From the NCBI RefSeq assembly GCF_011290685.1, contig NZ_JAANYN010000002.1, forward strand, positions 434,001 to 498,000: a DNA stretch of 64,000 nt, read 5' to 3'. This document shows, one piece after another, positions 1 to 64,000 of this stretch. A model generated the notes under the pieces. That model searched no databases and was not told where the DNA came from. It saw only the letters and a program-made list of their open reading frames with translations. The first letter of the stretch is position 1, and each line of letters starts with the position of its first letter. Made by a program: the position numbers and the translations under genes. This DNA is from Cyclobacterium plantarum (GTDB taxonomy: Bacteria > Bacteroidota > Bacteroidia > Cytophagales > Cyclobacteriaceae).

Positions 1-87
1 ATCCAGGTACTCCATTTGCCTTTGCCCGTACAGGGCAAAGGCAATCATAAAAAGTAGAAATGTTGGGACTATTCGGAATCCTTTCAT
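1..87 (-). CDS. N-terminal fragment of an exported protein (partial)
   Basis: Only the first 29 codons are in the window; the gene continues past the left edge. The peptide has a short positively charged start (Met-Lys-Gly-Phe-Arg), a hydrophobic core rich in Leu, Phe and Ala, and a polar stretch after Tyr-Gly-Gln that fits a Sec signal peptide cleavage region. No family can be named from so little sequence. It diverges from the sigma factor gene, sharing the roughly 260-bp region between them, which holds a small CCCCG/CGGGG hairpin near position 121. The call rests only on the open frame and the signal-peptide pattern. Confidence 0.5.
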   Translation of the reverse strand, partial: MKGFRIVPTFLLFMIAFALYGQRQMEYLD

Positions 88-346
88 GGCTATGGTTGCT
101 GTTTTTTTCAACTCCAATTTCCCCGAGTTCGGGGTTAAAAGACAATTTAAAGCAAATCCCCCTAAATACGCAGTAAATTGTGTTCAGTGGTTTGCTTTGT
201 ACAATCAAAAAATGGCTTGATGTCAACATTCTTTGAGCTTGTTTGGATTTTTTTTCAAGAATAGCCATAAATATTATGTAAATTAATTAGTCCCACGCAA
301 CCCATCTGCTTTATGTATTGTATAGGCAGATACAAACCCAGCAACT

Positions 347-910
347 GTGGAAAAATACCTGTCAAACAAGCTTTTGAACGGAATTTCAGGTGGAGACCGG
401 AAATGTCAGGAGATGCTGTACAGGCAGTTTTACAGCTATGGCATGAGTATTTGCCTCCGGTACGCAGCCAATAGGGAAGAAAGTTTGGAAATCCTTCACG
501 ATGGATACCTGAATGTCTTTCAACACATTGACCGGTACGATACCCGGCGTCCCTTTACGCTGTGGTTTAGGAGAATATTGATCAACGGAGCCATCAATTA
601 CCATAAAAAAAACCTGAATCACTCCGGCCATTTGGGTCTGGAACATATTTCAGAAATTCCGGATTCGGGGAAAAGTGCCTCTGACGACCTGAAATATATG
701 GAAATGATTGAACTTATACAGGCTTTACCCATCAGGTACAGAACCGTGTTTAACCTTTATGTTATAGAAGGTTATGAACATCAGGAAATAGCGGAGATGC
801 TAGGCATCTCTACAGGAACCTCAAAATCAAACCTTCACAGGGCGAGGCAAAAGCTAAGGGCTATGTTAACCATTGGAAATCATGAAGAAGCGAGTATCAA
901 ACATGAGTGA
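347..910 (+). CDS. ECF-type RNA polymerase sigma factor
   Basis: Sigma-70 family factor of the extracytoplasmic-function kind, about 187 residues, which is the usual size. Region 2 spans roughly residues 20-90 (core-binding helix around LRYAANREESLEILHDGY, then the promoter-melting part with FTLWFRRILIN), and region 4 spans about 120-175, with the helix-turn-helix GYEHQEIAEMLGISTGTSKS. The start used is a GTG; the frame is open upstream only to position 326 and has no ATG there, while the next internal ATG would cut into region 2. The stop overlaps the start of the following membrane protein, the usual arrangement for a sigma factor and its anti-sigma partner, so it probably controls the operon that follows. 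The target regulon is unknown. Confidence 0.9.
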   Translation: MEKYLSNKLLNGISGGDRKCQEMLYRQFYSYGMSICLRYAANREESLEILHDGYLNVFQHIDRYDTRRPFTLWFRRILINGAINYHKKNLNHSGHLGLEHISEIPDSGKSASDDLKYMEMIELIQALPIRYRTVFNLYVIEGYEHQEIAEMLGISTGTSKSNLHRARQKLRAMLTIGNHEEASIKHE

Positions 911-2066
911 TAAAGAGCTGGATGATTTCTTGAAAAAATTATCCTCCTCCCCTGAAATCCCCTTTATTCCGGAAGACTGGAATAAAATGGAAAAGATGCT
1001 GGACCAGAAAAAGGTAGCCCAACCCCTGAATGGACACAAGTGGATCCTTTTAGGATTACTGCTGCTTGCCAGTCTTACTTTCACTGTTTGGATGGAGGCT
1101 ACTTACAGGCAAATTCCGGCAAGCCCTGAAAACACCTTGATCTCCTCTTCTTCCCTGTTAACCCAAATAGATCCTAATAAAAATATAGAAATAAAAATTA
1201 AAGATTTAAGTTTTACCTCAGCAGCCATGTCCCCGGCCAGAGAAGAAAAAGTATCTGGGAATAACACCGCTGTTTCCGGTAATGCACCATCTTATCCTGC
1301 CATTTCAGACCTAAATCTGACCTATGTAAGGCTGCCTCTTCTTGCCATTAATTTGGACCCGGAAGCAAAAAACAAGGTGTTTGAGGAATTTAACCGGATT
1401 TGGCACAAATTCCCAGGGCTCAAAATCCAAACAACTGCATTTGGCCCTTTACAAGGGGTTTCACCAGATAATCTAAAAAACAATATTGCCCTTGCCTTTC
1501 AGGTTTCTCCAGACATCAGTGCAGTAAGGTATACAAATTTTCTACCCTTTGGCCGAAGCATTGGTATGAGCCTGGAATATTTCCTCAGTGAAAGGTGGAG
1601 CATTTCCACAGGGGCCATGCATTCAAAAAAGACCTACCAACAGGGCCCTGGCTACTGGGAAGGATACGCGGCACATCAATCCTTAAGAGGTGACTGTTGG
1701 ATACTTGAAGTGCCTGTTAATATCAGGTATTACCCCATAATGGGTGCAATTGACAAATGGTTTATAAGTACAGGTCTGTCTTCCTATTTCATGATGAAGG
1801 AAAACTATAGGTTGACCTATGAAAATTATGGAGGCAATCCTTATTCCGAGGAATTGGAAATAACCGGGAATAACCAACATGTATTTGGTATATGGAACAT
1901 CGGCTTTGGCTATGAAAGAAGGCTGAGTAGAAAACTGGCTGTCCAGGTGGAGCCTTATTATCGCTTACCCCTGGTGGGTATAGGGGAAGGAAACCTGGAT
2001 TTGAAAAGTACGGGAATCTTCTTTGGTATCAAATATTATCCCTCAAATCAAAAATTAAAATTTTAA
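903..2066 (+). CDS. Putative anti-sigma factor with C-terminal beta-barrel-like domain
   Basis: About 387 residues from the ATG that overlaps the sigma-factor stop. The first ~45 residues are charged and helical (MSDKELDDFLKKL), as in cytoplasmic anti-sigma domains. One strong membrane segment follows (WILLGLLLLASLTFTVW), then a polar, poorly conserved linker of about 120 residues. The last ~190 residues show the alternating aromatic/polar strands of an outer-membrane barrel (MSLEYFLSERWSISTGAMH, WNIGFGYERRLSRKLAVQVE, FFGIKYYP terminus). The partnership with the sigma factor is inferred from overlap and order. The combination of an inner-membrane anchor and a barrel-like domain in one chain is topologically odd. 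Confidence 0.7.
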   Translation: MSDKELDDFLKKLSSSPEIPFIPEDWNKMEKMLDQKKVAQPLNGHKWILLGLLLLASLTFTVWMEATYRQIPASPENTLISSSSLLTQIDPNKNIEIKIKDLSFTSAAMSPAREEKVSGNNTAVSGNAPSYPAISDLNLTYVRLPLLAINLDPEAKNKVFEEFNRIWHKFPGLKIQTTAFGPLQGVSPDNLKNNIALAFQVSPDISAVRYTNFLPFGRSIGMSLEYFLSERWSISTGAMHSKKTYQQGPGYWEGYAAHQSLRGDCWILEVPVNIRYYPIMGAIDKWFISTGLSSYFMMKENYRLTYENYGGNPYSEELEITGNNQHVFGIWNIGFGYERRLSRKLAVQVEPYYRLPLVGIGEGNLDLKSTGIFFGIKYYPSNQKLKF

Positions 2067-2078
2067 ACATCAGAAATC

Positions 2079-2585
2079 ATGAAAACGATCAAAGTAACGC
2101 TTAGCATGTTTATCCTGCTCGCTTTTTTCACAGTATCCTGTGAAAAAGATGATGATGGCCCCCGGGTTATCCAAAAGGAGTATGTATTGAATTCGGTGTC
2201 GGATCCCATGATACAGGGCACCATCACTTTTACCAAAGAATCTGAAACAAGCACCTTAATCCGGATTGAATTGGAAGGTACTGAGGCCGGAAATTCTCAC
2301 CCAGCCCATATCCATAACAATGCTGCCAGCGAAGGAGGTGGTATCGCCATTGGATTGAACAATGTAGAGGGTGCCAGCGGAGTCAGTGAAACTACCGTCA
2401 CCCAAACCGGTGACGGCACCGCCATTAACTATGAAGGACTGCTGAATTTTGACGGGCATGCCAACGTGCATTTAAGTTCTACTGCCATGTCCACCTTAAT
2501 TGCACAGGGAAATATTGGTGACAATGCCACGGCAAATATGCCCAATGACTCCAATCCTGATAACAATAATAATGATGGCTATTAA
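2079..2585 (+). CDS. CHRD-like lipoprotein
   Basis: A 168-residue exported lipoprotein: signal peptide with lipobox ending FFTVSC, so Cys21 would be lipidated and the protein anchored on the periplasmic or outer surface. The mature part resembles the CHRD domain, with the HPAHIHNN segment followed by a GLNNVEG and VHLSS region. The tail is low-complexity Asn/Asp (DSNPDNNNND). CHRD domains are named from chordin; in bacteria the function is unclear. It lies 12 bases after the putative anti-sigma gene and its 3' end overlaps the next gene, so it is probably cotranscribed and sigma-controlled. The family call is moderate because only the core motif is recognisable by eye. Confidence 0.65.
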   Translation: MKTIKVTLSMFILLAFFTVSCEKDDDGPRVIQKEYVLNSVSDPMIQGTITFTKESETSTLIRIELEGTEAGNSHPAHIHNNAASEGGGIAIGLNNVEGASGVSETTVTQTGDGTAINYEGLLNFDGHANVHLSSTAMSTLIAQGNIGDNATANMPNDSNPDNNNNDGY

Positions 2586-2940
2586 AAACCTTTATTTACC
2601 CTGCTTATGGGTTTTGCTTGCTTGCACAATATTCTCTTGTACCACAGAAAATGAAGCTGATTTATTGCCTGAGGAAGAGCGGTGTGGCGAGGAGCCCGCC
2701 TCACTCTCAGGTTATATCATGCCCATTATTAACCAGAATTGTGCCATTTCCGGATGCCATGTATCGGGATCAGAGAGGGTAAACCTCTCTGTTCCCGAAA
2801 ACATTATTCAGTATGCGAATCAGATAAGGAATTTTACACAAAGTGGTTTTATGCCAGCCCCGGAATCAGGCAAACAATTGACTGCCGCCGAATTAGAATC
2901 CATCTACTGCTGGGTGGAAAACGGCGAATTGGATAATTAA
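2572..2940 (+). CDS. Small cytochrome c-like lipoprotein
   Basis: About 122 residues from the ATG pair that overlaps the end of the CHRD gene. The signal peptide ends in a lipobox (TIFSC). The mature protein holds CAISGCH, a heme-c attachment site with four rather than two residues between cysteines, and a later GFMPAP whose Met could be the distal heme ligand. The C-terminal LTAAELESIYCWVENG matches the last helix of small c-type cytochromes of the planctomycete-type group. It probably carries electrons at the cell envelope. An upstream in-frame start would give a longer leader without a signal peptide, so the later start was chosen. Heme binding is inferred, not shown. Confidence 0.7.
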   Translation: MMAIKNLYLPCLWVLLACTIFSCTTENEADLLPEEERCGEEPASLSGYIMPIINQNCAISGCHVSGSERVNLSVPENIIQYANQIRNFTQSGFMPAPESGKQLTAAELESIYCWVENGELDN

Positions 2941-2946
2941 CCCATT

Positions 2947-3489
2947 ATGAAAAATTGCTGTATAACCATCTTTATTTTCCTGTTATCTCTTTCCCTTCAG
3001 GCCCAGGCTCACAAAACGGTGTCGGGGGAAGTCGAGTTCTTTAGCAGTGCCCCGGTGGAGGATATTCAGGCCGTAAACAATGCCCCTACCGGTTTATTTA
3101 ATGAACAAACCGGCAGCCTGGCCTTTCTGGTACCCATTAAAGCCTTCCAATTCCCAAAATCTTTGATGCAGGATCATTTTAATGACAAATTCATGGAATC
3201 GCATACCTATCCGGAAGCCACCTTTGAAGGAAAACTGAGCGGCTATGATCGGGAGAGATCCGGATCCCAGGGGGCTTTTGCGGAAGGCAATTTAACCATA
3301 CATGGCCAAACCAATAAAGTCCGGGTTCCGGGTAATATCAGTTTCAAAAGTGACCAAATCATCATGGACGCCGTTTTTCCGGTAAAACTCGAAGATTATG
3401 ACATTCAGATACCAAAGGTGCTGTTTTATAACATTGCAGAAGAGGTAGAGGTAACTGTAAGCTTTGTATTTGAAAAAACAGACCGATGA
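2947..3489 (+). CDS. YceI family periplasmic protein
   Basis: 180 residues with a clear N-terminal signal peptide ending around LQAQA. The body fits the YceI lipocalin-like fold: FSSAPVEDI near the start, the AFQFPKSLMQDHFNDKFMESHTYP segment typical of the family, then GNLTIHGQTNKV and a C-terminal VEVTVSFVFE strand. YceI proteins bind polyisoprenoids or other hydrophobic ligands in the periplasm; in Bacteroidota they often sit beside c-type cytochromes. It follows the cytochrome-like gene by 6 bases and overlaps the next gene by 4 (ATGA), so translation is probably coupled. Ligand unknown. Confidence 0.85.
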   Translation: MKNCCITIFIFLLSLSLQAQAHKTVSGEVEFFSSAPVEDIQAVNNAPTGLFNEQTGSLAFLVPIKAFQFPKSLMQDHFNDKFMESHTYPEATFEGKLSGYDRERSGSQGAFAEGNLTIHGQTNKVRVPGNISFKSDQIIMDAVFPVKLEDYDIQIPKVLFYNIAEEVEVTVSFVFEKTDR

Positions 3490-4376
3490 AAAACAAAATA
3501 CTGGTAATTTCCCTGATCTTTTATTTTCTTTTTCTCAGCACTTCGGCCCAGGACAATTTATTGGACCAGCTCAGGGAGGAAAATGAAACCGAATGGAATA
3601 CGCCTACCTCTACCTTTAAAGCCATCCGCTTGATCAACGGCCATACGGTTGAAACCAGGGAAAAGGGGAATTTGGAATTTTTAATTTCCCACCGCTTTGG
3701 TAGGATCAATTCCGGTGCCTATCAATTCTTTGGCATGGACCAGGCCAACATGAGGTTGGGATTGGATTATGCATGGGAGGATTGGCTTAGCCTGGGGATA
3801 GGAAGAAATTCTTTCAACAAAGTGTATGATGGTTTTGTCAAAATCAGACTTTATCAACAAAGTCAGGGTAAAATCAAACTTCCAGTAACCCTGGTTTGGC
3901 TTTCCAATGCTTCCATCAACACTATCCGCCGTCCGGAGATTCCCATGAACCTAAATAGAAAGTTGCAATATGCCCATCAATTATTAGTAGCCAGCAAGCT
4001 GAATCAAAAGGCTTCTATTCAACTGATGCCAACGTATATTCACCGTAACCTGGTCCGGGAAAGGACAGACCCAAACGCCTTGCTGGCAATGGGGGCAGGA
4101 GTGAGTTACCAGATTGCCAAAAGCATTCACTTAAATATTGAATATTATCACCGGTTTAAAGAGCAGGAAAATGAAAACACCCATCCTCTTGCCATAGGAG
4201 TTGATATTGAAACCGGAGGCCATGTGTTTCAATTGCACCTGACCAATGCTCAACAAATGACAGAAACAGGGTTTATTCCTTCCACTACCGGTGATTTTTT
4301 TAATGGAGACATCCATTTTGGCTTCAACATTACCCGTAATTTCCAATTGAAAAATACCAGGCCGGTCAAGAAATAA
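3486..4376 (+). CDS. DUF5777 family outer-membrane beta-barrel protein
   Basis: 296 residues, signal peptide ending STSAQ. The pattern KGNLEFLISHRFGRINSGAYQFFGMD, then repeated amphipathic strands and a last strand GDIHFGFNITRNF, is that of the DUF5777 barrel family of Bacteroidota. Its place at the end of an operon with a YceI protein and a cytochrome-like lipoprotein matches the usual neighbourhood of this family. Likely an outer-membrane barrel; transport or structural role unknown. Translationally coupled to the YceI gene through ATGA. Confidence 0.8.
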   Translation: MKNKILVISLIFYFLFLSTSAQDNLLDQLREENETEWNTPTSTFKAIRLINGHTVETREKGNLEFLISHRFGRINSGAYQFFGMDQANMRLGLDYAWEDWLSLGIGRNSFNKVYDGFVKIRLYQQSQGKIKLPVTLVWLSNASINTIRRPEIPMNLNRKLQYAHQLLVASKLNQKASIQLMPTYIHRNLVRERTDPNALLAMGAGVSYQIAKSIHLNIEYYHRFKEQENENTHPLAIGVDIETGGHVFQLHLTNAQQMTETGFIPSTTGDFFNGDIHFGFNITRNFQLKNTRPVKK

Positions 4377-4378
4377 GT

Positions 4379-4765
4379 TTATTTAAGCATGGGTTTGGCC
4401 CTTTTACAAAATTGAATGGCCAGACCCCAGGGATCCCTAAGCATCAGCAACCGGGTACCATCGTCCAGGGTATCGTCGCTGATCAATTCCGCCCCGGCTG
4501 CTACCAAACGTTTCTTTTCATCATCCGGGTTTTCTGATACGAAAGCCAGGTGTAGCATCAGGGGATTGAGATTGGCATAGTCCAAAACCGAGGCTTTGGC
4601 ATTTTGGTAGAGTTCGATCATGACTTTGCCACTGTCGTCGGCCAAAAAAGTCATGTATGGGGCTTTATCCATTTTCTTAACAACCGTTAACCCCAGGTTT
4701 TCTTCATACCAGTCTGAAATGGCCTGAGGATGGTGTACGTTGAGTGCTAAATGTTCAATTTTCAT
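4379..4765 (-). CDS. VOC family protein (glyoxalase/dioxygenase-like)
   Basis: 128 residues with two beta-alpha-beta-beta-beta modules of the vicinal oxygen chelate fold: KIEHLALNVHHP at the start, MIELYQN in the middle, LMLHLAFVSEN opening the second module and RDPWGLAIQFCKR at the end. Possible metal ligands are His5, a Glu in MIEL, His in LHLAF and a late residue. Such proteins include glyoxalase I and many dioxygenases; the substrate cannot be read from sequence. It is convergent with the DUF5777 gene, with two bases between stops. Confidence 0.8.
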   Translation of the reverse strand: MKIEHLALNVHHPQAISDWYEENLGLTVVKKMDKAPYMTFLADDSGKVMIELYQNAKASVLDYANLNPLMLHLAFVSENPDDEKKRLVAAGAELISDDTLDDGTRLLMLRDPWGLAIQFCKRAKPMLK

Positions 4766-4798
4766 ACGGTGAAAATAATTTAATTATGGAAAGACTAC

Positions 4799-4840
4799 AA
4801 AAAAACCCCTCCATGGGTAATTTCTACCTTGATGGAGGGG
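4799..4840 (-). terminator. Rho-independent terminator of the Tat-exported oxidoreductase gene
   Basis: A perfect 9-bp stem CCCCTCCAT/ATGGAGGGG with a 17-base loop. Read on the minus strand it is followed by seven T residues, and it sits directly after the stop of the minus-strand oxidoreductase. Confidence 0.85.
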
Positions 4841-4855
4841 AAAAATAAAATGAAT

Positions 4856-6259
4856 TTATGCCCTGTTTGGACTGGGCTTGATACTGGTAAGGTCTGCTAT
4901 TTTAACAGGTCCGTTGGAATTGATGCTGTTTCTGGCCGCCACACCAACCATTACGGACATGATTCCATCCCTTAATCCAGCGGCATGTTTGTAAGGGTCT
5001 GCTGCTTCCGGATTTTTGAATATTTTATCATGCAATCTTTTATCACCGCCACCGTGACCTCCACGTTCACTGACCACCTGTATGATCTGTGGTTTTTCCC
5101 AATTCTTATGCAATACAAGTGGTTCTCTGTGCATGTCCTCACCTGCATTGTTTTGGTTCATTTCTGCCGCGTGAAGGGCTTCCTGATCCATGGTTTCATT
5201 GCTCATAAAAGGGATATCCAACCAGGCATCAATTCTGCCCTTCTGCCCATTGAATGCGATTTTCCAACCTTCGTAAGGACTATAGGTAGTCAGGGAATAA
5301 TTGACCACCGCCTTATTAGCATATTTGATATTGGCCGACATCTTATCATAAATATCAATTTCATGGCGGTAAACACAGCCATCTCTGAAATAACCATCAT
5401 GGTGCTCATTTTCCACATAAAGCTTCACGTCACGCTGGCTTTTGGTGATGTCCCAATAATACTTGCAGTCATTTTTGTGTGCACAAGAGCGGCAATTTTT
5501 CCCTCTAAAAGGACCGTTGCTGCCGTAGTGCTCCAGGGCACCATAGGCAAAAACTTCCTCAGGGTCGGAATCCAGCCACCAATTCAACAAGTCAAAATGG
5601 TGGGTGGCCTTATGTACCCAAAGTGATCCCCCGTTTTCGGTCACTCCATGCCATCTCCGGAAATAAGAGGCTCCGTGATGAATGTTGAGGTACCAGTGAA
5701 AATCAACAGAAGTGACTTCACCAATCTCCTTGTTCTGAAGCAATTCTTTAATTTTGGTTATATAAGGACTCCAGCGGTAGTTGAAACCGACGATCAGATT
5801 TTTGTTTGATTTTTTTTCTGCTTCAAGTATCTGCTGACACTTGTCCTCATCCGTGGTCAGGGGCTTTTCTGTGAGCACATCACATCCGGCTTCCAGGCCT
5901 TTGATAATGAACTCATGATGGGTAGAGTCCATGGTGGTGACGATGACCAAATCCGGCTTGGTTTGGGCCAGCATTTCGTCAAAATCGACAAAAGTCGGAC
6001 AGTCTACCTTCATATAATCGAGGGCATAGTCTAACCTGCCCGGATTGATATCACTTAAACCGACAAATTCCAGAATATCGGAGTATTGTTCCACCAGTCT
6101 TCTCCCCCAGAAGGAGGTACCCCTGACTCCTGTCCCTACCAGGGTCACTCTGAGTTTCCTTTTCATGCCAAAGCCCGTTAAGGGGGCAGTTAAGGTTGTT
6201 CCCGCTGCCAACAAACTGACAGCATGTAGAAATGACCTTCTTGAAAATTTATTTTCCAT
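4856..6259 (-). CDS. Gfo/Idh/MocA family oxidoreductase with Tat signal
   Basis: 467 residues. The N-terminus SRRSFLHAVSLLAAG is a twin-arginine signal (Arg7-Arg8), so the folded, cofactor-loaded enzyme is probably exported. A Rossmann NAD(P)-binding domain follows (LVGTGVRG), with the family motif TEKPLTTD, and the C-terminal alpha/beta domain contains NYRWSPY and HHFDLLNWW. A Cys-rich patch, CRSCAHKNDCKYY, is a feature of this exported subgroup. These enzymes oxidise or reduce sugars at a hydroxyl with tightly bound NAD(P). It is divergently placed from a second Gfo/Idh/MocA gene, suggesting a sugar-modifying role; substrate unknown. Confidence 0.88.
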   Translation of the reverse strand: MENKFSRRSFLHAVSLLAAGTTLTAPLTGFGMKRKLRVTLVGTGVRGTSFWGRRLVEQYSDILEFVGLSDINPGRLDYALDYMKVDCPTFVDFDEMLAQTKPDLVIVTTMDSTHHEFIIKGLEAGCDVLTEKPLTTDEDKCQQILEAEKKSNKNLIVGFNYRWSPYITKIKELLQNKEIGEVTSVDFHWYLNIHHGASYFRRWHGVTENGGSLWVHKATHHFDLLNWWLDSDPEEVFAYGALEHYGSNGPFRGKNCRSCAHKNDCKYYWDITKSQRDVKLYVENEHHDGYFRDGCVYRHEIDIYDKMSANIKYANKAVVNYSLTTYSPYEGWKIAFNGQKGRIDAWLDIPFMSNETMDQEALHAAEMNQNNAGEDMHREPLVLHKNWEKPQIIQVVSERGGHGGGDKRLHDKIFKNPEAADPYKHAAGLRDGIMSVMVGVAARNSINSNGPVKIADLTSIKPSPNRA

Positions 6260-6672
6260 GACGACAAAGTTGGTTTATGTTTGAAATTGAAGCTTGTGCC
6301 AAGTGAAAAGAACCAGCACCTGCGCAATCGATTGCATAATAATCAAATTTTCAGGAATTGACAAATAATTGTCCTTAGCCCATTAAGGCATAAAAAGGTT
6401 GATCTAATTTGATCATTATTAGTTTATTCTGTTTACTTTTATTTTATAAAATATTATAATGTAAAAATTTTCCAAAATGGATTAAATGGACTTTTGATTT
6501 CCTTAGCAGCTTTGCTGGTTGAATCGAATTCCTCCTTAATTTATAATTAATATACATAGTAGGGAAAGCACAAGATTGGGTTTGGTCAACAATAATCTTA
6601 AATTGCTACAGTCAATCAATTACAGCCATCAACCGGTGGCAAGGATTATTTTTCAACAAAAAATGTATCATC
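6260..6672. other. A+T-rich divergent intergenic region
   Basis: The region between two divergent Gfo/Idh/MocA genes. It is A+T-rich, especially around 6420-6480 and 6535-6560, and must hold promoters for both directions. No good match to the Bacteroidota TTG/TAnnTTTG promoter was found, and no RNA gene or open frame worth reporting. Confidence 0.5.
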
Positions 6673-7677
6673 ATGACCAAAAAACTTAAATGGGGGATAT
6701 TGGGCGCAGCCAAAATAGCCAGGGAAAAAGTAATTCCCGCCATGAAAAACAGTGATTTACACGAAGTATACGGACTGGCTTCCAGAGATTTGGAAAAAGC
6801 CAGATCCGCCGCGGACGAATTGGGTATTCCAAAGGCTTATGGATCGTATGAGGAATTGATCGCCGATCCGGAGATCGATGTGGTCTACAATCCCCTGCCC
6901 AATGACCTACATGTTCCCTATACCCTGGAATGCATCAATGCCGGCAAACACGTGCTTTGCGAAAAGCCACTCGCTTTAAATGCGGAAGAAATAGACGAAC
7001 TGATCAAGGCCAGAGACAAACACGGGATAAAGGTAGGAGAAGCATTTATGGTGGCCTCCAACCCCCAATGGATCAAAGCCAGGGAATTGGTTCGGAAAAA
7101 CTACCTGGGGAAGGTGAAGGCAGTACATGGTTTTTTCAGCTATTTCAATGTCAATGAACAAAATATCCGGAATATTCCCGAAATGGGTGGTGGGGGTATC
7201 TGGGACATTGGCTGCTATCCGGTCTTTACTTCCCGCTTTGTGCTGGAAAAAGAACCCGGAAGGGTAGTATCCATGCTGGAATTTGATCCCAGATTTAGAA
7301 CAGACAAACTCGGATCGGTTTTGATTGATTTTCATGAGATCCAGATGACATTTACGGTGAGCACCCAGCTGACCCCCTATCAGCGCATGTTGTTTTATGG
7401 AGAGGAAAAAATAATGGAAATCAGGATTCCTTTTAACGCTCCTTCAGATCAAAACAATGAAATCCTGATCCATGATGGTAATTTTCTTCAACCAGACCCG
7501 GAAAAAATTGTATTGCCTTTAAGCAACCAATACACGGAACAGGCCATTGATTTCTCCAAGGCAATTCTGGAAGATAAGGAAGTCCCTGTTTCGCTTGAAA
7601 ATGCCAAAGCAAATGCGAGAGTCCTTCAGGCCATTTTCGAATCCGACAGGAATGAAAGGTGGGTAAACATTGAATAA
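6673..7677 (+). CDS. Gfo/Idh/MocA family oxidoreductase (dihydrodiol/xylose dehydrogenase-like)
   Basis: 334 residues, no signal peptide, so cytoplasmic. The N-terminal Rossmann motif is WGILGAAKIA, followed by YNPLPNDLHVPYTLECINAGKHVLCEKPLALN, where the Lys of EKP is the usual catalytic residue. The GGGGIWDIGCYPV segment is typical of the subgroup containing NADP-dependent D-xylose dehydrogenase and dimeric dihydrodiol dehydrogenase. It probably oxidises a sugar with NAD(P). It is the only plus-strand gene in this part and is convergent with nagA, six bases away. Confidence 0.87.
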   Translation: MTKKLKWGILGAAKIAREKVIPAMKNSDLHEVYGLASRDLEKARSAADELGIPKAYGSYEELIADPEIDVVYNPLPNDLHVPYTLECINAGKHVLCEKPLALNAEEIDELIKARDKHGIKVGEAFMVASNPQWIKARELVRKNYLGKVKAVHGFFSYFNVNEQNIRNIPEMGGGGIWDIGCYPVFTSRFVLEKEPGRVVSMLEFDPRFRTDKLGSVLIDFHEIQMTFTVSTQLTPYQRMLFYGEEKIMEIRIPFNAPSDQNNEILIHDGNFLQPDPEKIVLPLSNQYTEQAIDFSKAILEDKEVPVSLENAKANARVLQAIFESDRNERWVNIE

Positions 7678-7683
7678 ATTTGA

Positions 7684-8874
7684 TCAGGCAGCACCATGGA
7701 CAATTTTACCCTTAACCATGGTAAAGCTTACCTGAATATCCCTATCAAATAGTACCAGATCGGCGTCCATTCCTTTAAGGATGGCGCCTTTTTTATTTTG
7801 ACAACCCATGATCCTGGCAGGTGTACGGCTCATCATGTTAACTGCTTCCAATAGCGGCACATCTGCCATTTTCACCATATTGCGCACCAGGCGATCGGCG
7901 GTAGCTACGCTTCCGGCGAAGGAGCTGCGGTCGGGAAGTTTGGCCACATCATCCTCTATGATTACCTTCAAGCCATCGTTCTTGTGGCCAAGAATGCTTT
8001 CTCCCTCAGGCATGCCGGCTCCCCTCATCGCATCTGTGATCAGGGCTATTTTTTCCGGACCTTTTATCTTGTAAATCAATTTCAAGAGTGGAGCCGGCAA
8101 ATGCACCCCATCAGCGATGATTTCCACATCAATTTCGTCCAGCAGCAAGCTGCTTTCTATGACACCTGCAAAACGAAAAGCATTTTTTCTGCTTACCCCG
8201 GACATGCCCGAATATAGGTGGGTAGACAAAGTATAGCCGGCTTCAACTGCGGCCAGCACCTCTTCGTACACGGCATCGGTATGGGCCATGGCAGCCAGAA
8301 CTCCTTTATCCCGGAGCCTTCTTCCAAAATCCAAAGCCCCTTTTCTTTCTGGAGCAGCACTCCATCTGGCAATTAGGTGTGCATGTTCCAAAATTTCCTC
8401 ATATTCCACCGGGTCCGGATCCCGGATGTATCTGGGATCCTGGGCACCACGCTGGTTCATGGCAAAATAAGGCCCTTCCAAATGTAAGCCCAAAAAGGCT
8501 GCTCCATCTGAATGGGACTGAACAGCAGCTTCATATACCTTCAAAAGGCCAATCAATTGGTCCTTTTCGCTGGTAAGGGAGGTGGGCACCATGGCCGTAG
8601 TGCCGTGCCGGGCATGAAGCCTGGAGATTTCATGGAATCCTTCCAGCTCCGCATCCATAAAATCATGGCCTGCACCACCATGCACATGGATATCTATAAA
8701 ACCCGGAGACAAATATTGTCCCCGGGCATCTATGATCATTGCCTGTTCAATGGTTTTGTTATCCCTGCATATTTCTTCAATGCGGCCATCCTTAATCAGG
8801 ACGGCTGCATTGAATACTATTTCATGAGGCGTGATGACATTTCCATTTACAATTTGGGTCAGGCCCGTATTCAT
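7684..8874 (-). CDS. nagA: N-acetylglucosamine-6-phosphate deacetylase
   Basis: 396 residues of the amidohydrolase superfamily. Visible metal and catalytic residues: His63 and His65 in DIHVHGGAGHDF, His131 and Glu133 in HLEGP, His198 in AMAHTDA, His219 in STHLYSGM and the catalytic Asp281 in ALITDAM. The reaction is removal of acetate from GlcNAc-6-phosphate to give GlcN-6-phosphate. It ends the long minus-strand sugar cluster, 21 bases after the symporter, implying that an N-acetylated sugar is among the cluster's substrates. No hexosamine kinase or NagB is seen nearby. HLYSGM replaces the more common HLFNAM, which may reflect a different substrate. Confidence 0.9.
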   Translation of the reverse strand: MNTGLTQIVNGNVITPHEIVFNAAVLIKDGRIEEICRDNKTIEQAMIIDARGQYLSPGFIDIHVHGGAGHDFMDAELEGFHEISRLHARHGTTAMVPTSLTSEKDQLIGLLKVYEAAVQSHSDGAAFLGLHLEGPYFAMNQRGAQDPRYIRDPDPVEYEEILEHAHLIARWSAAPERKGALDFGRRLRDKGVLAAMAHTDAVYEEVLAAVEAGYTLSTHLYSGMSGVSRKNAFRFAGVIESSLLLDEIDVEIIADGVHLPAPLLKLIYKIKGPEKIALITDAMRGAGMPEGESILGHKNDGLKVIIEDDVAKLPDRSSFAGSVATADRLVRNMVKMADVPLLEAVNMMSRTPARIMGCQNKKGAILKGMDADLVLFDRDIQVSFTMVKGKIVHGAA

Positions 8875-8895
8875 GCTTTCTTTAGGTCTAATGTA

Positions 8896-10317
8896 TTATT
8901 CGTTTGTTTTTGGTCGGATGAGCTGGCGTTTGGTGCCTGTAAGATGACTGATTACAGCTGCTATCCCTAAAGTGATGAACAGGATCAGATCCAGTCTGAT
9001 ATCAAAATACATGTCAGGAATCCAGCCTCCCAGAGAAAGTAGAAATATGATCAGTCCAGTCAGGGAGAGGTAGATGATCGCCGGAGAAACCTTTCTGTTA
9101 CTCAATATACCCAAAATAATCATGGGGCCCATTATGCCTGTGCCGGCAAAACTCACCCTGGCCAATAAAACCAATTGGTCTATCACAATAATGGAAAAGA
9201 AAAAGGCTATCACCGAAAAAACAAAAATACCGATTTTGGTTTTGGTCATGATGCTGTTTTCATTTCCTCTCAGCAATCCCCTTAACTCAGAACCCAGCGC
9301 AAATATCTGGGCATTGGTAGTAGACAAACCAGCAGCAATCAGGCCAATGATGGCGAGCGCCGCCACGGCATCTGGCTGATCATATAGAAATGCATTGGCA
9401 AAAAATTCATCCCTTCCATACTCACTGTATAGATCTGCCCCATACATCCCGATAAAAATGGTAGGTAAAATCACCAATATGGCAAAAGCTCCCAAAGAAA
9501 CTGCCATCAATTGCATGGTTTTCATGCTTTTCATCACCACTATCCGGGTGGTAAACTGTGGTTGGGTCACCGGAATCATCAATATGGCGATCAGGGAAGC
9601 AAACAAAAACTGAGGAGTGAGCAGCCCTTGGGGACCTGGGCTTGAAAGCAAATCTTCCTGTACCGTTCCGATTTTATCAAACATGGGTCCGATCCCACCA
9701 AAATGACTTAAACATGCCCAACCGATGATCCAGATAACGCCCAACAAGAGCAAACCCTGAATGGCATCACTAAAAATGATGGCTTTTAATCCACCGATTT
9801 CGCTGTAGACGAGCATGATCAGCACAATACCTGCAGACCATCCCCAGGCCGGAAAAGAACCCGGGAAGGCGGCATCCATAAATATGGCAATTCCCTGGAT
9901 TTGTATTCCCACGTAAGGAATCAAAAACAAAAAGGAACTCAGGAAAAAGACATACCCTGCCAATCTGTTTTCATAGCATCTGGAGATCAACCCGGCCACT
10001 CCTCTGAATTCCATTCCTTTTACCTTCATCCGGATATGGTAACCAAACCACAACAGCAAAAACACCATTGCTCCATCTGATACGGCCAAAAATATCCAGG
10101 CCGCTACCCCATTTATCCGGAAAAAATCCGGCATCCCCAGAAAGGTAAAGGTACTGAACAGGGCTGCGGCAAAAGTCAATACCCCCAGGGTAAGACCAAT
10201 GTTTGATCCAGCCATCATAAACTCTTCCGAAGACCTGTTTTTCTTATAAGACCTCAGGGAAGCAAAAACCAAAAGACCTGCATAGATCAGGCCAAAAACC
10301 CATACCCAGAAAATCAT
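8896..10317 (-). CDS. Sodium:solute symporter family transporter
   Basis: 473 residues with about 12-13 hydrophobic segments, as expected for the SSS (LeuT-fold) family. Family features are the N-terminal SSEEFMMAGSNIGLTLGVLTFAAALFS segment with its early sodium-site helix and the GLIAAGLSTTNAQIFALGSEL region in the middle. It would import a solute with Na+; the neighbouring genes argue for a sugar or sugar acid. Its start overlaps the stop of a small membrane protein through ATGA, so the two are probably translated together. Confidence 0.87.
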   Translation of the reverse strand: MIFWVWVFGLIYAGLLVFASLRSYKKNRSSEEFMMAGSNIGLTLGVLTFAAALFSTFTFLGMPDFFRINGVAAWIFLAVSDGAMVFLLLWFGYHIRMKVKGMEFRGVAGLISRCYENRLAGYVFFLSSFLFLIPYVGIQIQGIAIFMDAAFPGSFPAWGWSAGIVLIMLVYSEIGGLKAIIFSDAIQGLLLLGVIWIIGWACLSHFGGIGPMFDKIGTVQEDLLSSPGPQGLLTPQFLFASLIAILMIPVTQPQFTTRIVVMKSMKTMQLMAVSLGAFAILVILPTIFIGMYGADLYSEYGRDEFFANAFLYDQPDAVAALAIIGLIAAGLSTTNAQIFALGSELRGLLRGNENSIMTKTKIGIFVFSVIAFFFSIIVIDQLVLLARVSFAGTGIMGPMIILGILSNRKVSPAIIYLSLTGLIIFLLSLGGWIPDMYFDIRLDLILFITLGIAAVISHLTGTKRQLIRPKTNE

Positions 10318-10541
10318 AAGTCCTCCTCCTCATTTTGCATACCCGGATGCACCCTTGTACCAATATAGGTAAGGATGACCAAAAGTACGGTGATTACAAA
10401 ACTCGTCCATAAGCTGTAGGGAACACCTCCCAATTCAGGCTTGGAAACACCCTGAGGGATGACCAAAGGGGTGAATGTAATGATGCTGAGGATGATGGCC
10501 GCTACACAGCAAATCCTCCAGTAAAGTCTCTTTTTTTCCAT
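10314..10541 (-). CDS. Small two-helix membrane protein, symporter partner
   Basis: 75 residues from an ATG giving MEKKRLYWRICC; the longer open frame upstream lacks a sensible leader. Two hydrophobic helices (VAAIILSIITFTPLVI and VITVLLVILTYIGT) are separated by a short GVSKPELGGVPYSLWTS loop, followed by an acidic tail. Small subunits of this shape commonly precede SSS transporters, and the ATGA overlap with the symporter supports a joint complex. The exact family was not recognised. Confidence 0.75.
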   Translation of the reverse strand: MEKKRLYWRICCVAAIILSIITFTPLVIPQGVSKPELGGVPYSLWTSFVITVLLVILTYIGTRVHPGMQNEEEDL

Positions 10542-10618
10542 TAGTATTGGGTTTAAACGCTTTGAATTGACAATATACAATTGTTGTTGGAATATAAACA
10601 AAGATAGATGCATAAGCT

Positions 10619-10648
10619 CAAATGGCCGGGAAAAGTACCGGCCATTTG
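10619..10648 (-). promoter_or_regulatory. Intercistronic hairpin without a T-tract
   Basis: An 11-bp perfect stem CAAATGGCCGG/CCGGCCATTTG with an 8-base loop lies between the SDR gene and the transporter pair. On the minus strand it is not followed by a T-run, so it is more likely a stabilising or processing hairpin than a full terminator. Confidence 0.6.
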
Positions 10649-10662
10649 AATGTATGCCAAAA

Positions 10663-11433
10663 TTAAAGTCTGGGAATGGTCAATCCCCCATCCACCATGA
10701 TTACCTGGCCTGTAGAATAGGGAAAATCACCCTTGGCCAATGCCGCCACTGCCAGACCAACATCCTCAGGTAATCCCCATCTTCGCTGCACACAAAGTCC
10801 GGAACCGATCAGCTTATCATATTTATCCTTTACTCCGGAGGTCATATCAGTGGCAATAACACCTGGCCTTACCTCAAAAACAGGAATATCGTATTCTCCC
10901 AAGCGGACAGCAAAAAGCTGGGTAGCCATACTCATTCCGGCTTTTGCCACACAATATTCCCCTCTGTTGACTGAGGCTACAGTGGCAGAAATAGAAGATA
11001 CATTGATAATGGATCCTTTGAATTCAGCCGCATCATTTTTTTGCGCAATCATCCAATTGGCTGCCAGTTGAGAAAGGAAATATGCCGAATTCAGATTGGT
11101 TTTCAACACATATTCAAAGCTCTCTTCCGTAGCTTCAAGAATGTCCTTCCTTTCTTTTGGGGCTACGCCGGCGTTATTAACCAATACGTGCAGGCGGTTG
11201 AAATGGGATTTTATCCGGTCCATGATGCCCTGCCTGTCCCTTGCACTTCCTACGTCCCCCCGGCAATACAAAACATCAGCCCCTAAATCCTTCAACTCCT
11301 CCAGGCTCTCAGCAGTATCCGCTTCCTCGCGCATGCCATTGATGGCCAGGTCAAATCCTTCTTTGGCCAGGCACTTGGCAATTCCAAGACCTATTCCCCT
11401 CGATCCGCCGGTAACTAAAGCTACATTTTTCAT
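10663..11433 (-). CDS. SDR family NAD(P)-dependent oxidoreductase (FabG-like)
   Basis: 256 residues from the ATG; two codons upstream there is a weaker TTG. Classical short-chain dehydrogenase features: TGGSRGIGLG cofactor site near residue 9, LVNNAGVAP, and the Ser-Tyr-Lys triad in NVSSISA and EYCVAKAG. Such FabG-like enzymes inside sugar clusters generally act on sugar acids or ketosugars rather than on acyl-ACP. It sits 12 bases downstream of a Gfo/Idh/MocA gene and clearly belongs to the catabolic operon. Substrate is inferred only from context. Confidence 0.87.
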   Translation of the reverse strand: MKNVALVTGGSRGIGLGIAKCLAKEGFDLAINGMREEADTAESLEELKDLGADVLYCRGDVGSARDRQGIMDRIKSHFNRLHVLVNNAGVAPKERKDILEATEESFEYVLKTNLNSAYFLSQLAANWMIAQKNDAAEFKGSIINVSSISATVASVNRGEYCVAKAGMSMATQLFAVRLGEYDIPVFEVRPGVIATDMTSGVKDKYDKLIGSGLCVQRRWGLPEDVGLAVAALAKGDFPYSTGQVIMVDGGLTIPRL

Positions 11434-11445
11434 AATCAATTTAAA

Positions 11446-12588
11446 TTAAAGGTCAGGAATGTCCACCCATGCTCTTTTCTCCCAGCTTTCCAGGCCTTTT
11501 TCCGCAAGCTGAACTCCTTTCGCTCCTGCTTTCATGTCCCAGGGAAAGGGTTCATCCGCAACCACGTGTTTCAAGAATAACTCCCACTGCACTTTAAAGG
11601 CATTATCCATAAGTTCCTGCTCCGGAACCCTGGCCCAACCGTCGTAGAAGTCGATAGGCTGCACGATATCCGGATTCCAAACCGGTTTGGGCGTATTCCC
11701 ATAATGTTGGATGTGACATTCTCTCAGGCCGGCCACGGCAGAACCCTTTGTTCCATCTACCTGAACCGTGAGCAGATCATCCCTGCGGACCCTAACCGTC
11801 CAGGAAGAGTTGAAATGAGCAATGATATCGCCTTCCAGCTCAAAGGTGGCATAGGCTGCATCATCAGCCGTGCATTTATACGGCTTGCCCTGCTCGTCTA
11901 CACGTTCCTTGATGTGCGTTGCACCTGTACAGGAAACAGCCTTAACATTGCCAAAAATATTATCCAGTACATACCTCCAATGGCAAAGCATATCCACGAT
12001 GATACCGCCATCATCCTCTTTTCTGTAATTCCATGAGGGACGTTGGGCCGGAATCGTATGTCCTTCAAATACCCAATAGCCAAACTCCCCCCTTACGGAA
12101 AGGATTTCACCAAAAAAACCATTTTCAATCAAACGCTTTAACTTTCTCAATCCGGGAAGCCAAAGTTTGTCCTGTACTACTCCATTTTTCACGCCTGCCT
12201 TTTGACAAATCTCGTGCAATTCCAATGCGGTGGCAGTGTCCACCGCTACCGGTTTTTCGCAATAAACATGCTTGCCCGCTTTGACAGCCTGCTTGACAGC
12301 ATCTGCCCTTCGACCGGTGGTCTGGGCATCAAAATAGATGCTGTATTGATCATCATTCATGACCGCATCCAGGTCGGTGGTATATTTCGGCACGCCAGAG
12401 CGCTCACTGAGGGATTTCAATTTGGCCTCATTTCTACCCACCAAAACCGGATCAGGCATGATGGTATCTCCATTTGAAAGTTGTACACCACCTTGCTTGA
12501 TGATTTCAACAATACTCCTCATCAGGTGTTGGTTGGTGCCCATTCTGCCGGTGACACCATTCATGATTATTCCTATTTTATGTTCCAT
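11446..12588 (-). CDS. Gfo/Idh/MocA family oxidoreductase
   Basis: 380 residues, cytoplasmic. The N-terminus IGIIMNGVTGRMGTNQHL is an unusual Rossmann entry compared with the common GxGxxG, and the EKP motif is present as YCEKPVAVD. The central segment SWNYRKEDDGGIIVDMLCHWRYVLDNIFG carries the family's metal/sugar-contact region. The enzyme would oxidise a hydroxyl of a sugar or cyclitol with NAD(P). It lies between the SDR and the TIM-barrel isomerase, a pairing used in pathways that pass through 3-keto sugars, so a linked oxidation and isomerisation or elimination is plausible. Confidence 0.87.
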   Translation of the reverse strand: MEHKIGIIMNGVTGRMGTNQHLMRSIVEIIKQGGVQLSNGDTIMPDPVLVGRNEAKLKSLSERSGVPKYTTDLDAVMNDDQYSIYFDAQTTGRRADAVKQAVKAGKHVYCEKPVAVDTATALELHEICQKAGVKNGVVQDKLWLPGLRKLKRLIENGFFGEILSVRGEFGYWVFEGHTIPAQRPSWNYRKEDDGGIIVDMLCHWRYVLDNIFGNVKAVSCTGATHIKERVDEQGKPYKCTADDAAYATFELEGDIIAHFNSSWTVRVRRDDLLTVQVDGTKGSAVAGLRECHIQHYGNTPKPVWNPDIVQPIDFYDGWARVPEQELMDNAFKVQWELFLKHVVADEPFPWDMKAGAKGVQLAEKGLESWEKRAWVDIPDL

Positions 12589-12604
12589 ACGTTAATTGGT
12601 TTTA

Positions 12605-13435
12605 CTAGCAATGGTAATAACTTTCAACAATTTTATCCAAAAATTCCTTTTGGTCTCCCGCCCAATGGCGGTCTGAAAAAATCTCAACTTCGTTATATCC
12701 GGAAAAACCGGCCTCCTCAGCCCATCCCCTTATCTTAGGAATGTCTATGCATCCTTCACCCATCAATCCCCGGTCATTCAAAAAATCCACCGTAGGACTG
12801 AGCCAGTCGCAGATGTGGAAAGCAAAAAGATTTCCTTTTTGCCCACACCTCAACAATTCAGTTTTGAGGTCAGGATCCCACCAAAGGTGATAGACATCGG
12901 CGGCAATGCCTGCATAATCAGAATCGATGTTTTCAGCCATTTCATTGGCTTGTCTCAGGGTATTAACGGCTGACCGGGTATCGGCATACATGGGGTGCAG
13001 GGGTTCTATGGCCAATTTCACCCCATTTGCCATGGCATGAGGCAAGACCTTTTCAATCCCTTCCTGGATTTGCATCCTGGATGTTTCCAGTGACTGATCC
13101 GGGTCAGCCCCACATACCAATACGATCATGGGAGCGCCTAGAGCCGCTGCCTCATCTACCGCCTTGAGATTATCCTGAATGGCCAAATCCCTGTTTTTAG
13201 CTGAAACCGAAGGAAAAAAGCCCCCTCTCACCAGGGAAACTATATCCAGACCATGGCTTCGTAGCCGATCACCTGCGGCAGAAATATCCCTGCCTCCCAG
13301 GTATTGCCGCCATACCGAAACCCCTTTGACACCCGCCTTTTCATAATTTTCAGCGGCCTCTTCCAGGCTCCAGGGTTTAGTGGTAATGGTATGGACACAA
13401 AGTTTACTCAGGTCTTTTATGGGTGCTGCACTCAT
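12605..13435 (-). CDS. Sugar phosphate isomerase/epimerase-like TIM-barrel protein
   Basis: 276 residues from the ATG that overlaps the preceding gene's stop by ATGA. The xylose-isomerase-like TIM barrel is recognisable from KLAIEPLHPMYADTRSAVNT, where Glu is a likely metal ligand, from AADVYHLWWDPDL with Asp and His ligands, and from YNEVEIFSDRHWAG at the C-terminus with another Glu ligand. Members isomerise or epimerise sugars or act on 3-keto-glycosides. Coupled translation with the GH88-like gene and adjacency to a Gfo/Idh/MocA gene place it early in the catabolic route. Confidence 0.85.
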   Translation of the reverse strand: MSAAPIKDLSKLCVHTITTKPWSLEEAAENYEKAGVKGVSVWRQYLGGRDISAAGDRLRSHGLDIVSLVRGGFFPSVSAKNRDLAIQDNLKAVDEAAALGAPMIVLVCGADPDQSLETSRMQIQEGIEKVLPHAMANGVKLAIEPLHPMYADTRSAVNTLRQANEMAENIDSDYAGIAADVYHLWWDPDLKTELLRCGQKGNLFAFHICDWLSPTVDFLNDRGLMGEGCIDIPKIRGWAEEAGFSGYNEVEIFSDRHWAGDQKEFLDKIVESYYHC

Positions 13436-14814
13436 GACAAACAATTGTAGAAGGTGTAATAAGGATCTTTATCGATAATGCGCTGAACATACAGGGCCAG
13501 TTCACGGGCGTGGTAATCCCCCCACATACTGGACTCGTTACAGGCAATTTTTTGGCCTTTCGGCACATTATCCCAACCATTTGGCTGGTGGTAGATGGAA
13601 TGGAGCAATATTCCCTGATGGTCTTTGTCTGTGCTCAGATAAGGCTCCTCAAGCAGGGTTTTGAGTACGGTCAAGCCAGCCTGCCAGTATTTGTTACCTT
13701 TTTCTGTTTGTCCCTTTCTTTGCAGATAATGGCCCAGACGCAACAGTCCCTGGGCCCCAATGGCTGCAGCGGTACTATCCACAGGCTCATGCTCGTTGAA
13801 AGGATCTGCGGGACGAGATAGGTAATCACCTAATTTATGTAATGCAGGAGCTCCGGTATCCCAGTAAGGCACCCCATCAGTAGGGGTATGCGCCAAATAA
13901 AAATCACAACTGGCGGTGGCAGCCTTTAACATAAATGCTTCTATTTCAACGGGGGAGCCATATGCTTTCAAGGCATCGTCAGAGAGATTATCCAGGTATT
14001 CCAATTCTTCAGCAAAGCCACACATGGCCCAGGCCAGTCCGCGTGTCCAGGTAGAAAAACCGGTATAGCCCTGTTGAGAATTGGGGCAGCGGTAATTGCC
14101 GTCATTGGTATTGAAAACACTTTCATGGGCCGTCCTTCCCCAGGTGTCGAAGCGATCCCTGCCCTCCCCGTAATAGACGGAGTAATCTGCGGTGGCTTTG
14201 GCATGTTGCAGCCCCCTGACCAACAAATTTACTTTTTTGTCATTCTCTTCCTGTAACACATGGCCCAAACTGTGGCTGAGCATCAAAATCCTTACGGTCC
14301 TGATGGTGTCAACAAATAATGAATGAGGACCGTTAAATGAATACATGAAACCCCCGTCCTTGATGTTTGTCCACCTACTTGCCTGGACAGCCCCTGAAAT
14401 CTTCAGGGCCAATTCATAAAAGTTTTTCTCCCACTCCACGTATGGAATCTTTTCCTCTACCATCAGGCGTAACAAATTGCCATAGGTGCTGACATTGTTA
14501 AAGCCATGGTCATGTACACCTGAGTGGCTGATGTGTGGGGCCATCAATTGCAGGGTTTTCATTTTTCCTTTGTCAAGGAAACCCTTTTCACCGGTAGCGT
14601 CAAACTGAAGTATAGAAGATCCAAACTGAAATCCCTGGGTCCATTCGGTCCATCCTCTGGTGGTATACTTTCCATTTACTGTAAAAACCGGTGAGCCCTG
14701 GTTTTGGGGATACTCCTTATCTATAGAAGTGATTTTTTCAGCCGAAAGCTGCCAAAATCTTTCCAGTCCCTTTTTCAGGTCAATGGGTTTAATTTCAGAA
14801 TCTATTGCTATCAT
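13432..14814 (-). CDS. GH88/GH105-like glycoside hydrolase (unsaturated uronyl hydrolase-like)
   Basis: About 460 residues from MIAIDSEIKP; no signal peptide, so the enzyme is cytoplasmic as is usual for GH88. The (alpha/alpha)6-barrel signature is visible in APHISHSGVHDHGFNNVSTYG, with an Asp between the two His, in FSTWTRGLAWAMCGFAEEL and in PVDSTAAAIGAQGLLRLG. Family members hydrate and open 4,5-unsaturated uronic acids left by polysaccharide lyases. It is the first gene of the minus-strand sugar operon, just downstream of the AraC gene. No lyase is seen in the window. Substrate specificity is not readable. Confidence 0.8.
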   Translation of the reverse strand: MIAIDSEIKPIDLKKGLERFWQLSAEKITSIDKEYPQNQGSPVFTVNGKYTTRGWTEWTQGFQFGSSILQFDATGEKGFLDKGKMKTLQLMAPHISHSGVHDHGFNNVSTYGNLLRLMVEEKIPYVEWEKNFYELALKISGAVQASRWTNIKDGGFMYSFNGPHSLFVDTIRTVRILMLSHSLGHVLQEENDKKVNLLVRGLQHAKATADYSVYYGEGRDRFDTWGRTAHESVFNTNDGNYRCPNSQQGYTGFSTWTRGLAWAMCGFAEELEYLDNLSDDALKAYGSPVEIEAFMLKAATASCDFYLAHTPTDGVPYWDTGAPALHKLGDYLSRPADPFNEHEPVDSTAAAIGAQGLLRLGHYLQRKGQTEKGNKYWQAGLTVLKTLLEEPYLSTDKDHQGILLHSIYHQPNGWDNVPKGQKIACNESSMWGDYHARELALYVQRIIDKDPYYTFYNCLS

Positions 14815-14965
14815 TTTTTTAAAGGGTTTACATTTGTTTGGAATAATCAACTTCAGAAAATAATTTCAGAATTTTAGTCTGAACACATGCCACTAAATCA
14901 TGTACTTTTTATTTATGAGGTTAAAGGTATCTTTAAACAGAGTCATTAAAAAGGTGTTTTTCGAT

Positions 14966-15862
14966 TTAATGCTGGTACTTTTCGTTTTCTATTCTTCTAA
15001 AATCAGAAGGGGAAAAACCCGTTTTCCTCTTAAATATCCTACTGAAATAAGAAGGGTCCTGATAATTCAATTGATAGGCAATTTGCTTATTGGACAAGTC
15101 GGTATAAATCAAGTATCTTTTTGCCTGAAGCATCAAGCGGTCAAGAATGATCTCTCCTGCCGTAAAACCGGTAATGTTCCTTACATGTTTATTCAAGTTG
15201 GCCGGTGACAGACCCATCAGGTTTGCGTAATCCTGAACCTGATGAACTTGGTTGAATCGCTGTTCAACCAGTGCATTAAACTGTTGAACCAATGAAAAAT
15301 GAGGATCCATGGTTTTATTTTGCTCTGCGAAATACCTCATATAATACTGTTTACACTTGATCAGGAATATCTGCAGGTAATTGCGTAGTATATCCGAGGT
15401 GAAACCATTCCATTGCAGGTATTCTTTGCGTATTTGTAGGATCAAAACCAAAAGCTCATTAAAATCTGCGGGATCCAGATTTAAAATCGGAATCAAAGTA
15501 GGATTGTTGAAAAAGGGCATTTGAAACAAAGGGTCCTCATGGTAGGCTTCCAGGGCATAAAAATCCCTGGAGAAAACCATCAGATAACCATGGTAATCAT
15601 TTTCTCTGCTGATGAGGTGAACCTGTCCGGGTGAAAGAAAATGTACACTATTGGAATGGATGACATGAGATTCAAAATCTATATCGTGCCTACCGGCCCC
15701 GTTAACAAAAACACACACTTCATAGTATCTGTGTCGATGAGGGCGGGTTGTTTCATGGGGGTAGGTTTTGCTTTGAATGGTCTTCCCCTGAACTTCATAA
15801 ATCTGAAATGCCCGCTGATTGGTAATCTCAGGCATCTCATAGGTTTTAATTGGCTCTCCCAT
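14966..15862 (-). CDS. AraC family transcriptional regulator
   Basis: 298 residues. The N-terminal ~150 residues form a cupin-like sensor domain (RHRYYEVCVFVNGAGRHDID, then SVHFLSPGQVHLI). The C-terminal ~100 residues hold two helix-turn-helix units: VQDYANLMGLSPANLNKHV and NKQIAYQLNYQDPSYFSRIF, ending KRKTGFSPSDFRR. The gene is co-oriented with and directly upstream of the GH88-like operon, so it is the likely local activator, responding to a sugar or sugar acid. No operator sites were identified. Confidence 0.88.
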   Translation of the reverse strand: MGEPIKTYEMPEITNQRAFQIYEVQGKTIQSKTYPHETTRPHRHRYYEVCVFVNGAGRHDIDFESHVIHSNSVHFLSPGQVHLISRENDYHGYLMVFSRDFYALEAYHEDPLFQMPFFNNPTLIPILNLDPADFNELLVLILQIRKEYLQWNGFTSDILRNYLQIFLIKCKQYYMRYFAEQNKTMDPHFSLVQQFNALVEQRFNQVHQVQDYANLMGLSPANLNKHVRNITGFTAGEIILDRLMLQAKRYLIYTDLSNKQIAYQLNYQDPSYFSRIFKRKTGFSPSDFRRIENEKYQH

Positions 15863-16153
15863 CAGGCATTGTTACTTTTTACGGCAAGTTAAGGAAAAAT
15901 TGAAAAGCAACCTTTTTTAAATTCCTTAATGGAGCGTGAATTTAAATATTCAAAATTTCCTTTTTTAAATTTTTACACGGATTCAATTAAAAATATGGTA
16001 TTTTTTTCAATTATTCATTAATATATTTTCAAAGTTAATCCAATTGTATTACCTTTGAAATATCAAACAAAGACAAAAGGTCTTCAATTTTGGTGAACAA
16101 AGGAAACCGGCAACATCTCCAGGCTCCTTAACTGTTACAAAATTGTTTCACAC

Positions 16154-16277
16154 TGTAGGATGATGAAATTGGCAGACATGCCCTCCTGTCTCGGGGGTGG
16201 GGAATCCAGGAAAAAGCAAGTAGCGAGCTCGTATTTTGCCTAACTGCCCCGTGGAGGTTCGACTCCTTCTCCTACAG
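16154..16277 (+). tRNA. tRNA-like RNA with Leu-type D-arm, GUC anticodon loop and ~55-nt variable arm
   Basis: A cloverleaf can be drawn: acceptor TGTAGGA/TCCTACA (an eighth pair C-G is possible), positions 8-9 TG, a 3-bp D-stem ATG/CAT around AAATTGGCAGA as in class II tRNA-Leu, an anticodon stem CCCTC/GGGGG with loop CTGTCTC, and a T-arm GGAGG-TTCGACT-CCTTC. The anticodon reads GUC (Asp) with an unusual U37. Between anticodon and T-arms lie about 55 bases, with GGGG and CCCC at the ends that could close a very long variable arm. CCA is not encoded. A normal tRNA-Leu would have A73 and a variable arm of 12-16 bases, so this is either an unusual tRNA, a tRNA-derived RNA or a decaying gene. 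Confidence 0.6.
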
Positions 16278-16308
16278 CAGGTTATTTTGGGTTTATTGTT
16301 AATTGACT

Positions 16309-16339
16309 AAAGCTATGAGACAGTGTTTCATAGCTTTTT
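16309..16339 (+). terminator. Rho-independent terminator after the tRNA-like gene
   Basis: A 10-bp stem AAAGCTATGA/TCATAGCTTT with a 9-base loop, followed by further T residues. It lies about 30 bases after the tRNA-like RNA and supports that this RNA is transcribed on the plus strand. Confidence 0.75.
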
Positions 16340-16418
16340 GTGTTTTCAGGCGGGGTCAGTAGAAAGGAATTCAAAATAAGAAATATACTAAGTGCGGAAA
16401 AAGCTCCCTTAAAACCCC

Positions 16419-17798
16419 TTATTTGATAATAAGTGCAATCGAATCCGCTTTGGTTCTAACCCTGAGCCAATCTTTCAAACGTTTTTCCTCACTCTCGTCC
16501 GGCAAATTTTTGAATGTCGCAATGGCAATCATAATGGTGTCCTGCCTGTTCTCTGATAAATTTGCCACTACTGATCTGTTTATGGAGAAAGCGGTCAAAC
16601 CCGCATGATTTACCCTGGCCTCCAGGGCCAAATCATTGACCATTCCTGTTGAAGCAACATACTGGGCTACTTCTCTCTCCAAAAAGGCAATTTTTTGATC
16701 CTTGTCCTGAATCATGGCCTCATTTCTTTCATACAAATCCTTCAGTACATCAGAACGCAACATGTTCATATCCATTCCCGTATCACCACTTTGTTTTACT
16801 ACCAGATAAGTGCGGGTTAATTTAAAAGCTGCAGTCTTTTTCTGAATGATGGAAATTTCTTCATCATCTATGCGCTGCCCTACCAATGCCACTTCGATCA
16901 CACTGCTGTCCGGTTCATAAAAATAGTTACTGTTGATGATTTGGGTACTTGGAAAATCAAATTCTGTCTGCACAAATTCTTTGGCGGATTTTTCCCAAAT
17001 GGTTCTTCTCACAATATTATATGCCAGGTATATACTCGGGACTACGGTAAGCAGAATAAAAATGCTGATGTAATTTCTAACTCTTTTTTCTCTCCGTTCA
17101 TCTACAAACTCCTTTTTGGGAAATCCCATAAAGCGGACAATCAGATAAGTTGACAGACTTATAAATACGGAATTGATAAAAAACAGGTAAAAAGCTCCTA
17201 AAAAATAATACAGGTTCCAGGTGGCCAGGCCATACCCGGCAGTGCAAAGAGGGGGCATCAGTGCGGTGGCAATGGCAACTCCGGGAATGGCGTTGCTTTT
17301 TTCCTTTCTCGAACCAGCAATAATCCCCGCCAGTCCGCCAAAGAGTGCGATCAAAACGTCCCATATGGTAGGCTCGGTCCTGGCAAGTAGCTCCGATTGT
17401 GCTTCATTCAACGGTGTAAAAGAAAAATAAAGCGTGGAAGTCATGATACTTATCAAGACTGCTATTCCCAGGTTTTTCAAGGATTTCTTAATCAGTTCAA
17501 AATCATTGATCCCGGCTCCCAATCCAATACCCATTATGGGACCCATCAAAGGAGATATCAACATGGCGCCAATAATAACGGCAGTAGAATTTACATTAAG
17601 CCCGACAGAGGCCACCAGGATGGCAAATATCAGGATCCAAAGGTTGGCACCCCGAAATTCCACATTCTTCTTGATGTATACGATGGTCTCAATTTCATCT
17701 TCCTTACCTTCATGCAGGTCAAACCTGTCTCTGATAAAGGTCAGTAAACCTGCAATTTTGTTGGATAAGACAGATAGTTTTTGTTTTTCGGAATTCAT
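16419..17798 (-). CDS. DUF389 domain-containing membrane protein
   Basis: 459 residues. The DUF389 membrane core occupies about residues 50-260: ANLWILIFAILVASVGLNVNSTAVIIGAMLISPLMGPIMG is the family hallmark, followed by further helices, IPGVAIATALMPPLCTAGYGLA and a last helix YISIFILLTVVPSIYLAYNIV. The C-terminal ~190 residues are soluble, with a segment repeating the INSNYFYEPDSSVIEVALVG style and a possible coiled coil near LYERNEAMIQDKDQKIAFLEREV. Function of the family is unknown; a transport role is often supposed. It stands alone between the tRNA-like gene and the DUF3078 gene. Confidence 0.88.
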   Translation of the reverse strand: MNSEKQKLSVLSNKIAGLLTFIRDRFDLHEGKEDEIETIVYIKKNVEFRGANLWILIFAILVASVGLNVNSTAVIIGAMLISPLMGPIMGIGLGAGINDFELIKKSLKNLGIAVLISIMTSTLYFSFTPLNEAQSELLARTEPTIWDVLIALFGGLAGIIAGSRKEKSNAIPGVAIATALMPPLCTAGYGLATWNLYYFLGAFYLFFINSVFISLSTYLIVRFMGFPKKEFVDERREKRVRNYISIFILLTVVPSIYLAYNIVRRTIWEKSAKEFVQTEFDFPSTQIINSNYFYEPDSSVIEVALVGQRIDDEEISIIQKKTAAFKLTRTYLVVKQSGDTGMDMNMLRSDVLKDLYERNEAMIQDKDQKIAFLEREVAQYVASTGMVNDLALEARVNHAGLTAFSINRSVVANLSENRQDTIMIAIATFKNLPDESEEKRLKDWLRVRTKADSIALIIK

Positions 17799-18129
17799 TA
17801 AAACACTTTCAACAATTAAGTACGAACGAAAATAAGCAGAAAAAAATCATCCGAATAAAAAAATGGTAAAATCCCAGGTAAGTTTCTTTAATCCATAAAA
17901 AGATAAATCTTCCTTTTGGTTTCAATTATTTGTTTTTCTACAAGCAGTTGTTCTGCAACAAAGACTTAAGCGGTTTGTGGATATTAAATAAAATGCAAAA
18001 AAGCAGGAGAACCTCTCCTGCTTTTTATTTTGAAAACTAAACCAACTATTATTTAACTACCATAATACAAACAAAATTAACAATAACTGTTGAATTACCA
18101 AATTTACCAGCCAAAAAGTAAACAAAAGT
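17799..18129. other. Intergenic region with one terminator
   Basis: Carries the terminator described separately. Nothing else is recognised: the rest is A+T-rich and would hold the promoter of the DUF389 gene. Confidence 0.5.
17997..18028 (-). terminator. Terminator downstream of the DUF3078 gene
   Basis: A 12-bp stem AAAAGCAGGAGA/TCTCCTGCTTTT with a 3-base loop ACC, with A residues on the left and T residues on the right so that it can work in both directions. On the minus strand it follows the DUF3078 gene by about 100 bases. Confidence 0.8.
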
Positions 18130-19032
18130 CTATTTTTTGTTACCTACCTTGTAGAGAATACCCAATGCCAGTGCCTGGCTGTATTGGACTCCAGGATCCT
18201 GATCCTTATCATAAAGACCGATTCCGGTGAAGGTCACGTTGATAATATTGGTGATTTTGGCTGTTAAAGTCACATCCAGCCGGTGGTCTATGTTCTCTAA
18301 TGACAATGTTTGGTAGTTGGCATACATGGCGTACCTGGATTTAAGGTTGAGGTTTTCACTCAGGTCTTTATCCAGACCGGCAAAAACCTGCATGGCCAGC
18401 CATTCAACCCTCACCATGTCTCCGGCTGGAACCCCGTAATTGGATGGCACATTGTTAATGATCTCGGTATCATTTACAAAAGTAAACCGGGGAGAAAAAG
18501 GCCCAATTCGTAGAAAAAAAGTATTGTTAGGCTTGTACTCAAAGCCCAAAGAAGAAGTCAGAAAACCAGGGGCCATGAATTTAGAAATCAATGTTCTGCT
18601 TCCGTCATCATTAAAGTTATACCCGGCTGCAAATTGGGTCAGGTAGTTTACTGAGAAGTAACTGGACCATTTTTCGGTCAATTGGTAGCCTAATTTGGAA
18701 TCCAAAAATATCCTGTCATTGGATTTTCTGGTTTGCTCCCCCTCATTGCTTACGATACCAAATAACAGTTCAAGCTCATTGTCCCAGGAAACTTTATCTT
18801 TCCTGTATAGTGCCTTGCCCGCTATTATGCTTCCAAAAGCGACAGAATTGACTCCCCCTGCTTTCCAGTTATTACTGAAACCAGCCTGATTAAAGTTCAA
18901 TCCAGCACTAAATTCGGATTGCCAATAGCTGGTATCCTTGGGAGTCAGATCCGGTGTTGTGTTTTGCCCCTGAGCCTTTGAAAAGCCAAAAGAGAGAAAA
19001 GTTGCCGTGAGGACCAATACTATTTTTTTCAT
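18130..19032 (-). CDS. DUF3078 family outer-membrane protein
   Basis: 300 residues with a signal peptide ending SFGFSKAQGQ. The family pattern WQSEFSAGLNFNQAGFSNNWKAGGVNSVAFGS is clear, followed by successive amphipathic strands (WDNELELLFGIVS, KWSSYFSVNYLTQFAAGYNF) and the terminal strand ALGILYKVG. It is predicted to be an outer-membrane beta-barrel found widely in Bacteroidota; its cargo or role is unknown. It is a single-gene unit with its own downstream terminator. Confidence 0.85.
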   Translation of the reverse strand: MKKIVLVLTATFLSFGFSKAQGQNTTPDLTPKDTSYWQSEFSAGLNFNQAGFSNNWKAGGVNSVAFGSIIAGKALYRKDKVSWDNELELLFGIVSNEGEQTRKSNDRIFLDSKLGYQLTEKWSSYFSVNYLTQFAAGYNFNDDGSRTLISKFMAPGFLTSSLGFEYKPNNTFFLRIGPFSPRFTFVNDTEIINNVPSNYGVPAGDMVRVEWLAMQVFAGLDKDLSENLNLKSRYAMYANYQTLSLENIDHRLDVTLTAKITNIINVTFTGIGLYDKDQDPGVQYSQALALGILYKVGNKK

Positions 19033-19174
19033 ACCCTGATTTTATTAATTTTAAAATAATGTGATAAAACCCACATTTGTTTGAAAATTTAAGCTTTAAT
19101 TTTGAGGTAAAGCGTTAATAAATTAAAGTTTTTGGGTTTAAATAAAATTCAAAATCTCTAGCGAAAACAAATTT

Positions 19175-19450
19175 ATGGAAAATCAAACAGAAGATTTACT
19201 GATTGTAAGAGATTTTTTGGCCAGGCAAAGGACCAAGCTAGCCAATGACAGGACCCTTTTATCCTACATCCGTACCAGCCTTTACTTTATCGTCAGTGGA
19301 ACGGCCTTGATAAAAGTGGAAGACCTGGAAAATGTAAAGGAACTCGGTTATTTCTCGTTTCTGATTAGTATTGCATTACTGGTACTGGGATTTATAAATT
19401 TTTTTAGGCTAAAGAGAAAGTTAAAAAAAGGGAAATATGAAAAAATGTAA
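19175..19450 (+). CDS. DUF202 family membrane protein
   Basis: 91 residues. The DUF202 signature is present: DFLARQRTKLANDRTLLSYIRTSLYFIVSGTAL, that is, a cytoplasmic amphipathic stretch with conserved Arg/Asn-Asp-Arg leading into the first membrane helix. A second helix, YFSFLISIALLVLGFINFF, and a Lys-rich tail follow. The role of this family is not established; in fungi it is fused to SPX domains of polyphosphate polymerases. Its nearness to ppx and ppk1 in this window is suggestive but not evidence. Confidence 0.85.
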   Translation: MENQTEDLLIVRDFLARQRTKLANDRTLLSYIRTSLYFIVSGTALIKVEDLENVKELGYFSFLISIALLVLGFINFFRLKRKLKKGKYEKM

Positions 19451-19534
19451 ATTTTTATTTTGATTTATCAATCAATCATAACAATTGGTAAGCTATTTGT
19501 ACTGACTTGGTTCTAATCAACCTTTCAAGTTACT

Positions 19535-19744
19535 ATGAAAATTTTAGGAATTATTCTTATTGTTGCCGGTATCGTTATGTTTTTGATAACTGGTATATCT
19601 TATACCACAGAGGAAACGGTAATTGATGCAGGACCTTTGGAAGTAAATGCCGAAAGTGAAGAAAGCATTAACTGGCCGCCCTATGCAGGTGGAATTGCAG
19701 TCATTGCCGGCTTTGTTTTGTTGGCTGTTGGAAAGAAAAAATAG
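19535..19744 (+). CDS. Small two-helix membrane protein
   Basis: 69 residues: helix LGIILIVAGIVMFLITGI, a soluble loop with TTEETVIDAGPLEVNAESEE, a second helix YAGGIAVIAGFVLLAVG and a Lys-Lys-Lys end. The pattern of a short loop ending before a Pro-Pro and a GGI start of the second helix is common among small Bacteroidota membrane proteins. No function can be assigned. It lies between the DUF202 gene and ppx in the same direction. Confidence 0.7.
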   Translation: MKILGIILIVAGIVMFLITGISYTTEETVIDAGPLEVNAESEESINWPPYAGGIAVIAGFVLLAVGKKK

Positions 19745-19872
19745 ATGACCGAAGATCAATAATTTGTAAATGGATTATTCATAAATTAGGGGAGTTGTTT
19801 TTTCCATTCTGGGAACGGGAGAAACAACTCCCTTTTCGCCGTAATTATACGTTATTTTTAAGGAAAATTATA

Positions 19873-20766
19873 TTGAAACTTGCAGCTGTAGACATAGGGT
19901 CAAATGCCATCCGGCTACAAATCACCAAAGTCAATTTCTTTCAAGAAAAATATAATTTTAAGAGGCTTGAATACCTGAGGTTTCCTCTTCGGCTGGGAAA
20001 CGACACCTTCAAAAAGAAAGAGATTGGTCCGGAAAATATCCACCGACTAAAGGAGTTGATGCGAGCGTTTCAAATTCTGATTCAACTCTATGAAGTGGAT
20101 GCTTACCTGGCTTTTGCTACTTCTGCCATGAGGGAGGCAAAAAATGGAAAAATTCTGGCTGAGGAAATCAGAAGAGAAATCGGTTTGAAGATACAATTGA
20201 TTGATGGCAACAAGGAAGCTGAGCTTATCAATAAATCATTATGGAATCATATTGATAAAAAAACTTATCTGCACATTGATGTCGGAGGGGGCAGCACGGA
20301 GTTGAATGTTTTTAAAAACGGAAAAAAAACAGCTGCAAAATCATTCAAAATTGGTTCCGTGAGAACCCTTGAAAACCAGACCTCCCAGCCTTTGTTTTCG
20401 CAGATGGAACAGTTTATCAATGAACATTTGTCCCGGGAAAAAAATGTTATAGGCATAGGCACCGGAGGAAATATCAATAAGGTCTTTGAGCTGGCGGCTG
20501 TCAAAGGAAAGGGATTGTTTTTGCATGTATCCAAAATCAAAGAGGTATTGAGCAAGCTGGAAAATTTTTCTACTGAAGAAAGGATCAACCTGCTTAACTT
20601 GAATGAAGACCGCGCTGATGTAATCATTCCTGCTACCAAAATTTATTTGGTGGCCTTTGAAAAGGCCCATGTCCAAAAAGTAATGGTCCCTGCCCTTGGC
20701 CTGAAAGATGGTATGATCCAACAACTTTTTGATAAAAAAAGACAGGAATTTTTTCCTGTCTCATAA
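19873..20766 (+). CDS. ppx: Ppx/GppA family phosphatase (exopolyphosphatase-like)
   Basis: About 297 residues from a TTG that gives MKLAAVDIGSNAIRLQ; an AAGGA lies a few bases before it and the longer frame upstream has no ATG or conserved residues. Actin-fold phosphate-binding motifs are visible: DIGSNAIRL at the start, FATSAMREAKNG around residue 80-90 and HIDVGGGSTEL around 135-145, with a GIGTGGNINK motif later. The protein ends after the second actin-like domain, so it lacks the C-terminal HD-type domain of long Ppx proteins. It faces the polyphosphate kinase gene tail to tail; the two catalyse opposite steps. Confidence 0.87.
   Translation: MKLAAVDIGSNAIRLQITKVNFFQEKYNFKRLEYLRFPLRLGNDTFKKKEIGPENIHRLKELMRAFQILIQLYEVDAYLAFATSAMREAKNGKILAEEIRREIGLKIQLIDGNKEAELINKSLWNHIDKKTYLHIDVGGGSTELNVFKNGKKTAAKSFKIGSVRTLENQTSQPLFSQMEQFINEHLSREKNVIGIGTGGNINKVFELAAVKGKGLFLHVSKIKEVLSKLENFSTEERINLLNLNEDRADVIIPATKIYLVAFEKAHVQKVMVPALGLKDGMIQQLFDKKRQEFFPVS
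20734..20760 (-). terminator. ppk1 terminator embedded in the 3' end of ppx
   Basis: An 8-bp stem GACAGGAA/TTCCTGTC with a 4-base T loop lies inside the last codons of ppx. On the minus strand it is followed by seven T residues, so it serves as the terminator for the convergent polyphosphate kinase gene. Confidence 0.8.
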
Positions 20767-20769
20767 ATT

Positions 20770-22893
20770 TTACTCTATTAGTTTTACCCCTTCTATCATA
20801 TCCGGGCTTAATTGAAAAAACTGTTGGTGGATATTAAAGGGTTCCTCCCCTTCTTCCGGATTTTTACTGATATACTGCCCATCCTCCTGCATCACATATG
20901 CATTTTCATTGTCTTTCAGGTTAAAACGAATGATATTCATCAGCTGTTTTTGTAAAAACTCATTTTCAACCCTAAATAAGGATTCAAGTCTTTTGTCAAA
21001 GCTCCTGACCATGGCATCGGCGCTTCCTACATAAGTCCTGAAATCCCCATTATTGTGAAAATGATAGATTCGGGAATGTTCCAGGAAATCCCCGACGATA
21101 GAGATCACTTCAATATTTTCACTCAGTCCTTTTCTTCCTGGGCGCAAACAACAAATACCCCGAACAATTAATTTAATCTGCACGCCTGCCTGTGAAGCTT
21201 TATAAAGGGCGAAAATAAATGCAGAATCCTCCAGAGAATTGATTTTAATGAAAATCCCCGATGGCAAACCCTTGCTTGCATTTTCGGCTTCAATATCTAT
21301 AAATTCAATCAACTTGTTCCGCATATCTCTGGGAGAAGTGATCAAATTTTGATAGTTGGTAGGAGCAGAATGTCCTGTGATTACATTGAAAAACTCTGAA
21401 ACATCATTTGCCAGGGTTTCATTGGTGGTCAGTAAGCCAATGTCTGTATAAATGCGACTGGTCTCTTCGTTATAGTTACCTGAACCCACATGCACGTAAC
21501 GGGTAACCCTATTTTCCTCTTTTTTGACAATAAGCATTAGCTTGGTGTGGGTCTTGAAATTACTGACCCCATAGATCACAAAGCAACCTGCTTTTTGCAT
21601 CTTTTTGGCTTCCCGTATATTGTTTTCTTCGTCAAAACGGGCTTTAACCTCAAATAAAACAGAAACATGTTTGCCATTTTCCACAGCTTTTAATAAGGCA
21701 CCTACGATCCTGGAATTTTTTGCCAGCCTGTAAATGGTCATTTTTATAGCCATTACATGGGGGTCATCTGCTGCCTTGTCCAGCAAATCAAAAATGGGTT
21801 CCATATCATTATAAGGGTGATGCAACAATACATCCTTATTTTTCAAAACCTGAAAAATATCTTCTGAAGCAGCTTCAGGATAGGAAAGCGGGGGTATTGG
21901 ATTTGGAACAGGCGGTATCCTGTCTTTGAAACGTTTGTTGCCTATTATCTGCCAAAGCCCTGTAAAATCCATCAGGCTTCTTCGCTCTATTTTAAAGATA
22001 CTATCGTCGTGAAGGGTCCACCTTTGCTTCAGTAAATTGACCATCCATTTGCTGTATCCTTCTTCAATCTCTATCCTAACTACCCTTCCTGTCTTCCTTT
22101 CGTTGAGTTTTCTTTTCACTTCCTCCAAAAAATTAGAATCCATGTCTTCACTCTCCTCGAGTGTGAAATCGCCATTCCTGGTGATTCGGAAAAGATTGAT
22201 AGATTCTATGGTTACATTCCTGAAAAGGGAAACTATATGTTCCCTGATCATTTCTTCTATGGGAACGTAAATCGTTATCTCTTCCCGTTCCAATTCAAAA
22301 AACCGTGGTATATTGGAAGGGATCTGAACAAAGGAGAGCTTTTTGTTGTCCTTTTTTTCACCTGGTCCTATGGTTACGACGCCAAAGATCAGGAGTTTGT
22401 TCATCAGGATGGGAAAAGTATGGTAGCCATCAAAAACCATTGGGGTAAGCATGGGATAAACGGCCTTGAAAAAATAATCTTTGATCGTTTTTTGTTCTTT
22501 TTCTTTTAAATTCCCCACATTACTCATGATGAATCCCGCTTCTTCGGTCATGGGCAGTAATTCTTTCACAAATTGTCGTTGTAACCTCTTGTGAAAATTT
22601 TGGGACTCAATCATTAATTTTCTTTTGAAATCATCCTCCCTTAATCCTGAATAATCAATCCTAACCTTATCGTAATCCAGGTAGTTGTAAAGCGACCCCA
22701 CCCGAATCATAAAAAACTCGTCCAGATTAGAAGCAGTAATGGCCAGAAATTTGAATTTTTCAAAAATATTTCTCCTGTCCTTTTTAATCTGGTCAAAAAC
22801 CCTCTCGTTAAACTTGAGCCAGCTCAGGTCCCTGCTAATGAGTTCACTGTTGTGAATGGTTTCTTCTATCTTATCGGGTTGGATGAGTTTCAT
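20770..22893 (-). CDS. ppk1: Polyphosphate kinase 1
   Basis: 707 residues, the normal length. The N-terminal domain begins SRDLSWLKFNERVFDQ, then TASNLDEFFMIRVG. The catalytic core shows the phosphohistidine segment GVSNFKTHTKLMLIVKK, followed by RYVHVGSGNYNEETSRIYTDIGLLT, and the second conserved His in DFLEHSRIYHFHN with YVGSADAMVRSFDKRLE. The enzyme makes polyphosphate from ATP reversibly at the membrane or in granules. It is convergent with ppx with three bases between stops, placing synthesis and breakdown genes together but in opposite transcripts. Confidence 0.96.
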   Translation of the reverse strand: MKLIQPDKIEETIHNSELISRDLSWLKFNERVFDQIKKDRRNIFEKFKFLAITASNLDEFFMIRVGSLYNYLDYDKVRIDYSGLREDDFKRKLMIESQNFHKRLQRQFVKELLPMTEEAGFIMSNVGNLKEKEQKTIKDYFFKAVYPMLTPMVFDGYHTFPILMNKLLIFGVVTIGPGEKKDNKKLSFVQIPSNIPRFFELEREEITIYVPIEEMIREHIVSLFRNVTIESINLFRITRNGDFTLEESEDMDSNFLEEVKRKLNERKTGRVVRIEIEEGYSKWMVNLLKQRWTLHDDSIFKIERRSLMDFTGLWQIIGNKRFKDRIPPVPNPIPPLSYPEAASEDIFQVLKNKDVLLHHPYNDMEPIFDLLDKAADDPHVMAIKMTIYRLAKNSRIVGALLKAVENGKHVSVLFEVKARFDEENNIREAKKMQKAGCFVIYGVSNFKTHTKLMLIVKKEENRVTRYVHVGSGNYNEETSRIYTDIGLLTTNETLANDVSEFFNVITGHSAPTNYQNLITSPRDMRNKLIEFIDIEAENASKGLPSGIFIKINSLEDSAFIFALYKASQAGVQIKLIVRGICCLRPGRKGLSENIEVISIVGDFLEHSRIYHFHNNGDFRTYVGSADAMVRSFDKRLESLFRVENEFLQKQLMNIIRFNLKDNENAYVMQEDGQYISKNPEEGEEPFNIHQQFFQLSPDMIEGVKLIE

Positions 22894-22951
22894 AGTTGTT
22901 TTCTTTTTCAGGCAAAAAATCGACCAATGATACTAAATAAATCATAAAATA

Positions 22952-22976
22952 AAAAAAGGGCAAACCGCCCTTTTTT
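22952..22976 (-). terminator. Terminator downstream of gyrB
   Basis: GGGC/GCCC stem extended by A-T pairs on both sides, 5-base loop, with A-run and T-run flanks. It lies right after the gyrB stop on the minus strand and can function in both directions. Confidence 0.8.
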
Positions 22977-23001
22977 ATTTCAGAACGCAAAACCATAGCA
23001 A

Positions 23002-24966
<1,965 letters not shown>

Positions 24967-25244
24967 TCAATTTCATGGCAAAAGATAAACCTTAACCATT
25001 TCAAAATTTAAAAACCAAATTAAAGACAAAAATAGGTAAAAAAACCGGATTTTTTTAGCAAAAATCTGCTATTGTTCGCTAAAAGTTGCTTACTGAATCA
25101 GACAACTTGAAACCAAATTCACGTAATTTATACACTTTTTTTATATTCTTTAAAATTAAATTAAAACAAATTTTATTGTATTTAATTATATAATCAATAA
25201 AATTTTATTCTAAACTTTATTGATTTTCATTTAACTAAAAAATT

Positions 25245-25994
25245 ATGTATTTCGTATTATTAGCAGAAATTATCGGCTTAGACCGGATCATCAACAGTGA
25301 TCCGGTAGCCATTACCTTTTTTATTGGGTACATGGCCATGTTTGCTTCCGCTGTCTTTTTCTTTGCAGAAAGGGCATCGGTAGATGGGAAATGGAAAACT
25401 TCCCTGTTGGTGTCGGGACTTATCACAGGAATCGCTGCGATTCATTACTATTACATGAGAGATTTCTATCTCCAAACCGGTTCTAGCCCAACAGCGTTCA
25501 GGTATGTGGATTGGACCCTTACTGTACCCCTGATGTGTGTGGAGTTTTATCTATTAACCAAACCCTTTGGAGCCAAAGGAGCGACATTGACCAAATTAAT
25601 CATTGCCTCGCTGGTGATGTTGGTAACAGGTTATATAGGGGAAACCTCCGGCTTAGACAATAATATTTTCTGGGGCATTGTGTCTACTTTGGGCTACCTC
25701 TATATTGTGTATGAAGTTTTTGCCGGGGATGTTGCTAAATTGTCTCAATCTTCTGATAGCCCTGCCCTGAAAAAAGCCATGTTTCTACTTAAAATCTTCA
25801 TTACCCTGGGTTGGTCGATATATCCGATTGGCTACATGGTACTGCCAGGTAATTTATTGTCGGGTCTGTTTGAAGTAAGTAGTATTGACCTCTTTTACAA
25901 TCTCGCAGATGCAATCAATAAAATTGGTTTTGGTTTGGTAATCTATTCTGTTGCCATCAAAGAATCCAAAAAAACTACTGCTCAAGTAGCCTAA
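25245..25994 (+). CDS. Proteorhodopsin-type light-driven proton pump
   Basis: 249 residues with seven membrane helices. The third helix has Asp89, Thr93 and Glu100 (RYVDWTLTVPLMCVEFYLL), equivalent to the DTE acceptor/donor set of proton-pumping proteorhodopsin. His67 in GIAAIHYYYMRD matches the His that tunes the acceptor. Met97, at the spectral tuning position, predicts green absorption. Trp190 and Tyr193 lie in the sixth helix, and Asp222 and the Schiff-base Lys226 are in DAINKIGFG. All key residues are intact. No N-terminal signal peptide is evident. Retinal supply genes follow directly. A terminator separates it from crtY. Confidence 0.96.
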   Translation: MYFVLLAEIIGLDRIINSDPVAITFFIGYMAMFASAVFFFAERASVDGKWKTSLLVSGLITGIAAIHYYYMRDFYLQTGSSPTAFRYVDWTLTVPLMCVEFYLLTKPFGAKGATLTKLIIASLVMLVTGYIGETSGLDNNIFWGIVSTLGYLYIVYEVFAGDVAKLSQSSDSPALKKAMFLLKIFITLGWSIYPIGYMVLPGNLLSGLFEVSSIDLFYNLADAINKIGFGLVIYSVAIKESKKTTAQVA

Positions 25995-26008
25995 CCATTG
26001 TAGACTTA

Positions 26009-26044
26009 CAGGTACTGAAAAATTATCAGTACCTGTTTTTTTTT
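26009..26044 (+). terminator. Strong terminator/attenuator between rhodopsin and crtY
   Basis: A perfect 10-bp stem CAGGTACTGA/TCAGTACCTG, 7-base loop, followed by nine T residues. It starts 14 bases after the rhodopsin stop and ends 10 bases before the lycopene cyclase start. Confidence 0.88.
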
Positions 26045-26053
26045 AAAATCAGA

Positions 26054-27208
26054 ATGACCTACAAACTTATCATTACCGGCCTTGGGGCAGCGGGATTGAG
26101 TATGCTCTACCATTGCATCAACAGTCCTTTACATACTGCTGATATTTTGGTCATAGACAAAGGTATGGACCAAAAAACAGAGAAATCCTGGTGTTATTGG
26201 TCGGATAAGCCTCTTGATATTCATCCGGCACAAAAAGAAGCACCCACTTCCTGGAAAAGAATAAAAATTATTTCCGATCAGGGGATTTTAGAAAAACATC
26301 TTGGCCAGCTTAACTACTACATGGTTTCATCAACAGAATTTTACCGGGAAATATGGGCGAAGGTCAAAGCCTATCCCAACATTACCTATATCCAGGATGA
26401 AATCACAGATATTACTTCCCAAAACAACTTATCGACTGTTGAAACGGTCCATAATGGATCATTTAAAGGGGAATTGATCTTTAACTCTTCCATTTTTTCT
26501 GGTTTAACATCCTCCCAAGCGCTACTGCACCAATCCTTCCTGGGTTGGGTAATTGAATCCAGGGAAGCGGCTTTTGACCCGGAGAGTGTAACCTTAATGG
26601 ATTTTAGGACTCCGACAAAAAACAACTCTGACTTTGTATACATTCTCCCCTTCGGAAAACGAAAAGCGCTGGTAGAATACACACAATTTACCAGGGAAAA
26701 GCAATTGAATAATGCTTTACTCCAAAAAAATCTTCACAAATACATAAGGGATACTTTGAACATTGAACAATACAATATTTTAAGAAAAGAGCAGGGGTTT
26801 ATACCCATGACCACAAAAGGAATTTTGAGTAAAACCGGTCCTTCCATTATACATTCAGGCACCATTGGAGGTTGTACCAAACCGGCCACAGGTTACACTT
26901 TCCATAATATCCAATTGCATTGTAAAAACATTGTTGATGCAATTGTCAAAAACTCAGCGGGAAACTTAAAATCTCATTTTCCCAGAAAAAAAAGGTTTAG
27001 CTTCTACGACAATATCCTTTTAAATATCGCCTATAAATGGCCGGAAAAATTACCTGCAACTTTTTTTAATCTGTTCCAGGTAAATAAGGGTGAAGAGATA
27101 TTGCGGTTTCTACATGAAAGTACCGATATCTGGCAAGAAATTGCCTTACTCAAAAAGGTGAAATTTGGAGTCTATTTAAAATCGTTGGGTAATTATGAAA
27201 AGTATTGA
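26054..27208 (+). CDS. crtY: Lycopene beta-cyclase
   Basis: 384 residues. FAD-binding start LIITGLGAAGLSMLYH, then KSWCYWSD, the QSFLGWVIE motif, a central ALVEYTQF whose Glu is the catalytic residue in the CrtY family, and the C-terminal GCTKPATGYTFHNI. It cyclises lycopene to beta-carotene at the membrane, providing the precursor that Blh cleaves to retinal. It overlaps blh by 14 bases, indicating one transcript. Other carotenoid genes (crtE, crtB, crtI) are not in the window and must lie elsewhere. Confidence 0.93.
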   Translation: MTYKLIITGLGAAGLSMLYHCINSPLHTADILVIDKGMDQKTEKSWCYWSDKPLDIHPAQKEAPTSWKRIKIISDQGILEKHLGQLNYYMVSSTEFYREIWAKVKAYPNITYIQDEITDITSQNNLSTVETVHNGSFKGELIFNSSIFSGLTSSQALLHQSFLGWVIESREAAFDPESVTLMDFRTPTKNNSDFVYILPFGKRKALVEYTQFTREKQLNNALLQKNLHKYIRDTLNIEQYNILRKEQGFIPMTTKGILSKTGPSIIHSGTIGGCTKPATGYTFHNIQLHCKNIVDAIVKNSAGNLKSHFPRKKRFSFYDNILLNIAYKWPEKLPATFFNLFQVNKGEEILRFLHESTDIWQEIALLKKVKFGVYLKSLGNYEKY

Positions 27209-28082
27209 AAATTCTTCAAAAATCCTGGCCCTTATTTTGGCAACCTCAATGTCCTTTATCCCTGGTGATTTTGAATTTTATCACTATTTGTGGTTTGCCA
27301 TTGTAATGGGATTGGTAGGAATACCCCATGGGGCAGTTGACCACATTCTTTTTCAAAAAACTTCTGGCACAAAACCTCAGCTATCTTTTTTTTTAAAGTA
27401 TTTGACTATTGGCCTGATATACTTGTTGACATGGATTTTCTTACCCCAGTTCTCCTTATTTATATTCCTTTTGATTTCAATGTACCATTTTGGTCAGGGA
27501 CATTGGATTGGAAAGCCAAAAAACAACCTGGCAACGCCGTTCTATTTAATTGTTGGAGGGTTTTACTTAAGCATCATTCTTTCGGGAGACTTTGCAGCAA
27601 CAAAGGTAGTCCTGGCACCAATTCTGACCCTAAATGAAATTCCGGATTTCCCCCTATGGCTCATTCCAGTTTTGCTATGGGTGACAGCCTGGATCTTGGA
27701 TCAGACATGCAATAAATCAAACGGCCCCTTACTCTTCGAAATGATATGGCTTGGAATTTTTCTATACCAACTTCCACTAATCGTTTCCTTTACCACCTAT
27801 TTTGGATTTTGGCATTCCCTCCCCAATCTTTTGAACATTTATAAGGATATCCGAAAAGAAAATCCAAAGGCTGATTATTCGGTATTTATTCCTTTTTCTT
27901 TCTTAAGCTTATTTGGAATTGGCATCATTTTATTGGTTTCCCATACCTGGTTTACAACAGCCCAATTAACTTTGCTCTTTTTTGTATTGGTGAGCCTGAT
28001 ATCGGCACCTCACATATGGATTATGGAGAAATTTTTCCAAAGGCAAAAAATGCAGCGCGCCATTAAGTCTCAGGAGGTTTAA
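27195..28082 (+). CDS. blh: Beta-carotene 15,15'-dioxygenase, Brp/Blh family
   Basis: 295 residues, largely hydrophobic with about eight membrane segments. Iron-ligand histidines appear in GIPHGAVDHILF, SMYHFGQGHW, FGFWHSLPNLL and SAPHIWIMEKF. It cleaves beta-carotene into two retinal molecules, the rhodopsin chromophore. The start lies inside the end of crtY. Its stop overlaps the convergent gene's stop across a shared TTAA. Together with the rhodopsin and crtY it forms a self-contained retinal and pump module of the kind often transferred between marine bacteria. Confidence 0.95.
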   Translation: MKSIENSSKILALILATSMSFIPGDFEFYHYLWFAIVMGLVGIPHGAVDHILFQKTSGTKPQLSFFLKYLTIGLIYLLTWIFLPQFSLFIFLLISMYHFGQGHWIGKPKNNLATPFYLIVGGFYLSIILSGDFAATKVVLAPILTLNEIPDFPLWLIPVLLWVTAWILDQTCNKSNGPLLFEMIWLGIFLYQLPLIVSFTTYFGFWHSLPNLLNIYKDIRKENPKADYSVFIPFSFLSLFGIGIILLVSHTWFTTAQLTLLFFVLVSLISAPHIWIMEKFFQRQKMQRAIKSQEV

Positions 28083-28453
28083 AACTGACTAGTCTGCAAC
28101 ATTACCAGATTGCAGGCAGCCAAAACCTCTACACCTTTTGCTTCCGCCATTTCCATGAATTCAACATTCTCAGTCCCCGGATTAAAAATCATCCTTGTTG
28201 GTGACAGGGAGAGGATGTAGGAATACCATTCTGGTTGGTTTTTGGGCCCAATATAAAGTGTAATGGTATGCACATCGGGAATGAAGGGTTTTTCCCTCAG
28301 GTTCATGATTTCCTTCCCAAAAACTTCTCCCGTTTTGATCCCAACTGGAACAAAGGGAACCCCCTTATCCCTGAGCATTCTGGCAGCAGTATACGCATAC
28401 CTTGAGGTATTGGGGCTGGCACCGATAATCACTGTCTTTTTATCTTTTGTCAT
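28079..28453 (-). CDS. CoA-binding domain protein (YccU-like)
   Basis: 124 residues from MTKDKKTVIIGASPN; the longer upstream frame overlaps the next gene and has no conserved sequence. The succinyl-CoA-ligase-type Rossmann fold is seen in VIIGASPNTSRYAYTAARMLRDKG, PVGIKTGEVFG and MIFNPGTEN. Proteins of this COG1832 group bind CoA but their role is unknown. Its 5' end overlaps the 3' part of the FAD dehydrogenase gene, so the two are probably coupled. Confidence 0.87.
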   Translation of the reverse strand: MTKDKKTVIIGASPNTSRYAYTAARMLRDKGVPFVPVGIKTGEVFGKEIMNLREKPFIPDVHTITLYIGPKNQPEWYSYILSLSPTRMIFNPGTENVEFMEMAEAKGVEVLAACNLVMLQTSQF

Positions 28454-28487
28454 ATTTGTAAATTCAGCATGGATGATACAACAACCT

Positions 28488-30071
28488 TCAAGCCAATTTC
28501 CCTTTGTACCTGCCAATCAATTTTTCTACGCATCTTTCTCCATCCATGGCCGCAGAAACGATTCCACCAGCATAACCTGCCCCTTCTCCACAGGGGTACA
28601 ACCTGTTGATCTGAGGATGTTCAAAGGTTTCCCTATCACGGGGGATGCGCACAGGAGAAGAAGTCCTGCTTTCCACACCTATCAATTGCGCCTCGTTGGT
28701 ATAATAACCTTTCATTTTTTGCCCCATCAAAGGGAAAGCCATGGCCAGCCTTTTCCCAATAAATTCAGGGAGAATTTCATGCATGTCTATACTTTTAATC
28801 CCTGGTTGATAAGAAGTTTTTAAAAGTTGACTGCTTGACTTATGCCGGACAAAATCAACCATACGCTGTGCTGGGGCTGTTTGGGTATTTCCTCCTGCCC
28901 GACAGGCAGCCTGCTCTATTTCTTGCTGAAAATACATGGCCGCCAATGGACCATATTGCCTGTAAGCCTTAAGGTCTTCCAATTCCACCGCTACCACAAT
29001 CCCGGAATTTGCAAATTTCCCATCTCTCCTGCTAGGGCTCATCCCATTCACCACAATCTCCCCCGGTGAAGTGGCTGACGGAACAATAAACCCACCCGGA
29101 CACATACAAAATGAAAATACACCACGCTTTTTTCCGTCCAAAACTGTTTGCTGAACCAGGCTGTAAGCCGCAGGTGGCAAATATTCTCCCCTTTCCACCG
29201 GACAATGGTACTGTATGCGGTCAATGAGGTTTTGGTCGTGTTCGATGCGCACACCCAGCGCAAAGGGTTTGGCGGCTATGAGCACTTGCCTGCGATCCAG
29301 AAGGCGGTAAATGTCTCTGGCGGAATGCCCTGTGGCCAATATCACCCCCATCCCCCTCAACTGCTCGCCTTCCCTCGTACTGACACCACTGATGCTCCCA
29401 TTTTCCAAAATAAAGTCTGTCACTTTGGTATTGAAATGGATTTCTCCCCCGCTATCAAGAATTCGCTTGCGCAGGTTTTCTACCAGCATGGGTAATTTAT
29501 TGGTACCTATATGGGGGTGGGCATCTACTAAAATCTCTTCTTTTGCACCATGGGCTACCAATATTTCCATGATCCTGCGAATATCCCCTCTTTTTTTTGA
29601 ACGGGTATATAGCTTACCATCAGAATAAGTGCCGGCACCACCTTCTCCAAAGCAATAATTGGAATCCGGATCCACAAAATGCTGTTTGTTTAAAGCTGCC
29701 AAATCCCTTCTTCTGGACCTTACATCCTTACCCCTCTCAAGGATAACGGGTTTGACACCCAATTCTATCGCCCTAAGTGCTGCAAACATACCTGCCGGAC
29801 CGGCGCCCACTATAAGCAGCTGATCCTTATCTCTGACATTGGGATAGTCTCTTTCTGATGAAATCAGGGGTGGCGGATTAGCAGCTGCATACACCTCTAC
29901 TGTCACATTTACCCTGACTTTCCTTCCCCGCGCATCTATGGACCTGCGAATGGGTCGGATAATCAATCCCCCACTATCTGATAAACCGGACTGTTTGGTG
30001 ACTACCTGTTGAAATAATGTTTCGTTAAACGCCTCCTCTGGAGAAATAACCAGATCCAATACTTTTTTCAT
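28488..30071 (-). CDS. NAD(P)/FAD-dependent oxidoreductase (COG2509 type)
   Basis: 527 residues. An N-terminal ~80-residue extension (SIDARGRKVRVNVTVEVY) precedes the FAD-binding Rossmann motif LLIVGAGPAGMFAALRA. A Cys in SNYCFGEGGAGTYSDGKLYTR and the C-terminal PCGEGAGYAGGIVSAAMDGERC are typical of this group of uncharacterised dehydrogenases. Likely cytoplasmic with FAD; substrate unknown. It is four bases downstream of tryptophan 2,3-dioxygenase, in the same direction, but does not resemble kynurenine monooxygenase. Confidence 0.88.
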   Translation of the reverse strand: MKKVLDLVISPEEAFNETLFQQVVTKQSGLSDSGGLIIRPIRRSIDARGRKVRVNVTVEVYAAANPPPLISSERDYPNVRDKDQLLIVGAGPAGMFAALRAIELGVKPVILERGKDVRSRRRDLAALNKQHFVDPDSNYCFGEGGAGTYSDGKLYTRSKKRGDIRRIMEILVAHGAKEEILVDAHPHIGTNKLPMLVENLRKRILDSGGEIHFNTKVTDFILENGSISGVSTREGEQLRGMGVILATGHSARDIYRLLDRRQVLIAAKPFALGVRIEHDQNLIDRIQYHCPVERGEYLPPAAYSLVQQTVLDGKKRGVFSFCMCPGGFIVPSATSPGEIVVNGMSPSRRDGKFANSGIVVAVELEDLKAYRQYGPLAAMYFQQEIEQAACRAGGNTQTAPAQRMVDFVRHKSSSQLLKTSYQPGIKSIDMHEILPEFIGKRLAMAFPLMGQKMKGYYTNEAQLIGVESRTSSPVRIPRDRETFEHPQINRLYPCGEGAGYAGGIVSAAMDGERCVEKLIGRYKGKLA

Positions 30072-30074
30072 TGC

Positions 30075-31037
30075 TTATTTCACTCCCCCAAGCAGTTCTT
30101 TTTCCACCCAGTTCTTACCCCAATTATTGACTTCTTCCTCTGACCAGAGATCCGGATAAAAAATAACTTTTTGAAATCGGGGAGGAAGAAATTTTTGCCA
30201 ATTGGTTCCGCCGGTGGCGGCGATATCCATTGGGTCTTTCTGAAGGTATTTCACAGCAGATTTGTAATGCGCCAGGGGCCAGTAGACATTTGCCTTTTCA
30301 TCCAATTCCCTCATCAAATCCGTCAGTTCCTCATCTTTATCGGGCAGGTACAAATATTTTTTCCACAGGTTGTTCTTCCTGAATTTGGCAATGAGTTCTT
30401 TCAGAGAGCCGCCATATTTTTGCTCAAAGGATTTAAGCGTCAGGGTTTTTTTTCCTGTTGCCAGCTCTTTGGCCCCATACTGCCAGTAAAGTATATCAAA
30501 AAGACTGTCGATACTCGTCAGATTGATGTCTTTGTAATCTTCTCGCTCTGCGAGGTAAACCAGATTTTGAATATCCGTACACATGATTTCAATCATCCGG
30601 TATTGGGCACTTTGAAAGCCACTCGCCGGAAGCAGAGACATACGGAACTTCATAAACTGCTCACGTTCCATTCCTTTCCACATGACAGCAAAAGAGGATA
30701 TCAACAGATCAAAATACATGATCACCCGCTTGAGTCTGTTTTTAAAAAAACCTATCTCAATATCCTTTACCGCCGCCATTTGTTCCAATTCCCAAAGTAT
30801 CAGATTGAAATACAACTCTGTGATCTGATGGTAAATGATAAATATTTTTTCATCCTTAAAGGAGGTTTTGGGCTGCTGCAAAGTCAATAAAGTATCCAAA
30901 TTGATATAATCCCAATAATTTAGATAATCAGCATGAAGCAATCCTTCCAAATAGGATGAAAGGTCCTGTCCGGAAGACCTGAACTTTTCTTCCAACTGTC
31001 TGATTTTATCAACGATTTCTTTCTTGGGATGATCCAT
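30075..31037 (-). CDS. kynA: Tryptophan 2,3-dioxygenase family protein
   Basis: 320 residues. The heme-dioxygenase pattern DYLNYWDYINLDTLLTLQ, then DEKIFIIYHQITELYFNLILWELEQ with the heme-site His, is clear, and SLLPASGFQSAQYRMIEI follows. The C-terminal half has GTNWQKFLPPRFQKVIF. The enzyme opens the indole ring of Trp to N-formylkynurenine. Within the window no kynureninase or formamidase is seen. It is the first gene of a three-gene minus-strand run. The 176 bases upstream separate it from the DUF1573 gene. Confidence 0.9.
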   Translation of the reverse strand: MDHPKKEIVDKIRQLEEKFRSSGQDLSSYLEGLLHADYLNYWDYINLDTLLTLQQPKTSFKDEKIFIIYHQITELYFNLILWELEQMAAVKDIEIGFFKNRLKRVIMYFDLLISSFAVMWKGMEREQFMKFRMSLLPASGFQSAQYRMIEIMCTDIQNLVYLAEREDYKDINLTSIDSLFDILYWQYGAKELATGKKTLTLKSFEQKYGGSLKELIAKFRKNNLWKKYLYLPDKDEELTDLMRELDEKANVYWPLAHYKSAVKYLQKDPMDIAATGGTNWQKFLPPRFQKVIFYPDLWSEEEVNNWGKNWVEKELLGGVK

Positions 31038-31213
31038 GCAACTCTACAATAATATTCTCTTTTTTTGGATGAAAAGGCAGAGCCTGTTTTCTAAAGTAAA
31101 CCAAAATTCCGTTTTAAATGCCAAAATAACAAGCTTGTCCGATATATTAAGGTCTTATTTGCCATTATAATAAAACGGCTGCACTGACAAATCCGGAATT
31201 TTCAAAAACCCGC

Positions 31214-32311
31214 TTAATCTATTCTGCTTTTGATGATCACCATTTGGGTTGGGTTAATGGGGTCGTTGCTGAAGAAAGTCAGGGTTTTATGGTCAATTCC
31301 CCTTCTCCCTTTCGGGTCAAAAGTAAAAACAATATCTGCTCTTTGGCCTGATTTGAGGTCATTTGTGGGGAGTTCAAAAGACAGGCAGGAGCAATTGGAT
31401 ACCACTTTTCTCAGGTTTAAGGGTTGAGGACCGGTATTTTCCAGGGTCAGGGTTCCGGAGATTGGTTTATTGGAACTGATTCTTCCCAAATCGACTTCCT
31501 GTTCACTTATTTCTAGTTTTGGAACACTGTCAAGTTGATTTATTGGAGTTGGGTCAAAATATTCATGAATAACAGCGATTAATTTCAAGGACAATTCCAT
31601 TTTTTCAGAAGAAATAACGGATAATTCCAGCTCTTCTTCCACAAAACCAAAATCATTCTTTATGGCTGGATCGTAGGTAATTTCCAAAACCCCCCGGCTT
31701 TCCGGCTGTACCACAGACGGGACCATTTGAACCTGTATGTAATCTGGAATATTGTTTTGTACCTGATTCAACTGAATGGGGGTATCTTTGAAATTGTAAA
31801 AATCAAGCGGTTTGATTTTAGCTTGATTGGTAAAAAGGGTACCCAAATTATTGGTTTCAAATACAAAACCCAATCCATTCTTTTTTACTTGATAATGCGA
31901 TTGTGGATTTTTGGGATAAGGCACATTTACACCTTCCAGGAAAAGTGAATCCCCATCCTGGTCAAGGTTTGTTTTGACCAGAATCATTTTGGAAAAAGTA
32001 CCACCCCGCGATTGATGGTCATAGGTTACCTTTACCTGCCCAACTTTTCCGATACCGATAGTGTCCCTTGAAAAATCAGCCACGGTACAGCCACAATCTG
32101 TTTGAACATCTTCAATCAGAACATTTGTGTCTGTATTATTGACAAAATAAAAATCAGCGGTTGCTGTTCCGTTCTCTTCCAGAACAGCACCGATATTTAA
32201 TTGTTTTTTTTCCCAGACCAGGCCAGAACCTTCAACATCCTGACTCTTAACGTCCGGCGAACAGGAAAACAATAAACTTCCAAGCCCAAATAAAAATACT
32301 ATCCTCTTCAT
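31214..32311 (-). CDS. DUF1573 domain lipoprotein
   Basis: 365 residues. The signal peptide ends with a lipobox SLLFSC. Two DUF1573 (ASH-like immunoglobulin-fold) repeats are visible: residues ~40-130 with FYFVNNTDTNVLIEDVQTDCGCTVADFS, and ~270-360 with TLENTGPQPLNLRKVVSNCSCLSFE, both carrying the paired Cys of the family. It would be exported and lipid-anchored at the envelope. Function of the family is not known. It is divergent from trpS. Confidence 0.87.
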   Translation of the reverse strand: MKRIVFLFGLGSLLFSCSPDVKSQDVEGSGLVWEKKQLNIGAVLEENGTATADFYFVNNTDTNVLIEDVQTDCGCTVADFSRDTIGIGKVGQVKVTYDHQSRGGTFSKMILVKTNLDQDGDSLFLEGVNVPYPKNPQSHYQVKKNGLGFVFETNNLGTLFTNQAKIKPLDFYNFKDTPIQLNQVQNNIPDYIQVQMVPSVVQPESRGVLEITYDPAIKNDFGFVEEELELSVISSEKMELSLKLIAVIHEYFDPTPINQLDSVPKLEISEQEVDLGRISSNKPISGTLTLENTGPQPLNLRKVVSNCSCLSFELPTNDLKSGQRADIVFTFDPKGRRGIDHKTLTFFSNDPINPTQMVIIKSRID

Positions 32312-32380
32312 ACCAGCAAATAACGTTAAAATTGCCGCAAATTATTCTTTAATTGGTTAATTTGCAACAAAATCATAGCA

Positions 32381-33355
32381 ATGGCAAGAGTACTTACAGG
32401 AATTCAAAGTTCAGGAAAACCTCATTTGGGGAATATTTTAGGGGCCATACAACCGGCCATTGACCTTATTTTGAAGGATAACAATGAATCATTTATTTTT
32501 ATTGCAGATTTGCATTCGCTGACCACCATCAAGGATGCGCAGCAAAGAGTGGAAAATGTTAATGCTGTCGCTGCGGCCTGGTTGGCATTTGGCCTGGACA
32601 TCGAAAAGACCGTTTTTTACAGGCAATCCAGAATTCCAGAGGTAACCGAACTCACCTGGTACCTGAGTTGTTTTACGCCTTTTCCCATGTTGGCCAATGC
32701 CCATAGCTTTAAAGATAAATCCGACCGGCTCTCCGATGTCAATGCAGGTCTTTTCACTTATCCGGTATTGATGGCTGCCGATATATTGCTATATGAAGCG
32801 GACCTGGTACCGGTAGGCAAGGATCAGTTGCAACATCTGGAAATCTCCAGAGATATAGCCAGTGGCTTTAACCACCGTCTCGGTGTAGAGTTACTGACCA
32901 TACCAGAAGCCAGAATCAGTGAAAATGTCATGATCATCCCAGGTACGGACGGCCAAAAGATGAGTAAATCCTACAACAACTATATAGATATCTTTTTGCC
33001 AGAGAAACAATTGAAAAAAAATATCAATACCATCATTACAGATAGTACACCTTTGGAGGAGCCTAAGGATCCTGATAGTTGTACTGTGTTTAAATTGTTT
33101 CAACTGATGGCTGAGCCCTCCCAAACGGAAGTGCTTAGAAATAAATACCGGGGCGGAAACTTCGGATATGGCCATGCAAAAAAAGAACTGCTGGGCTTGA
33201 TCCTGGATAAATTCCAAAAAGAAAGGAAGGCTTATGATCATTTAATGAAGCACCAGGAGGAATTGGACGCAAAGTTAAAGGCGGGAGAAAAAAGAGCCCG
33301 TGCTACTGCCATTGATTTATTGGATAAAATCAGGAAACATCTTGGATTCAAATGA
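32381..33355 (+). CDS. trpS: Tryptophan--tRNA ligase
   Basis: 324 residues, the bacterial size. Class I signatures are HLGN in GIQSSGKPHLGNILGAIQP near residue 15 and KMSKS in GTDGQKMSKSYNNYID near 190; the DRLSDVNAGLFTYPVLMAADILLY segment recognises Trp and tRNA. It charges tRNA-Trp. A possible promoter, TTG at 32332 and TTAATTTG at 32357, has a 22-base spacer and one mismatch to the Bacteroidota consensus, so it is only tentative. Confidence 0.96.
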   Translation: MARVLTGIQSSGKPHLGNILGAIQPAIDLILKDNNESFIFIADLHSLTTIKDAQQRVENVNAVAAAWLAFGLDIEKTVFYRQSRIPEVTELTWYLSCFTPFPMLANAHSFKDKSDRLSDVNAGLFTYPVLMAADILLYEADLVPVGKDQLQHLEISRDIASGFNHRLGVELLTIPEARISENVMIIPGTDGQKMSKSYNNYIDIFLPEKQLKKNINTIITDSTPLEEPKDPDSCTVFKLFQLMAEPSQTEVLRNKYRGGNFGYGHAKKELLGLILDKFQKERKAYDHLMKHQEELDAKLKAGEKRARATAIDLLDKIRKHLGFK

Positions 33356-33406
33356 TCCCCTGCAGGCATTATATGACCAATAGGTTTGGTTGCGAAACTT
33401 ATACCT

Positions 33407-34993
33407 TTAATCTGTTTTAAAAAGCGCTCTGATTACTTCCAGATAATCAAAGCCATGACCCTCAGTCGGTTCTATATGATTGCCTTCCAGGTATTCATTC
33501 CAGCAACAAACCATCAAAGTATTGCCATTTGATGGCTGATTTTCGACCAATACCTCTTTGGCGGCGGTAATTTTTGCTTTAAATGATGATTTGTCGGACA
33601 CAACCTTGTCTTTTAAAGGCTCACTTGGAAATCCGCTCTGCTGGGGCCAGGTACCTCCTGCGGGTCTCCTATCCCACCCCATCGCCACAGGTATCTGATA
33701 ATCAAAATCAGCGTCTTTTTTAAAAAATGCTGACCATTTATCCCAATGACCCTGATAGGTTTTCCGCATATCAGAATAGCTCTTATTGTTTTGCTCATAA
33801 AAATCATGGTAGATGTAAGCGGTCATGCCCTCAAAGCCTAAACCTTTTAACCGGGGGACATAATCCTGAAAAAGCATGCGATTGGTATATTTTCCTCCCT
33901 GCCAGGGTTGCTTTGCATCAAGTGGCTTCCAGGTGGTGGGTAGTGCATAGGGTTTTAACGAAGCCGTCATTGCTCCTGAGGTCACTGCAATAAATTTTAT
34001 CCCCGGGAGCCCCGCCTCTCTGGCCAAATCCTGAGATCTTTGCAGTAAGTCGTCCAATCCTATTCCGTAATAACTTGCCCTTGCTTCGGTATCGTGGGGA
34101 AAATACATATAGACCACAGGCCTACCGGAATCATCTTTTAAGTAGTCCTTCCTTTGGAAATATTTATCTATCCACAACAGGGTAATTTTATCATGAACTT
34201 TTAGGTACAATTGTTTGTCCGGAGTCTCTCCCGGATAATTGGTGCGGGAATTTATATTTTGCGGGGAAGCCATGCGAAGCCATTGTATCCAGCGGTCATC
34301 ACTGTCATCGCACCAGTTTAAGGCAAATTTCAGCTGTTTGCCTTCAGGCCTTTTGGCGTTTTCCTGTAATAAAACCTCTAATTGATCATTCCATTCCTCC
34401 AAACCCGGAACCTGTACCCGACCATCTCTTTTGGTATCAATTGGCCAATTTTCAGGGTAATACAATTGTGCTTGAGGAGCAAAATTTTTATGGTAATAAT
34501 AATGTCTGCCAAAAAACCAATTGTAGGCAATAAAATCAATCCCATACTCATGCATGTAGTCCAATTGCTTTCGGGCTACCTCCGGATCATCCCTTTTATA
34601 AAAGCCTTTCAACTCTTTTACCGGCTTCTTTTCCAAAAAAGGTCCCTCGTAGGGATAGCTGGCATTATAAATCCTTCCATTGGGTCCCCAGGATCTTTTA
34701 TCTGTTAAAAAACTACAATTCTCCCTGCCCTGCAAACAAGGCCAAAAACTATCAATGTCTTGTTTATCATTTCCAGAAACATTCCAGGATGGCATAAAAA
34801 ACACGCCTACCTCTATATCTGGTACATTTTCCCTACCGGAATTCCCATTGACTGCTACATTCTGTGAATTAGATTCATTTTGAGGTTCATCCGTTGAATT
34901 CTTTGTATCCTGTTTGTAGACGAAAGCCGAACATCCGGATATCATCCCATTTATAACCAGCAAAGAAATAAAACCAATACTATTTATTGTCAT
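33407..34993 (-). CDS. Glycoside hydrolase family 99/WbsX-like lipoprotein
   Basis: 528 residues with a lipobox (MISGC) in the signal peptide and a polar Asn/Gln-rich linker before the catalytic part. The catalytic region starts EVGVFFMPSWNVSG and continues HEYGIDFIAYNWFFGRHYYYH and KFALNWCDDSDD, then ends with WNEYLEGNHIEPTEGHGFDYLEV, the pattern of GH99-like/WbsX TIM-barrel proteins. Likely Glu and His in the EGNHIEPTE motif line the active site. It would act on an extracellular glycan at the cell surface; substrate is unknown. It is convergent with trpS. Confidence 0.75.
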   Translation of the reverse strand: MTINSIGFISLLVINGMISGCSAFVYKQDTKNSTDEPQNESNSQNVAVNGNSGRENVPDIEVGVFFMPSWNVSGNDKQDIDSFWPCLQGRENCSFLTDKRSWGPNGRIYNASYPYEGPFLEKKPVKELKGFYKRDDPEVARKQLDYMHEYGIDFIAYNWFFGRHYYYHKNFAPQAQLYYPENWPIDTKRDGRVQVPGLEEWNDQLEVLLQENAKRPEGKQLKFALNWCDDSDDRWIQWLRMASPQNINSRTNYPGETPDKQLYLKVHDKITLLWIDKYFQRKDYLKDDSGRPVVYMYFPHDTEARASYYGIGLDDLLQRSQDLAREAGLPGIKFIAVTSGAMTASLKPYALPTTWKPLDAKQPWQGGKYTNRMLFQDYVPRLKGLGFEGMTAYIYHDFYEQNNKSYSDMRKTYQGHWDKWSAFFKKDADFDYQIPVAMGWDRRPAGGTWPQQSGFPSEPLKDKVVSDKSSFKAKITAAKEVLVENQPSNGNTLMVCCWNEYLEGNHIEPTEGHGFDYLEVIRALFKTD

Positions 34994-35065
34994 TCAAGCT
35001 TCAAATGAGACTTTGCTTATAAAAACTCAGGATTTCTGCTACTGCATCCTATTTCCACTGTTGCC

Positions 35066-35488
35066 TTATCTTGAGCGCCATAGATCTTTAAGTGGCCTTC
35101 CATTGATGACCATCACAAATCTGACTGGATTAGGCACCAGGGCAATTCGCACATCCTGACCATCAAACTGTTCTGACTCGACAGGAACACCTTCCATCCC
35201 CTGAACATCATATGTTACCACTCCTCTGGCATCAGGCTGCATGGGAATGTACTTGTTGGCCAGATAGGCGGAAGGCAATAAAACCTCATTATCTGAAGAC
35301 AAGGTGGCATAAATTTCCTCCAACTTCCCCTCAAGCTCATGGCCATACTTTTCATTTAGTGTGTCTTCCAGATCATGAAGTTGTTCCTCAATTTCATCAT
35401 AATCAGGATCCGCATAGGTAATCTGACTTAATCTTATGCGCAACTCTACGATTTGGGAAAGTTCCTCATCTAATTTATCGAAATCCAT
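35066..35488 (-). CDS. Conserved hypothetical protein with N-terminal coiled-coil
   Basis: 140 residues, no signal peptide or membrane segment. The first ~65 residues are acidic and helical with heptad character (LDEELSQIVELRIRLSQI, IEEQLHDLEDTLNEKYGHELEGKLEEI); the rest is a beta-rich domain with IPMQPDARGVVTYDVQGMEG and VRIALVPNPVRFVMVINGRPL. Not recognised. The composition looks normal for the region, suggesting a real, old gene. Confidence 0.7.
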   Translation of the reverse strand: MDFDKLDEELSQIVELRIRLSQITYADPDYDEIEEQLHDLEDTLNEKYGHELEGKLEEIYATLSSDNEVLLPSAYLANKYIPMQPDARGVVTYDVQGMEGVPVESEQFDGQDVRIALVPNPVRFVMVINGRPLKDLWRSR

Positions 35489-35685
35489 AAAAACTGTCTG
35501 CTATTTTCAATTAAAATATGAAGGTAGATAATCTCAAAACATATTCCAACCCCCATTTTAAAAATTGAAGTCCGGGACAGATAAAACAAAGAACGGTCAA
35601 AAATCTGACATGCCGTAAAGGGTAAATCCATATAATTGCTTATATTTTGGCTCTAAACCTAAAAACAAAAAAACTTTTTTTACAC

Positions 35686-37413
35686 ATGACAGATGCATCC
35701 ATAATAAACAAAGCGCAATCCTGGCTCAACAGCAACATCGATACCCAAACCAAAGCGGAAATAAATGCCTTGTTAAATGCTGAAGATCCTGCAGAATTGA
35801 TTGATTCTTTTTACAGGGATCTGGAATTCGGTACCGGTGGCTTAAGGGGTATAATGGGGGTAGGATCAAACCGTATCAACGTATACACCATAGGCATGGC
35901 GACGCAGGGACTGGCCAATTACCTGAAGGCAAGTTTTCCCAACCAGGAAATCAGCGTAGCGGTGACCAATGATAGCCGGCTCAACAACACTCTTTTTGCA
36001 GACACTACGGCAAACGTGATGACGGCCAACGGGATAAAGGTCAAGTATTTTAAAGAAATGCGGCCAACCCCCATGCTTTCATTCGCCATCAGGCATTTCG
36101 GTTGTGAAAGTGGTGTAATGGTAACCGCCTCACATAATCCGAAAGAATACAATGGATATAAGGTTTACTGGAATGATGGTGGACAGGTGGTGGCCCCTCA
36201 TGATAAAAACATCATTACTGAAGTCTTGAAAATAAAATCGATTGATGATGTCAATTGGAACAAAAATGACGCATTGAAAGAATTCATTGAGGAGGACTTT
36301 GATTTGATATACCTTAATGAAGTAAAAAAACTGAGTCTTTCTCCTCAGTTCAATATTCTGGCAAAGGACATGCCCATTGTCTTCTCCCCTATCCATGGGG
36401 CTTCAGGAAAAATGGTTCCGGCAGCACTTAAGGTATTTGGATTCGAAAATATCCATATAGTGGAAGAGCAAAAGGAACCTGATGGCAATTTCCCTACCGT
36501 TAAATATCCCAACCCCGAGGAAGCTGAGGCACTGGACCTCTCCATCAAATTGGGGAAAAAAGTTAAAGCCGAGCTGGTTTTGGCTTGTGATCCGGATGGT
36601 GACCGAACAGCTGCCGTGGTACCCAATGAAAACGGGGATTTTGAATTGTTAAACGGTAACCAAACCGGAGCCCTGATTATTTATTACCTATTGAATCTTT
36701 ATCGGGAACAAGGTCGATTGACAGGAAATCAATTCACAGTGAGCACAATTGTGACCACTGATTTGCTGGGAGTTATCAGTAGAGATTTTAAAGTGGAATA
36801 TTTTAATGTACTTACCGGCTTTAAAAATATCGCCAAGGTGATTCTCGCCAATGAAGGAGAAAAGGAATTTATAGCCGGTGGAGAAGAAAGTTATGGATTC
36901 CTGGTTGGAGATTTTGCCAGGGATAAAGATGGCGTCTCTGCCTGCGCCATAGTAGCTGAAATAGCTGCCTATTACAGGCAAAAAGGCATGGGCCTGATTG
37001 ATGTACTGGCCGAGATTTATCAGAAGTATGGATTTTACAAAGAATCCCTGATTTCTATTACCAAAAAGGGAAAAGATGGTGCAGAACAGATTCAGGAATT
37101 GATGAAAGGTTTTAGAACCAATAAACCCTCCTCCATAAATGGAATAAAAGTGGAAAAAGTCATCGATGTACAGGAAAGCAGGATATATGATATGAAAGGT
37201 AACAAGGAATATCATTTAGACCTGGAAAAATCAAATGTGATACAATTTTACCTGGAGGATGGCAGTAAGATTTCTGCCAGACCATCGGGAACAGAGCCCA
37301 AAATTAAATACTATATTTCTGTTAACGAGCCCTTACCCAACAGGGCAGCCTACCGTAAGGTTGAAGCTTCCCTGGAAAGGAAAATAAATGCACTTAAGGA
37401 TTTCTTTGGCTAA
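35686..37413 (+). CDS. Phospho-sugar mutase (phosphoglucomutase/phosphomannomutase)
   Basis: 575 residues from MTDASIINKAQSW; an upstream in-frame start would add 13 residues with no conservation. The phosphoserine loop is VMVTASHNPKEYNGYKVYW, the Mg2+ site is LACDPDGDRTA, the sugar-binding loop is IAGGEESYGFLVGD, and the C-terminal phosphate-binding loop is ARPSGTEPKIKYYI. The enzyme interconverts hexose 1- and 6-phosphates. A bidirectional terminator follows. Whether glucose or mannose is preferred cannot be told. Confidence 0.94.
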   Translation: MTDASIINKAQSWLNSNIDTQTKAEINALLNAEDPAELIDSFYRDLEFGTGGLRGIMGVGSNRINVYTIGMATQGLANYLKASFPNQEISVAVTNDSRLNNTLFADTTANVMTANGIKVKYFKEMRPTPMLSFAIRHFGCESGVMVTASHNPKEYNGYKVYWNDGGQVVAPHDKNIITEVLKIKSIDDVNWNKNDALKEFIEEDFDLIYLNEVKKLSLSPQFNILAKDMPIVFSPIHGASGKMVPAALKVFGFENIHIVEEQKEPDGNFPTVKYPNPEEAEALDLSIKLGKKVKAELVLACDPDGDRTAAVVPNENGDFELLNGNQTGALIIYYLLNLYREQGRLTGNQFTVSTIVTTDLLGVISRDFKVEYFNVLTGFKNIAKVILANEGEKEFIAGGEESYGFLVGDFARDKDGVSACAIVAEIAAYYRQKGMGLIDVLAEIYQKYGFYKESLISITKKGKDGAEQIQELMKGFRTNKPSSINGIKVEKVIDVQESRIYDMKGNKEYHLDLEKSNVIQFYLEDGSKISARPSGTEPKIKYYISVNEPLPNRAAYRKVEASLERKINALKDFFG

Positions 37414-37431
37414 TCCCGCAGGAAAAACATT

Positions 37432-37466
37432 AAAAAGGCCGTCCGGTTATTCCGGCCGGCCTTTTT
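37432..37466. terminator. Bidirectional terminator between the mutase and the stress protein
   Basis: A long stem AAAAAGGCC plus CCGG against CCGG plus GGCCTTTTT with one T-C mismatch and a 5-base loop. It overlaps the stop codon of the minus-strand universal stress protein gene, so it serves both convergent genes. Confidence 0.88.
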
Positions 37467-38307
37467 ATTTATCTTTAGTTGTTACATTTAGGCTGATTAC
37501 AGGTTTATCCAGGTAAGTCACCAAATTTTCTGTTACTGATGGAGAAAAAAGCTGTTGCAAATCGGTCTTTCCATGTGTGATTAAAGCCACAGCATCTGCA
37601 TTTTCTGCTTTAGCATATTGTATGATTCCTCTTTCGACATTATAAGCACCATAAATATGGATACCATGGGTGTAGAAAGCGAATTTTTCCAAAAATTGAG
37701 CGCCCATTTCTCTGATTTTCTGATCCTCCATAAAATTTGCGGGAGTATTCACATAAAGCAACTCAATCTCTCCCCCCAGTAAGCGAATGGTATCTCCCAA
37801 TACCTGGAAGGCCTTGGCGGAACTTTCCTTGAAATCAGTAGCCAATACCACCTTCTTAAAGCTGAAGGCCTCTTCGCCGGGTTTGACAATAAAAACAGGC
37901 ACTTCTGATTTTCTCAGTACCGTATAGGTATTAGAACCAAGCACATGGGATTTAAAGCCGTATTTTCCATGGGAACCCATGACGACCATATCTATTTTTT
38001 CAAGGGATAGAAATTGGATGACTCTTTCCTTCCCATCGCTAAAATGCAACAGCTCGCTGACAGTTAGTCCTAAGGCACTGATCTTGGATTTTCTGGTGCT
38101 CAATTCAATTTTTGCCTTTTTGATCACCTCCAAAGTGTCCGGATAGAGCTTCTCTTGCTCCCTGGTTAATTTGGCCCAATTGACAGGGGTCAGAATCACA
38201 TGCATGATCAATATTTCAGCATCCACCTTTTGCGCCAGATGGACGGCAAAATCCAAGGCAGCATCTGCATAAGTAGAGAAATCAGTGGGAACCAATAGCT
38301 TTTTCAT
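37465..38307 (-). CDS. Universal stress protein, two-domain
   Basis: 280 residues containing two Usp domains. The first starts MKKLLVPTDFSTYADAALDFAVHLA and ends with the ATP-binding loop VMGSHGKYGFKSHVLGSNTYTVLRKSEVPVFIV (G-2x-G-9x-G style). The second starts FKKVVLATDFKESSAKAFQVLG and ends ALITHGKTDLQQLFSPSVTENLVTYLDKPVISLN, with the glycine loop degraded. Cytoplasmic; role in stress survival is by family only. The partner-less gene is flanked by a terminator on its 3' side. Confidence 0.9.
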   Translation of the reverse strand: MKKLLVPTDFSTYADAALDFAVHLAQKVDAEILIMHVILTPVNWAKLTREQEKLYPDTLEVIKKAKIELSTRKSKISALGLTVSELLHFSDGKERVIQFLSLEKIDMVVMGSHGKYGFKSHVLGSNTYTVLRKSEVPVFIVKPGEEAFSFKKVVLATDFKESSAKAFQVLGDTIRLLGGEIELLYVNTPANFMEDQKIREMGAQFLEKFAFYTHGIHIYGAYNVERGIIQYAKAENADAVALITHGKTDLQQLFSPSVTENLVTYLDKPVISLNVTTKDK

Positions 38308-38468
38308 GACGGTTTGGGTTAAAATAAGTATAGATTACTAAATCAAATATACCTATCAGCTGTCAGTTCTCATCTCACATCCGTCAGGGAAAAACATGAC
38401 AAACATCATAAACTTTTATTTTTCCGGCGTTTTATTGCGTCCTAACAGCAATCGCTTCAGTCAAACAA

Positions 38469-38648
38469 TTACTTATTGTTTTGCTTTTTGGCATAAATGC
38501 CGAACAGATAAGAAGCTATGAGCAGGCCACCACAAATAGCGGGTATATACGGATGAGATACTAAATTGAAAAAATATAACATATAAACCAGGGCTGCCAA
38601 TAGCCCTATAATAGAAACCGTTATTTGCAGGGTTTTGCTGATTCTCAT
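38469..38648 (-). CDS. Small two-helix membrane protein, coupled to the DUF2141 gene
   Basis: 59 residues starting at an ATG that overlaps the DUF2141 stop by ATGA. Two hydrophobic stretches (LQITVSIIGLLAALVYMLYFF and IPAICGGLLIASYLFGIYA) with a basic, Asn-rich end. It was found by reading the minus strand; no named family was recognised. The tight coupling supports that it is translated. Confidence 0.65.
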   Translation of the reverse strand: MRISKTLQITVSIIGLLAALVYMLYFFNLVSHPYIPAICGGLLIASYLFGIYAKKQNNK

Positions 38649-39067
38649 AGGAGGGTGAAGCTTATGGCTAATCCATCCTTGGGTAATTGAATGGCAGCAC
38701 TTTGAAAGGTAGGCGGAGAAAAAGGATTCCTCACATCATTGGAAAATCCATAGGGGTCCTTGGGTATACCAAAAATATTCTTCCTCATCTTTCCGTCGCC
38801 ATCCTGGTCATGAAAAGCGGAAATTGCATATTCTCCTTTTTTTAAATCTTTAAAATGAAAAAAAGCTTTTCCATTTTCAATTTTTACCGCTTCCCTTCTG
38901 ATAGCCTTTTGTGGTTGATCTGGGAATCCCTCAGGGGAATCAAAAACCAATAACTGTATCAAGCCTTTTTGTTGGCCCGTGACATATACCGTAATGCTAA
39001 GGGGGGAGTCTGGTACTTCCGGTTTTAAAAAAGCAGCCAGGAAAATAAATACCATTAATTTTTCCAT
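38645..39067 (-). CDS. DUF2141 family exported protein
   Basis: 140 residues. The N-terminus MEKLMVFIFLAAFLKPE is a short signal peptide. The domain shows SITVYVTGQQKGLIQLLVFDSPEGFP, KGEYAISAFHDQDGDGKMRKN and FGIPKDPYGFSND, the DUF2141 hallmark with a calcium-like DQDGDGK loop. Likely periplasmic; function unknown. The 5' end overlaps menE by about 13 bases. Confidence 0.85.
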   Translation of the reverse strand: MEKLMVFIFLAAFLKPEVPDSPLSITVYVTGQQKGLIQLLVFDSPEGFPDQPQKAIRREAVKIENGKAFFHFKDLKKGEYAISAFHDQDGDGKMRKNIFGIPKDPYGFSNDVRNPFSPPTFQSAAIQLPKDGLAISFTLL

Positions 39068-40125
39068 GTTGCTAAAGTACGCAATTGATCTATTTTTCCT
39101 GAAGAAGTTATTTTAATTTCGGTCACAAAAACAATGTCTTTTGGATTTTTATACCTGGGAAGAATTGCTTTTGCCTGGTTTAGGAAGGCCTTCCCCACTT
39201 TCTTGTCATCAACTCCTTCCACCACTGCAATTAGGGACTGTCCCAATTGATGATCCGGTCTGCCCGTAAAAAAATACTTTTTACCTGGAAAAAATTCCTG
39301 CATGAGTCCACTGAGTTTTGCGGTTATTTCCTCAGGGTGTATTTTTATCCCACCCGAATTGATTACAAAATCCGCCCTGCCTTTCCAAATAAAGGAAGCT
39401 GAACTTATCATTTGTACCATATCATTGGTTGGCAGCCATTGATCTCCTGTCATGGGAGCCCTGACCTGCAGCCGCTGTTCACCATCAATTTTCAATTCCA
39501 CACCGGGCAAAGTCTGGTAAACCAAAGGACCGGGTTTTTTCACATCGGCGAGGGCAATGTGAGACACTGTTTCTGTCATTCCATAACTTTGGTATACGCT
39601 GCCTTTCAGGTTACTTAAGGCCTCCTTTAAAGGAACGGAAATGGAGGCACCGCCAATAATAAGGTTCTTTATTTTATTTAATGCTTCCTTTGTTCGGGAA
39701 TTGTTTAAACAAGCCTCCGCCTGTAGTGGCACCATGGCTACAAAATCAAAATCAACTTCCATCAAATTTTCCAATGGATTGGCGGCCGGGAGATGTACCC
39801 ATAAATGCGCTTCCCATTCCAAAGCCCGCAGCAACATCATTTTACCGGCTATTTTATCCAAATCCAGGCAACAAAGTAATTTCCAACCCTTTTTAACCTT
39901 GAAAAATTGCCTGGTTGCGTTGACACTGGATAAAAGCTGCTTTCGATATACTTCGATGATCTTTGGTTCACCGGTAGATCCGGAGGTTTGTAAGCTAAAG
40001 CGATCCTGCCCATTTAACCATCGCCGGCAAAATTGAAAGCCCTGCTCAAACTCAGGAGGCAAAGGTCCTTTATCACCTGCTTTGATTTGATCTATGCTGT
40101 ATAAAATCTGCCCAAAAACGATCAT
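39055..40125 (-). CDS. menE: O-succinylbenzoate--CoA ligase
   Basis: About 356 residues from MIVFGQILYSI; the longer frame adds an unlikely Cys/Phe-rich leader. An adenylate-forming enzyme: the P-loop-like LQTSGSTGEPKIIEV, YQSYGMTETVSHIAL, the core WKGRADFVINSGGIKIHPEEI and the final catalytic Lys in TSSGKIDQL. The protein is shorter than typical ANL enzymes, as is usual for Bacteroidota MenE. It activates o-succinylbenzoate in menaquinone synthesis. It diverges from menB, which catalyses the next step, so the two form a divergent men pair. Confidence 0.87.
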   Translation of the reverse strand: MIVFGQILYSIDQIKAGDKGPLPPEFEQGFQFCRRWLNGQDRFSLQTSGSTGEPKIIEVYRKQLLSSVNATRQFFKVKKGWKLLCCLDLDKIAGKMMLLRALEWEAHLWVHLPAANPLENLMEVDFDFVAMVPLQAEACLNNSRTKEALNKIKNLIIGGASISVPLKEALSNLKGSVYQSYGMTETVSHIALADVKKPGPLVYQTLPGVELKIDGEQRLQVRAPMTGDQWLPTNDMVQMISSASFIWKGRADFVINSGGIKIHPEEITAKLSGLMQEFFPGKKYFFTGRPDHQLGQSLIAVVEGVDDKKVGKAFLNQAKAILPRYKNPKDIVFVTEIKITSSGKIDQLRTLATWKN

Positions 40126-40239
40126 GCCTGTTTTAAAAAAACAAAATAAGCAAAAAGAGGCCAATCAGCGGATTACTTTGCCAATAATTTCTAAAAATTA
40201 ATTTCCCCTATTATCTTGCCTTCTTAAATTATCCCTTCA

Positions 40240-41076
40240 ATGATCAACTGGACAAAAGTAAAAGAATACAAGGATATTACTTATAATAAATGTGGTGGCG
40301 TAGCAAGAATCGCTTTTAACCGGCCAGAGGTTCGAAATGCTTTCCGGCCCCAGACCACTTCTGAATTATATGATGCTTTTCTGGATGCCCGTGAGGATAC
40401 TGATATTGGCGTTGTATTGTTATCTGCAGAGGGGCCATCCCCCAAAGATGGCGTTTTTTCCTTTTGTAGTGGAGGAGATCAAAAAGCCAGGGGTCATCAG
40501 GGCTATGTGGGAGAAGACGGCATGCACCGGTTAAACATACTGGAAGTTCAGCGACTGATCCGGTTTATGCCAAAGGTTGTCATTGCTGTAGTTCCGGGCT
40601 GGGCTGTTGGGGGTGGTCATAGCCTACATGTGGTGTGCGACTTAAGCCTCGCAAGTAAAGAACATGCTATTTTCAAACAAACGGATGCCGATGTTACCAG
40701 TTTTGATGGGGGCTACGGTTCAGCATATCTTGCCAAAATGGTAGGGCAGAAAAAGGCCCGGGAAATATTTTTTTTAGGTAGAAATTACTCGGCCCAGGAA
40801 GCATATGACATGGGAATGGTGAATGCGGTGATTCCTCATGAAGCTTTGGAAAATACGGCTTATGAATGGGCTCAGGAAATATTGGCCAAATCCCCTACAT
40901 CCATCAGAATGCTGAAATTTGCGTTTAACCTGACTGATGATGGAATGGTGGGACAGCAGGTATTTGCCGGAGAGGCTACCCGTCTGGCTTACATGACAGA
41001 TGAAGCCAAAGAGGGGCGGGATGCATTCCTTCAAAAACGCAAACCAAATTTCAAGCACATTAAATGGATTCCATAG
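40240..41076 (+). CDS. menB: 1,4-dihydroxy-2-naphthoyl-CoA synthase
   Basis: 278 residues. Crotonase fold with the oxyanion motif FCSGGDQKARGHQGYVGEDG and the MenB-specific DVTSFDGGYGSAYLAKMVGQKKAREIFFLGR, carrying the Asp/Ser/Tyr residues of the active site. The C-terminus FLQKRKPNFKHIKWIP is also typical. It closes the second ring of the menaquinone head group. Diverges from menE with a 114-base intergenic region. The menaquinone product would be the electron acceptor for the SQR further right. Confidence 0.95.
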   Translation: MINWTKVKEYKDITYNKCGGVARIAFNRPEVRNAFRPQTTSELYDAFLDAREDTDIGVVLLSAEGPSPKDGVFSFCSGGDQKARGHQGYVGEDGMHRLNILEVQRLIRFMPKVVIAVVPGWAVGGGHSLHVVCDLSLASKEHAIFKQTDADVTSFDGGYGSAYLAKMVGQKKAREIFFLGRNYSAQEAYDMGMVNAVIPHEALENTAYEWAQEILAKSPTSIRMLKFAFNLTDDGMVGQQVFAGEATRLAYMTDEAKEGRDAFLQKRKPNFKHIKWIP

Positions 41077-41091
41077 GTCCTATTTTTATTT

Positions 41092-44000
41092 TCACCCCAA
41101 TACTTCCTTTTCTTCGAGGTTTTTGGGAATGGTAAAATAGACACCCGTACCTTTGCCGACTACCGAATTTACCCAAATGTTACCATTTAGGTTTTCTACG
41201 TGCTTCTTGACAATTGCAAGTCCCATTCCAGTCCCCGCATATTGATCGGATTTATGCAGTCTTTGAAACAGGACAAATATTTTGTCAAAATACTGCTCTT
41301 CTATGCCTATTCCATTATCCTCTACCAGGAACTGCCAGGCATCTGGTAGTTCAACTGCTTTAATGTAGATTTTTAGTTCAATGTGCTTTCTTTTATACTT
41401 CAACGCATTTTCTATAAGGTTTTGAAAAATCTGAACCATTGGCGAACGAAAAGCCTTGATGACCGGCATGGGACCTATAGCAAAACAAGCGTTTTTTTCT
41501 TCAATTGATTTTCTTTGCAGGTGCAATACATCTTCCAGCAGTTTGCCTACATCCAGCTCCACAAGTCTTCCATCCATTCGTCCCACCCTGGAAAACTCCA
41601 ATAAATCGAGAATTATTTGTCGCATTCTTCTGGCTCCATCTACCGCAAAATGGATGTATTGATGGGCTTTTTCATCTAGCGCTTTGTCGTATTTTTTCTC
41701 CAGTTGGGAAAGGAAGCTTGTCACCATTCGCAATGGCTCCTGAAGGTCATGAGAAGCGATATAAGCAAATTGTTCCAGTTCCGCATTGGACCTGCTCAGG
41801 TCTCTGGTATATTTTTTCAAATCGGTATTCAATTGCTTGAGTGAATTTTCGTAAACCTTTCGCTGGGTGATGTCATTTAAGGCACCCACCATCCTGACAG
41901 CTTCACCGGATTTATTATCCCTAAGGATATAACCTCTTTCCAGAATTTCAGCCATACTTCCATCCAACTTTTTTAAAACATATTCCCTTTCCCATATACT
42001 GGAATCCTTTTGCTCTAATGCATTATTGAGATCAATTTTAAAGCCTTCCCTTTGCTCTGGAGCAATGATTGCTATAAACTGATCCAAATGGGTGAATTCC
42101 TCTCCTTTGTAGCCGAGAATCCTCTCAAAACCCTCGCCCCAAAGGGTGATTCCAGTGGAAATATTCCAATCATAAATCGCATCATTGGTGGCTTTATTGA
42201 CCAATTTGAACCTTTCATTAGAAGTTTTAACCGCCTCAAATGCCAGCTTCTTTTCTGTAATATCCTTAAAATAAACAGATAAACCTTCAGCAGAAGGATA
42301 GATGCTGATTTCGACCCATATATCCAGACCGCTGTAATATCGTTCAAAATTTACCACCTCCTGATTCTCCATGGCCTGGTTATATTCCGGAAAAAATTCT
42401 CTGGCAGCTTTATCCTGATAAACTTCCCATAGATTGGCACCCAAAACCTCCTCTTTAGGTCTACCCAGAATTTTTTCAGCCTTACGGTTCCAATAGGTGA
42501 TGATCCAGTCCTTGTCCACTGCAAAGAAACCATCACCTATACTTTCAAGGATACTGTTCCTTTCCTGCAATAGTTTTCTTTGTTTCTCCTCAGCCAACTT
42601 TCTCAAATGAATATCCTGTACGCTTCCGAAAATTTTCTGGCATTTTCCACGAAACCATTCGGATTGACCGATACTTCTGATCCATTTTTTATTTCCCCTG
42701 GCAGTCTCTATCATCAGCTCCAGGTCGTATTCCTCACCTGTTTGAATCAATTTATCAATGGCTTCCCTGATTTTTCTGTTGTTGTCACCTTTGAAGAAGG
42801 TCAGGTTTTTGTCCAAAGTTGGAGAATAGGCCTCATTGACTTCATATATCTCCCTGGTTGAAGAGGACCAATACATGGGTTTGCCTGTACCTTCCAAAAT
42901 CTCCATTTCCCAACTACCAATTCGGGCCAGCTTGCTGGCTCTGGCGAGCAAATCTTCGAGCTTTTTCTTCTCGGAAATATCAATGATCAGGGAGTCCCAA
43001 ACGATACTGTTGTCCGGCTGTTTTTGTGGCGTCCCGAAACCCTCATGCCAAAGAATTTTTCCGTCTGGCCTTTTCGACCTGTACTGACAGTGCCACCTTT
43101 CCATTTGCTTAGCAGACTTCATGATACTGGACCTTACTGCCTCAAAATCACCTCCGGCTTTTGTTTGATCCCAGATAAGATGAATATTTTCCATACATTC
43201 CCCGGGGGAATAGCCATACAGGTCAAAGGCTCCTTTGGTGAGCTGGGTGATTTTATCGGTCCCATCCGGATACAGGTGATATTTAAAAATAACCCCGGGA
43301 ATATTGTCGGCCGTGACCTGTAGCCTCATCTCTGCTACCTTTTTGTCATGTATATCCTGAAAACTTCCATAAATTCTCGCACACTTGCCATCCCTGAACT
43401 CGGCATTTCCAATCACCCTTACCCATTTCTCATTCCCCTTTGCCGTGACCAGGGGCATTTCAAAATCAAAGGATTTCCCTTCCTGAATGGCTTTGCTGAT
43501 GCTGGATTTCACATCTTCCCTTACATCTTCTCTATAAAAATTGATTCCAGTTTCCAAATCAGGTAAAAAATCTGCTGGTACCTCATGAATCTCCTTTGTC
43601 ATAGCAGACCAATAAATTGATTCGTTTATCAGATCTATCTCCCAACCCCCAATTTTGGCCAGTTTGGTAGCATTGTCCAACAACAATTCCAGTTCCTTTT
43701 GTTCGGTGATATCCTTGGCCACACTGTAGGTAATTTTCTCCTCCTGGAAAATATTGGTGGACCAGGAAAGCCACAAGGTTTTGCCTGATTTGGTTAGGAA
43801 CCGGTTTTCAAATTTAAGCTGTCCGACTCCCCCGTTCAGTGCTATAAATTCATTATTGGTTTTCTCCCTGTCTTCAGGGTGGGTAAAATCAATGATGCGT
43901 GTTTTGAGAATTTCTTCCTCAGAATAACCCAGAAGAGAACACATTGCCGGGTTAACCTTCTTAAAAAATCCGTCAAATCCAGCCACACAAACAATCTCGG

Positions 44001-46134
44001 GAGCAGCATCGTAAATCCTTATTAATTGCTCCTCTAACTCTTTTCTCTGAATCTCGCTTCCAAGAAAATCCTCCAGCTCTTTGAAAAGGGGTTTATGGAT
44101 TAAAAGTTTATCGACTGTTGTCACTGAGCCTAATAACAACACACCGGTAAATTCCCCATAGTGACTAAGTGGAATTCCAAAAGCACAAAGTAAACCTGAT
44201 GCTAGTGCAGCTTCTCTACGAATAAAGCTCTCTTTCTTGTAAATATCATCCCAAATGACCATTTGTTTTGATTGCCAAACCATTCCAGGCAGTCCTTCTC
44301 CTTCTGATAGCTGGATCTTTTTTTCCATTCTACCGTAAAATGATTCCTTTCGCTTTTGGTCTGCATGATGGGCGAATAAATCCAATCGCTCACTGTTGGT
44401 GTTCAACAACCAAATCTCCCCTATTTGAAATTTCCCGAATTTCATCAAATGTGAGAGCAGTGAAACCAGGCTTGATTGTAAGGTTTTTTCTCTTTTAAAT
44501 ATTTGACTGATCTCAGATAAAAATTGCTTCTGAATACTTTCTCTCCTGCTATTGGTGATGTCATGCATGGCCCCAATCACCCTTTTGGCCCTGCCATTGG
44601 AGCCTCTGATAACCAATGCTTTATTGCTTACATAGGCATAAGACCCATCTGACTTTAGGTATCGGTGTTCATATGCCCAATGGTTTTCTTTACTTTTCAC
44701 CACCTGGGCTGATGATTCTATGACATTGGAAATTTCTTCGGGATGAAGTCTTTTGACTACTTTTTCTACATCCGGCAGGTGATTATCAGAAGGAATTTCA
44801 CCAAAGATTTCCTGATAATTGTCTCCCCAATAAACCCGTTTTGCCTGGAGATCCCAATCCCAGATCACATCTGAAGTGGCCTGAGTAACGTATTTGAATC
44901 GTTGGTTGCTGGATTTAATTTCCTCTTCCACCTTTTTCCTCTCTGTAACGTTTTGAACCGTTCCAAAAAGCCGGACAATAGTTCCATCCTCGTCGATTTC
45001 ACTGTAGCCATGTTCTTCTATTACCCGTTCTTCCCCATCGGCTGTAAGTATTTGATAGCTGATGGAAAATGGCTCGCCCGTTTCCTTAAACCGTCTATAC
45101 GTTTGGCCTACCATGCTCTGGTATTCCTCAACAACCAAATCCAAAAAAGAACGATAATTGACCGAAAAGGTCTCCTTTTTAAGCCCAAATACATGATAAG
45201 ATGCATCTGACCAAATCAACTGCTGTTGCTTGAAATCATAATTCCAGCTCCCCATATTGGCCATTTTTTGGGCCTCGGAGAGCAAAGCCTCATTGGTCCT
45301 TAATTTGGATGCCGCCTCCTTTTGGGTGGTGGCATCACTGCCAAAACAATAAGCAATTTTATCTTCAGGATGCCAGCGTGCGGACCAAATGATGGGGATA
45401 ATCGAACCGTCTTTTCTAATGTGACTATTTTCAAAACTAACATTGGACTTTCCCTTCATCAGTTCCAGAGCAGTCCGAAGACTTTTGTACCGATTTTCCC
45501 TAGACACCAATTCCAAAAATGACTTTCCTTTCAATTCGCTTGCGGGGTATCCAAAAAGGCTCTTGACTGCTTCACTCAACCAAAGAAAATTTCCTATCTC
45601 ATCAATGGTACAAAATACGTCCAATGACTGTTCCAGTAACCTATTCAAATTTCTTTCGGTCCTTTCCTGCGCCAATTTGGCATTTTTCAATTCCTTTTTC
45701 AGGTTGCTGACCGTATTTTCATCAGAATTCGGTGAAATCTGATCATTCCTTCCATTAAAAAAAACCTCTGCATCCAATTTCTCAAAAATAATCAGGAAGT
45801 AGGTTTCATTTGACTTGCCTGAAACTAGTGGCCTGACAATGATCCGAATTGGAAATAATCCACCAGAAAAAGAAAGTCTGTTTATATTTCCATTTTCATT
45901 GCTATTTTTATCCATCGCCCTGGCTATCAATTCATTGATTTCCAGCTTTAATTCAGGTTTTATGGCTTCCAGTAAATTGACATTCTCCTTCTTTTTTGAA
46001 AATAAAAGGAATGAACGCGTATCTCCATTTGTCTTCAGGATTTGCTGGCTTTTATCAATGATCACATAGGGATGCTCAAAAGAACTGAATAAGGCATCCT
46101 TCACCATCTCTTGAAATGAAGCAGAGCTTTCCAT
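41092..46134 (-). CDS. Large soluble PAS/GAF sensor histidine kinase
   Basis: 1680 residues with no membrane segment, so a cytoplasmic sensor. Domains by eye: PAS-like units at about 15-120, 165-275, 290-400 and 410-530; GAF at 537-695; PAS at 705-815, 820-932, 940-1055, 1065-1180, 1190-1295 and 1305-1425; HisKA at 1452-1515 with His1462 in ASHDLQEPLR; HATPase at 1560-1672 with the N-box Asn1576, DNGIGI near 1606 and GTGMGLA near 1634. There is no receiver domain and no response regulator gene beside it. The units at 820-932 and 1065-1180 are close duplicates, as are those at 410-530 and 1305-1425. Ligands are unknown. Confidence 0.93.
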   Translation of the reverse strand: MESSASFQEMVKDALFSSFEHPYVIIDKSQQILKTNGDTRSFLLFSKKKENVNLLEAIKPELKLEINELIARAMDKNSNENGNINRLSFSGGLFPIRIIVRPLVSGKSNETYFLIIFEKLDAEVFFNGRNDQISPNSDENTVSNLKKELKNAKLAQERTERNLNRLLEQSLDVFCTIDEIGNFLWLSEAVKSLFGYPASELKGKSFLELVSRENRYKSLRTALELMKGKSNVSFENSHIRKDGSIIPIIWSARWHPEDKIAYCFGSDATTQKEAASKLRTNEALLSEAQKMANMGSWNYDFKQQQLIWSDASYHVFGLKKETFSVNYRSFLDLVVEEYQSMVGQTYRRFKETGEPFSISYQILTADGEERVIEEHGYSEIDEDGTIVRLFGTVQNVTERKKVEEEIKSSNQRFKYVTQATSDVIWDWDLQAKRVYWGDNYQEIFGEIPSDNHLPDVEKVVKRLHPEEISNVIESSAQVVKSKENHWAYEHRYLKSDGSYAYVSNKALVIRGSNGRAKRVIGAMHDITNSRRESIQKQFLSEISQIFKREKTLQSSLVSLLSHLMKFGKFQIGEIWLLNTNSERLDLFAHHADQKRKESFYGRMEKKIQLSEGEGLPGMVWQSKQMVIWDDIYKKESFIRREAALASGLLCAFGIPLSHYGEFTGVLLLGSVTTVDKLLIHKPLFKELEDFLGSEIQRKELEEQLIRIYDAAPEIVCVAGFDGFFKKVNPAMCSLLGYSEEEILKTRIIDFTHPEDREKTNNEFIALNGGVGQLKFENRFLTKSGKTLWLSWSTNIFQEEKITYSVAKDITEQKELELLLDNATKLAKIGGWEIDLINESIYWSAMTKEIHEVPADFLPDLETGINFYREDVREDVKSSISKAIQEGKSFDFEMPLVTAKGNEKWVRVIGNAEFRDGKCARIYGSFQDIHDKKVAEMRLQVTADNIPGVIFKYHLYPDGTDKITQLTKGAFDLYGYSPGECMENIHLIWDQTKAGGDFEAVRSSIMKSAKQMERWHCQYRSKRPDGKILWHEGFGTPQKQPDNSIVWDSLIIDISEKKKLEDLLARASKLARIGSWEMEILEGTGKPMYWSSSTREIYEVNEAYSPTLDKNLTFFKGDNNRKIREAIDKLIQTGEEYDLELMIETARGNKKWIRSIGQSEWFRGKCQKIFGSVQDIHLRKLAEEKQRKLLQERNSILESIGDGFFAVDKDWIITYWNRKAEKILGRPKEEVLGANLWEVYQDKAAREFFPEYNQAMENQEVVNFERYYSGLDIWVEISIYPSAEGLSVYFKDITEKKLAFEAVKTSNERFKLVNKATNDAIYDWNISTGITLWGEGFERILGYKGEEFTHLDQFIAIIAPEQREGFKIDLNNALEQKDSSIWEREYVLKKLDGSMAEILERGYILRDNKSGEAVRMVGALNDITQRKVYENSLKQLNTDLKKYTRDLSRSNAELEQFAYIASHDLQEPLRMVTSFLSQLEKKYDKALDEKAHQYIHFAVDGARRMRQIILDLLEFSRVGRMDGRLVELDVGKLLEDVLHLQRKSIEEKNACFAIGPMPVIKAFRSPMVQIFQNLIENALKYKRKHIELKIYIKAVELPDAWQFLVEDNGIGIEEQYFDKIFVLFQRLHKSDQYAGTGMGLAIVKKHVENLNGNIWVNSVVGKGTGVYFTIPKNLEEKEVLG

Positions 46135-46458
46135 GTTTTTTGTTTGGGGCTAGGGTTTATAATTAACTAATCTGGCTTTATCCACTGGGGTTTTTTGATT
46201 TCATTAAAGGCCATAAAAATGTGTACTGTTAACAATCAGATGTTTAACACTTCTTGGATTAGCTACTCGAAATAATTAATTTGTTCATGAATGTGCTTTT
46301 TTAAACGTACAGAATACAAATTACAACTGACTGGTTTTCCTGTTGATTCCAATTTTTTAAAAATACCAAAACATATGGACTTTGATAAGTATTGTGATTT
46401 TTATTACATACTAATTTGTTTTTATTTCATTTTTTTAAGTTTATAAAACCAAAAACCA
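46135..46458. other. A+T-rich divergent promoter region
   Basis: Lies between the divergent kinase and SQR genes. It contains a TTG near 46254 and a TTAATTTG-like box near 46278 that may be a weak Bacteroidota promoter for SQR. No open frame or RNA structure was recognised. Confidence 0.4.
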
Positions 46459-47721
46459 ATGAAAAAGTATAAAATTTTAATTATCGGAGGAGGAACAGCC
46501 GGGATCATGGTTGCTGCCAGATTGAAAAGAGCTGAGAAAAATTTGCAAATAGGATTAATTGAACCCTCTGATAAACATTATTACCAACCTGCCTGGACTT
46601 TGGTAGGGGCTGGTACATTCGATATGCAAAAAACCATCAGGGAAGAGAAAAACTATATACCCAAAGGAGTAGATTGGATCAAAGATGCGGCAACGGCCAT
46701 AGACCCTGAGACAAAAACAGTTAATACTGCGGCTACGGGTCAAATTGGATATGAATACCTTGTTGTCGCACCGGGATTGGTAATGAATCTTGATGGAATA
46801 GAAGGATTGAGAGACAGTCTGGGCAAGGAAGGGGTATGCTCCAATTATGTGGACCCGGAATATACCTGGGAGGTTCTACGCAATTTCAAGGGTGGTAATG
46901 CCGTATTTACCCAACCTGCCACCCCCATCAAATGTGGCGGGGCTCCACAAAAAATCATGTATCTGGCAGAGGATTATCTCAGGAAAAATGGTTTGAGAAA
47001 CAAGTCAAACGTAATTTTTGCCACCCCTGGTACTGTTATTTTCGGGGTTAAAGATTTTGCAAAGACCCTGAACAAGATTATTCAGGAAAGAGACATCTAT
47101 TTCAAACCGTTTTATACGCCTATTAAAATTGACTCGAAAAACAAAAAAATCCATTTTAAATATTCACAATCCGGTATTAACAGTTGCGTAGGAACTGAAG
47201 ACAATCGGATCAAAGAGGAAGTTGTCAGGGACACCGAAATCGTAATGCCCTATGACATGCTTCACCTGGCCCCTCCACAGGAAGCGCCAAAATTCATTCA
47301 ACAATCAAAAATAGCATACCAGGAGGGCCCCTCCAAAGGCTGGGTTAAGGTGGATATCAATACTTTACAACATCTTGACTACCCGGAGATCTTTGCTTTA
47401 GGAGATGTAGCGGCTCTTCCCACAGCCAAAACAGGTGCTGCTATTCGGAAACAAGCACCTGTTGTAGTGAGCAATTTGCTCCATCTGGTCAAAAATAATA
47501 AATTGGGTGAAAAAATATATGAAGGATATTCCAGCTGCCCTCTCGTAACCGGTTATGGTAAAATGGTTCTGGCTGAGTTTAAGTATGATAACGTAAGGGA
47601 TAGTGATCCCATTTTAAGCAAGATTTTTGATACCTCTAAGGAATTGTACCCCATGTGGTTGCTGAAAAAATATGGCTTGCCCTATCTTTACTGGAACCAA
47701 ATGCTAAGGGGTAAAATGTAG
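46459..47721 (+). CDS. sqr: Sulfide:quinone oxidoreductase-type flavoprotein
   Basis: 420 residues. The FAD motif is ILIIGGGTAGIMVAARL. TPIKCGGAPQKIMYLAEDYLRKNG carries Cys159 and GYSSCPLVTGYGKMVLAEF carries Cys360, the two redox cysteines of SQR of the mitochondrial-like (type II) kind; the terminal LYWNQMLRG also matches that group. It oxidises sulfide to sulfane sulfur and reduces a quinone, here probably menaquinone, at the membrane surface. A persulfide dioxygenase or rhodanese partner is not seen nearby. It stands as a single-gene unit with its own terminator. Confidence 0.9.
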   Translation: MKKYKILIIGGGTAGIMVAARLKRAEKNLQIGLIEPSDKHYYQPAWTLVGAGTFDMQKTIREEKNYIPKGVDWIKDAATAIDPETKTVNTAATGQIGYEYLVVAPGLVMNLDGIEGLRDSLGKEGVCSNYVDPEYTWEVLRNFKGGNAVFTQPATPIKCGGAPQKIMYLAEDYLRKNGLRNKSNVIFATPGTVIFGVKDFAKTLNKIIQERDIYFKPFYTPIKIDSKNKKIHFKYSQSGINSCVGTEDNRIKEEVVRDTEIVMPYDMLHLAPPQEAPKFIQQSKIAYQEGPSKGWVKVDINTLQHLDYPEIFALGDVAALPTAKTGAAIRKQAPVVVSNLLHLVKNNKLGEKIYEGYSSCPLVTGYGKMVLAEFKYDNVRDSDPILSKIFDTSKELYPMWLLKKYGLPYLYWNQMLRGKM

Positions 47722-47740
47722 ATTCATTGGATTACAAAAG

Positions 47741-47783
47741 AATGTGAAATCCTGATACATATCATCCTTTCACATTTTTTTTT
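47741..47783 (+). terminator. Terminator after sqr
   Basis: Stem AATGTGAAA/TTTCACATT with an 18-base loop that may fold further (GAT/ATC), followed by about eight T residues. It separates sqr from pckA. Confidence 0.75.
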
Positions 47784-47842
47784 GATAATTTTAAGATAAG
47801 GTTGTATTTTCAAATCCCAAATAATAAAAACCAATATTATTT

Positions 47843-49420
47843 ATGGAGTTTAATTTACAAGCTTACGGCATTGAAGTTACTAATATCCTGAGAAATAGTG
47901 AAAAGGCCATCTTATATGAATCGGCTTTAAAACTTGAGAAGGGTTCTGCTATTTCAAGTAAAGGAGCCCTAATGGTCTATTCAGGCAAGAAAACGGGCCG
48001 AAGCCCAAGAGACAAAAGGGTGGTGAGGCACGCTGCTTCTGAAAAAAATATAGACTGGGGACCTGTTAATTATGGAATGGATGAACATACCTTTATGGTT
48101 AACAGAGAAAGGGCCATTGATTACCTCAATACAAGAGAACATTTGTATGTGGTGGATGCATTCGCAGGCTGGGACCCCAATTATCGGTTGAAAATCAGGA
48201 TAATATGTACCAGAGCTTATCACGCCCTTTTTATGCAAAACATGCTGATCATGCCTGAAAGAGAAGCATTAAAGTCTTTTGGCGAACCCGATTACGTCAT
48301 TTTTAATGCGGGCAGTTTCCCTGCAAATCATTTTACCACAACCATGACATCCAAAACCAGTATTGGATTAAGTCTGGAAAGAAAAGAAGTTGTCATATTG
48401 GGAACAGAATATGCCGGAGAAATGAAAAAAGGTATATTCTCGATTATGAATTACCTGATGCCATTGCAGGAGGTTTTACCCATGCACTGTTCGGCGAATG
48501 TAGGCAATGAAGGGGATGTATCCTTGTTATTCGGCTTATCCGGAACCGGCAAAACAACTCTCAGTGCAGACCCCGGTCGAAAACTCATCGGAGATGATGA
48601 ACATTGCTGGCACCGGGATGGGGTTTTTAATATTGAGGGGGGATGTTATGCCAAGGCCATTGATTTGAGCGAAGAAAAGGAACCGGATATTTTCAACGCC
48701 ATTCGGTATGGCACCGTACTGGAAAATGTAGTATATGATCCTGAAACCAGGGAAGTAGATTATTCCGACACGGCTATTACCCAAAATACCCGGGCCTCCT
48801 ACCCCATTGATTTTATCAATAACACACAAATCCCCTGTATCGCAGGACCACCTAAAAACATCATTTTTCTTACCTGTGATGCATTTGGGGTGCTGCCTCC
48901 CGTGAGCAAACTCAATCCCGAACAAGCCAGTTATCACTTTATTTCGGGATATACCGCCAAAGTTGCAGGTACAGAAATGGGGATCAAAGAACCTCAGGCC
49001 ACTTTCAGTGCTTGTTTTGGAGCGGCTTTTATGATGTGGCATCCCAACCGGTATGCCGAACTACTGGCCAAAAAAATGAAGGAATGCGATGTTTCAGCCT
49101 GGTTGGTCAATACCGGATGGAGTGGTGGAGCGTATGGCGTTGGTTCCAGGATAAAACTTAAATATACCCGTGCCATTTTAGATGCTATTCACAATGGTGA
49201 TTTTGATGTCGTGAAAACCCAGCGGGAGGAAGAATTCGGGTTGGAGATTCCCTTGAGTTGTCCCAATGTTCCTTCAGAAATATTGGTTCCGGAAAATACC
49301 TGGAAAGACCAGAAACAATTTTCAAAATTAAAAAGCAAGTTGGTAAGTCTGTTTCGGGAAAATTTTGAGAAATTTAAAGATCATGTTGATGAAAGTATTG
49401 CCAAAGCAGGACCCAATTAA
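47843..49420 (+). CDS. pckA: Phosphoenolpyruvate carboxykinase (ATP)
   Basis: 525 residues. The kinase P-loop is [14 protein letters not shown], with the metal-binding GDDEHCWH just after; [12 protein letters not shown] near residue 50 and [17 protein letters not shown] [12 protein letters not shown] around 370 bind oxaloacetate and ATP. It makes PEP from oxaloacetate for gluconeogenesis. The C-terminus overlaps the following beta-propeller gene by about 38 bases. All catalytic segments are intact. Confidence 0.95.
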
Positions 49421-50594
49421 TAAATTCCGGAACTTTAACGGTCACCTCACGATCATTTTTTTTCTGGTATGGCTTTTTGTCCAATGTCAACCTAAGGAAA
49501 AGAACATTCTTCATACCTCCTCCATTCTATTGGATGAGAATTCGCTTTTCAATTTTGAGGACTGTGTATCAGCTATTGAATTTATTCCTTTACTTGCCCC
49601 GAAGGACAGTCTGATAAACCTATCCTGCAGGGTTCACGAATTGGTCGTCAATGACAAGTTTTACTATGCCAGCAGATGCCACAATGACTTATCCATCCAC
49701 TCTTTTGATTTAGCGGGCAATCACCTCAGAAGTTGGAACAGGAAAGGAGATGGTCCGGAAGAATATCCATCCTTGCACGGATTGATGGTGGAAAACAATG
49801 AAATGTATATCAATACAGGGAGAGGAACCATTGTTAAGTATGGCCTTCCGGCGTTTGAATTTAAAGAGCAAATAGATTTGGGAGCCTTTAACTTTGTACC
49901 TACAGTTTCATTTATTTCTCCTAAAAGATTCTTGATATCATCCGAGCCTTCTGGGAATGAAAGAAATAAAATATTCCACGATATTCAACTGGAACCAAAA
50001 ACCTCAAAAACCCTCCCTGTTGCCAGCCTGCCATATAGTGGTGAATTGAATCCTGGACTACTCGCCAAAATGGAAGGTAGTCATTTATTAAATTACGGGC
50101 TTTCCGACACCATTTACCATTATCATGAAGATTCTACATCAATTTATGCTACCCTTGATTTTGGCGACAAAAGCATAAATCCAGTTGATTTCGAACTGGA
50201 AGGTGGGGAATTCATAGAAAAAGTTTTGCTTTCACAAAATTACGCCTTTAATACAGGCCATATCAGTATTAGCGGTGGAACCTTGAAATTATTGGCCTAC
50301 GGAATACAGAAAAACCCTGATTTCAACAGGGATGACCTTTCCACATTTCCTTTTTATGATGTTTTTATCCATCCTGATACAGGTATGAAAAAGATTACCA
50401 AAGCTTTAATGGATGTACGGAATAAAAGTTATTCCAGCGATGGGTATTTTTATCAGGTGATGCAACAAGAGGATTGGCAGAGAGCATTGGATGAGTCTTA
50501 TTTTGGGAAACATGAAAAAAAACTCCTGAAAAGCATTCAAAGATTATCTGATGAAGAAGATCCTATAATTCTCAAATATAAAATTGCATTTTAA
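49383..50594 (+). CDS. 6-bladed beta-propeller-type lipoprotein
   Basis: About 403 residues from an ATG inside the end of pckA. A long basic N-region precedes the hydrophobic core [13 protein letters not shown], whose Cys fits a lipobox. The body shows the family pattern of Bacteroidota 6-bladed propellers: [10 protein letters not shown] at the start, then [28 protein letters not shown] and [14 protein letters not shown]. Probably exposed at the cell surface or periplasm. Function unknown. The overlap with pckA is large and unusual, so the start may be later. Confidence 0.75.
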
Positions 50595-50617
50595 CTTATT
50601 TTTTCGCAATTTCTGAA

Positions 50618-51805
50618 ATGAAGAAATTAGCCTTGGTTTTAAGTGGGGGTGGCTTTAATGGGGCTTTCCAGATTGGTGCTTTGAATTATCTCAGGGACCA
50701 TTGGAAAACTCTGGGTTGTGACCGGGATCCCCTGAATTTTGATATTGTAGCAGGGGTTTCGGTAGGCTCACTGAATGGCGCATTAATCGCCAGCAATCAA
50801 TTTGATGAGTTGAGTGAGATCTGGTCAAATGTCAGGACCAATGGTGTGGAGGAAATTTACACTTCAGATTTTATAGATACCCAATCCAGCTCCGAAGAAG
50901 TAGTTTTCAAAATTAATCCTGCAATTTTATTTGAAAGGTTCATCCCGGATTTTAAGCCCGATCTATCTTTTTGGGAAATATTACCCTTGATTTTTTCGAA
51001 TAAAAAGCAGCGGGATTTTTTGCGGAAAACCTTGGATCAGGCAGCTGAAAGCTTTACCCTTAACTTTAGTGAATTTAAGGCTTTGGCAGACAATGCCCCT
51101 CTTGGAAAAAAACTTGAAGGCCTGCTAAAAAGAGCCAATATAAAGGATAGGCTTTTCCGATGCGGGTTTGTCTCATTGAATGATGGGAAATACCATGCTG
51201 TTGAAAGCCAGGAGTTTTCCTCAGATGAGGATTTTCAAAAAGGCGTCCTGGCATCCTCGGCCATCCCCATTGTTTGGGAGCCTGTTCCAACGATACACAC
51301 CAGCCGGGGAAGGCTTGAACAACTGATAGACGGGGGCATCAAAAATGTATCTCCGCTGGGAGATGTATTGGAAGATATTAACCAGGATCCGGAACATGAT
51401 TATACCTTAATGATTATTAATTGCAACGCTCACGAGCCTATTCCGGGCAATTATCAGCAAGCCAATATTGCTCAAATAGCGCTGAGGGCTTTGACGGATA
51501 TCAGTCTCAATGAAATATTCAACAACGATATCAGGGAATACCTGAGAATCAATGATATCCTGCATCAGGTTGGAGCGGAGCAGACCCTTTATAATTTCAA
51601 TTACAAACTCCGGCGAAGGACGGATCAAAAACTAAAAGCATTTAAAACCATAATTATCCAGCCTGATTCCGGTTATCTTGGAGACAGCCTGGTTTCTACC
51701 AAAAGGTTGTTTGACAAAAGAGTAGCACACGGCATAGAAAAAGCCGCAGAGGCAATGCACATCATCAAACATCAGGGATTGAAGTTTAAAACCATTATCA
51801 CATGA
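50618..51805 (+). CDS. Patatin-like phospholipase
   Basis: 395 residues, no signal peptide. The N-terminal oxyanion hole is LVLSGGGFNGAFQIGALNYL, the nucleophile Ser is in GVSVGSLNGA (GxSxG), and the dyad Asp is in LIDGGIKNVSPL. Such enzymes hydrolyse phospholipids or acyl esters. It overlaps the next gene through ATGA, so a coupled lipid- or ester-hydrolysis function is likely. Confidence 0.88.
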   Translation: MKKLALVLSGGGFNGAFQIGALNYLRDHWKTLGCDRDPLNFDIVAGVSVGSLNGALIASNQFDELSEIWSNVRTNGVEEIYTSDFIDTQSSSEEVVFKINPAILFERFIPDFKPDLSFWEILPLIFSNKKQRDFLRKTLDQAAESFTLNFSEFKALADNAPLGKKLEGLLKRANIKDRLFRCGFVSLNDGKYHAVESQEFSSDEDFQKGVLASSAIPIVWEPVPTIHTSRGRLEQLIDGGIKNVSPLGDVLEDINQDPEHDYTLMIINCNAHEPIPGNYQQANIAQIALRALTDISLNEIFNNDIREYLRINDILHQVGAEQTLYNFNYKLRRRTDQKLKAFKTIIIQPDSGYLGDSLVSTKRLFDKRVAHGIEKAAEAMHIIKHQGLKFKTIIT

Positions 51806-52629
51806 AAAATACAAATCTTCAAGCAATAGGTGCCCTATTCCTTTTCTTGCTTACTGTTTCACTTTCTTTTGCCCAGGATACCATCAAAGAAGTGTACAAA
51901 ATCGCCTCAAAAGACAGCTTGGGTCTGGAAATTTTTATTCCGGACGACACAAACTCATTAAGGCCGGCAATGATATTCTTTTTTGGAGGCGGTTGGAACG
52001 GTGGCTCTCCCGACCAATTTAGGCCACATGCGGCATTTTTTGCCCAAAAAGGGATGGTTACCGTTTTGGCAGATTACAGGGTCCGGTCAAGGCATCAAAC
52101 CAGCCCTTTCGAGGCATTGGAGGATGCCAGGGCGGCAATGAGATACCTCAAATTAAATGCTGAAAAGTGGGGTATTGATAGCTCCAGAATCGTAGCCTCA
52201 GGAGGATCGGCAGGAGGTCATTTGGCTGCAGCGACTGCCCTAACCAAAATCGTAGATACTTCTCAGGAAAACTACCCTGATCCAAAACCTGCTGCCCTGG
52301 TGCTTTTCAATCCGGTCATTGACAATGGTCCTGGGGGTTATGGTTATGAACGGATTGGAGCCCATTACAAGGAATTCTCACCCATCCACAACATTACCGA
52401 AGGAGCCCCTCCTACCCTTTTCTTTTTAGGAACAGAAGACCGGTTGATACCAGTAATCACAGCTCAATACTACCAAATGGTGATGGAAAAGGTGGGGAGT
52501 TATTGTGAATTGATTCTTTATGAGGGGGAAGGACATGGTTTTTTCAATTTTAAGAACCATGATATTTACCAACAAACCATCGAGGAAACATCTGATTTCT
52601 TAATCAAACAGGGATTCATAGCAGAATAA
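51802..52629 (+). CDS. Alpha/beta hydrolase (esterase-like), exported
   Basis: 275 residues with a signal peptide ending VSLSFAQ. The oxyanion region FFFGGGWNGGS replaces the common HGGG; the nucleophile Ser lies in ASGGSAGGHLAAA, an acid residue in GTEDRLIPV, and the catalytic His in GEGHGFFNF. This is the alpha/beta-hydrolase_3-type esterase pattern. Being exported, it probably acts on acylated sugars or esters in the periplasm. It is the last gene of its operon; strong hairpins follow. Confidence 0.87.
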   Translation: MKNTNLQAIGALFLFLLTVSLSFAQDTIKEVYKIASKDSLGLEIFIPDDTNSLRPAMIFFFGGGWNGGSPDQFRPHAAFFAQKGMVTVLADYRVRSRHQTSPFEALEDARAAMRYLKLNAEKWGIDSSRIVASGGSAGGHLAAATALTKIVDTSQENYPDPKPAALVLFNPVIDNGPGGYGYERIGAHYKEFSPIHNITEGAPPTLFFLGTEDRLIPVITAQYYQMVMEKVGSYCELILYEGEGHGFFNFKNHDIYQQTIEETSDFLIKQGFIAE

Positions 52630-53090
52630 TTTTCAATCCAGGAAAGAAGCTCTGCAATTTGAATACAAGTTGTGATTTTAGGGACTATGGTTCCCGAAAG
52701 ATACATCCAAATATTTTCTTTACTTTACCTTATAATTAACTATTCAATTATTTCAACCTAATTAGGATCATGGTGTATTCCCTATTCGCTTGCCAGGAGC
52801 TGGCAAAAAAACACATATTAAATGTATAAAATACATTTAATATGTGTTTTTTTGCCTATTTTACTAAAATTTAATTTTGATTATTCTTCGATTATGGAAT
52901 TTTATATTTTTTTTAATTTTTTCTAAAATATAAGTTTATTGGAGCCTTGTCCTTCCATTTCTTTTTGTTAAGTTTAAAAAATTATTACTAATTAAATACT
53001 TACTCAGTAGGGCAAATTGCCAAACAATATAGCTGCAGTCAGTTAATATAAACCCATAACGGAGTCTCTGAAGGTCATTGACTCCTTTTT
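52630..53090. other. A+T-rich intergenic region with several hairpins
   Basis: Contains two overlapping hairpins around 52790-52856 and a plus-strand terminator near 53061, described separately. The stretch 52860-53060 is very A+T-rich with no open frame; it may code for a small RNA ending at the terminator. Confidence 0.5.
52790..52856 (+). terminator. Long perfect hairpin with a competing upstream stem
   Basis: A perfect 26-bp inverted repeat (arms 52802-52827 and 52831-52856, 3-base loop AAA) has an A-run in the left arm and a T-run in the right arm, as in bidirectional terminators. A second 7-bp hairpin, TTGCCAG/CTGGCAA (52790-52796 with 52800-52806), shares part of the left arm, so the two cannot form together. 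Confidence 0.75.
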
Positions 53091-53092
53091 TT
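53061..53092 (+). terminator. Plus-strand terminator with no plus-strand gene
   Basis: Stem GGAGTC/GACTCC with a 13-base loop followed by seven T residues on the plus strand. The nearest plus-strand gene ends 430 bases upstream, and the gene beginning at its T-run is on the opposite strand. Confidence 0.65.
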
Positions 53093-53816
53093 ATTGCAGC
53101 AAGAAAGCTTCAAGAAGGTCTCCGACATAATATGCTACCAGAGCTGCGATAAAGCCTAAAGCAAGTGTCTCCAATACACTTTTAACGAGACCGGTTTGAT
53201 TGGCCCAGCTTTTCAGAGCGCCAACCACCAAAAAAGCCATGCCTGTGAGCAGACAGGTCCAGAAAAAGACATCAAATCTGCTGGTATAAAAATAATCCCA
53301 AACGTATACTGTAAGTGGAATAAAACCCACAGCAATAAATGAAATCAATGTTGCCAGTCCAATTTTCAGCGGGCTTTTATTTTCTTCCATCATATTGAGT
53401 TCGTCTTTCATCATTTCATTTACCCACCTGTCTTTGTCTGAAATGATCACATCAACCACTTGTTGAAGCAATTCTCCCTCAAATCCTTTTTCTCTGTAAA
53501 TTACTTCTATTTCTTCTCTTTCTTTCCCGGGCAAGTGTTCCACCTCCCAATATTCAATACTTTTGTGCTTCTGAAAATTTTCCTTGTCTGATTTGGAAGA
53601 AAGATAGGCGCCTATAGACATAGACAGCCCATCGGCAAAGAGATTGGCAAAACCCAAAATGATAATGACCAGGGGATCGAGACCGGCTCCCACTGCCCCG
53701 GCAACCACCGCAAAGGTCGTCACCGCCCCATCTATTCCTCCATATACGAACTCTCTGAGATATTCCTGGAAGCTCTTAAAAAATGGAATTTCCTGATGTA
53801 ATTCTGATTCTTTCAC
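53091..53816 (-). CDS. VIT1/CCC1 family iron/manganese transporter
   Basis: 241 residues starting from GTG (no nearby ATG gives a complete first helix). VIT family features are [25 protein letters not shown] in the first helix, [21 protein letters not shown] in the second, a soluble Glu/Met-rich metal-binding region around residues 85-145 ([32 protein letters not shown]), and three C-terminal helices. It would move Fe2+ or Mn2+ across the membrane. Stands alone, with a hairpin-rich region on its 3' side. Confidence 0.9.
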
Positions 53817-54180
53817 TATCTGATAATTTATTTTGAGAAAAATATAAGATGCTTTAAGATAGAAATTTTTTTTTAGAATGGAGACGAAAATAGGGTTAAA
53901 AATAGGTGATAAGAAGATTTTTAAAACAACATGTAGGTTTGGATAAATTCTTACTTTTCAAGGATAATCAGGTTTGGATTCAAAACTATTATACCAAAGG
54001 ACCTTAAATCTAAAATCAATCTCATTGAAAATGAAAGTAATAAAAACCTTCGGGATATTTTTTTCATCGTCCCCTTGTGAGAAAAAAAACAAAAACCTAC
54101 CTTTGCATCACTTCAAAAGAGAAGTACAAAAAAGAAAAAATTTAGAGTAGAAATTCAACCTTACAAATACCAAAAATAAT
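53817..54180. other. Intergenic region with the tRNA promoter
   Basis: A+T-rich, carrying the clear plus-strand promoter described separately. Nothing else is recognised between the VIT gene and the tRNA array. Confidence 0.5.
54075..54105 (+). promoter_or_regulatory. Bacteroidota consensus promoter for the tRNA-Asp locus
   Basis: TTG at 54075 and TACCTTTG at 54098-54105 with a 20-base spacer match the Bacteroidota housekeeping consensus exactly (TTG, 19-21 bases, TAnnTTTG). Start of transcription is expected near 54112, about 70 bases before the first tRNA remnant. Confidence 0.8.
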
Positions 54181-54386
54181 AGCTGGTACTTTTGCCTTTT
54201 CAGGCAAGTCCGGATGGTCAAAGGTTCGAATTTTGAAATATAAAATATTGGAGTGGTAGTTCAGCTGGTTAGAATGCCTGTCCCGACTCGTCGGGAAGGT
54301 CGCTGGTTCGAATTTTGAAATATAAAATATTGGAGTGGTAGTTCAGCTGGTTAGAATGCCTGCCTGTCACGCAGGAGGTCGCGGGT
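54181..54386 (+). repeat. 82-bp tandem array of tRNA-Asp-derived units
   Basis: Three units with an 82-base period. AGCTGGT occurs at 54181 and 54263 (and 54345); the joint GGTTCGAATTTTG occurs at 54223 and 54305. Unit 2 and unit 3 are identical for about 59 bases. Unit 1 is degraded, with only the D-arm and T-loop recognisable; unit 2 has lost its anticodon arm and 3' end; unit 3 leads into the intact tRNA-Asp. Confidence 0.8.
54250..54322 (+). pseudogene. Broken tRNA-Asp copy with a palindrome in place of the anticodon arm
   Basis: The 5' half (GGAGTGGTAGTTCAGCTGG, then TTAGAATGCC) is identical to the intact tRNA-Asp. The anticodon arm is replaced by the palindrome TCCCGACTCGTCGGGA, and the T-arm continues as TTCGAATTTTG, so the T-stem and acceptor 3' strands are missing. 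It cannot form a normal tRNA. Confidence 0.75.
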
Positions 54387-54405
54387 TCGAGTCCCGTCCA
54401 TTCCG
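54332..54405 (+). tRNA. tRNA-Asp (GUC)
   Basis: Acceptor GGAGTGG/CCATTCC (one G-T), D-arm GTTCAGCTGGTTAGAAT, anticodon stem CCTGC/GCAGG with loop CTGTCAC, giving GUC, T-arm CGGG-TTCGAGT-CCCG and discriminator G73. CCA is not encoded. All Asp identity elements visible by eye (G73, GUC, C38) are present. Confidence 0.95.
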
Positions 54406-54413
54406 CAGGAAGA

Positions 54414-54455
54414 AACCCTAATAGCTTAATTTACAAGCTGTTAGGGTTCTTCTTT
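54414..54455 (+). terminator. Terminator after tRNA-Asp
   Basis: Stem AACCCTAA-AGCTT against AAGCT-TTAGGGTT with one mismatch, followed by TCTTCTTTTT. It ends the tRNA-Asp transcript. Confidence 0.8.
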
Positions 54456-54806
54456 TTAAATGTGGGGCTAATTCTGGGGCTATTTGTAATTTTTTTCTCC
54501 GGATATGCCAAAGGTTTGAAATTCCAAGCCATTTAGTTTTACCTGAATTTTATTATCTTTTGGCTGGACAAAGTCATTGAGGATTTTAAGTCGAAATAAT
54601 TTTTTGGTCGAGTTATCAAATAAACATCAACCTCTCCCCTTCCCTTTTAAATTTAAATTACTAACTAAACACCACCTGGCACTTTTTGGGCAACACAACT
54701 TAAACCATTGATATTAAGTTAATTATTATAAATTTTTTCAACTAAAATACTTTTATTTTATCCACAAATTGATTAAATTAAGTTATCATTTTCAACTGTT
54801 GAGGCC
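54456..54806. other. Intergenic region, possible element scar
   Basis: Just after the tRNA terminator the octamer TGGGGCTA is repeated twice, 12 bases apart. A minus-strand open stretch of about 47 codons without a start (54480-54626) lies beside it. The rest is A+T-rich. No integrase or attachment core could be proven. Confidence 0.4.
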
Positions 54807-55037
54807 ATGAAATTCCTGATCAAACTTATCCTTGTGTCCTTTATTGGCACAATAGCCATGTTCGGTGCTTTGGGCAGCGAAAACGAATGGCCGGGTCTGA
54901 TAGTGGCCATTTCCGTGTGGGTCTGGTTTATTTATTCGCTTTCCAAACCAAAAGAACGGAACACTGATCAAACGATTAGGAAACTGGAGCGCAGAAACGA
55001 GGAACTTCTGAGGGAACTGGAACGAAGAGGTCACTGA
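54807..55037 (+). CDS. Small membrane protein with C-terminal coiled coil
   Basis: 76 residues. Two hydrophobic stretches (FLIKLILVSFIGTIAMFGAL and GLIVAISVWVWFIYSL) followed by a charged helical tail, TIRKLERRNEELLRELERRGH, with heptad Leu spacing. No family recognised. It is the first gene after the tRNA-Asp locus and probably accessory. Confidence 0.55.
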   Translation: MKFLIKLILVSFIGTIAMFGALGSENEWPGLIVAISVWVWFIYSLSKPKERNTDQTIRKLERRNEELLRELERRGH

Positions 55038-55081
55038 TCATATATAATTTTTCCTTCAATACCCCAAAAGCGGCAATACCA

Positions 55082-55321
55082 TCAAAGGTCCTGTTTCAAG
55101 CCCTCAATTTCCAATTCCTTGATATGCATACCAGCCAGGATCAAGTCGTCTCCTTCGATCGCTTGCAGGATTTTTTGAATCAGCTCATTTAACTTTTTAC
55201 CTTTTTCCAACCTTTCAAATGGAAAGGGATCCAGGTTCTGGTCTATCAGCTGGTTGATTTTCCGCTCAATCTGAACTTGCCGGTTTTTCAATTGCATTAC
55301 GATCAGGGAGATATCTTTCAT
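55082..55321 (-). CDS. Small helical hypothetical protein
   Basis: 79 residues from the ATG giving MKDISLIVMQLKNRQ (a TTG two codons upstream is also open). The protein is almost wholly helical and charged (RQVQIERKINQLIDQNL, LEKGKKLNELIQKILQAIEG) with no membrane segment. Not recognised. It resembles in size and style the 99-residue protein encoded at 59.8-60.1 kb, but no clear sequence identity was seen. Confidence 0.55.
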   Translation of the reverse strand: MKDISLIVMQLKNRQVQIERKINQLIDQNLDPFPFERLEKGKKLNELIQKILQAIEGDDLILAGMHIKELEIEGLKQDL

Positions 55322-55545
55322 TGTCAATTAAATTAACATATTACCGTTAATAAATTAGACAATTTTATAAATATACCTGCCTTAGGTTTTTACTTTTTTT
55401 TCCTTTTCTTTTCTCAAAAGCCCAAATTTTCAGAGAAAAGTAGTTTTATGGCTGATCCTTCCAAATTTGAATAAACGACGCTATCATCATGGATTGAGAT
55501 TTGACCCCTGTTCTTATCCAGATGGAAAACGATTCATTAACTATC

Positions 55546-57993
55546 CTATTCCGCCTTCAATGCCTTTACAGGATTCTCTCTGGTAGTACTTAAGATTCTG
55601 CCCATTACAGTGACCATGGCAATAACTAACATGATTGCCCCTGGCACCAAAAAAGCCGCAATACCTATATTAATTCTGAAAGCAAAGTTCTCCAGCCAGG
55701 AATTCCCCCAGAAGTAAATAACAGGAACTGTCAATATTACCGCCAACAAAAGAAGGTAAAGATATTCCCTGGTCAGCAATCCTATAAGGCTTCGGCTTGT
55801 AGCACCCAAAACCTTTCTAATACCTATTTCTTTTGTCTTCATGGAAGCTGAAAATGACACAAGTGCAAACAATCCTAAGCAAGCCATAAAAACGGCCAAT
55901 GACGAAAATGAGGTAAACAATTTTCCAAACTGCAGGTCTGCCTGATATTGCCTGTTGAACTCCTCATCCAGAAAAAAATAACTGAATGGGTCGCCGGGAA
56001 AAACCTTTTCATACGACTGTTTAAGGTGAGCAATTGTTCCCTGAATATCCGACTTGTTCATTCTTACAGAAAAGTAAACTCCGTAAGCATTGTCAAGAAT
56101 ATAAAAAGTTGGGGAGTAGGAATCTTTGAGGGAGTCCCAATGAAAATTTTTGACTACTCCAAGAATTTTGGTCTTGTAACTGAAAAATTCAACTTCTTGT
56201 CCCAAAGCAGCATCCGCAGAACCAAAATCCAAGGCTTCCAAAGCAGCTTCATTGATCAGTACATAGGTCCAATCCGGTATATTTTCAGGAATCTCTGTAT
56301 TAGCAATAAATTCCAATCCATAAGAAGGAATAAAATCCTTATCCATCAATACAAAATTACCCAATGCCAGGGTTTCATCGGGATCTGTAGATTTACGGAC
56401 CATACTTTCAAAAATGTACCCCTTACCAGGAACGGAGCTACTGCTGGTAACTGATGAAATGGAATGCTGCATCGTAGCCTGGTTTTTAAATGCCTGATAA
56501 TGTTCCGACAGGGTAGTGCCGTTTTCAATGACCGATTCAATGATCACCCGGGGCCCGTCAATGACAAGTATTTCCTCCACATCCATCCCAAGCTCCTGAT
56601 TCTTCATGTACAAAACCTGCTGATACACCAGATAGGTGCCGGCTATTAGCAATAGGGAAACGAAAAACTGAAACACGATCAGGCTCTTTCGAAGGCTCCA
56701 GTTACTTGTGGGATTGAAACCTCCGGTTTTTATCAGATTAACAGGTCGAAAAGAAGTCAGAACGAATGCCGGGTAAAGTCCGGAAAGTAAGGTTCCAATT
56801 CCAACCGTCAGGATGAAACCCACCCAAAAAATGGGGTCGGACAATAGCGTAAAGTAAATATTCTTCCCAACAAGTTCCTGAAGGACAGGCAGCAATACCG
56901 CTGAAAGGGCAAGTGCCAGTACAGCGGCAGTAAAATTGACCAAAACGGCTTCCAACATAAACTGGCTGATCAGTTGACCTTTATCCGCACCTATGGATTT
57001 TCTAATACCAACTTCCTTTGACCTCAACATGGCCTGGGAAGTGGTCAGGTTGACGTAATTTACCCATGCCATCAGCAGGATAAACGATGCCACAATCGCA
57101 AAAAACCACAAATGGCGCAGGTTGCCGTTATTGGTTTCAAAATCCCTGGTAAAATTGGAATATAAATGAATTTCAGTGAGTGGTTGCAATCCAATCTTCC
57201 ATTTTTCATTAAGTTTTTCCAATTCTTCACCCTTGTGCAGGGTGATGATATCTTCAAACTTTTCAACTGTTTCTATGGGATTAAAATGATCTTGAATTGA
57301 TACATAGGTGACAAAATCATCCCAGTCCCATCCCCCACCACTTTTGTATCTACCATATTTACTGATCAGAAAATCCAATGGAAAGAGAAAATCAAATTGT
57401 AAATGGGAATTTTCCAGTAGCGGCTCAAGGACGCCCGATACTACAAAACTTCCGCTCATAACCCCACCGCTTGTTTCAAGGGTTTTCCCTACCGGATTAT
57501 TATCCCCAAAATATTTAACCGCCATCCGCTCCGTAATCACTATACCATGTTTTTCTTGAAATACTGAGACTTTGTCCCCGTATTTTAATGGGTAATGAAA
57601 CAAATCTAAAAATCCGGGATCCACAAACAAAAGCCTGTCCTCCTGATGAGAAAGCTGATCATCCGGATTGATCACCACCAGACTCAAATCAAGGAAATTA
57701 ACCCTGACCAAATCTTCGATTTCAGGAAGATTGGTTTTGGCTTCGGCCCCAAGTCCGTTCGTTGTAAAAGGACTATACGAAATAATTTCTCCCCGTTTAT
57801 TGATGGTTTGGGTCAACCGATAAATCTGTTCCGAATTAGGATGAAAGCGGTCATAACTCAATTCAAAATGGATGTATTGAAAAATTAGCAAGCATACCCC
57901 CATTCCCACTGCCAGGCCAAGAATATTAATGGTAGAAAAAACTTTGTTACTCATCAAATTTCTGTAGGCAATTTTAAGGTAATTCTTCCACAT
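55546..57993 (-). CDS. FtsX/MacB-type ABC transporter permease
   Basis: 815 residues. The N-terminus MWKNYLKIAYRNLMSNKVFS leads into the first helix with INILGLAVGMGVCLLIF. A periplasmic MacB-PCD domain spans about 50-280, then three helices around 290-420 with SQAMLRSKEVGIRKSIGA, a second periplasmic region at about 450-680, and a final FtsX domain with FSASMKTKEIGIRKVLGATS. This duplicated-FtsX layout is typical of Bacteroidota permeases that work with a separate ATPase. No ATPase gene is seen here. Probable role is mechanotransmission or export; cargo unknown. Confidence 0.92.
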   Translation of the reverse strand: MWKNYLKIAYRNLMSNKVFSTINILGLAVGMGVCLLIFQYIHFELSYDRFHPNSEQIYRLTQTINKRGEIISYSPFTTNGLGAEAKTNLPEIEDLVRVNFLDLSLVVINPDDQLSHQEDRLLFVDPGFLDLFHYPLKYGDKVSVFQEKHGIVITERMAVKYFGDNNPVGKTLETSGGVMSGSFVVSGVLEPLLENSHLQFDFLFPLDFLISKYGRYKSGGGWDWDDFVTYVSIQDHFNPIETVEKFEDIITLHKGEELEKLNEKWKIGLQPLTEIHLYSNFTRDFETNNGNLRHLWFFAIVASFILLMAWVNYVNLTTSQAMLRSKEVGIRKSIGADKGQLISQFMLEAVLVNFTAAVLALALSAVLLPVLQELVGKNIYFTLLSDPIFWVGFILTVGIGTLLSGLYPAFVLTSFRPVNLIKTGGFNPTSNWSLRKSLIVFQFFVSLLLIAGTYLVYQQVLYMKNQELGMDVEEILVIDGPRVIIESVIENGTTLSEHYQAFKNQATMQHSISSVTSSSSVPGKGYIFESMVRKSTDPDETLALGNFVLMDKDFIPSYGLEFIANTEIPENIPDWTYVLINEAALEALDFGSADAALGQEVEFFSYKTKILGVVKNFHWDSLKDSYSPTFYILDNAYGVYFSVRMNKSDIQGTIAHLKQSYEKVFPGDPFSYFFLDEEFNRQYQADLQFGKLFTSFSSLAVFMACLGLFALVSFSASMKTKEIGIRKVLGATSRSLIGLLTREYLYLLLLAVILTVPVIYFWGNSWLENFAFRINIGIAAFLVPGAIMLVIAMVTVMGRILSTTRENPVKALKAE

Positions 57994-58194
57994 GTGATCT
58001 TATTTAGTTGCTGGTTTATTTCTTTTTTCTGAAAAACTCTCTGCCCCAAACACCTTATCTAACGGGTTTCCATTGAGCGACTTTCATGCCAGCTGTAATC
58101 TTTGTATAACCTAAAAAAAGTACCTTTCTCCCAATTTATGTAAATTATTTCGAACAAAATTGCCCGTAAGCGGTCAATTCTTGAAGAGCAACAA

Positions 58195-58214
58195 AAAAGC
58201 CCCTAAGGGCTTTT
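58195..58214 (-). terminator. Terminator after the 85-residue protein gene
   Basis: Stem AAAAGCCC/GGGCTTTT with a 4-base loop, followed on the minus strand by T residues. It lies two bases after the stop of the minus-strand gene. Confidence 0.8.
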
Positions 58215-58216
58215 CT

Positions 58217-58474
58217 CTAAGGTTTCGATTTCCTGGCCTTCCCCCCTTTCGGAGCAGCTACCTTTTTGCTGATATAGGCCGTATGGGTTTTTCCAAACTG
58301 GTCTGGCTCTTTTAAGGAGGCGACTTCAAATACCAGGTATTCTTTGCCATCATAGTCTACCATGTGGTCTTTTAGGATTTCCTCCAGTGTTTCTTTGGAG
58401 ATGGATAACCTAATGATGTTGAGGTCCTTTACCTGGGTTCCTTTTCCGATGTAAGTTTTTTCGAATTGTGACAT
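58217..58474 (-). CDS. Small conserved Bacteroidota protein, accessory
   Basis: 85 residues: MSQFEKTYIGKGTQVKDLNI, then IIRLSISKETLEEILKDH, a conserved-looking YLVFEVASLKEPDQFGKTHTAYIS, and a basic Lys/Arg-rich tail (PKGGKARKSKP). The compact alpha/beta pattern with basic end could bind nucleic acid. From memory, proteins of this look occur on Bacteroidota mobile elements; this is unverified. Has its own terminator. Confidence 0.65.
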   Translation of the reverse strand: MSQFEKTYIGKGTQVKDLNIIRLSISKETLEEILKDHMVDYDGKEYLVFEVASLKEPDQFGKTHTAYISKKVAAPKGGKARKSKP

Positions 58475-58911
58475 GACTTTTACTGTTTAAGGTTTGAAAT
58501 TTGATTATGCCCAAGAGAACGGGGGCTGCCAGGGGCACCCAAGCCAAGGGCCGGGCAAAAAAATTGCGGAAGGCTTCCCCCGGAAAACCCAATTTTTTTT
58601 TGATCGGGCGAAGCGTACCCTTGGCGGGTGGACCGCTGCCCTCATCTTTGCATGGATCATAATTCACAACCGGAAACAGGATAGGCCATGGCTTTGGAAA
58701 GGCTGGATTAAAAAGGAATCAAGTAATGGCCCTTAACAATAGGGGATTATCCAGCTAATGAAAACAGGGAATTTTAGGAACTACCTGGACGAACGGCTAT
58801 TAAAGATTCTGAATTTGAAGTTACCACGGAAAGCATGAATAGGCGAAAAAGGAAAAAACCTTCCAGCTTATCCAGAAAAACTGACTGAAATTACATAGAA
58901 GCCTAATTTTT
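58475..58911. other. Non-coding region with a G+C-rich structured block
   Basis: The part from about 58510 to 58640 is locally G+C-rich with A- and T-runs and partial inverted repeats (AAGCC with GGCTT, CCGGG with CCCGG), unlike its neighbours. Open frames across it in both directions look like chance. The rest shows nothing. Confidence 0.45.
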
Positions 58912-59586
58912 CTATTCCGAAACCGGATCCAGAATTCCAGGGTGATTGTTGCCAGGTTTGTTGACCTCCTTGGATATTTCATATGCCTCCATGGAATCAG
59001 CAGGATAAGCGTTCATCAATTTTAGCAAATCCTTGGGGTTTTGATCGGGATCCAACCATAATTTTTCTTCTTCCTTGGTCAAAATCACTGGCATTCTGTC
59101 ATGGATTTTTTCCATCAGTTTATTCGAGGAGGTGGTGATGATAGCATATGAATTATATATTTCGCCCTCAGGATCCTTCCAACTTGACCAGAGCCCAGCG
59201 AAAAAAAAGACCTCCCGATCAGGAAGGTAAATCCGGAAGGGCTGTTTTTCCTTGCCCTCCTTTTTCCACTCAAAAAAACTGTCAGCCAGGACCAGGCACC
59301 TTTTATTGTTTACCACCAAGGGTTTATAGGAGGGTTTTTCAAGCAGGGTTTCTGACCGGGCATTGATCATTTTATAGCCAACCTTTTTGTCCTTAGCCCA
59401 ATGGGGCACCAAACCGAAATGAAAGACATCGATCTGCTCAGGTTCATCAGAAGTGACCACCGGAGCCAATTGAGAAGGAGCAATATTGAAAGAAGGCTTC
59501 CAGTTTTTGGCCTTTTCGGACAACCTTAACTTCAATTGATCTTCAACTATCTTAAGGTCTTGTTTTTCGGAGTATCTGCCGCACAT
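58912..59586 (-). CDS. SOS response-associated peptidase (SRAP, YedK/HMCES-like)
   Basis: 224 residues from the second of two consecutive Met codons, so that Cys2 in MCGRYSE is exposed after Met removal, as the family requires. Other active-site residues visible: Asn in INARSETLLEKPSY, Glu in ADSFFEWKK, and His in KIHDRMPVIL. SRAP proteins bind abasic sites in single-stranded DNA and form a covalent link through Cys2. This copy lies in the accessory region rather than near core repair genes. Confidence 0.92.
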   Translation of the reverse strand: MCGRYSEKQDLKIVEDQLKLRLSEKAKNWKPSFNIAPSQLAPVVTSDEPEQIDVFHFGLVPHWAKDKKVGYKMINARSETLLEKPSYKPLVVNNKRCLVLADSFFEWKKEGKEKQPFRIYLPDREVFFFAGLWSSWKDPEGEIYNSYAIITTSSNKLMEKIHDRMPVILTKEEEKLWLDPDQNPKDLLKLMNAYPADSMEAYEISKEVNKPGNNHPGILDPVSE

Positions 59587-59784
59587 CATTTCCTTTTTAT
59601 GGTAAGTATTAAATTTACGAATAAATTAGCCGGGTTTTTATTATACCTTCGGGTAATTGGATTAGGGATAATAATGGAAATCCTTTTTTTGCAAGGAAAG
59701 TGCGATAGGAAAAAGATTGGAATGAAAACGAAGTGGTAGCCCGACCCGAAGGGTAAGCCCGAAAATATTTAACTTCAATTCAGG

Positions 59785-60084
59785 TTATCCCCTAAGCTTT
59801 TCTTTTAGGTTTTTATAACATTCTATTGCCAATGGCTTGAGCTCTTCCTCGGAACGTGAAATAGGAAATTCCAGGCTCCGATGCATTGCAGCCATATAGG
59901 TGGCCGAAAATTCATCCATTGCGTCATCCGCAACCCCCATCAACCTTTGAATCAGATCCATAATACCCAAATAATGACAGTACCCGGCATCCAAGTTCAA
60001 CCTGTCCAGACCCAAAATCAACTGATTGTGTTTTAGGTCCTGAATGATCAACTCAATAATCAATTCGTCCAAAGTCATATTCAT
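59785..60084 (-). CDS. Helical hypothetical protein
   Basis: 99 residues (start could be two codons later). Mostly helical: LDELIIELIIQDLKHNQLILGLDRLNLDAGYCHYLGIMDLIQRLMG, then ADDAMDEFSATYMAAMHRSL and a charged end EEELKPLAIECYKNLKEKL. No signal peptide. Not recognised. It precedes the SRAP gene on the same strand, about 200 bases away, in the accessory zone. Confidence 0.6.
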   Translation of the reverse strand: MNMTLDELIIELIIQDLKHNQLILGLDRLNLDAGYCHYLGIMDLIQRLMGVADDAMDEFSATYMAAMHRSLEFPISRSEEELKPLAIECYKNLKEKLRG

Positions 60085-60357
60085 CTTAACATATAGGTTT
60101 TCGGTTAAATGGAGGCCACTCTCTATTTGCTGTCAACTTTGTTGCAGCCTTACAAAATTCAATAATCGATGCCCCCTACCCTATTCTGATAAGGCATATA
60201 TTATTTTCTAAACATGAACAAGTGCTGGAGGAAAAAAGACGAAATCCCGGCCGAACCCAGATGCTCACCAGCATAAATTATCCTCCCTACGGATATTTTA
60301 TTTAAAAATCCATCACTACCTTATAGCCAATTCTAAGGAAATGGTTAATTTTGATCA

Positions 60358-60777
60358 ATGACAGATAGTAACAACAGGCCGGGAAAAATCCACCTGGACC
60401 GCAATATCAAGAGGTTCAGGGAAATGCTGGGCATCAAGCAGGAAGCCCTGGCCCATGAGCTGGGTGCTGACTGGTCCCAAAAGAAAATCTCCTTGCTGGA
60501 GCAAAAGGAAACAGTAGAAGATGCCATCCTGGCCCAAGTTTCCGAAATCCTGAAAATTCCCGTGGAAGCCATTCAAAATTTTGATGAGGAGCAGGCGATT
60601 ACAGTAATTTCAAGCACTTTCAACGATAATTCAGCTGTAGTGTACAATAATCCAGTATTTAATCCGATGGATAAAATTATCAAACTACATGAAGAGAAAA
60701 TTGCACTTTATGAACGTATGTTGAAGGAGAAGGATGAAATGATGGTGAGATTGGAGCGGTTGTTGGAGGGGAAATAG
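60358..60777 (+). CDS. XRE-type helix-turn-helix regulator
   Basis: 139 residues. The HTH lies at about 13-65: LDRNIKRFREMLGIKQEALAHELGADWSQKKISLLEQKETVEDAILAQVSEIL, with the typical Gln-Glu-Ala-Leu-Ala turn. After it comes a linker and a C-terminal coiled coil, KIIKLHEEKIALYERMLKEKDEMMVRLERLLEGK, likely for dimerisation. It is the plus-strand gene before the DUF4007-ATPase pair and may regulate it, although 363 bases lie between. Confidence 0.85.
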   Translation: MTDSNNRPGKIHLDRNIKRFREMLGIKQEALAHELGADWSQKKISLLEQKETVEDAILAQVSEILKIPVEAIQNFDEEQAITVISSTFNDNSAVVYNNPVFNPMDKIIKLHEEKIALYERMLKEKDEMMVRLERLLEGK

Positions 60778-61140
60778 AGTGAAGCTAAAAATTTCATAAC
60801 TTAAAAGGATTCATGAGTTCACCTAATTTCGAATTACACCTATTTTTATAAAGGGTGGCAGAATTAAGCTTTTAAGGATTGACCACAAATATCATTTTAA
60901 AAAAGTGGAATGATTATATTTTTATTTCACTCCATCCAAAAATGGAGATTCCTTCCAAAAAAATCTTTAGCAAGTTAACTTTTTTCTTTTCAGATACTTT
61001 AATCCAGAAAAAAGACAAAAACGGAAAAGCTGAATCGTCCCCACAATTGAAGGTTAGATTAATAAGTAAGGCCCAATTTCCTCAAAAATCAGCAATAATT
61101 TGGTTACTTTGTAGCATAAAATAATTTTCCACACAAAGAG
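60778..61140. other. A+T-rich leader region of the DUF4007 operon
   Basis: Markedly A+T-rich. A TTACTTTG box at 61104-61111 is one mismatch from the Bacteroidota -7 element, but no matching TTG lies at the right distance. A short purine-rich AAAGAG lies just before the DUF4007 start. An 81-codon frame here begins with TTG and looks like chance. Confidence 0.4.
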
Positions 61141-62052
61141 ATGATTTTAGAAAGTACAGAAATCACAAAATTTACCTTCTCTGGCCACGATTCTTTCCAT
61201 TGCCGACAACTATGGCTGAAAAAAGGGTATGATTTTGTTCAAGAAGGGAATAATTTTAATGACGAAGATTCAGTTGTACAGCTTGGAGTTGGGAAAAATA
61301 TGGTTTCATCCATTCGTTTTTGGCTGAAGGCTTTCAACATTATTGACAACAAAGACATTCCAACTGAATTTGGCAAACGACTATTTGATGACAATAATGG
61401 CTATGACCCATTTTTGGAGGATGAAGCAAGTCTTTGGCTTTTGCATTATCAATTAGTGAAAAATGGTTTTGCTTCTATTTACTCCATCATTTTCAACGAA
61501 TTCAGAAAAGAGAAACTTTTCTTTAACAAAGAAACCTTTGTGAACTATGTGAAGAGAATTGGCGAAAGCAATCCCGATTTGAATTTCAATGAAAATACGG
61601 TTGCTAAAGATTTTATCGTTTTTACAAACCTTTATAAAAGTGACTCTGAAAGTAATGATGTTGAGGATAGCTTTTCTGGAATTTTATCAGAATTAGGTTT
61701 GCTAAAACTCATATACAAATCTTTTAAAGACGAAAACGGAAAAACAAAAAAGAAAGAAGAGTACTTTATTGAAACCTCAGAAAGAGACAATCTTCCTGAG
61801 TCAATCGTTTTATATGCAATACTTGACAATCCAAATTACGGAAACTCAATCAGTTTAAATTCTTTAGAATTCGATTGGAATAGTCCGGGTTCAATATTCG
61901 CCTTAAATCGTTCGGGTTTGATGAATAAAATCTCTGATATAGTTGATGATTTCAAAGACATCACTTTTACTGACCAAGCAGGGATAAAAGAGTTGCAATT
62001 CAAGACAAAATCAGACGCATACACAATTTTAGATAATTACTATGGCAAATAA
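61141..62052 (+). CDS. DUF4007 family protein
   Basis: 303 residues. The N-terminal motif FTFSGHDSFHCRQLWLKKGYDF and the VVQLGVGKNMVSSIRFWLKAF segment are those of DUF4007; the middle shows PFLEDEASLWLLHYQLV and the C-terminus FTDQAGIKELQFK. No signal or membrane segment; cytoplasmic. From memory, DUF4007 genes tend to be neighbours of PAPS-reductase-like enzymes and large ATPases in DNA-modification or defence islands; that is not visible within this window. The gene is A+T-rich relative to the core genes and overlaps the ATPase start by 11 bases, so they form one transcript. Confidence 0.87.
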   Translation: MILESTEITKFTFSGHDSFHCRQLWLKKGYDFVQEGNNFNDEDSVVQLGVGKNMVSSIRFWLKAFNIIDNKDIPTEFGKRLFDDNNGYDPFLEDEASLWLLHYQLVKNGFASIYSIIFNEFRKEKLFFNKETFVNYVKRIGESNPDLNFNENTVAKDFIVFTNLYKSDSESNDVEDSFSGILSELGLLKLIYKSFKDENGKTKKKEEYFIETSERDNLPESIVLYAILDNPNYGNSISLNSLEFDWNSPGSIFALNRSGLMNKISDIVDDFKDITFTDQAGIKELQFKTKSDAYTILDNYYGK

Positions 62053-64000
62053 TTTCACAACATCGGTAAATATTATCAGGGACACTGATAGGGATTTCAA
62101 CTACATCCCAACACCTAATGCTAGACAAGTTGTTAGCCAAATAGTTAATGACTTTAAAAAAGGCATTCGCTCTTTTAGTGTGGTTGGTACTTATGGTACA
62201 GGAAAATCTTCTTTCCTATTAGCATTTGAGCAGAGCATCAAAGGAACAAAACGATATTTTGAACCTAATTTCTTAATAAATCCAAAGTACGATTTTGCAA
62301 AAATTGTTGGCTCATACGCTTCTATTGTAGAACAATTTGCAGATGCTTTTGAGGTTCAAACAAACAAGAATCAACAAGAAAATATTCTTTCAGAAATATT
62401 TAATCGTTATCATTCCATTGGAAAGGAGAACAAAATTTTATTTATTCTGATTGACGAATTTGGTAAGTTTTTGGAGTACGCAAGTAAACACAATCCTGAA
62501 AAAGAACTTTATTTTGTTCAGCAATTGGCAGAGTTTTGTAATAATCCAAAGCACAATATTGTTTTAATTACCACTGTTCACCAAAGTTTGGAATCGTATG
62601 CTTATTCACTAAGCAAAACGCAACAGCAAGAATGGACTAAGGTAAAAGGTCGTTTTCGTGAAATTACTTTTAACGAACCTGTTGAACAGCTTTTGTTTTT
62701 AGCTTCGGAATATGTTGCTGAGAATTTTGAAACCAAGACTTCAAAATCAGAAATTGAAAAATGTTTGAAACTTACAACTGAAACGAAAGCCTTCAACTTC
62801 AATAAAGATTTCCTTAAAGAAATTGCTTCAAAGCTATATCCGCTTGATATTCTTTCTGCCAATATTCTCACGTTATCATTGCAACGATACGGGCAAAATG
62901 AACGTTCATTGTTTTCATTTCTTGAATCATCAGACCATACAGGTTTGGCGAAATTCAACAAACAGGAAAATCCGTTTTACAATCTGTCAAATGTTTACGA
63001 TTACCTCAATTTCAATTTCTATTCCTTTTTAACCTCAAAATACAACCCCGATTTTTCTGCTTGGAGCTCGATTCGTTCTTCAATAGAAGAAGTGGAAAGA
63101 GCATTTGACTCAAATATCAATGGTTACATCAAAGCGGTAAAAACGATTGGACTTTTGAATATCTTCTCAGCAAGTGGTTCAATCTTGGATTTGAATTTCT
63201 TTGTTGATTATTTGAAAACTGCTTGTGGAGTTTCAGATGCCAATGATATTATAAAAAATCTTGAAGCCAAGAATATTATCCGCTATCGTTCCCATTCAAA
63301 ACGATTTATTCTTTTTGAAGGAACAGATTTAGACATTCAAACTGCATTGATTGAAGCGGGAAATAAAATTTCGGAAGTGGTTGATATTACAACTCTTCTG
63401 AATAAACATATTCAATTTAATCCAGTTTTTGCCAAACAATATTCCTTTGCAACAGGAACTCCGAGATATTTTGAATTTATTATTTCAGACTATCCCGAAA
63501 CCAAAAAAATTCCAGAAGGTGAAATTGATGGCATTGTAAATCTTGTTTTTAATAGCAAGCTGAAAGAAAGCGATATTCAAAATAAATCGAAATTACAGGA
63601 GGAAGCCATTATTTATTGTTTTTTTAAAAATTCGGCTGAGATAAAGAACTTGTTATTTGAAATCGAAAAAATTAAAAAGGTTCTTGAAGAAAACAAGGAT
63701 GATAAAGTAGCTAAAAGAGAATTGGAAAATATTGTTGAGTCTCAAACCCGATTACTCAATCACTATATAACTGACAGTATTTACTCAGGGAGTAAAGAAG
63801 TAAAATGGTTTTTCAATGGAGAGGAAAAGAACGTTGCTGATAAAAAGGACTTCAACAAATTGCTTTCTCAGGTTTGTAGCCTGGTATATGATGCCACACC
63901 TATTTTCAAAAATGAATTGGTAAACAAACATAAAATATCTTCTTCTATCCATACGGCTAAACGCAATTATTTTAAAGCATTAGCCAATGATTGGGATAAA
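62042..64000 (+). CDS. Large P-loop ATPase (C-terminus outside the window)
   Basis: 653 codons are present and the frame is open to the window edge. Walker A is GTYGTGKSS (Lys55), Walker B is LFILIDEFGKFLEY with Asp138-Glu139, and a sensor-like motif HNIVLITTVHQSLESY follows near 175. The region after ~230 is helical, with a winged-helix-like part around 360-430 (LNFFVDYLKTACG, ILFEGTDLDIQTALIEAG) and a long charged coiled coil near 535-580. The overlap with DUF4007 couples translation. It resembles the BrxC/PglY class of defence ATPases in outline only; that identity is not established. Incomplete. Confidence 0.8.
   Translation, partial: MANNFTTSVNIIRDTDRDFNYIPTPNARQVVSQIVNDFKKGIRSFSVVGTYGTGKSSFLLAFEQSIKGTKRYFEPNFLINPKYDFAKIVGSYASIVEQFADAFEVQTNKNQQENILSEIFNRYHSIGKENKILFILIDEFGKFLEYASKHNPEKELYFVQQLAEFCNNPKHNIVLITTVHQSLESYAYSLSKTQQQEWTKVKGRFREITFNEPVEQLLFLASEYVAENFETKTSKSEIEKCLKLTTETKAFNFNKDFLKEIASKLYPLDILSANILTLSLQRYGQNERSLFSFLESSDHTGLAKFNKQENPFYNLSNVYDYLNFNFYSFLTSKYNPDFSAWSSIRSSIEEVERAFDSNINGYIKAVKTIGLLNIFSASGSILDLNFFVDYLKTACGVSDANDIIKNLEAKNIIRYRSHSKRFILFEGTDLDIQTALIEAGNKISEVVDITTLLNKHIQFNPVFAKQYSFATGTPRYFEFIISDYPETKKIPEGEIDGIVNLVFNSKLKESDIQNKSKLQEEAIIYCFFKNSAEIKNLLFEIEKIKKVLEENKDDKVAKRELENIVESQTRLLNHYITDSIYSGSKEVKWFFNGEEKNVADKKDFNKLLSQVCSLVYDATPIFKNELVNKHKISSSIHTAKRNYFKALANDWDK

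Follow-up and report, generated by a model that had tools for sequence, protein, structure and literature searches.

The window analysed here is a 64,000-nucleotide stretch of Cyclobacterium plantarum DNA, and an 11-gene defence operon begins near its right end. The operon is composed of open reading frames (ORFs) on the same strand, in the order sspB-sspC-sspD-orfA-orfB-orfC-sspA-pbeA-pbeB-pbeC-pbeD, and spans 61141-76320 in the window frame. Only sspB and the start of sspC lie inside the window. The remainder is in the right flank, where window-frame positions are the L002 coordinate plus 56000. Genes, gene order, open ORFs, motifs, predicted folds, and modularity were computed here. The features are as follows.

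54332-54406: tRNA-Asp
60358-60777, + strand: XRE-type regulator ORF, 139 aa, judged to lie outside the cassette
61141-62052, + strand: sspB (DUF4007), 303 aa; PADLOC SspB PDLC02760 399.7 bits, Pfam PF13182 259.1 bits
62042-65263 (62042-64000 in the window), + strand: sspC, large BrxC-related ATPase; PADLOC SspC PDLC02776 1734.9 bits
65260-66363, + strand: sspD (PAPS reductase); profile 313.9 bits
66367-68016, + strand: orfA, predicted winged-helix reader
68024-69136, + strand: orfB, BrxD-like AAA+ by prediction
69142-70035, + strand: orfC, predicted PIN nuclease
70061-71209, + strand: sspA (cysteine desulfurase); SspA profile 557.9 bits
71202-73406, + strand: pbeA (PLD-helicase); PDLC02706 1116.8 bits
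73417-73647, + strand: pbeB, 76 aa, assigned by size and position
73644-75794, + strand: pbeC, 716 aa; weak PbeC profile match, 53.6 bits
75796-76320, + strand: pbeD, 174 aa; PbeD profile E 0.085

The initial annotation of the window reported an XRE ORF, a DUF4007 ORF, and an overlapping large ATPase on the same strand, and all are present by ORF coordinates and Pfam. The start of sspC overlaps the DUF4007 ORF by 11 bases. With the flank, SspC is 1073 aa long, and 653 of its 1073 codons lie inside the window. Its Walker A (GTYGTGKS, with K55) and Walker B (D138-E139) motifs are intact, as had been claimed, and G49, G52, G54, K55, D138, and E139 are invariant in an alignment of 15 SspC proteins. 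The A+T-rich character of the block also holds, with 33.0% GC from the XRE gene through PbeC versus 41.4% in window positions 1-60000. Promoter and terminator scans gave chance-level results.

The profile scores of 399.7 and 1734.9 bits exclude a chance match. On this evidence, the locus encodes an Ssp-type DNA phosphorothioation (PT) system in which the DUF4007 protein is SspB and the large ATPase is SspC, and the earlier call of a DNA-modification or defence cassette starting here was right. Within the phosphorothioation machinery, SspB is predicted to recognize (and nick) the DNA. In the published Ssp systems consulted, the phosphorothioate lies at a specific motif, 5'-CCA-3'. SspB, SspC, SspD, and a cysteine desulfurase are encoded in one operon on one strand, as expected of an Ssp system. 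The desulfurase fits the DndA profile (553.9 bits) about equally to the SspA profile (557.9 bits).

The annotation placed the deciding genes just right of the window, in a type 4 BREX-like or phosphorothioation-like locus. The flank contains sspD, sspA, PbeA, and OrfC, not only metabolic genes, and so supplies the expected PAPS reductase, helicase, and a nuclease candidate. PglZ, also expected, has no match among the ten window-genome ORFs scanned, and neither has BrxL; the phosphorothioation part of the expectation stands and the BREX part falls. DUF4007, BrxC/SspC, and PAPS reductase are common to type 4 BREX and Ssp in the available text of PMC12839542, and SspB and SspD have weak BrxP matches (19 and 30 bits). 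Against this, the ATPase matches the SspC profile at 1735 bits and the BrxC profile at 229, and DUF4007 and PAPS reductase are encoded separately, unlike the often fused BrxP of BREX. On the content of the ten ORFs scanned, a type 4 BREX locus is hardly credible here and was rejected.

The left border lies downstream of the XRE gene. The congener G400 aligns over the complete gene (84.9% across 58976-60777), and part of it aligns to G402 and G405, which have an open ORF of this type. SspC is absent from all three congeners. Related cassettes were compared using alignment pieces of more than 250 columns; five of the six have enough upstream DNA, the L062 contig ending too soon, and none of these five aligns across the XRE gene. 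The gene was therefore rejected as an operon member, contrary to its earlier placement in the cassette, and is judged from these alignments to be host flank, a conserved left neighbor of a variable defence site. The accessory region had also been thought to begin at the tRNA-Asp. This border is unsupported, since G405 aligns in pieces that flank and cross the tRNA (52859-54390, 54223-55361, and 58193-60597). The two nearest cassettes, L062 and L006, start to align at about 61056 and 61081, respectively, and by these comparisons the foreign block begins 3' of the XRE gene.

The last four genes are taken to be PbeABCD, a known PT-linked restriction module and probably the second effector module of this locus. 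PbeA possesses HxK and Walker motifs, as expected of a PLD-type nuclease joined to an SF2 helicase. It scores 13.7 bits against Pfam PLDc_2 (cut-off 27) and has a 17-bit helicase-domain match to BrxH. The pbeB, pbeC, and pbeD ORFs are in the expected order and are conserved in relatives; the PbeB ORF has no PbeB profile match. PbeC is expected to be an ABC ATPase with a Cys hook, and PbeD to be DndE-like. The PbeC match covers residues 1-279, with CKVC at 360, and is slightly lower than the score for LmuB (57.5 bits). The locus shares with PbeABCD (DndCDEA-PbeABCD of archaea; CxC ABC-ATPase system) a PLD-helicase, a small PbeB-sized ORF, a putative coiled-coil ABC-type ATPase, and a DndE-sized last gene, in the same order. 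Protein sizes and nature for this comparison are from the available parts of PMC6459918 and PMC10853773. Unlike the archaeal module, this one is coupled to Ssp modification genes rather than Dnd.

Between sspD and sspA lie orfA, orfB, and orfC, a trio whose members are unnamed in PADLOC, Pfam, and NCBIfam, where matches are weak or generic. Profiles of all three against solved-structure sequences gave only matches taken as chance. A FokI/SspB-like winged-helix DNA reader is predicted in OrfA; the modeled OrfA structure shares the multi-winged-helix fold of FokI/SspB-type readers. Compared with the recognition domains of FokI, Nt.BspD6I, BpuJI, and SspB, it has no detectable SspB sequence similarity and carries an extra, putatively α/β N-terminal part. 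This part is variable, the window-genome and L006 proteins being 46% identical there and 95-98% elsewhere. No nuclease domain was recognized in OrfA. Pfam matches across the OrfA family are inconsistent, with at most 3 of 23 members for any one family, a winged-helix model.

OrfB is predicted to be a BrxD-like/Orc-Cdc6-like AAA+ ATPase. Among 25 members, 21 match Pfam BrxC_BrxD (E 0.01 or better), 19 match PADLOC BrxD, and 17 match NCBIfam BrxD. In the window genome the known-family match is weak (22.4 bits, cut-off 22.2); the L006 copy falls under the cut-off at 18.6, and its 19.8 bits against the NCBIfam BrxD equivalog are far under the cut-off of 350. The likeness to the BREX ATPase BrxD thus consists of weak, repeated profile matches, in a locus whose ten scanned ORFs lack a PglZ match. 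The Walker A, Walker B, and sensor motifs are intact, and G58, YGSGKTH (60-66), WIDEFEDI (215-222), N253, and R332 are invariant in the 25 members.

OrfC is a predicted PIN nuclease, with a modeled PIN fold and four invariant acidic residues. Pfam matches in its family are again inconsistent: each of the 25 families listed (of 29), two PIN models among them, matches 1 of 27 members. Foldseek alone gave no E of 0.001 or better for the OrfA and OrfC models, with FokI and PIN proteins topping its lists, and the fold statements for both come from a second structural alignment restricted to Foldseek's own candidates. A PIN protein within an Ssp operon is unusual.

Like SspABCD-SspE and SspABCD-SspFGH, the locus carries sspA-D modification genes, a DUF4007 reader, and a PAPS reductase; unlike them, its effectors appear to be OrfA-B-C and PbeABCD. 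SspE, SspF, and SspG have no match among the ten window-genome ORFs scanned. That the trio is a highly divergent form of SspFGH could be argued from three genes adjoining sspBCD, one of which encodes a clear Walker-A protein, the arrangement described for SspFGH in the available part of PMC8092258. However, OrfA, OrfB, and OrfC, and the OrfA and OrfB families, show no SspF/SspG match (hhalign 0.1% and 1.6%), although PADLOC includes such profiles and the two best of them give genuine SspF and SspG scores of 405-691 bits. The ten ORFs lack an FtsK/SpoIIIE Pfam match, and OrfC has a modeled PIN fold. This assignment is very improbable and was rejected.

The trio is modular. The PIN gene orfC adjoins orfB in every one of the 26 loci, and its evolution is correlated with that of orfA and orfB (r 0.89-0.92), so that the three form their own block of co-evolution. 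The PbeA-PbeC correlation is just 0.54, though these were expected to form a block too. In L062 the trio is precisely absent between sspD and sspA, with 79-83% DNA identity on both flanks; L006 is a relative that carries it (80.6% DNA identity). In all 22 loci that could be evaluated, sspD lies upstream of the trio. L029, with an orfB that is cut short and no Ssp gene across 10 kb of upstream sequence, was left out of counts as not evaluable. PbeA accompanies the trio in 16 of 26 loci, and SspE in one more (L013, directly after orfC), so that one or the other is present in 17. SspE was sought in the ten window-genome ORFs and 14 others, mostly from relatives. Eight members of the trio family have no recognized PT effector, and the ORFs of seven of these lie outside the scan.

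With PbeA in 16 of 26 loci and SspE in another, the trio could be a helper. It would then belong to the modification half, as an alternative target reader or a regulator of SspBCD, and PbeABCD, SspE, or another gene would be the sole effector. Its place between sspD and sspA, with sspD always upstream where evaluable, also fits. Three observations count against a helper: L062 manages without the trio between closely similar flanks, it is missing from all 20 Ssp loci sampled across the phylum (at E 0.001), and it forms a separate co-evolution block. Moreover, sulfur transfer should need no PIN protein with intact active-site acids. This role has a rather small chance of being correct.

VapC toxins and RNA-processing PIN proteins are among the closest solved folds of OrfC. 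VapC-type PIN toxins cut RNA. Because prokaryotic PIN proteins are mostly RNases, a suicide-RNase role for OrfC keeps some probability. As a back-up suicide device, OrfA-B-C would sense blocked PT machinery or phage replication, and the PIN protein would cut RNA and kill or stall the cell. A survey found PIN genes near Dnd systems and proposed them as suicide effectors (PMC10853773, in part). In the same text such effectors tend toward system borders, whereas orfC sits inside the operon beside orfB in every locus. Its co-evolution with orfA and orfB and the predicted restriction-enzyme-type DNA reader of OrfA also point away from a suicide device, which is unlikely, though it retains appreciable weight.

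Our preferred reading of the trio is a putative additional PT-linked restriction module whose layout copies that of the modification half. The locus as a whole is probably an Ssp-type PT restriction-modification operon in which OrfA-B-C and PbeABCD are distinct effector modules. We infer PT chemistry in this strain: SspB would read the DNA site, SspC would act as a ring ATPase, and SspA would supply sulfur, which SspD would exchange for a backbone oxygen in one strand of the cellular DNA. We also infer complex formation, licensing by PT status, and the OrfC substrate. OrfA would recognize a DNA site or a feature of the invader, the OrfB ATPase would be loaded at the bound site, and OrfC would be licensed to cut where the PT mark is missing. 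This first module would repeat the SspB-C-D design, a nuclease taking the position of the sulfur-transfer enzyme, and PbeABCD would be the second module. Folds and gene order are the basis for the mirrored design, because sequence homology is unconvincing between OrfA and SspB (hhalign 1.6%) and between OrfB and SspC (hhalign 20.8%).

A broader reading is tentative, with somewhat less than an even chance: the trio may be a new type of PT-linked restriction module, made up of a FokI/SspB-type reader, an Orc/Cdc6-type ATPase ring, and a PIN nuclease. The hypervariable, swappable OrfA N-terminus would set the trigger, and the cassette would be exchanged at a fixed sspD-sspA slot, alone or stacked with PbeABCD or SspE. 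Neighborhoods of an Orc/Cdc6 ATPase, a nuclease, and a DndG-like triple-wHTH protein are on record in the available text of PMC10853773. Compared by text description, they share the triple winged-helix reader, the Orc/Cdc6-like AAA+, and a nuclease; theirs has an REase fold, often with HerA/FtsK, whereas here it is a predicted PIN tied to sspBCD.

Phosphorothioate systems mark a small share of available sites (PMC8053081, in part), and how PT effectors distinguish self from foreign DNA is described as unsettled in the available part of PMC8092258. As excerpted, a 2025 review gives three PT restriction branches: DndFGH with SspFGH, SspE, and PbeABCD (PMC12707154). If the trio is a restriction module, it would add a fourth branch, with reader, motor, and nuclease as separate proteins in a set compact enough for purification. 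It would permit asking whether OrfA and SspB recognize one and the same site and whether the sulfur mark prevents cutting or licenses it. In published systems the mark is protective for SspFGH, whereas SspE is PT-licensed. L062, without the trio, and L006, with it, permit clean comparisons at about 80% DNA identity.

Among the matches listed from the open-access literature (excluding subscription papers, preprints, and supplements), no paper recognizable as describing the trio was found. OrfB has no match in the plasmid collection. The genome contig scan used one OrfB sequence as query and reaches near relatives only. Weak OrfB profile matches in G369, G152, and G446, where profiles found no Ssp gene, were set aside. 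The trio is rare: in the phylum sample, OrfA is found in 1 of 395 genomes, and the OrfB profile matches 3 of 395, two of which have it in a different context.

The operon that includes sspB and sspC is composed of 11 consecutive plus-strand open reading frames (ORFs), neighbouring genes being separated by -11 to +25 bases. The window corresponds to contig positions 434001-498000 in a 6.17 Mb genome. For the right flank, the contig was read over 490001-550000 and ORFs were listed to 530000; coordinates above 64000 are in the window frame and equal the coordinate in the DNA stretch L002 plus 56000. The reading frames are open in all 11 genes, and the motifs sought in 7 of the proteins are all present. 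Ten ORFs were scanned against profiles: the XRE regulator gene and sspB to pbeC without pbeB.

Genes of the operon, in window coordinates
sspB, 61141-62052, plus strand, PADLOC SspB, 399.7 bits
sspC, 62042-65263, plus strand, PADLOC SspC, 1734.9 bits
sspD, 65260-66363, plus strand, PADLOC SspD, 313.9 bits
orfA, 66367-68016, plus strand, 549 aa
orfB, 68024-69136, plus strand, 370 aa
orfC, 69142-70035, plus strand, 297 aa
sspA, 70061-71209, plus strand, PADLOC SspA, 557.9 bits
pbeA, 71202-73406, plus strand, PADLOC PbeA, 1116.8 bits
pbeB, 73417-73647, plus strand, 76 aa, named by size, order and conservation
pbeC, 73644-75794, plus strand, PADLOC PbeC, 53.6 bits, and LmuB, 57.5 bits
pbeD, 75796-76320, plus strand, 174 aa, named by size, order and conservation

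The initial annotation had placed the deciding genes of the cassette beyond the window, and the flank indeed carries sspD, sspA and pbeA. Its DUF4007 protein and large ATPase match SspB (399.7 bits) and SspC (1734.9 bits). PbeA scores 399 bits against NCBIfam TIGR04095 (phosphorothioation restriction enzyme), below the cut-off of 600, and for PbeC the LmuB model lies slightly ahead of the PbeC model. The PADLOC profile search gave no match for PbeB, and PbeD reached its profile at E 0.085; by phmmer, a PbeB-like ORF is found in 12/52 and a PbeD-like ORF in 16/52 of the relatives' loci. The Ssp and Pbe genes are of already known kinds, in an Ssp-Pbe combination.

Between sspD and sspA lie OrfA, OrfB and OrfC, a predicted winged-helix reader, BrxD-like AAA+ ATPase and PIN nuclease. 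PADLOC, Pfam and NCBIfam gave nothing for this trio beyond weak or generic matches. Members of the OrfB family match PADLOC BrxD weakly (19/25), and two unrelated effector models each match 2/23 members of the OrfA family; for OrfC, the PADLOC scan covered the protein of the window genome. No publication describing the trio was found in the open literature searched, though a description could lie in subscription papers or in the PMC10853773 supplement. A 2025 review names three branches of phosphorothioation (PT) restriction, and the trio matches none of them (PMC12707154).

A scan of the genome collection with OrfB matched 26 loci. Of these relatives, 24 bear Bacteroidota names, so the genome of the window very probably belongs to this phylum as well. 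orfC directly follows orfB in 26/26 loci, and OrfA lies upstream in 23/26, the exceptions being L027 and L031, which begin at a contig start, and L029, where orfB is truncated and the 10 kb upstream hold no Ssp gene. Directly before the truncated orfB of L029 is a transposase-like ORF (8645-10540). SspD is upstream in 22/26 loci, which is 22/22 of those evaluable (L009, L027 and L031 start with their contigs, and L029 was also set aside). sspD and orfA are adjacent in 21 of the 22; in the remaining locus, L030, the two genes are 1.3 kb apart and an ORF on the other strand lies in the gap.

PbeA is present in 16/26 loci. Among the ten without it, L010 stops ~1 kb past orfC, and L013 has SspE (968.5 bits) directly 3' of orfC. 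The other eight showed no PbeA, PbeC, SspF, SspG, SspH or helicase-ATPase-PLD set in the fetched flank. Further ORFs profile-scanned there were one in L026, right after orfC, with PtuA-like matches, and one in L028, with no match.

Viewed from SspC, 22/395 genomes sampled from the phylum carry this protein. The loci of 20 of the 21 other genomes were read (G387 was left out), some ending at contig ends, and orfA, orfB and orfC are absent from 20/20 at E 0.001. The trio is thus rare, yet tied to sspBCD where present. With a profile set that excluded SspE, PbeA was found in 6/20 loci, a helicase-ATPase-PLD set in 6/20 and clear SspFGH in 1/20; 7/20 had none of these, save weak matches in L077 and L080. 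On the Hymenobacter plasmid L034 (13975-18363), the set is made up of a PbeA-like helicase (98 bits), an MzaB-like ATPase (60 bits) and a PLD-family gene beside sspBCD. It recurs in L063, L064, L065, L068, L074, L079 and L039, with Hymenobacter and Trichormus plasmids represented, and looks like a split Pbe-type module.

Large ORFs near sspD with no PADLOC match at E 1e-5
L066, 6675-9095
L071, 6053-8503
L072, 5222-7672
L077, 10537-12987

These four ORFs encode 807-817 aa in Ssp loci without a recognised effector. Grouped by size and place, they are candidates for further effectors.

In the locus L062 (genome G296), the sspBCD part aligns to the window cassette at 82.7% and the sspA-pbe part at 78.8%. 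The match breaks at cassette bases 6006 (the end of sspD, L002 10363) and 9716 (12 bases into sspA), and exactly orfA-B-C is absent, with ~1 kb carrying two small ORFs in its place (10543-11591). This appears to be a natural deletion or exchange of the trio, and effectors may be swapped at the position between sspD and sspA. The two small ORFs resemble a nucleoside deoxyribosyltransferase and a membrane protein.

Co-evolution was assessed by correlating pairwise-distance matrices with 999 label permutations. Correlations are 0.90-0.97 within SspA-D (10-22 loci per pair), 0.89-0.92 within OrfA-B-C (23-25 loci) and 0.47-0.75 between the blocks; because shared ancestry remains in these values, the contrast between blocks is the informative part. 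The observed value was reached in 0/999 permutations for all of these pairs except OrfB-SspA (17/999) and OrfC-SspA (5/999). PbeA-PbeC reached just 0.54, no better than cross-block values, and PbeA-SspA 0.56 (71/999 permutations).

Across 23 OrfA sequences, pairwise identity averages 22% in residues 1-180 versus 38-42% in the winged-helix parts. Between the window genome and L006, the nearest full cassette, the first part is 46% identical and the remainder 95-98%. The pattern fits N-terminal exchange, as may occur in specificity or sensor domains.

In the Ssp proposal of PMC10853773, triple-winged-helix SspB and the Orc/Cdc6-clade ring ATPase SspC jointly scan DNA. OrfA looks like an SspB-kind protein, OrfB like an SspC-kind protein and OrfC like a nuclease; because of these resemblances, the trio would cut and SspB-C-D would mark, the two activities being paired. 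The same paper describes other mobile loci in which an Orc/Cdc6 ATPase is combined with a REase nuclease and a triple-wHTH protein of the DndG-like kind (PMC10853773). Such loci support the design of the trio, not its identity.

The alignment of L006 to the cassette (80.6%) starts 60 bases ahead of sspB and stops 25 bases short of the pbeD end, covering cassette bases 724-15938. The block, initially described as A+T-rich, has a GC content of 33.0% versus 41.4% for window 1-60000, and among 12 genomes of the genus SspC is found in 1, that of the window. The XRE gene (60358-60777, plus strand) had been counted as part of the cassette, a placement that did not hold. In a comparison of six relatives using pieces >250 columns, of which L062 stops too early upstream, the gene is outside the alignment in 5/5 evaluable cassettes. 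It is kept in congeners: complete in G400 (84.9% over 58976-60777) and aligned in part in G402 and G405.

Beyond the XRE gene, G402 carries a 1285-aa TmtA-type protein (1325 bits), and G400 one gene matching Orf5, HEC-06 and SspE-type models, each at <=64 bits. Because the XRE gene is kept while congeners carry differing genes past it, the site looks like a defence hot spot. As read from sequence, the G400 gene sits among type I restriction-like ORFs, and G405 has PIN-like and XRE-like ORFs. An 815-aa permease-like gene (55546-57993) lies within window 55361-58193, a segment absent from the aligned region of G405 with both sides aligning. Right of the cassette in L003, two near-identical RadC-like genes (3880-4533 and 11978-12508) lie ~8 kb apart, the second cut short.
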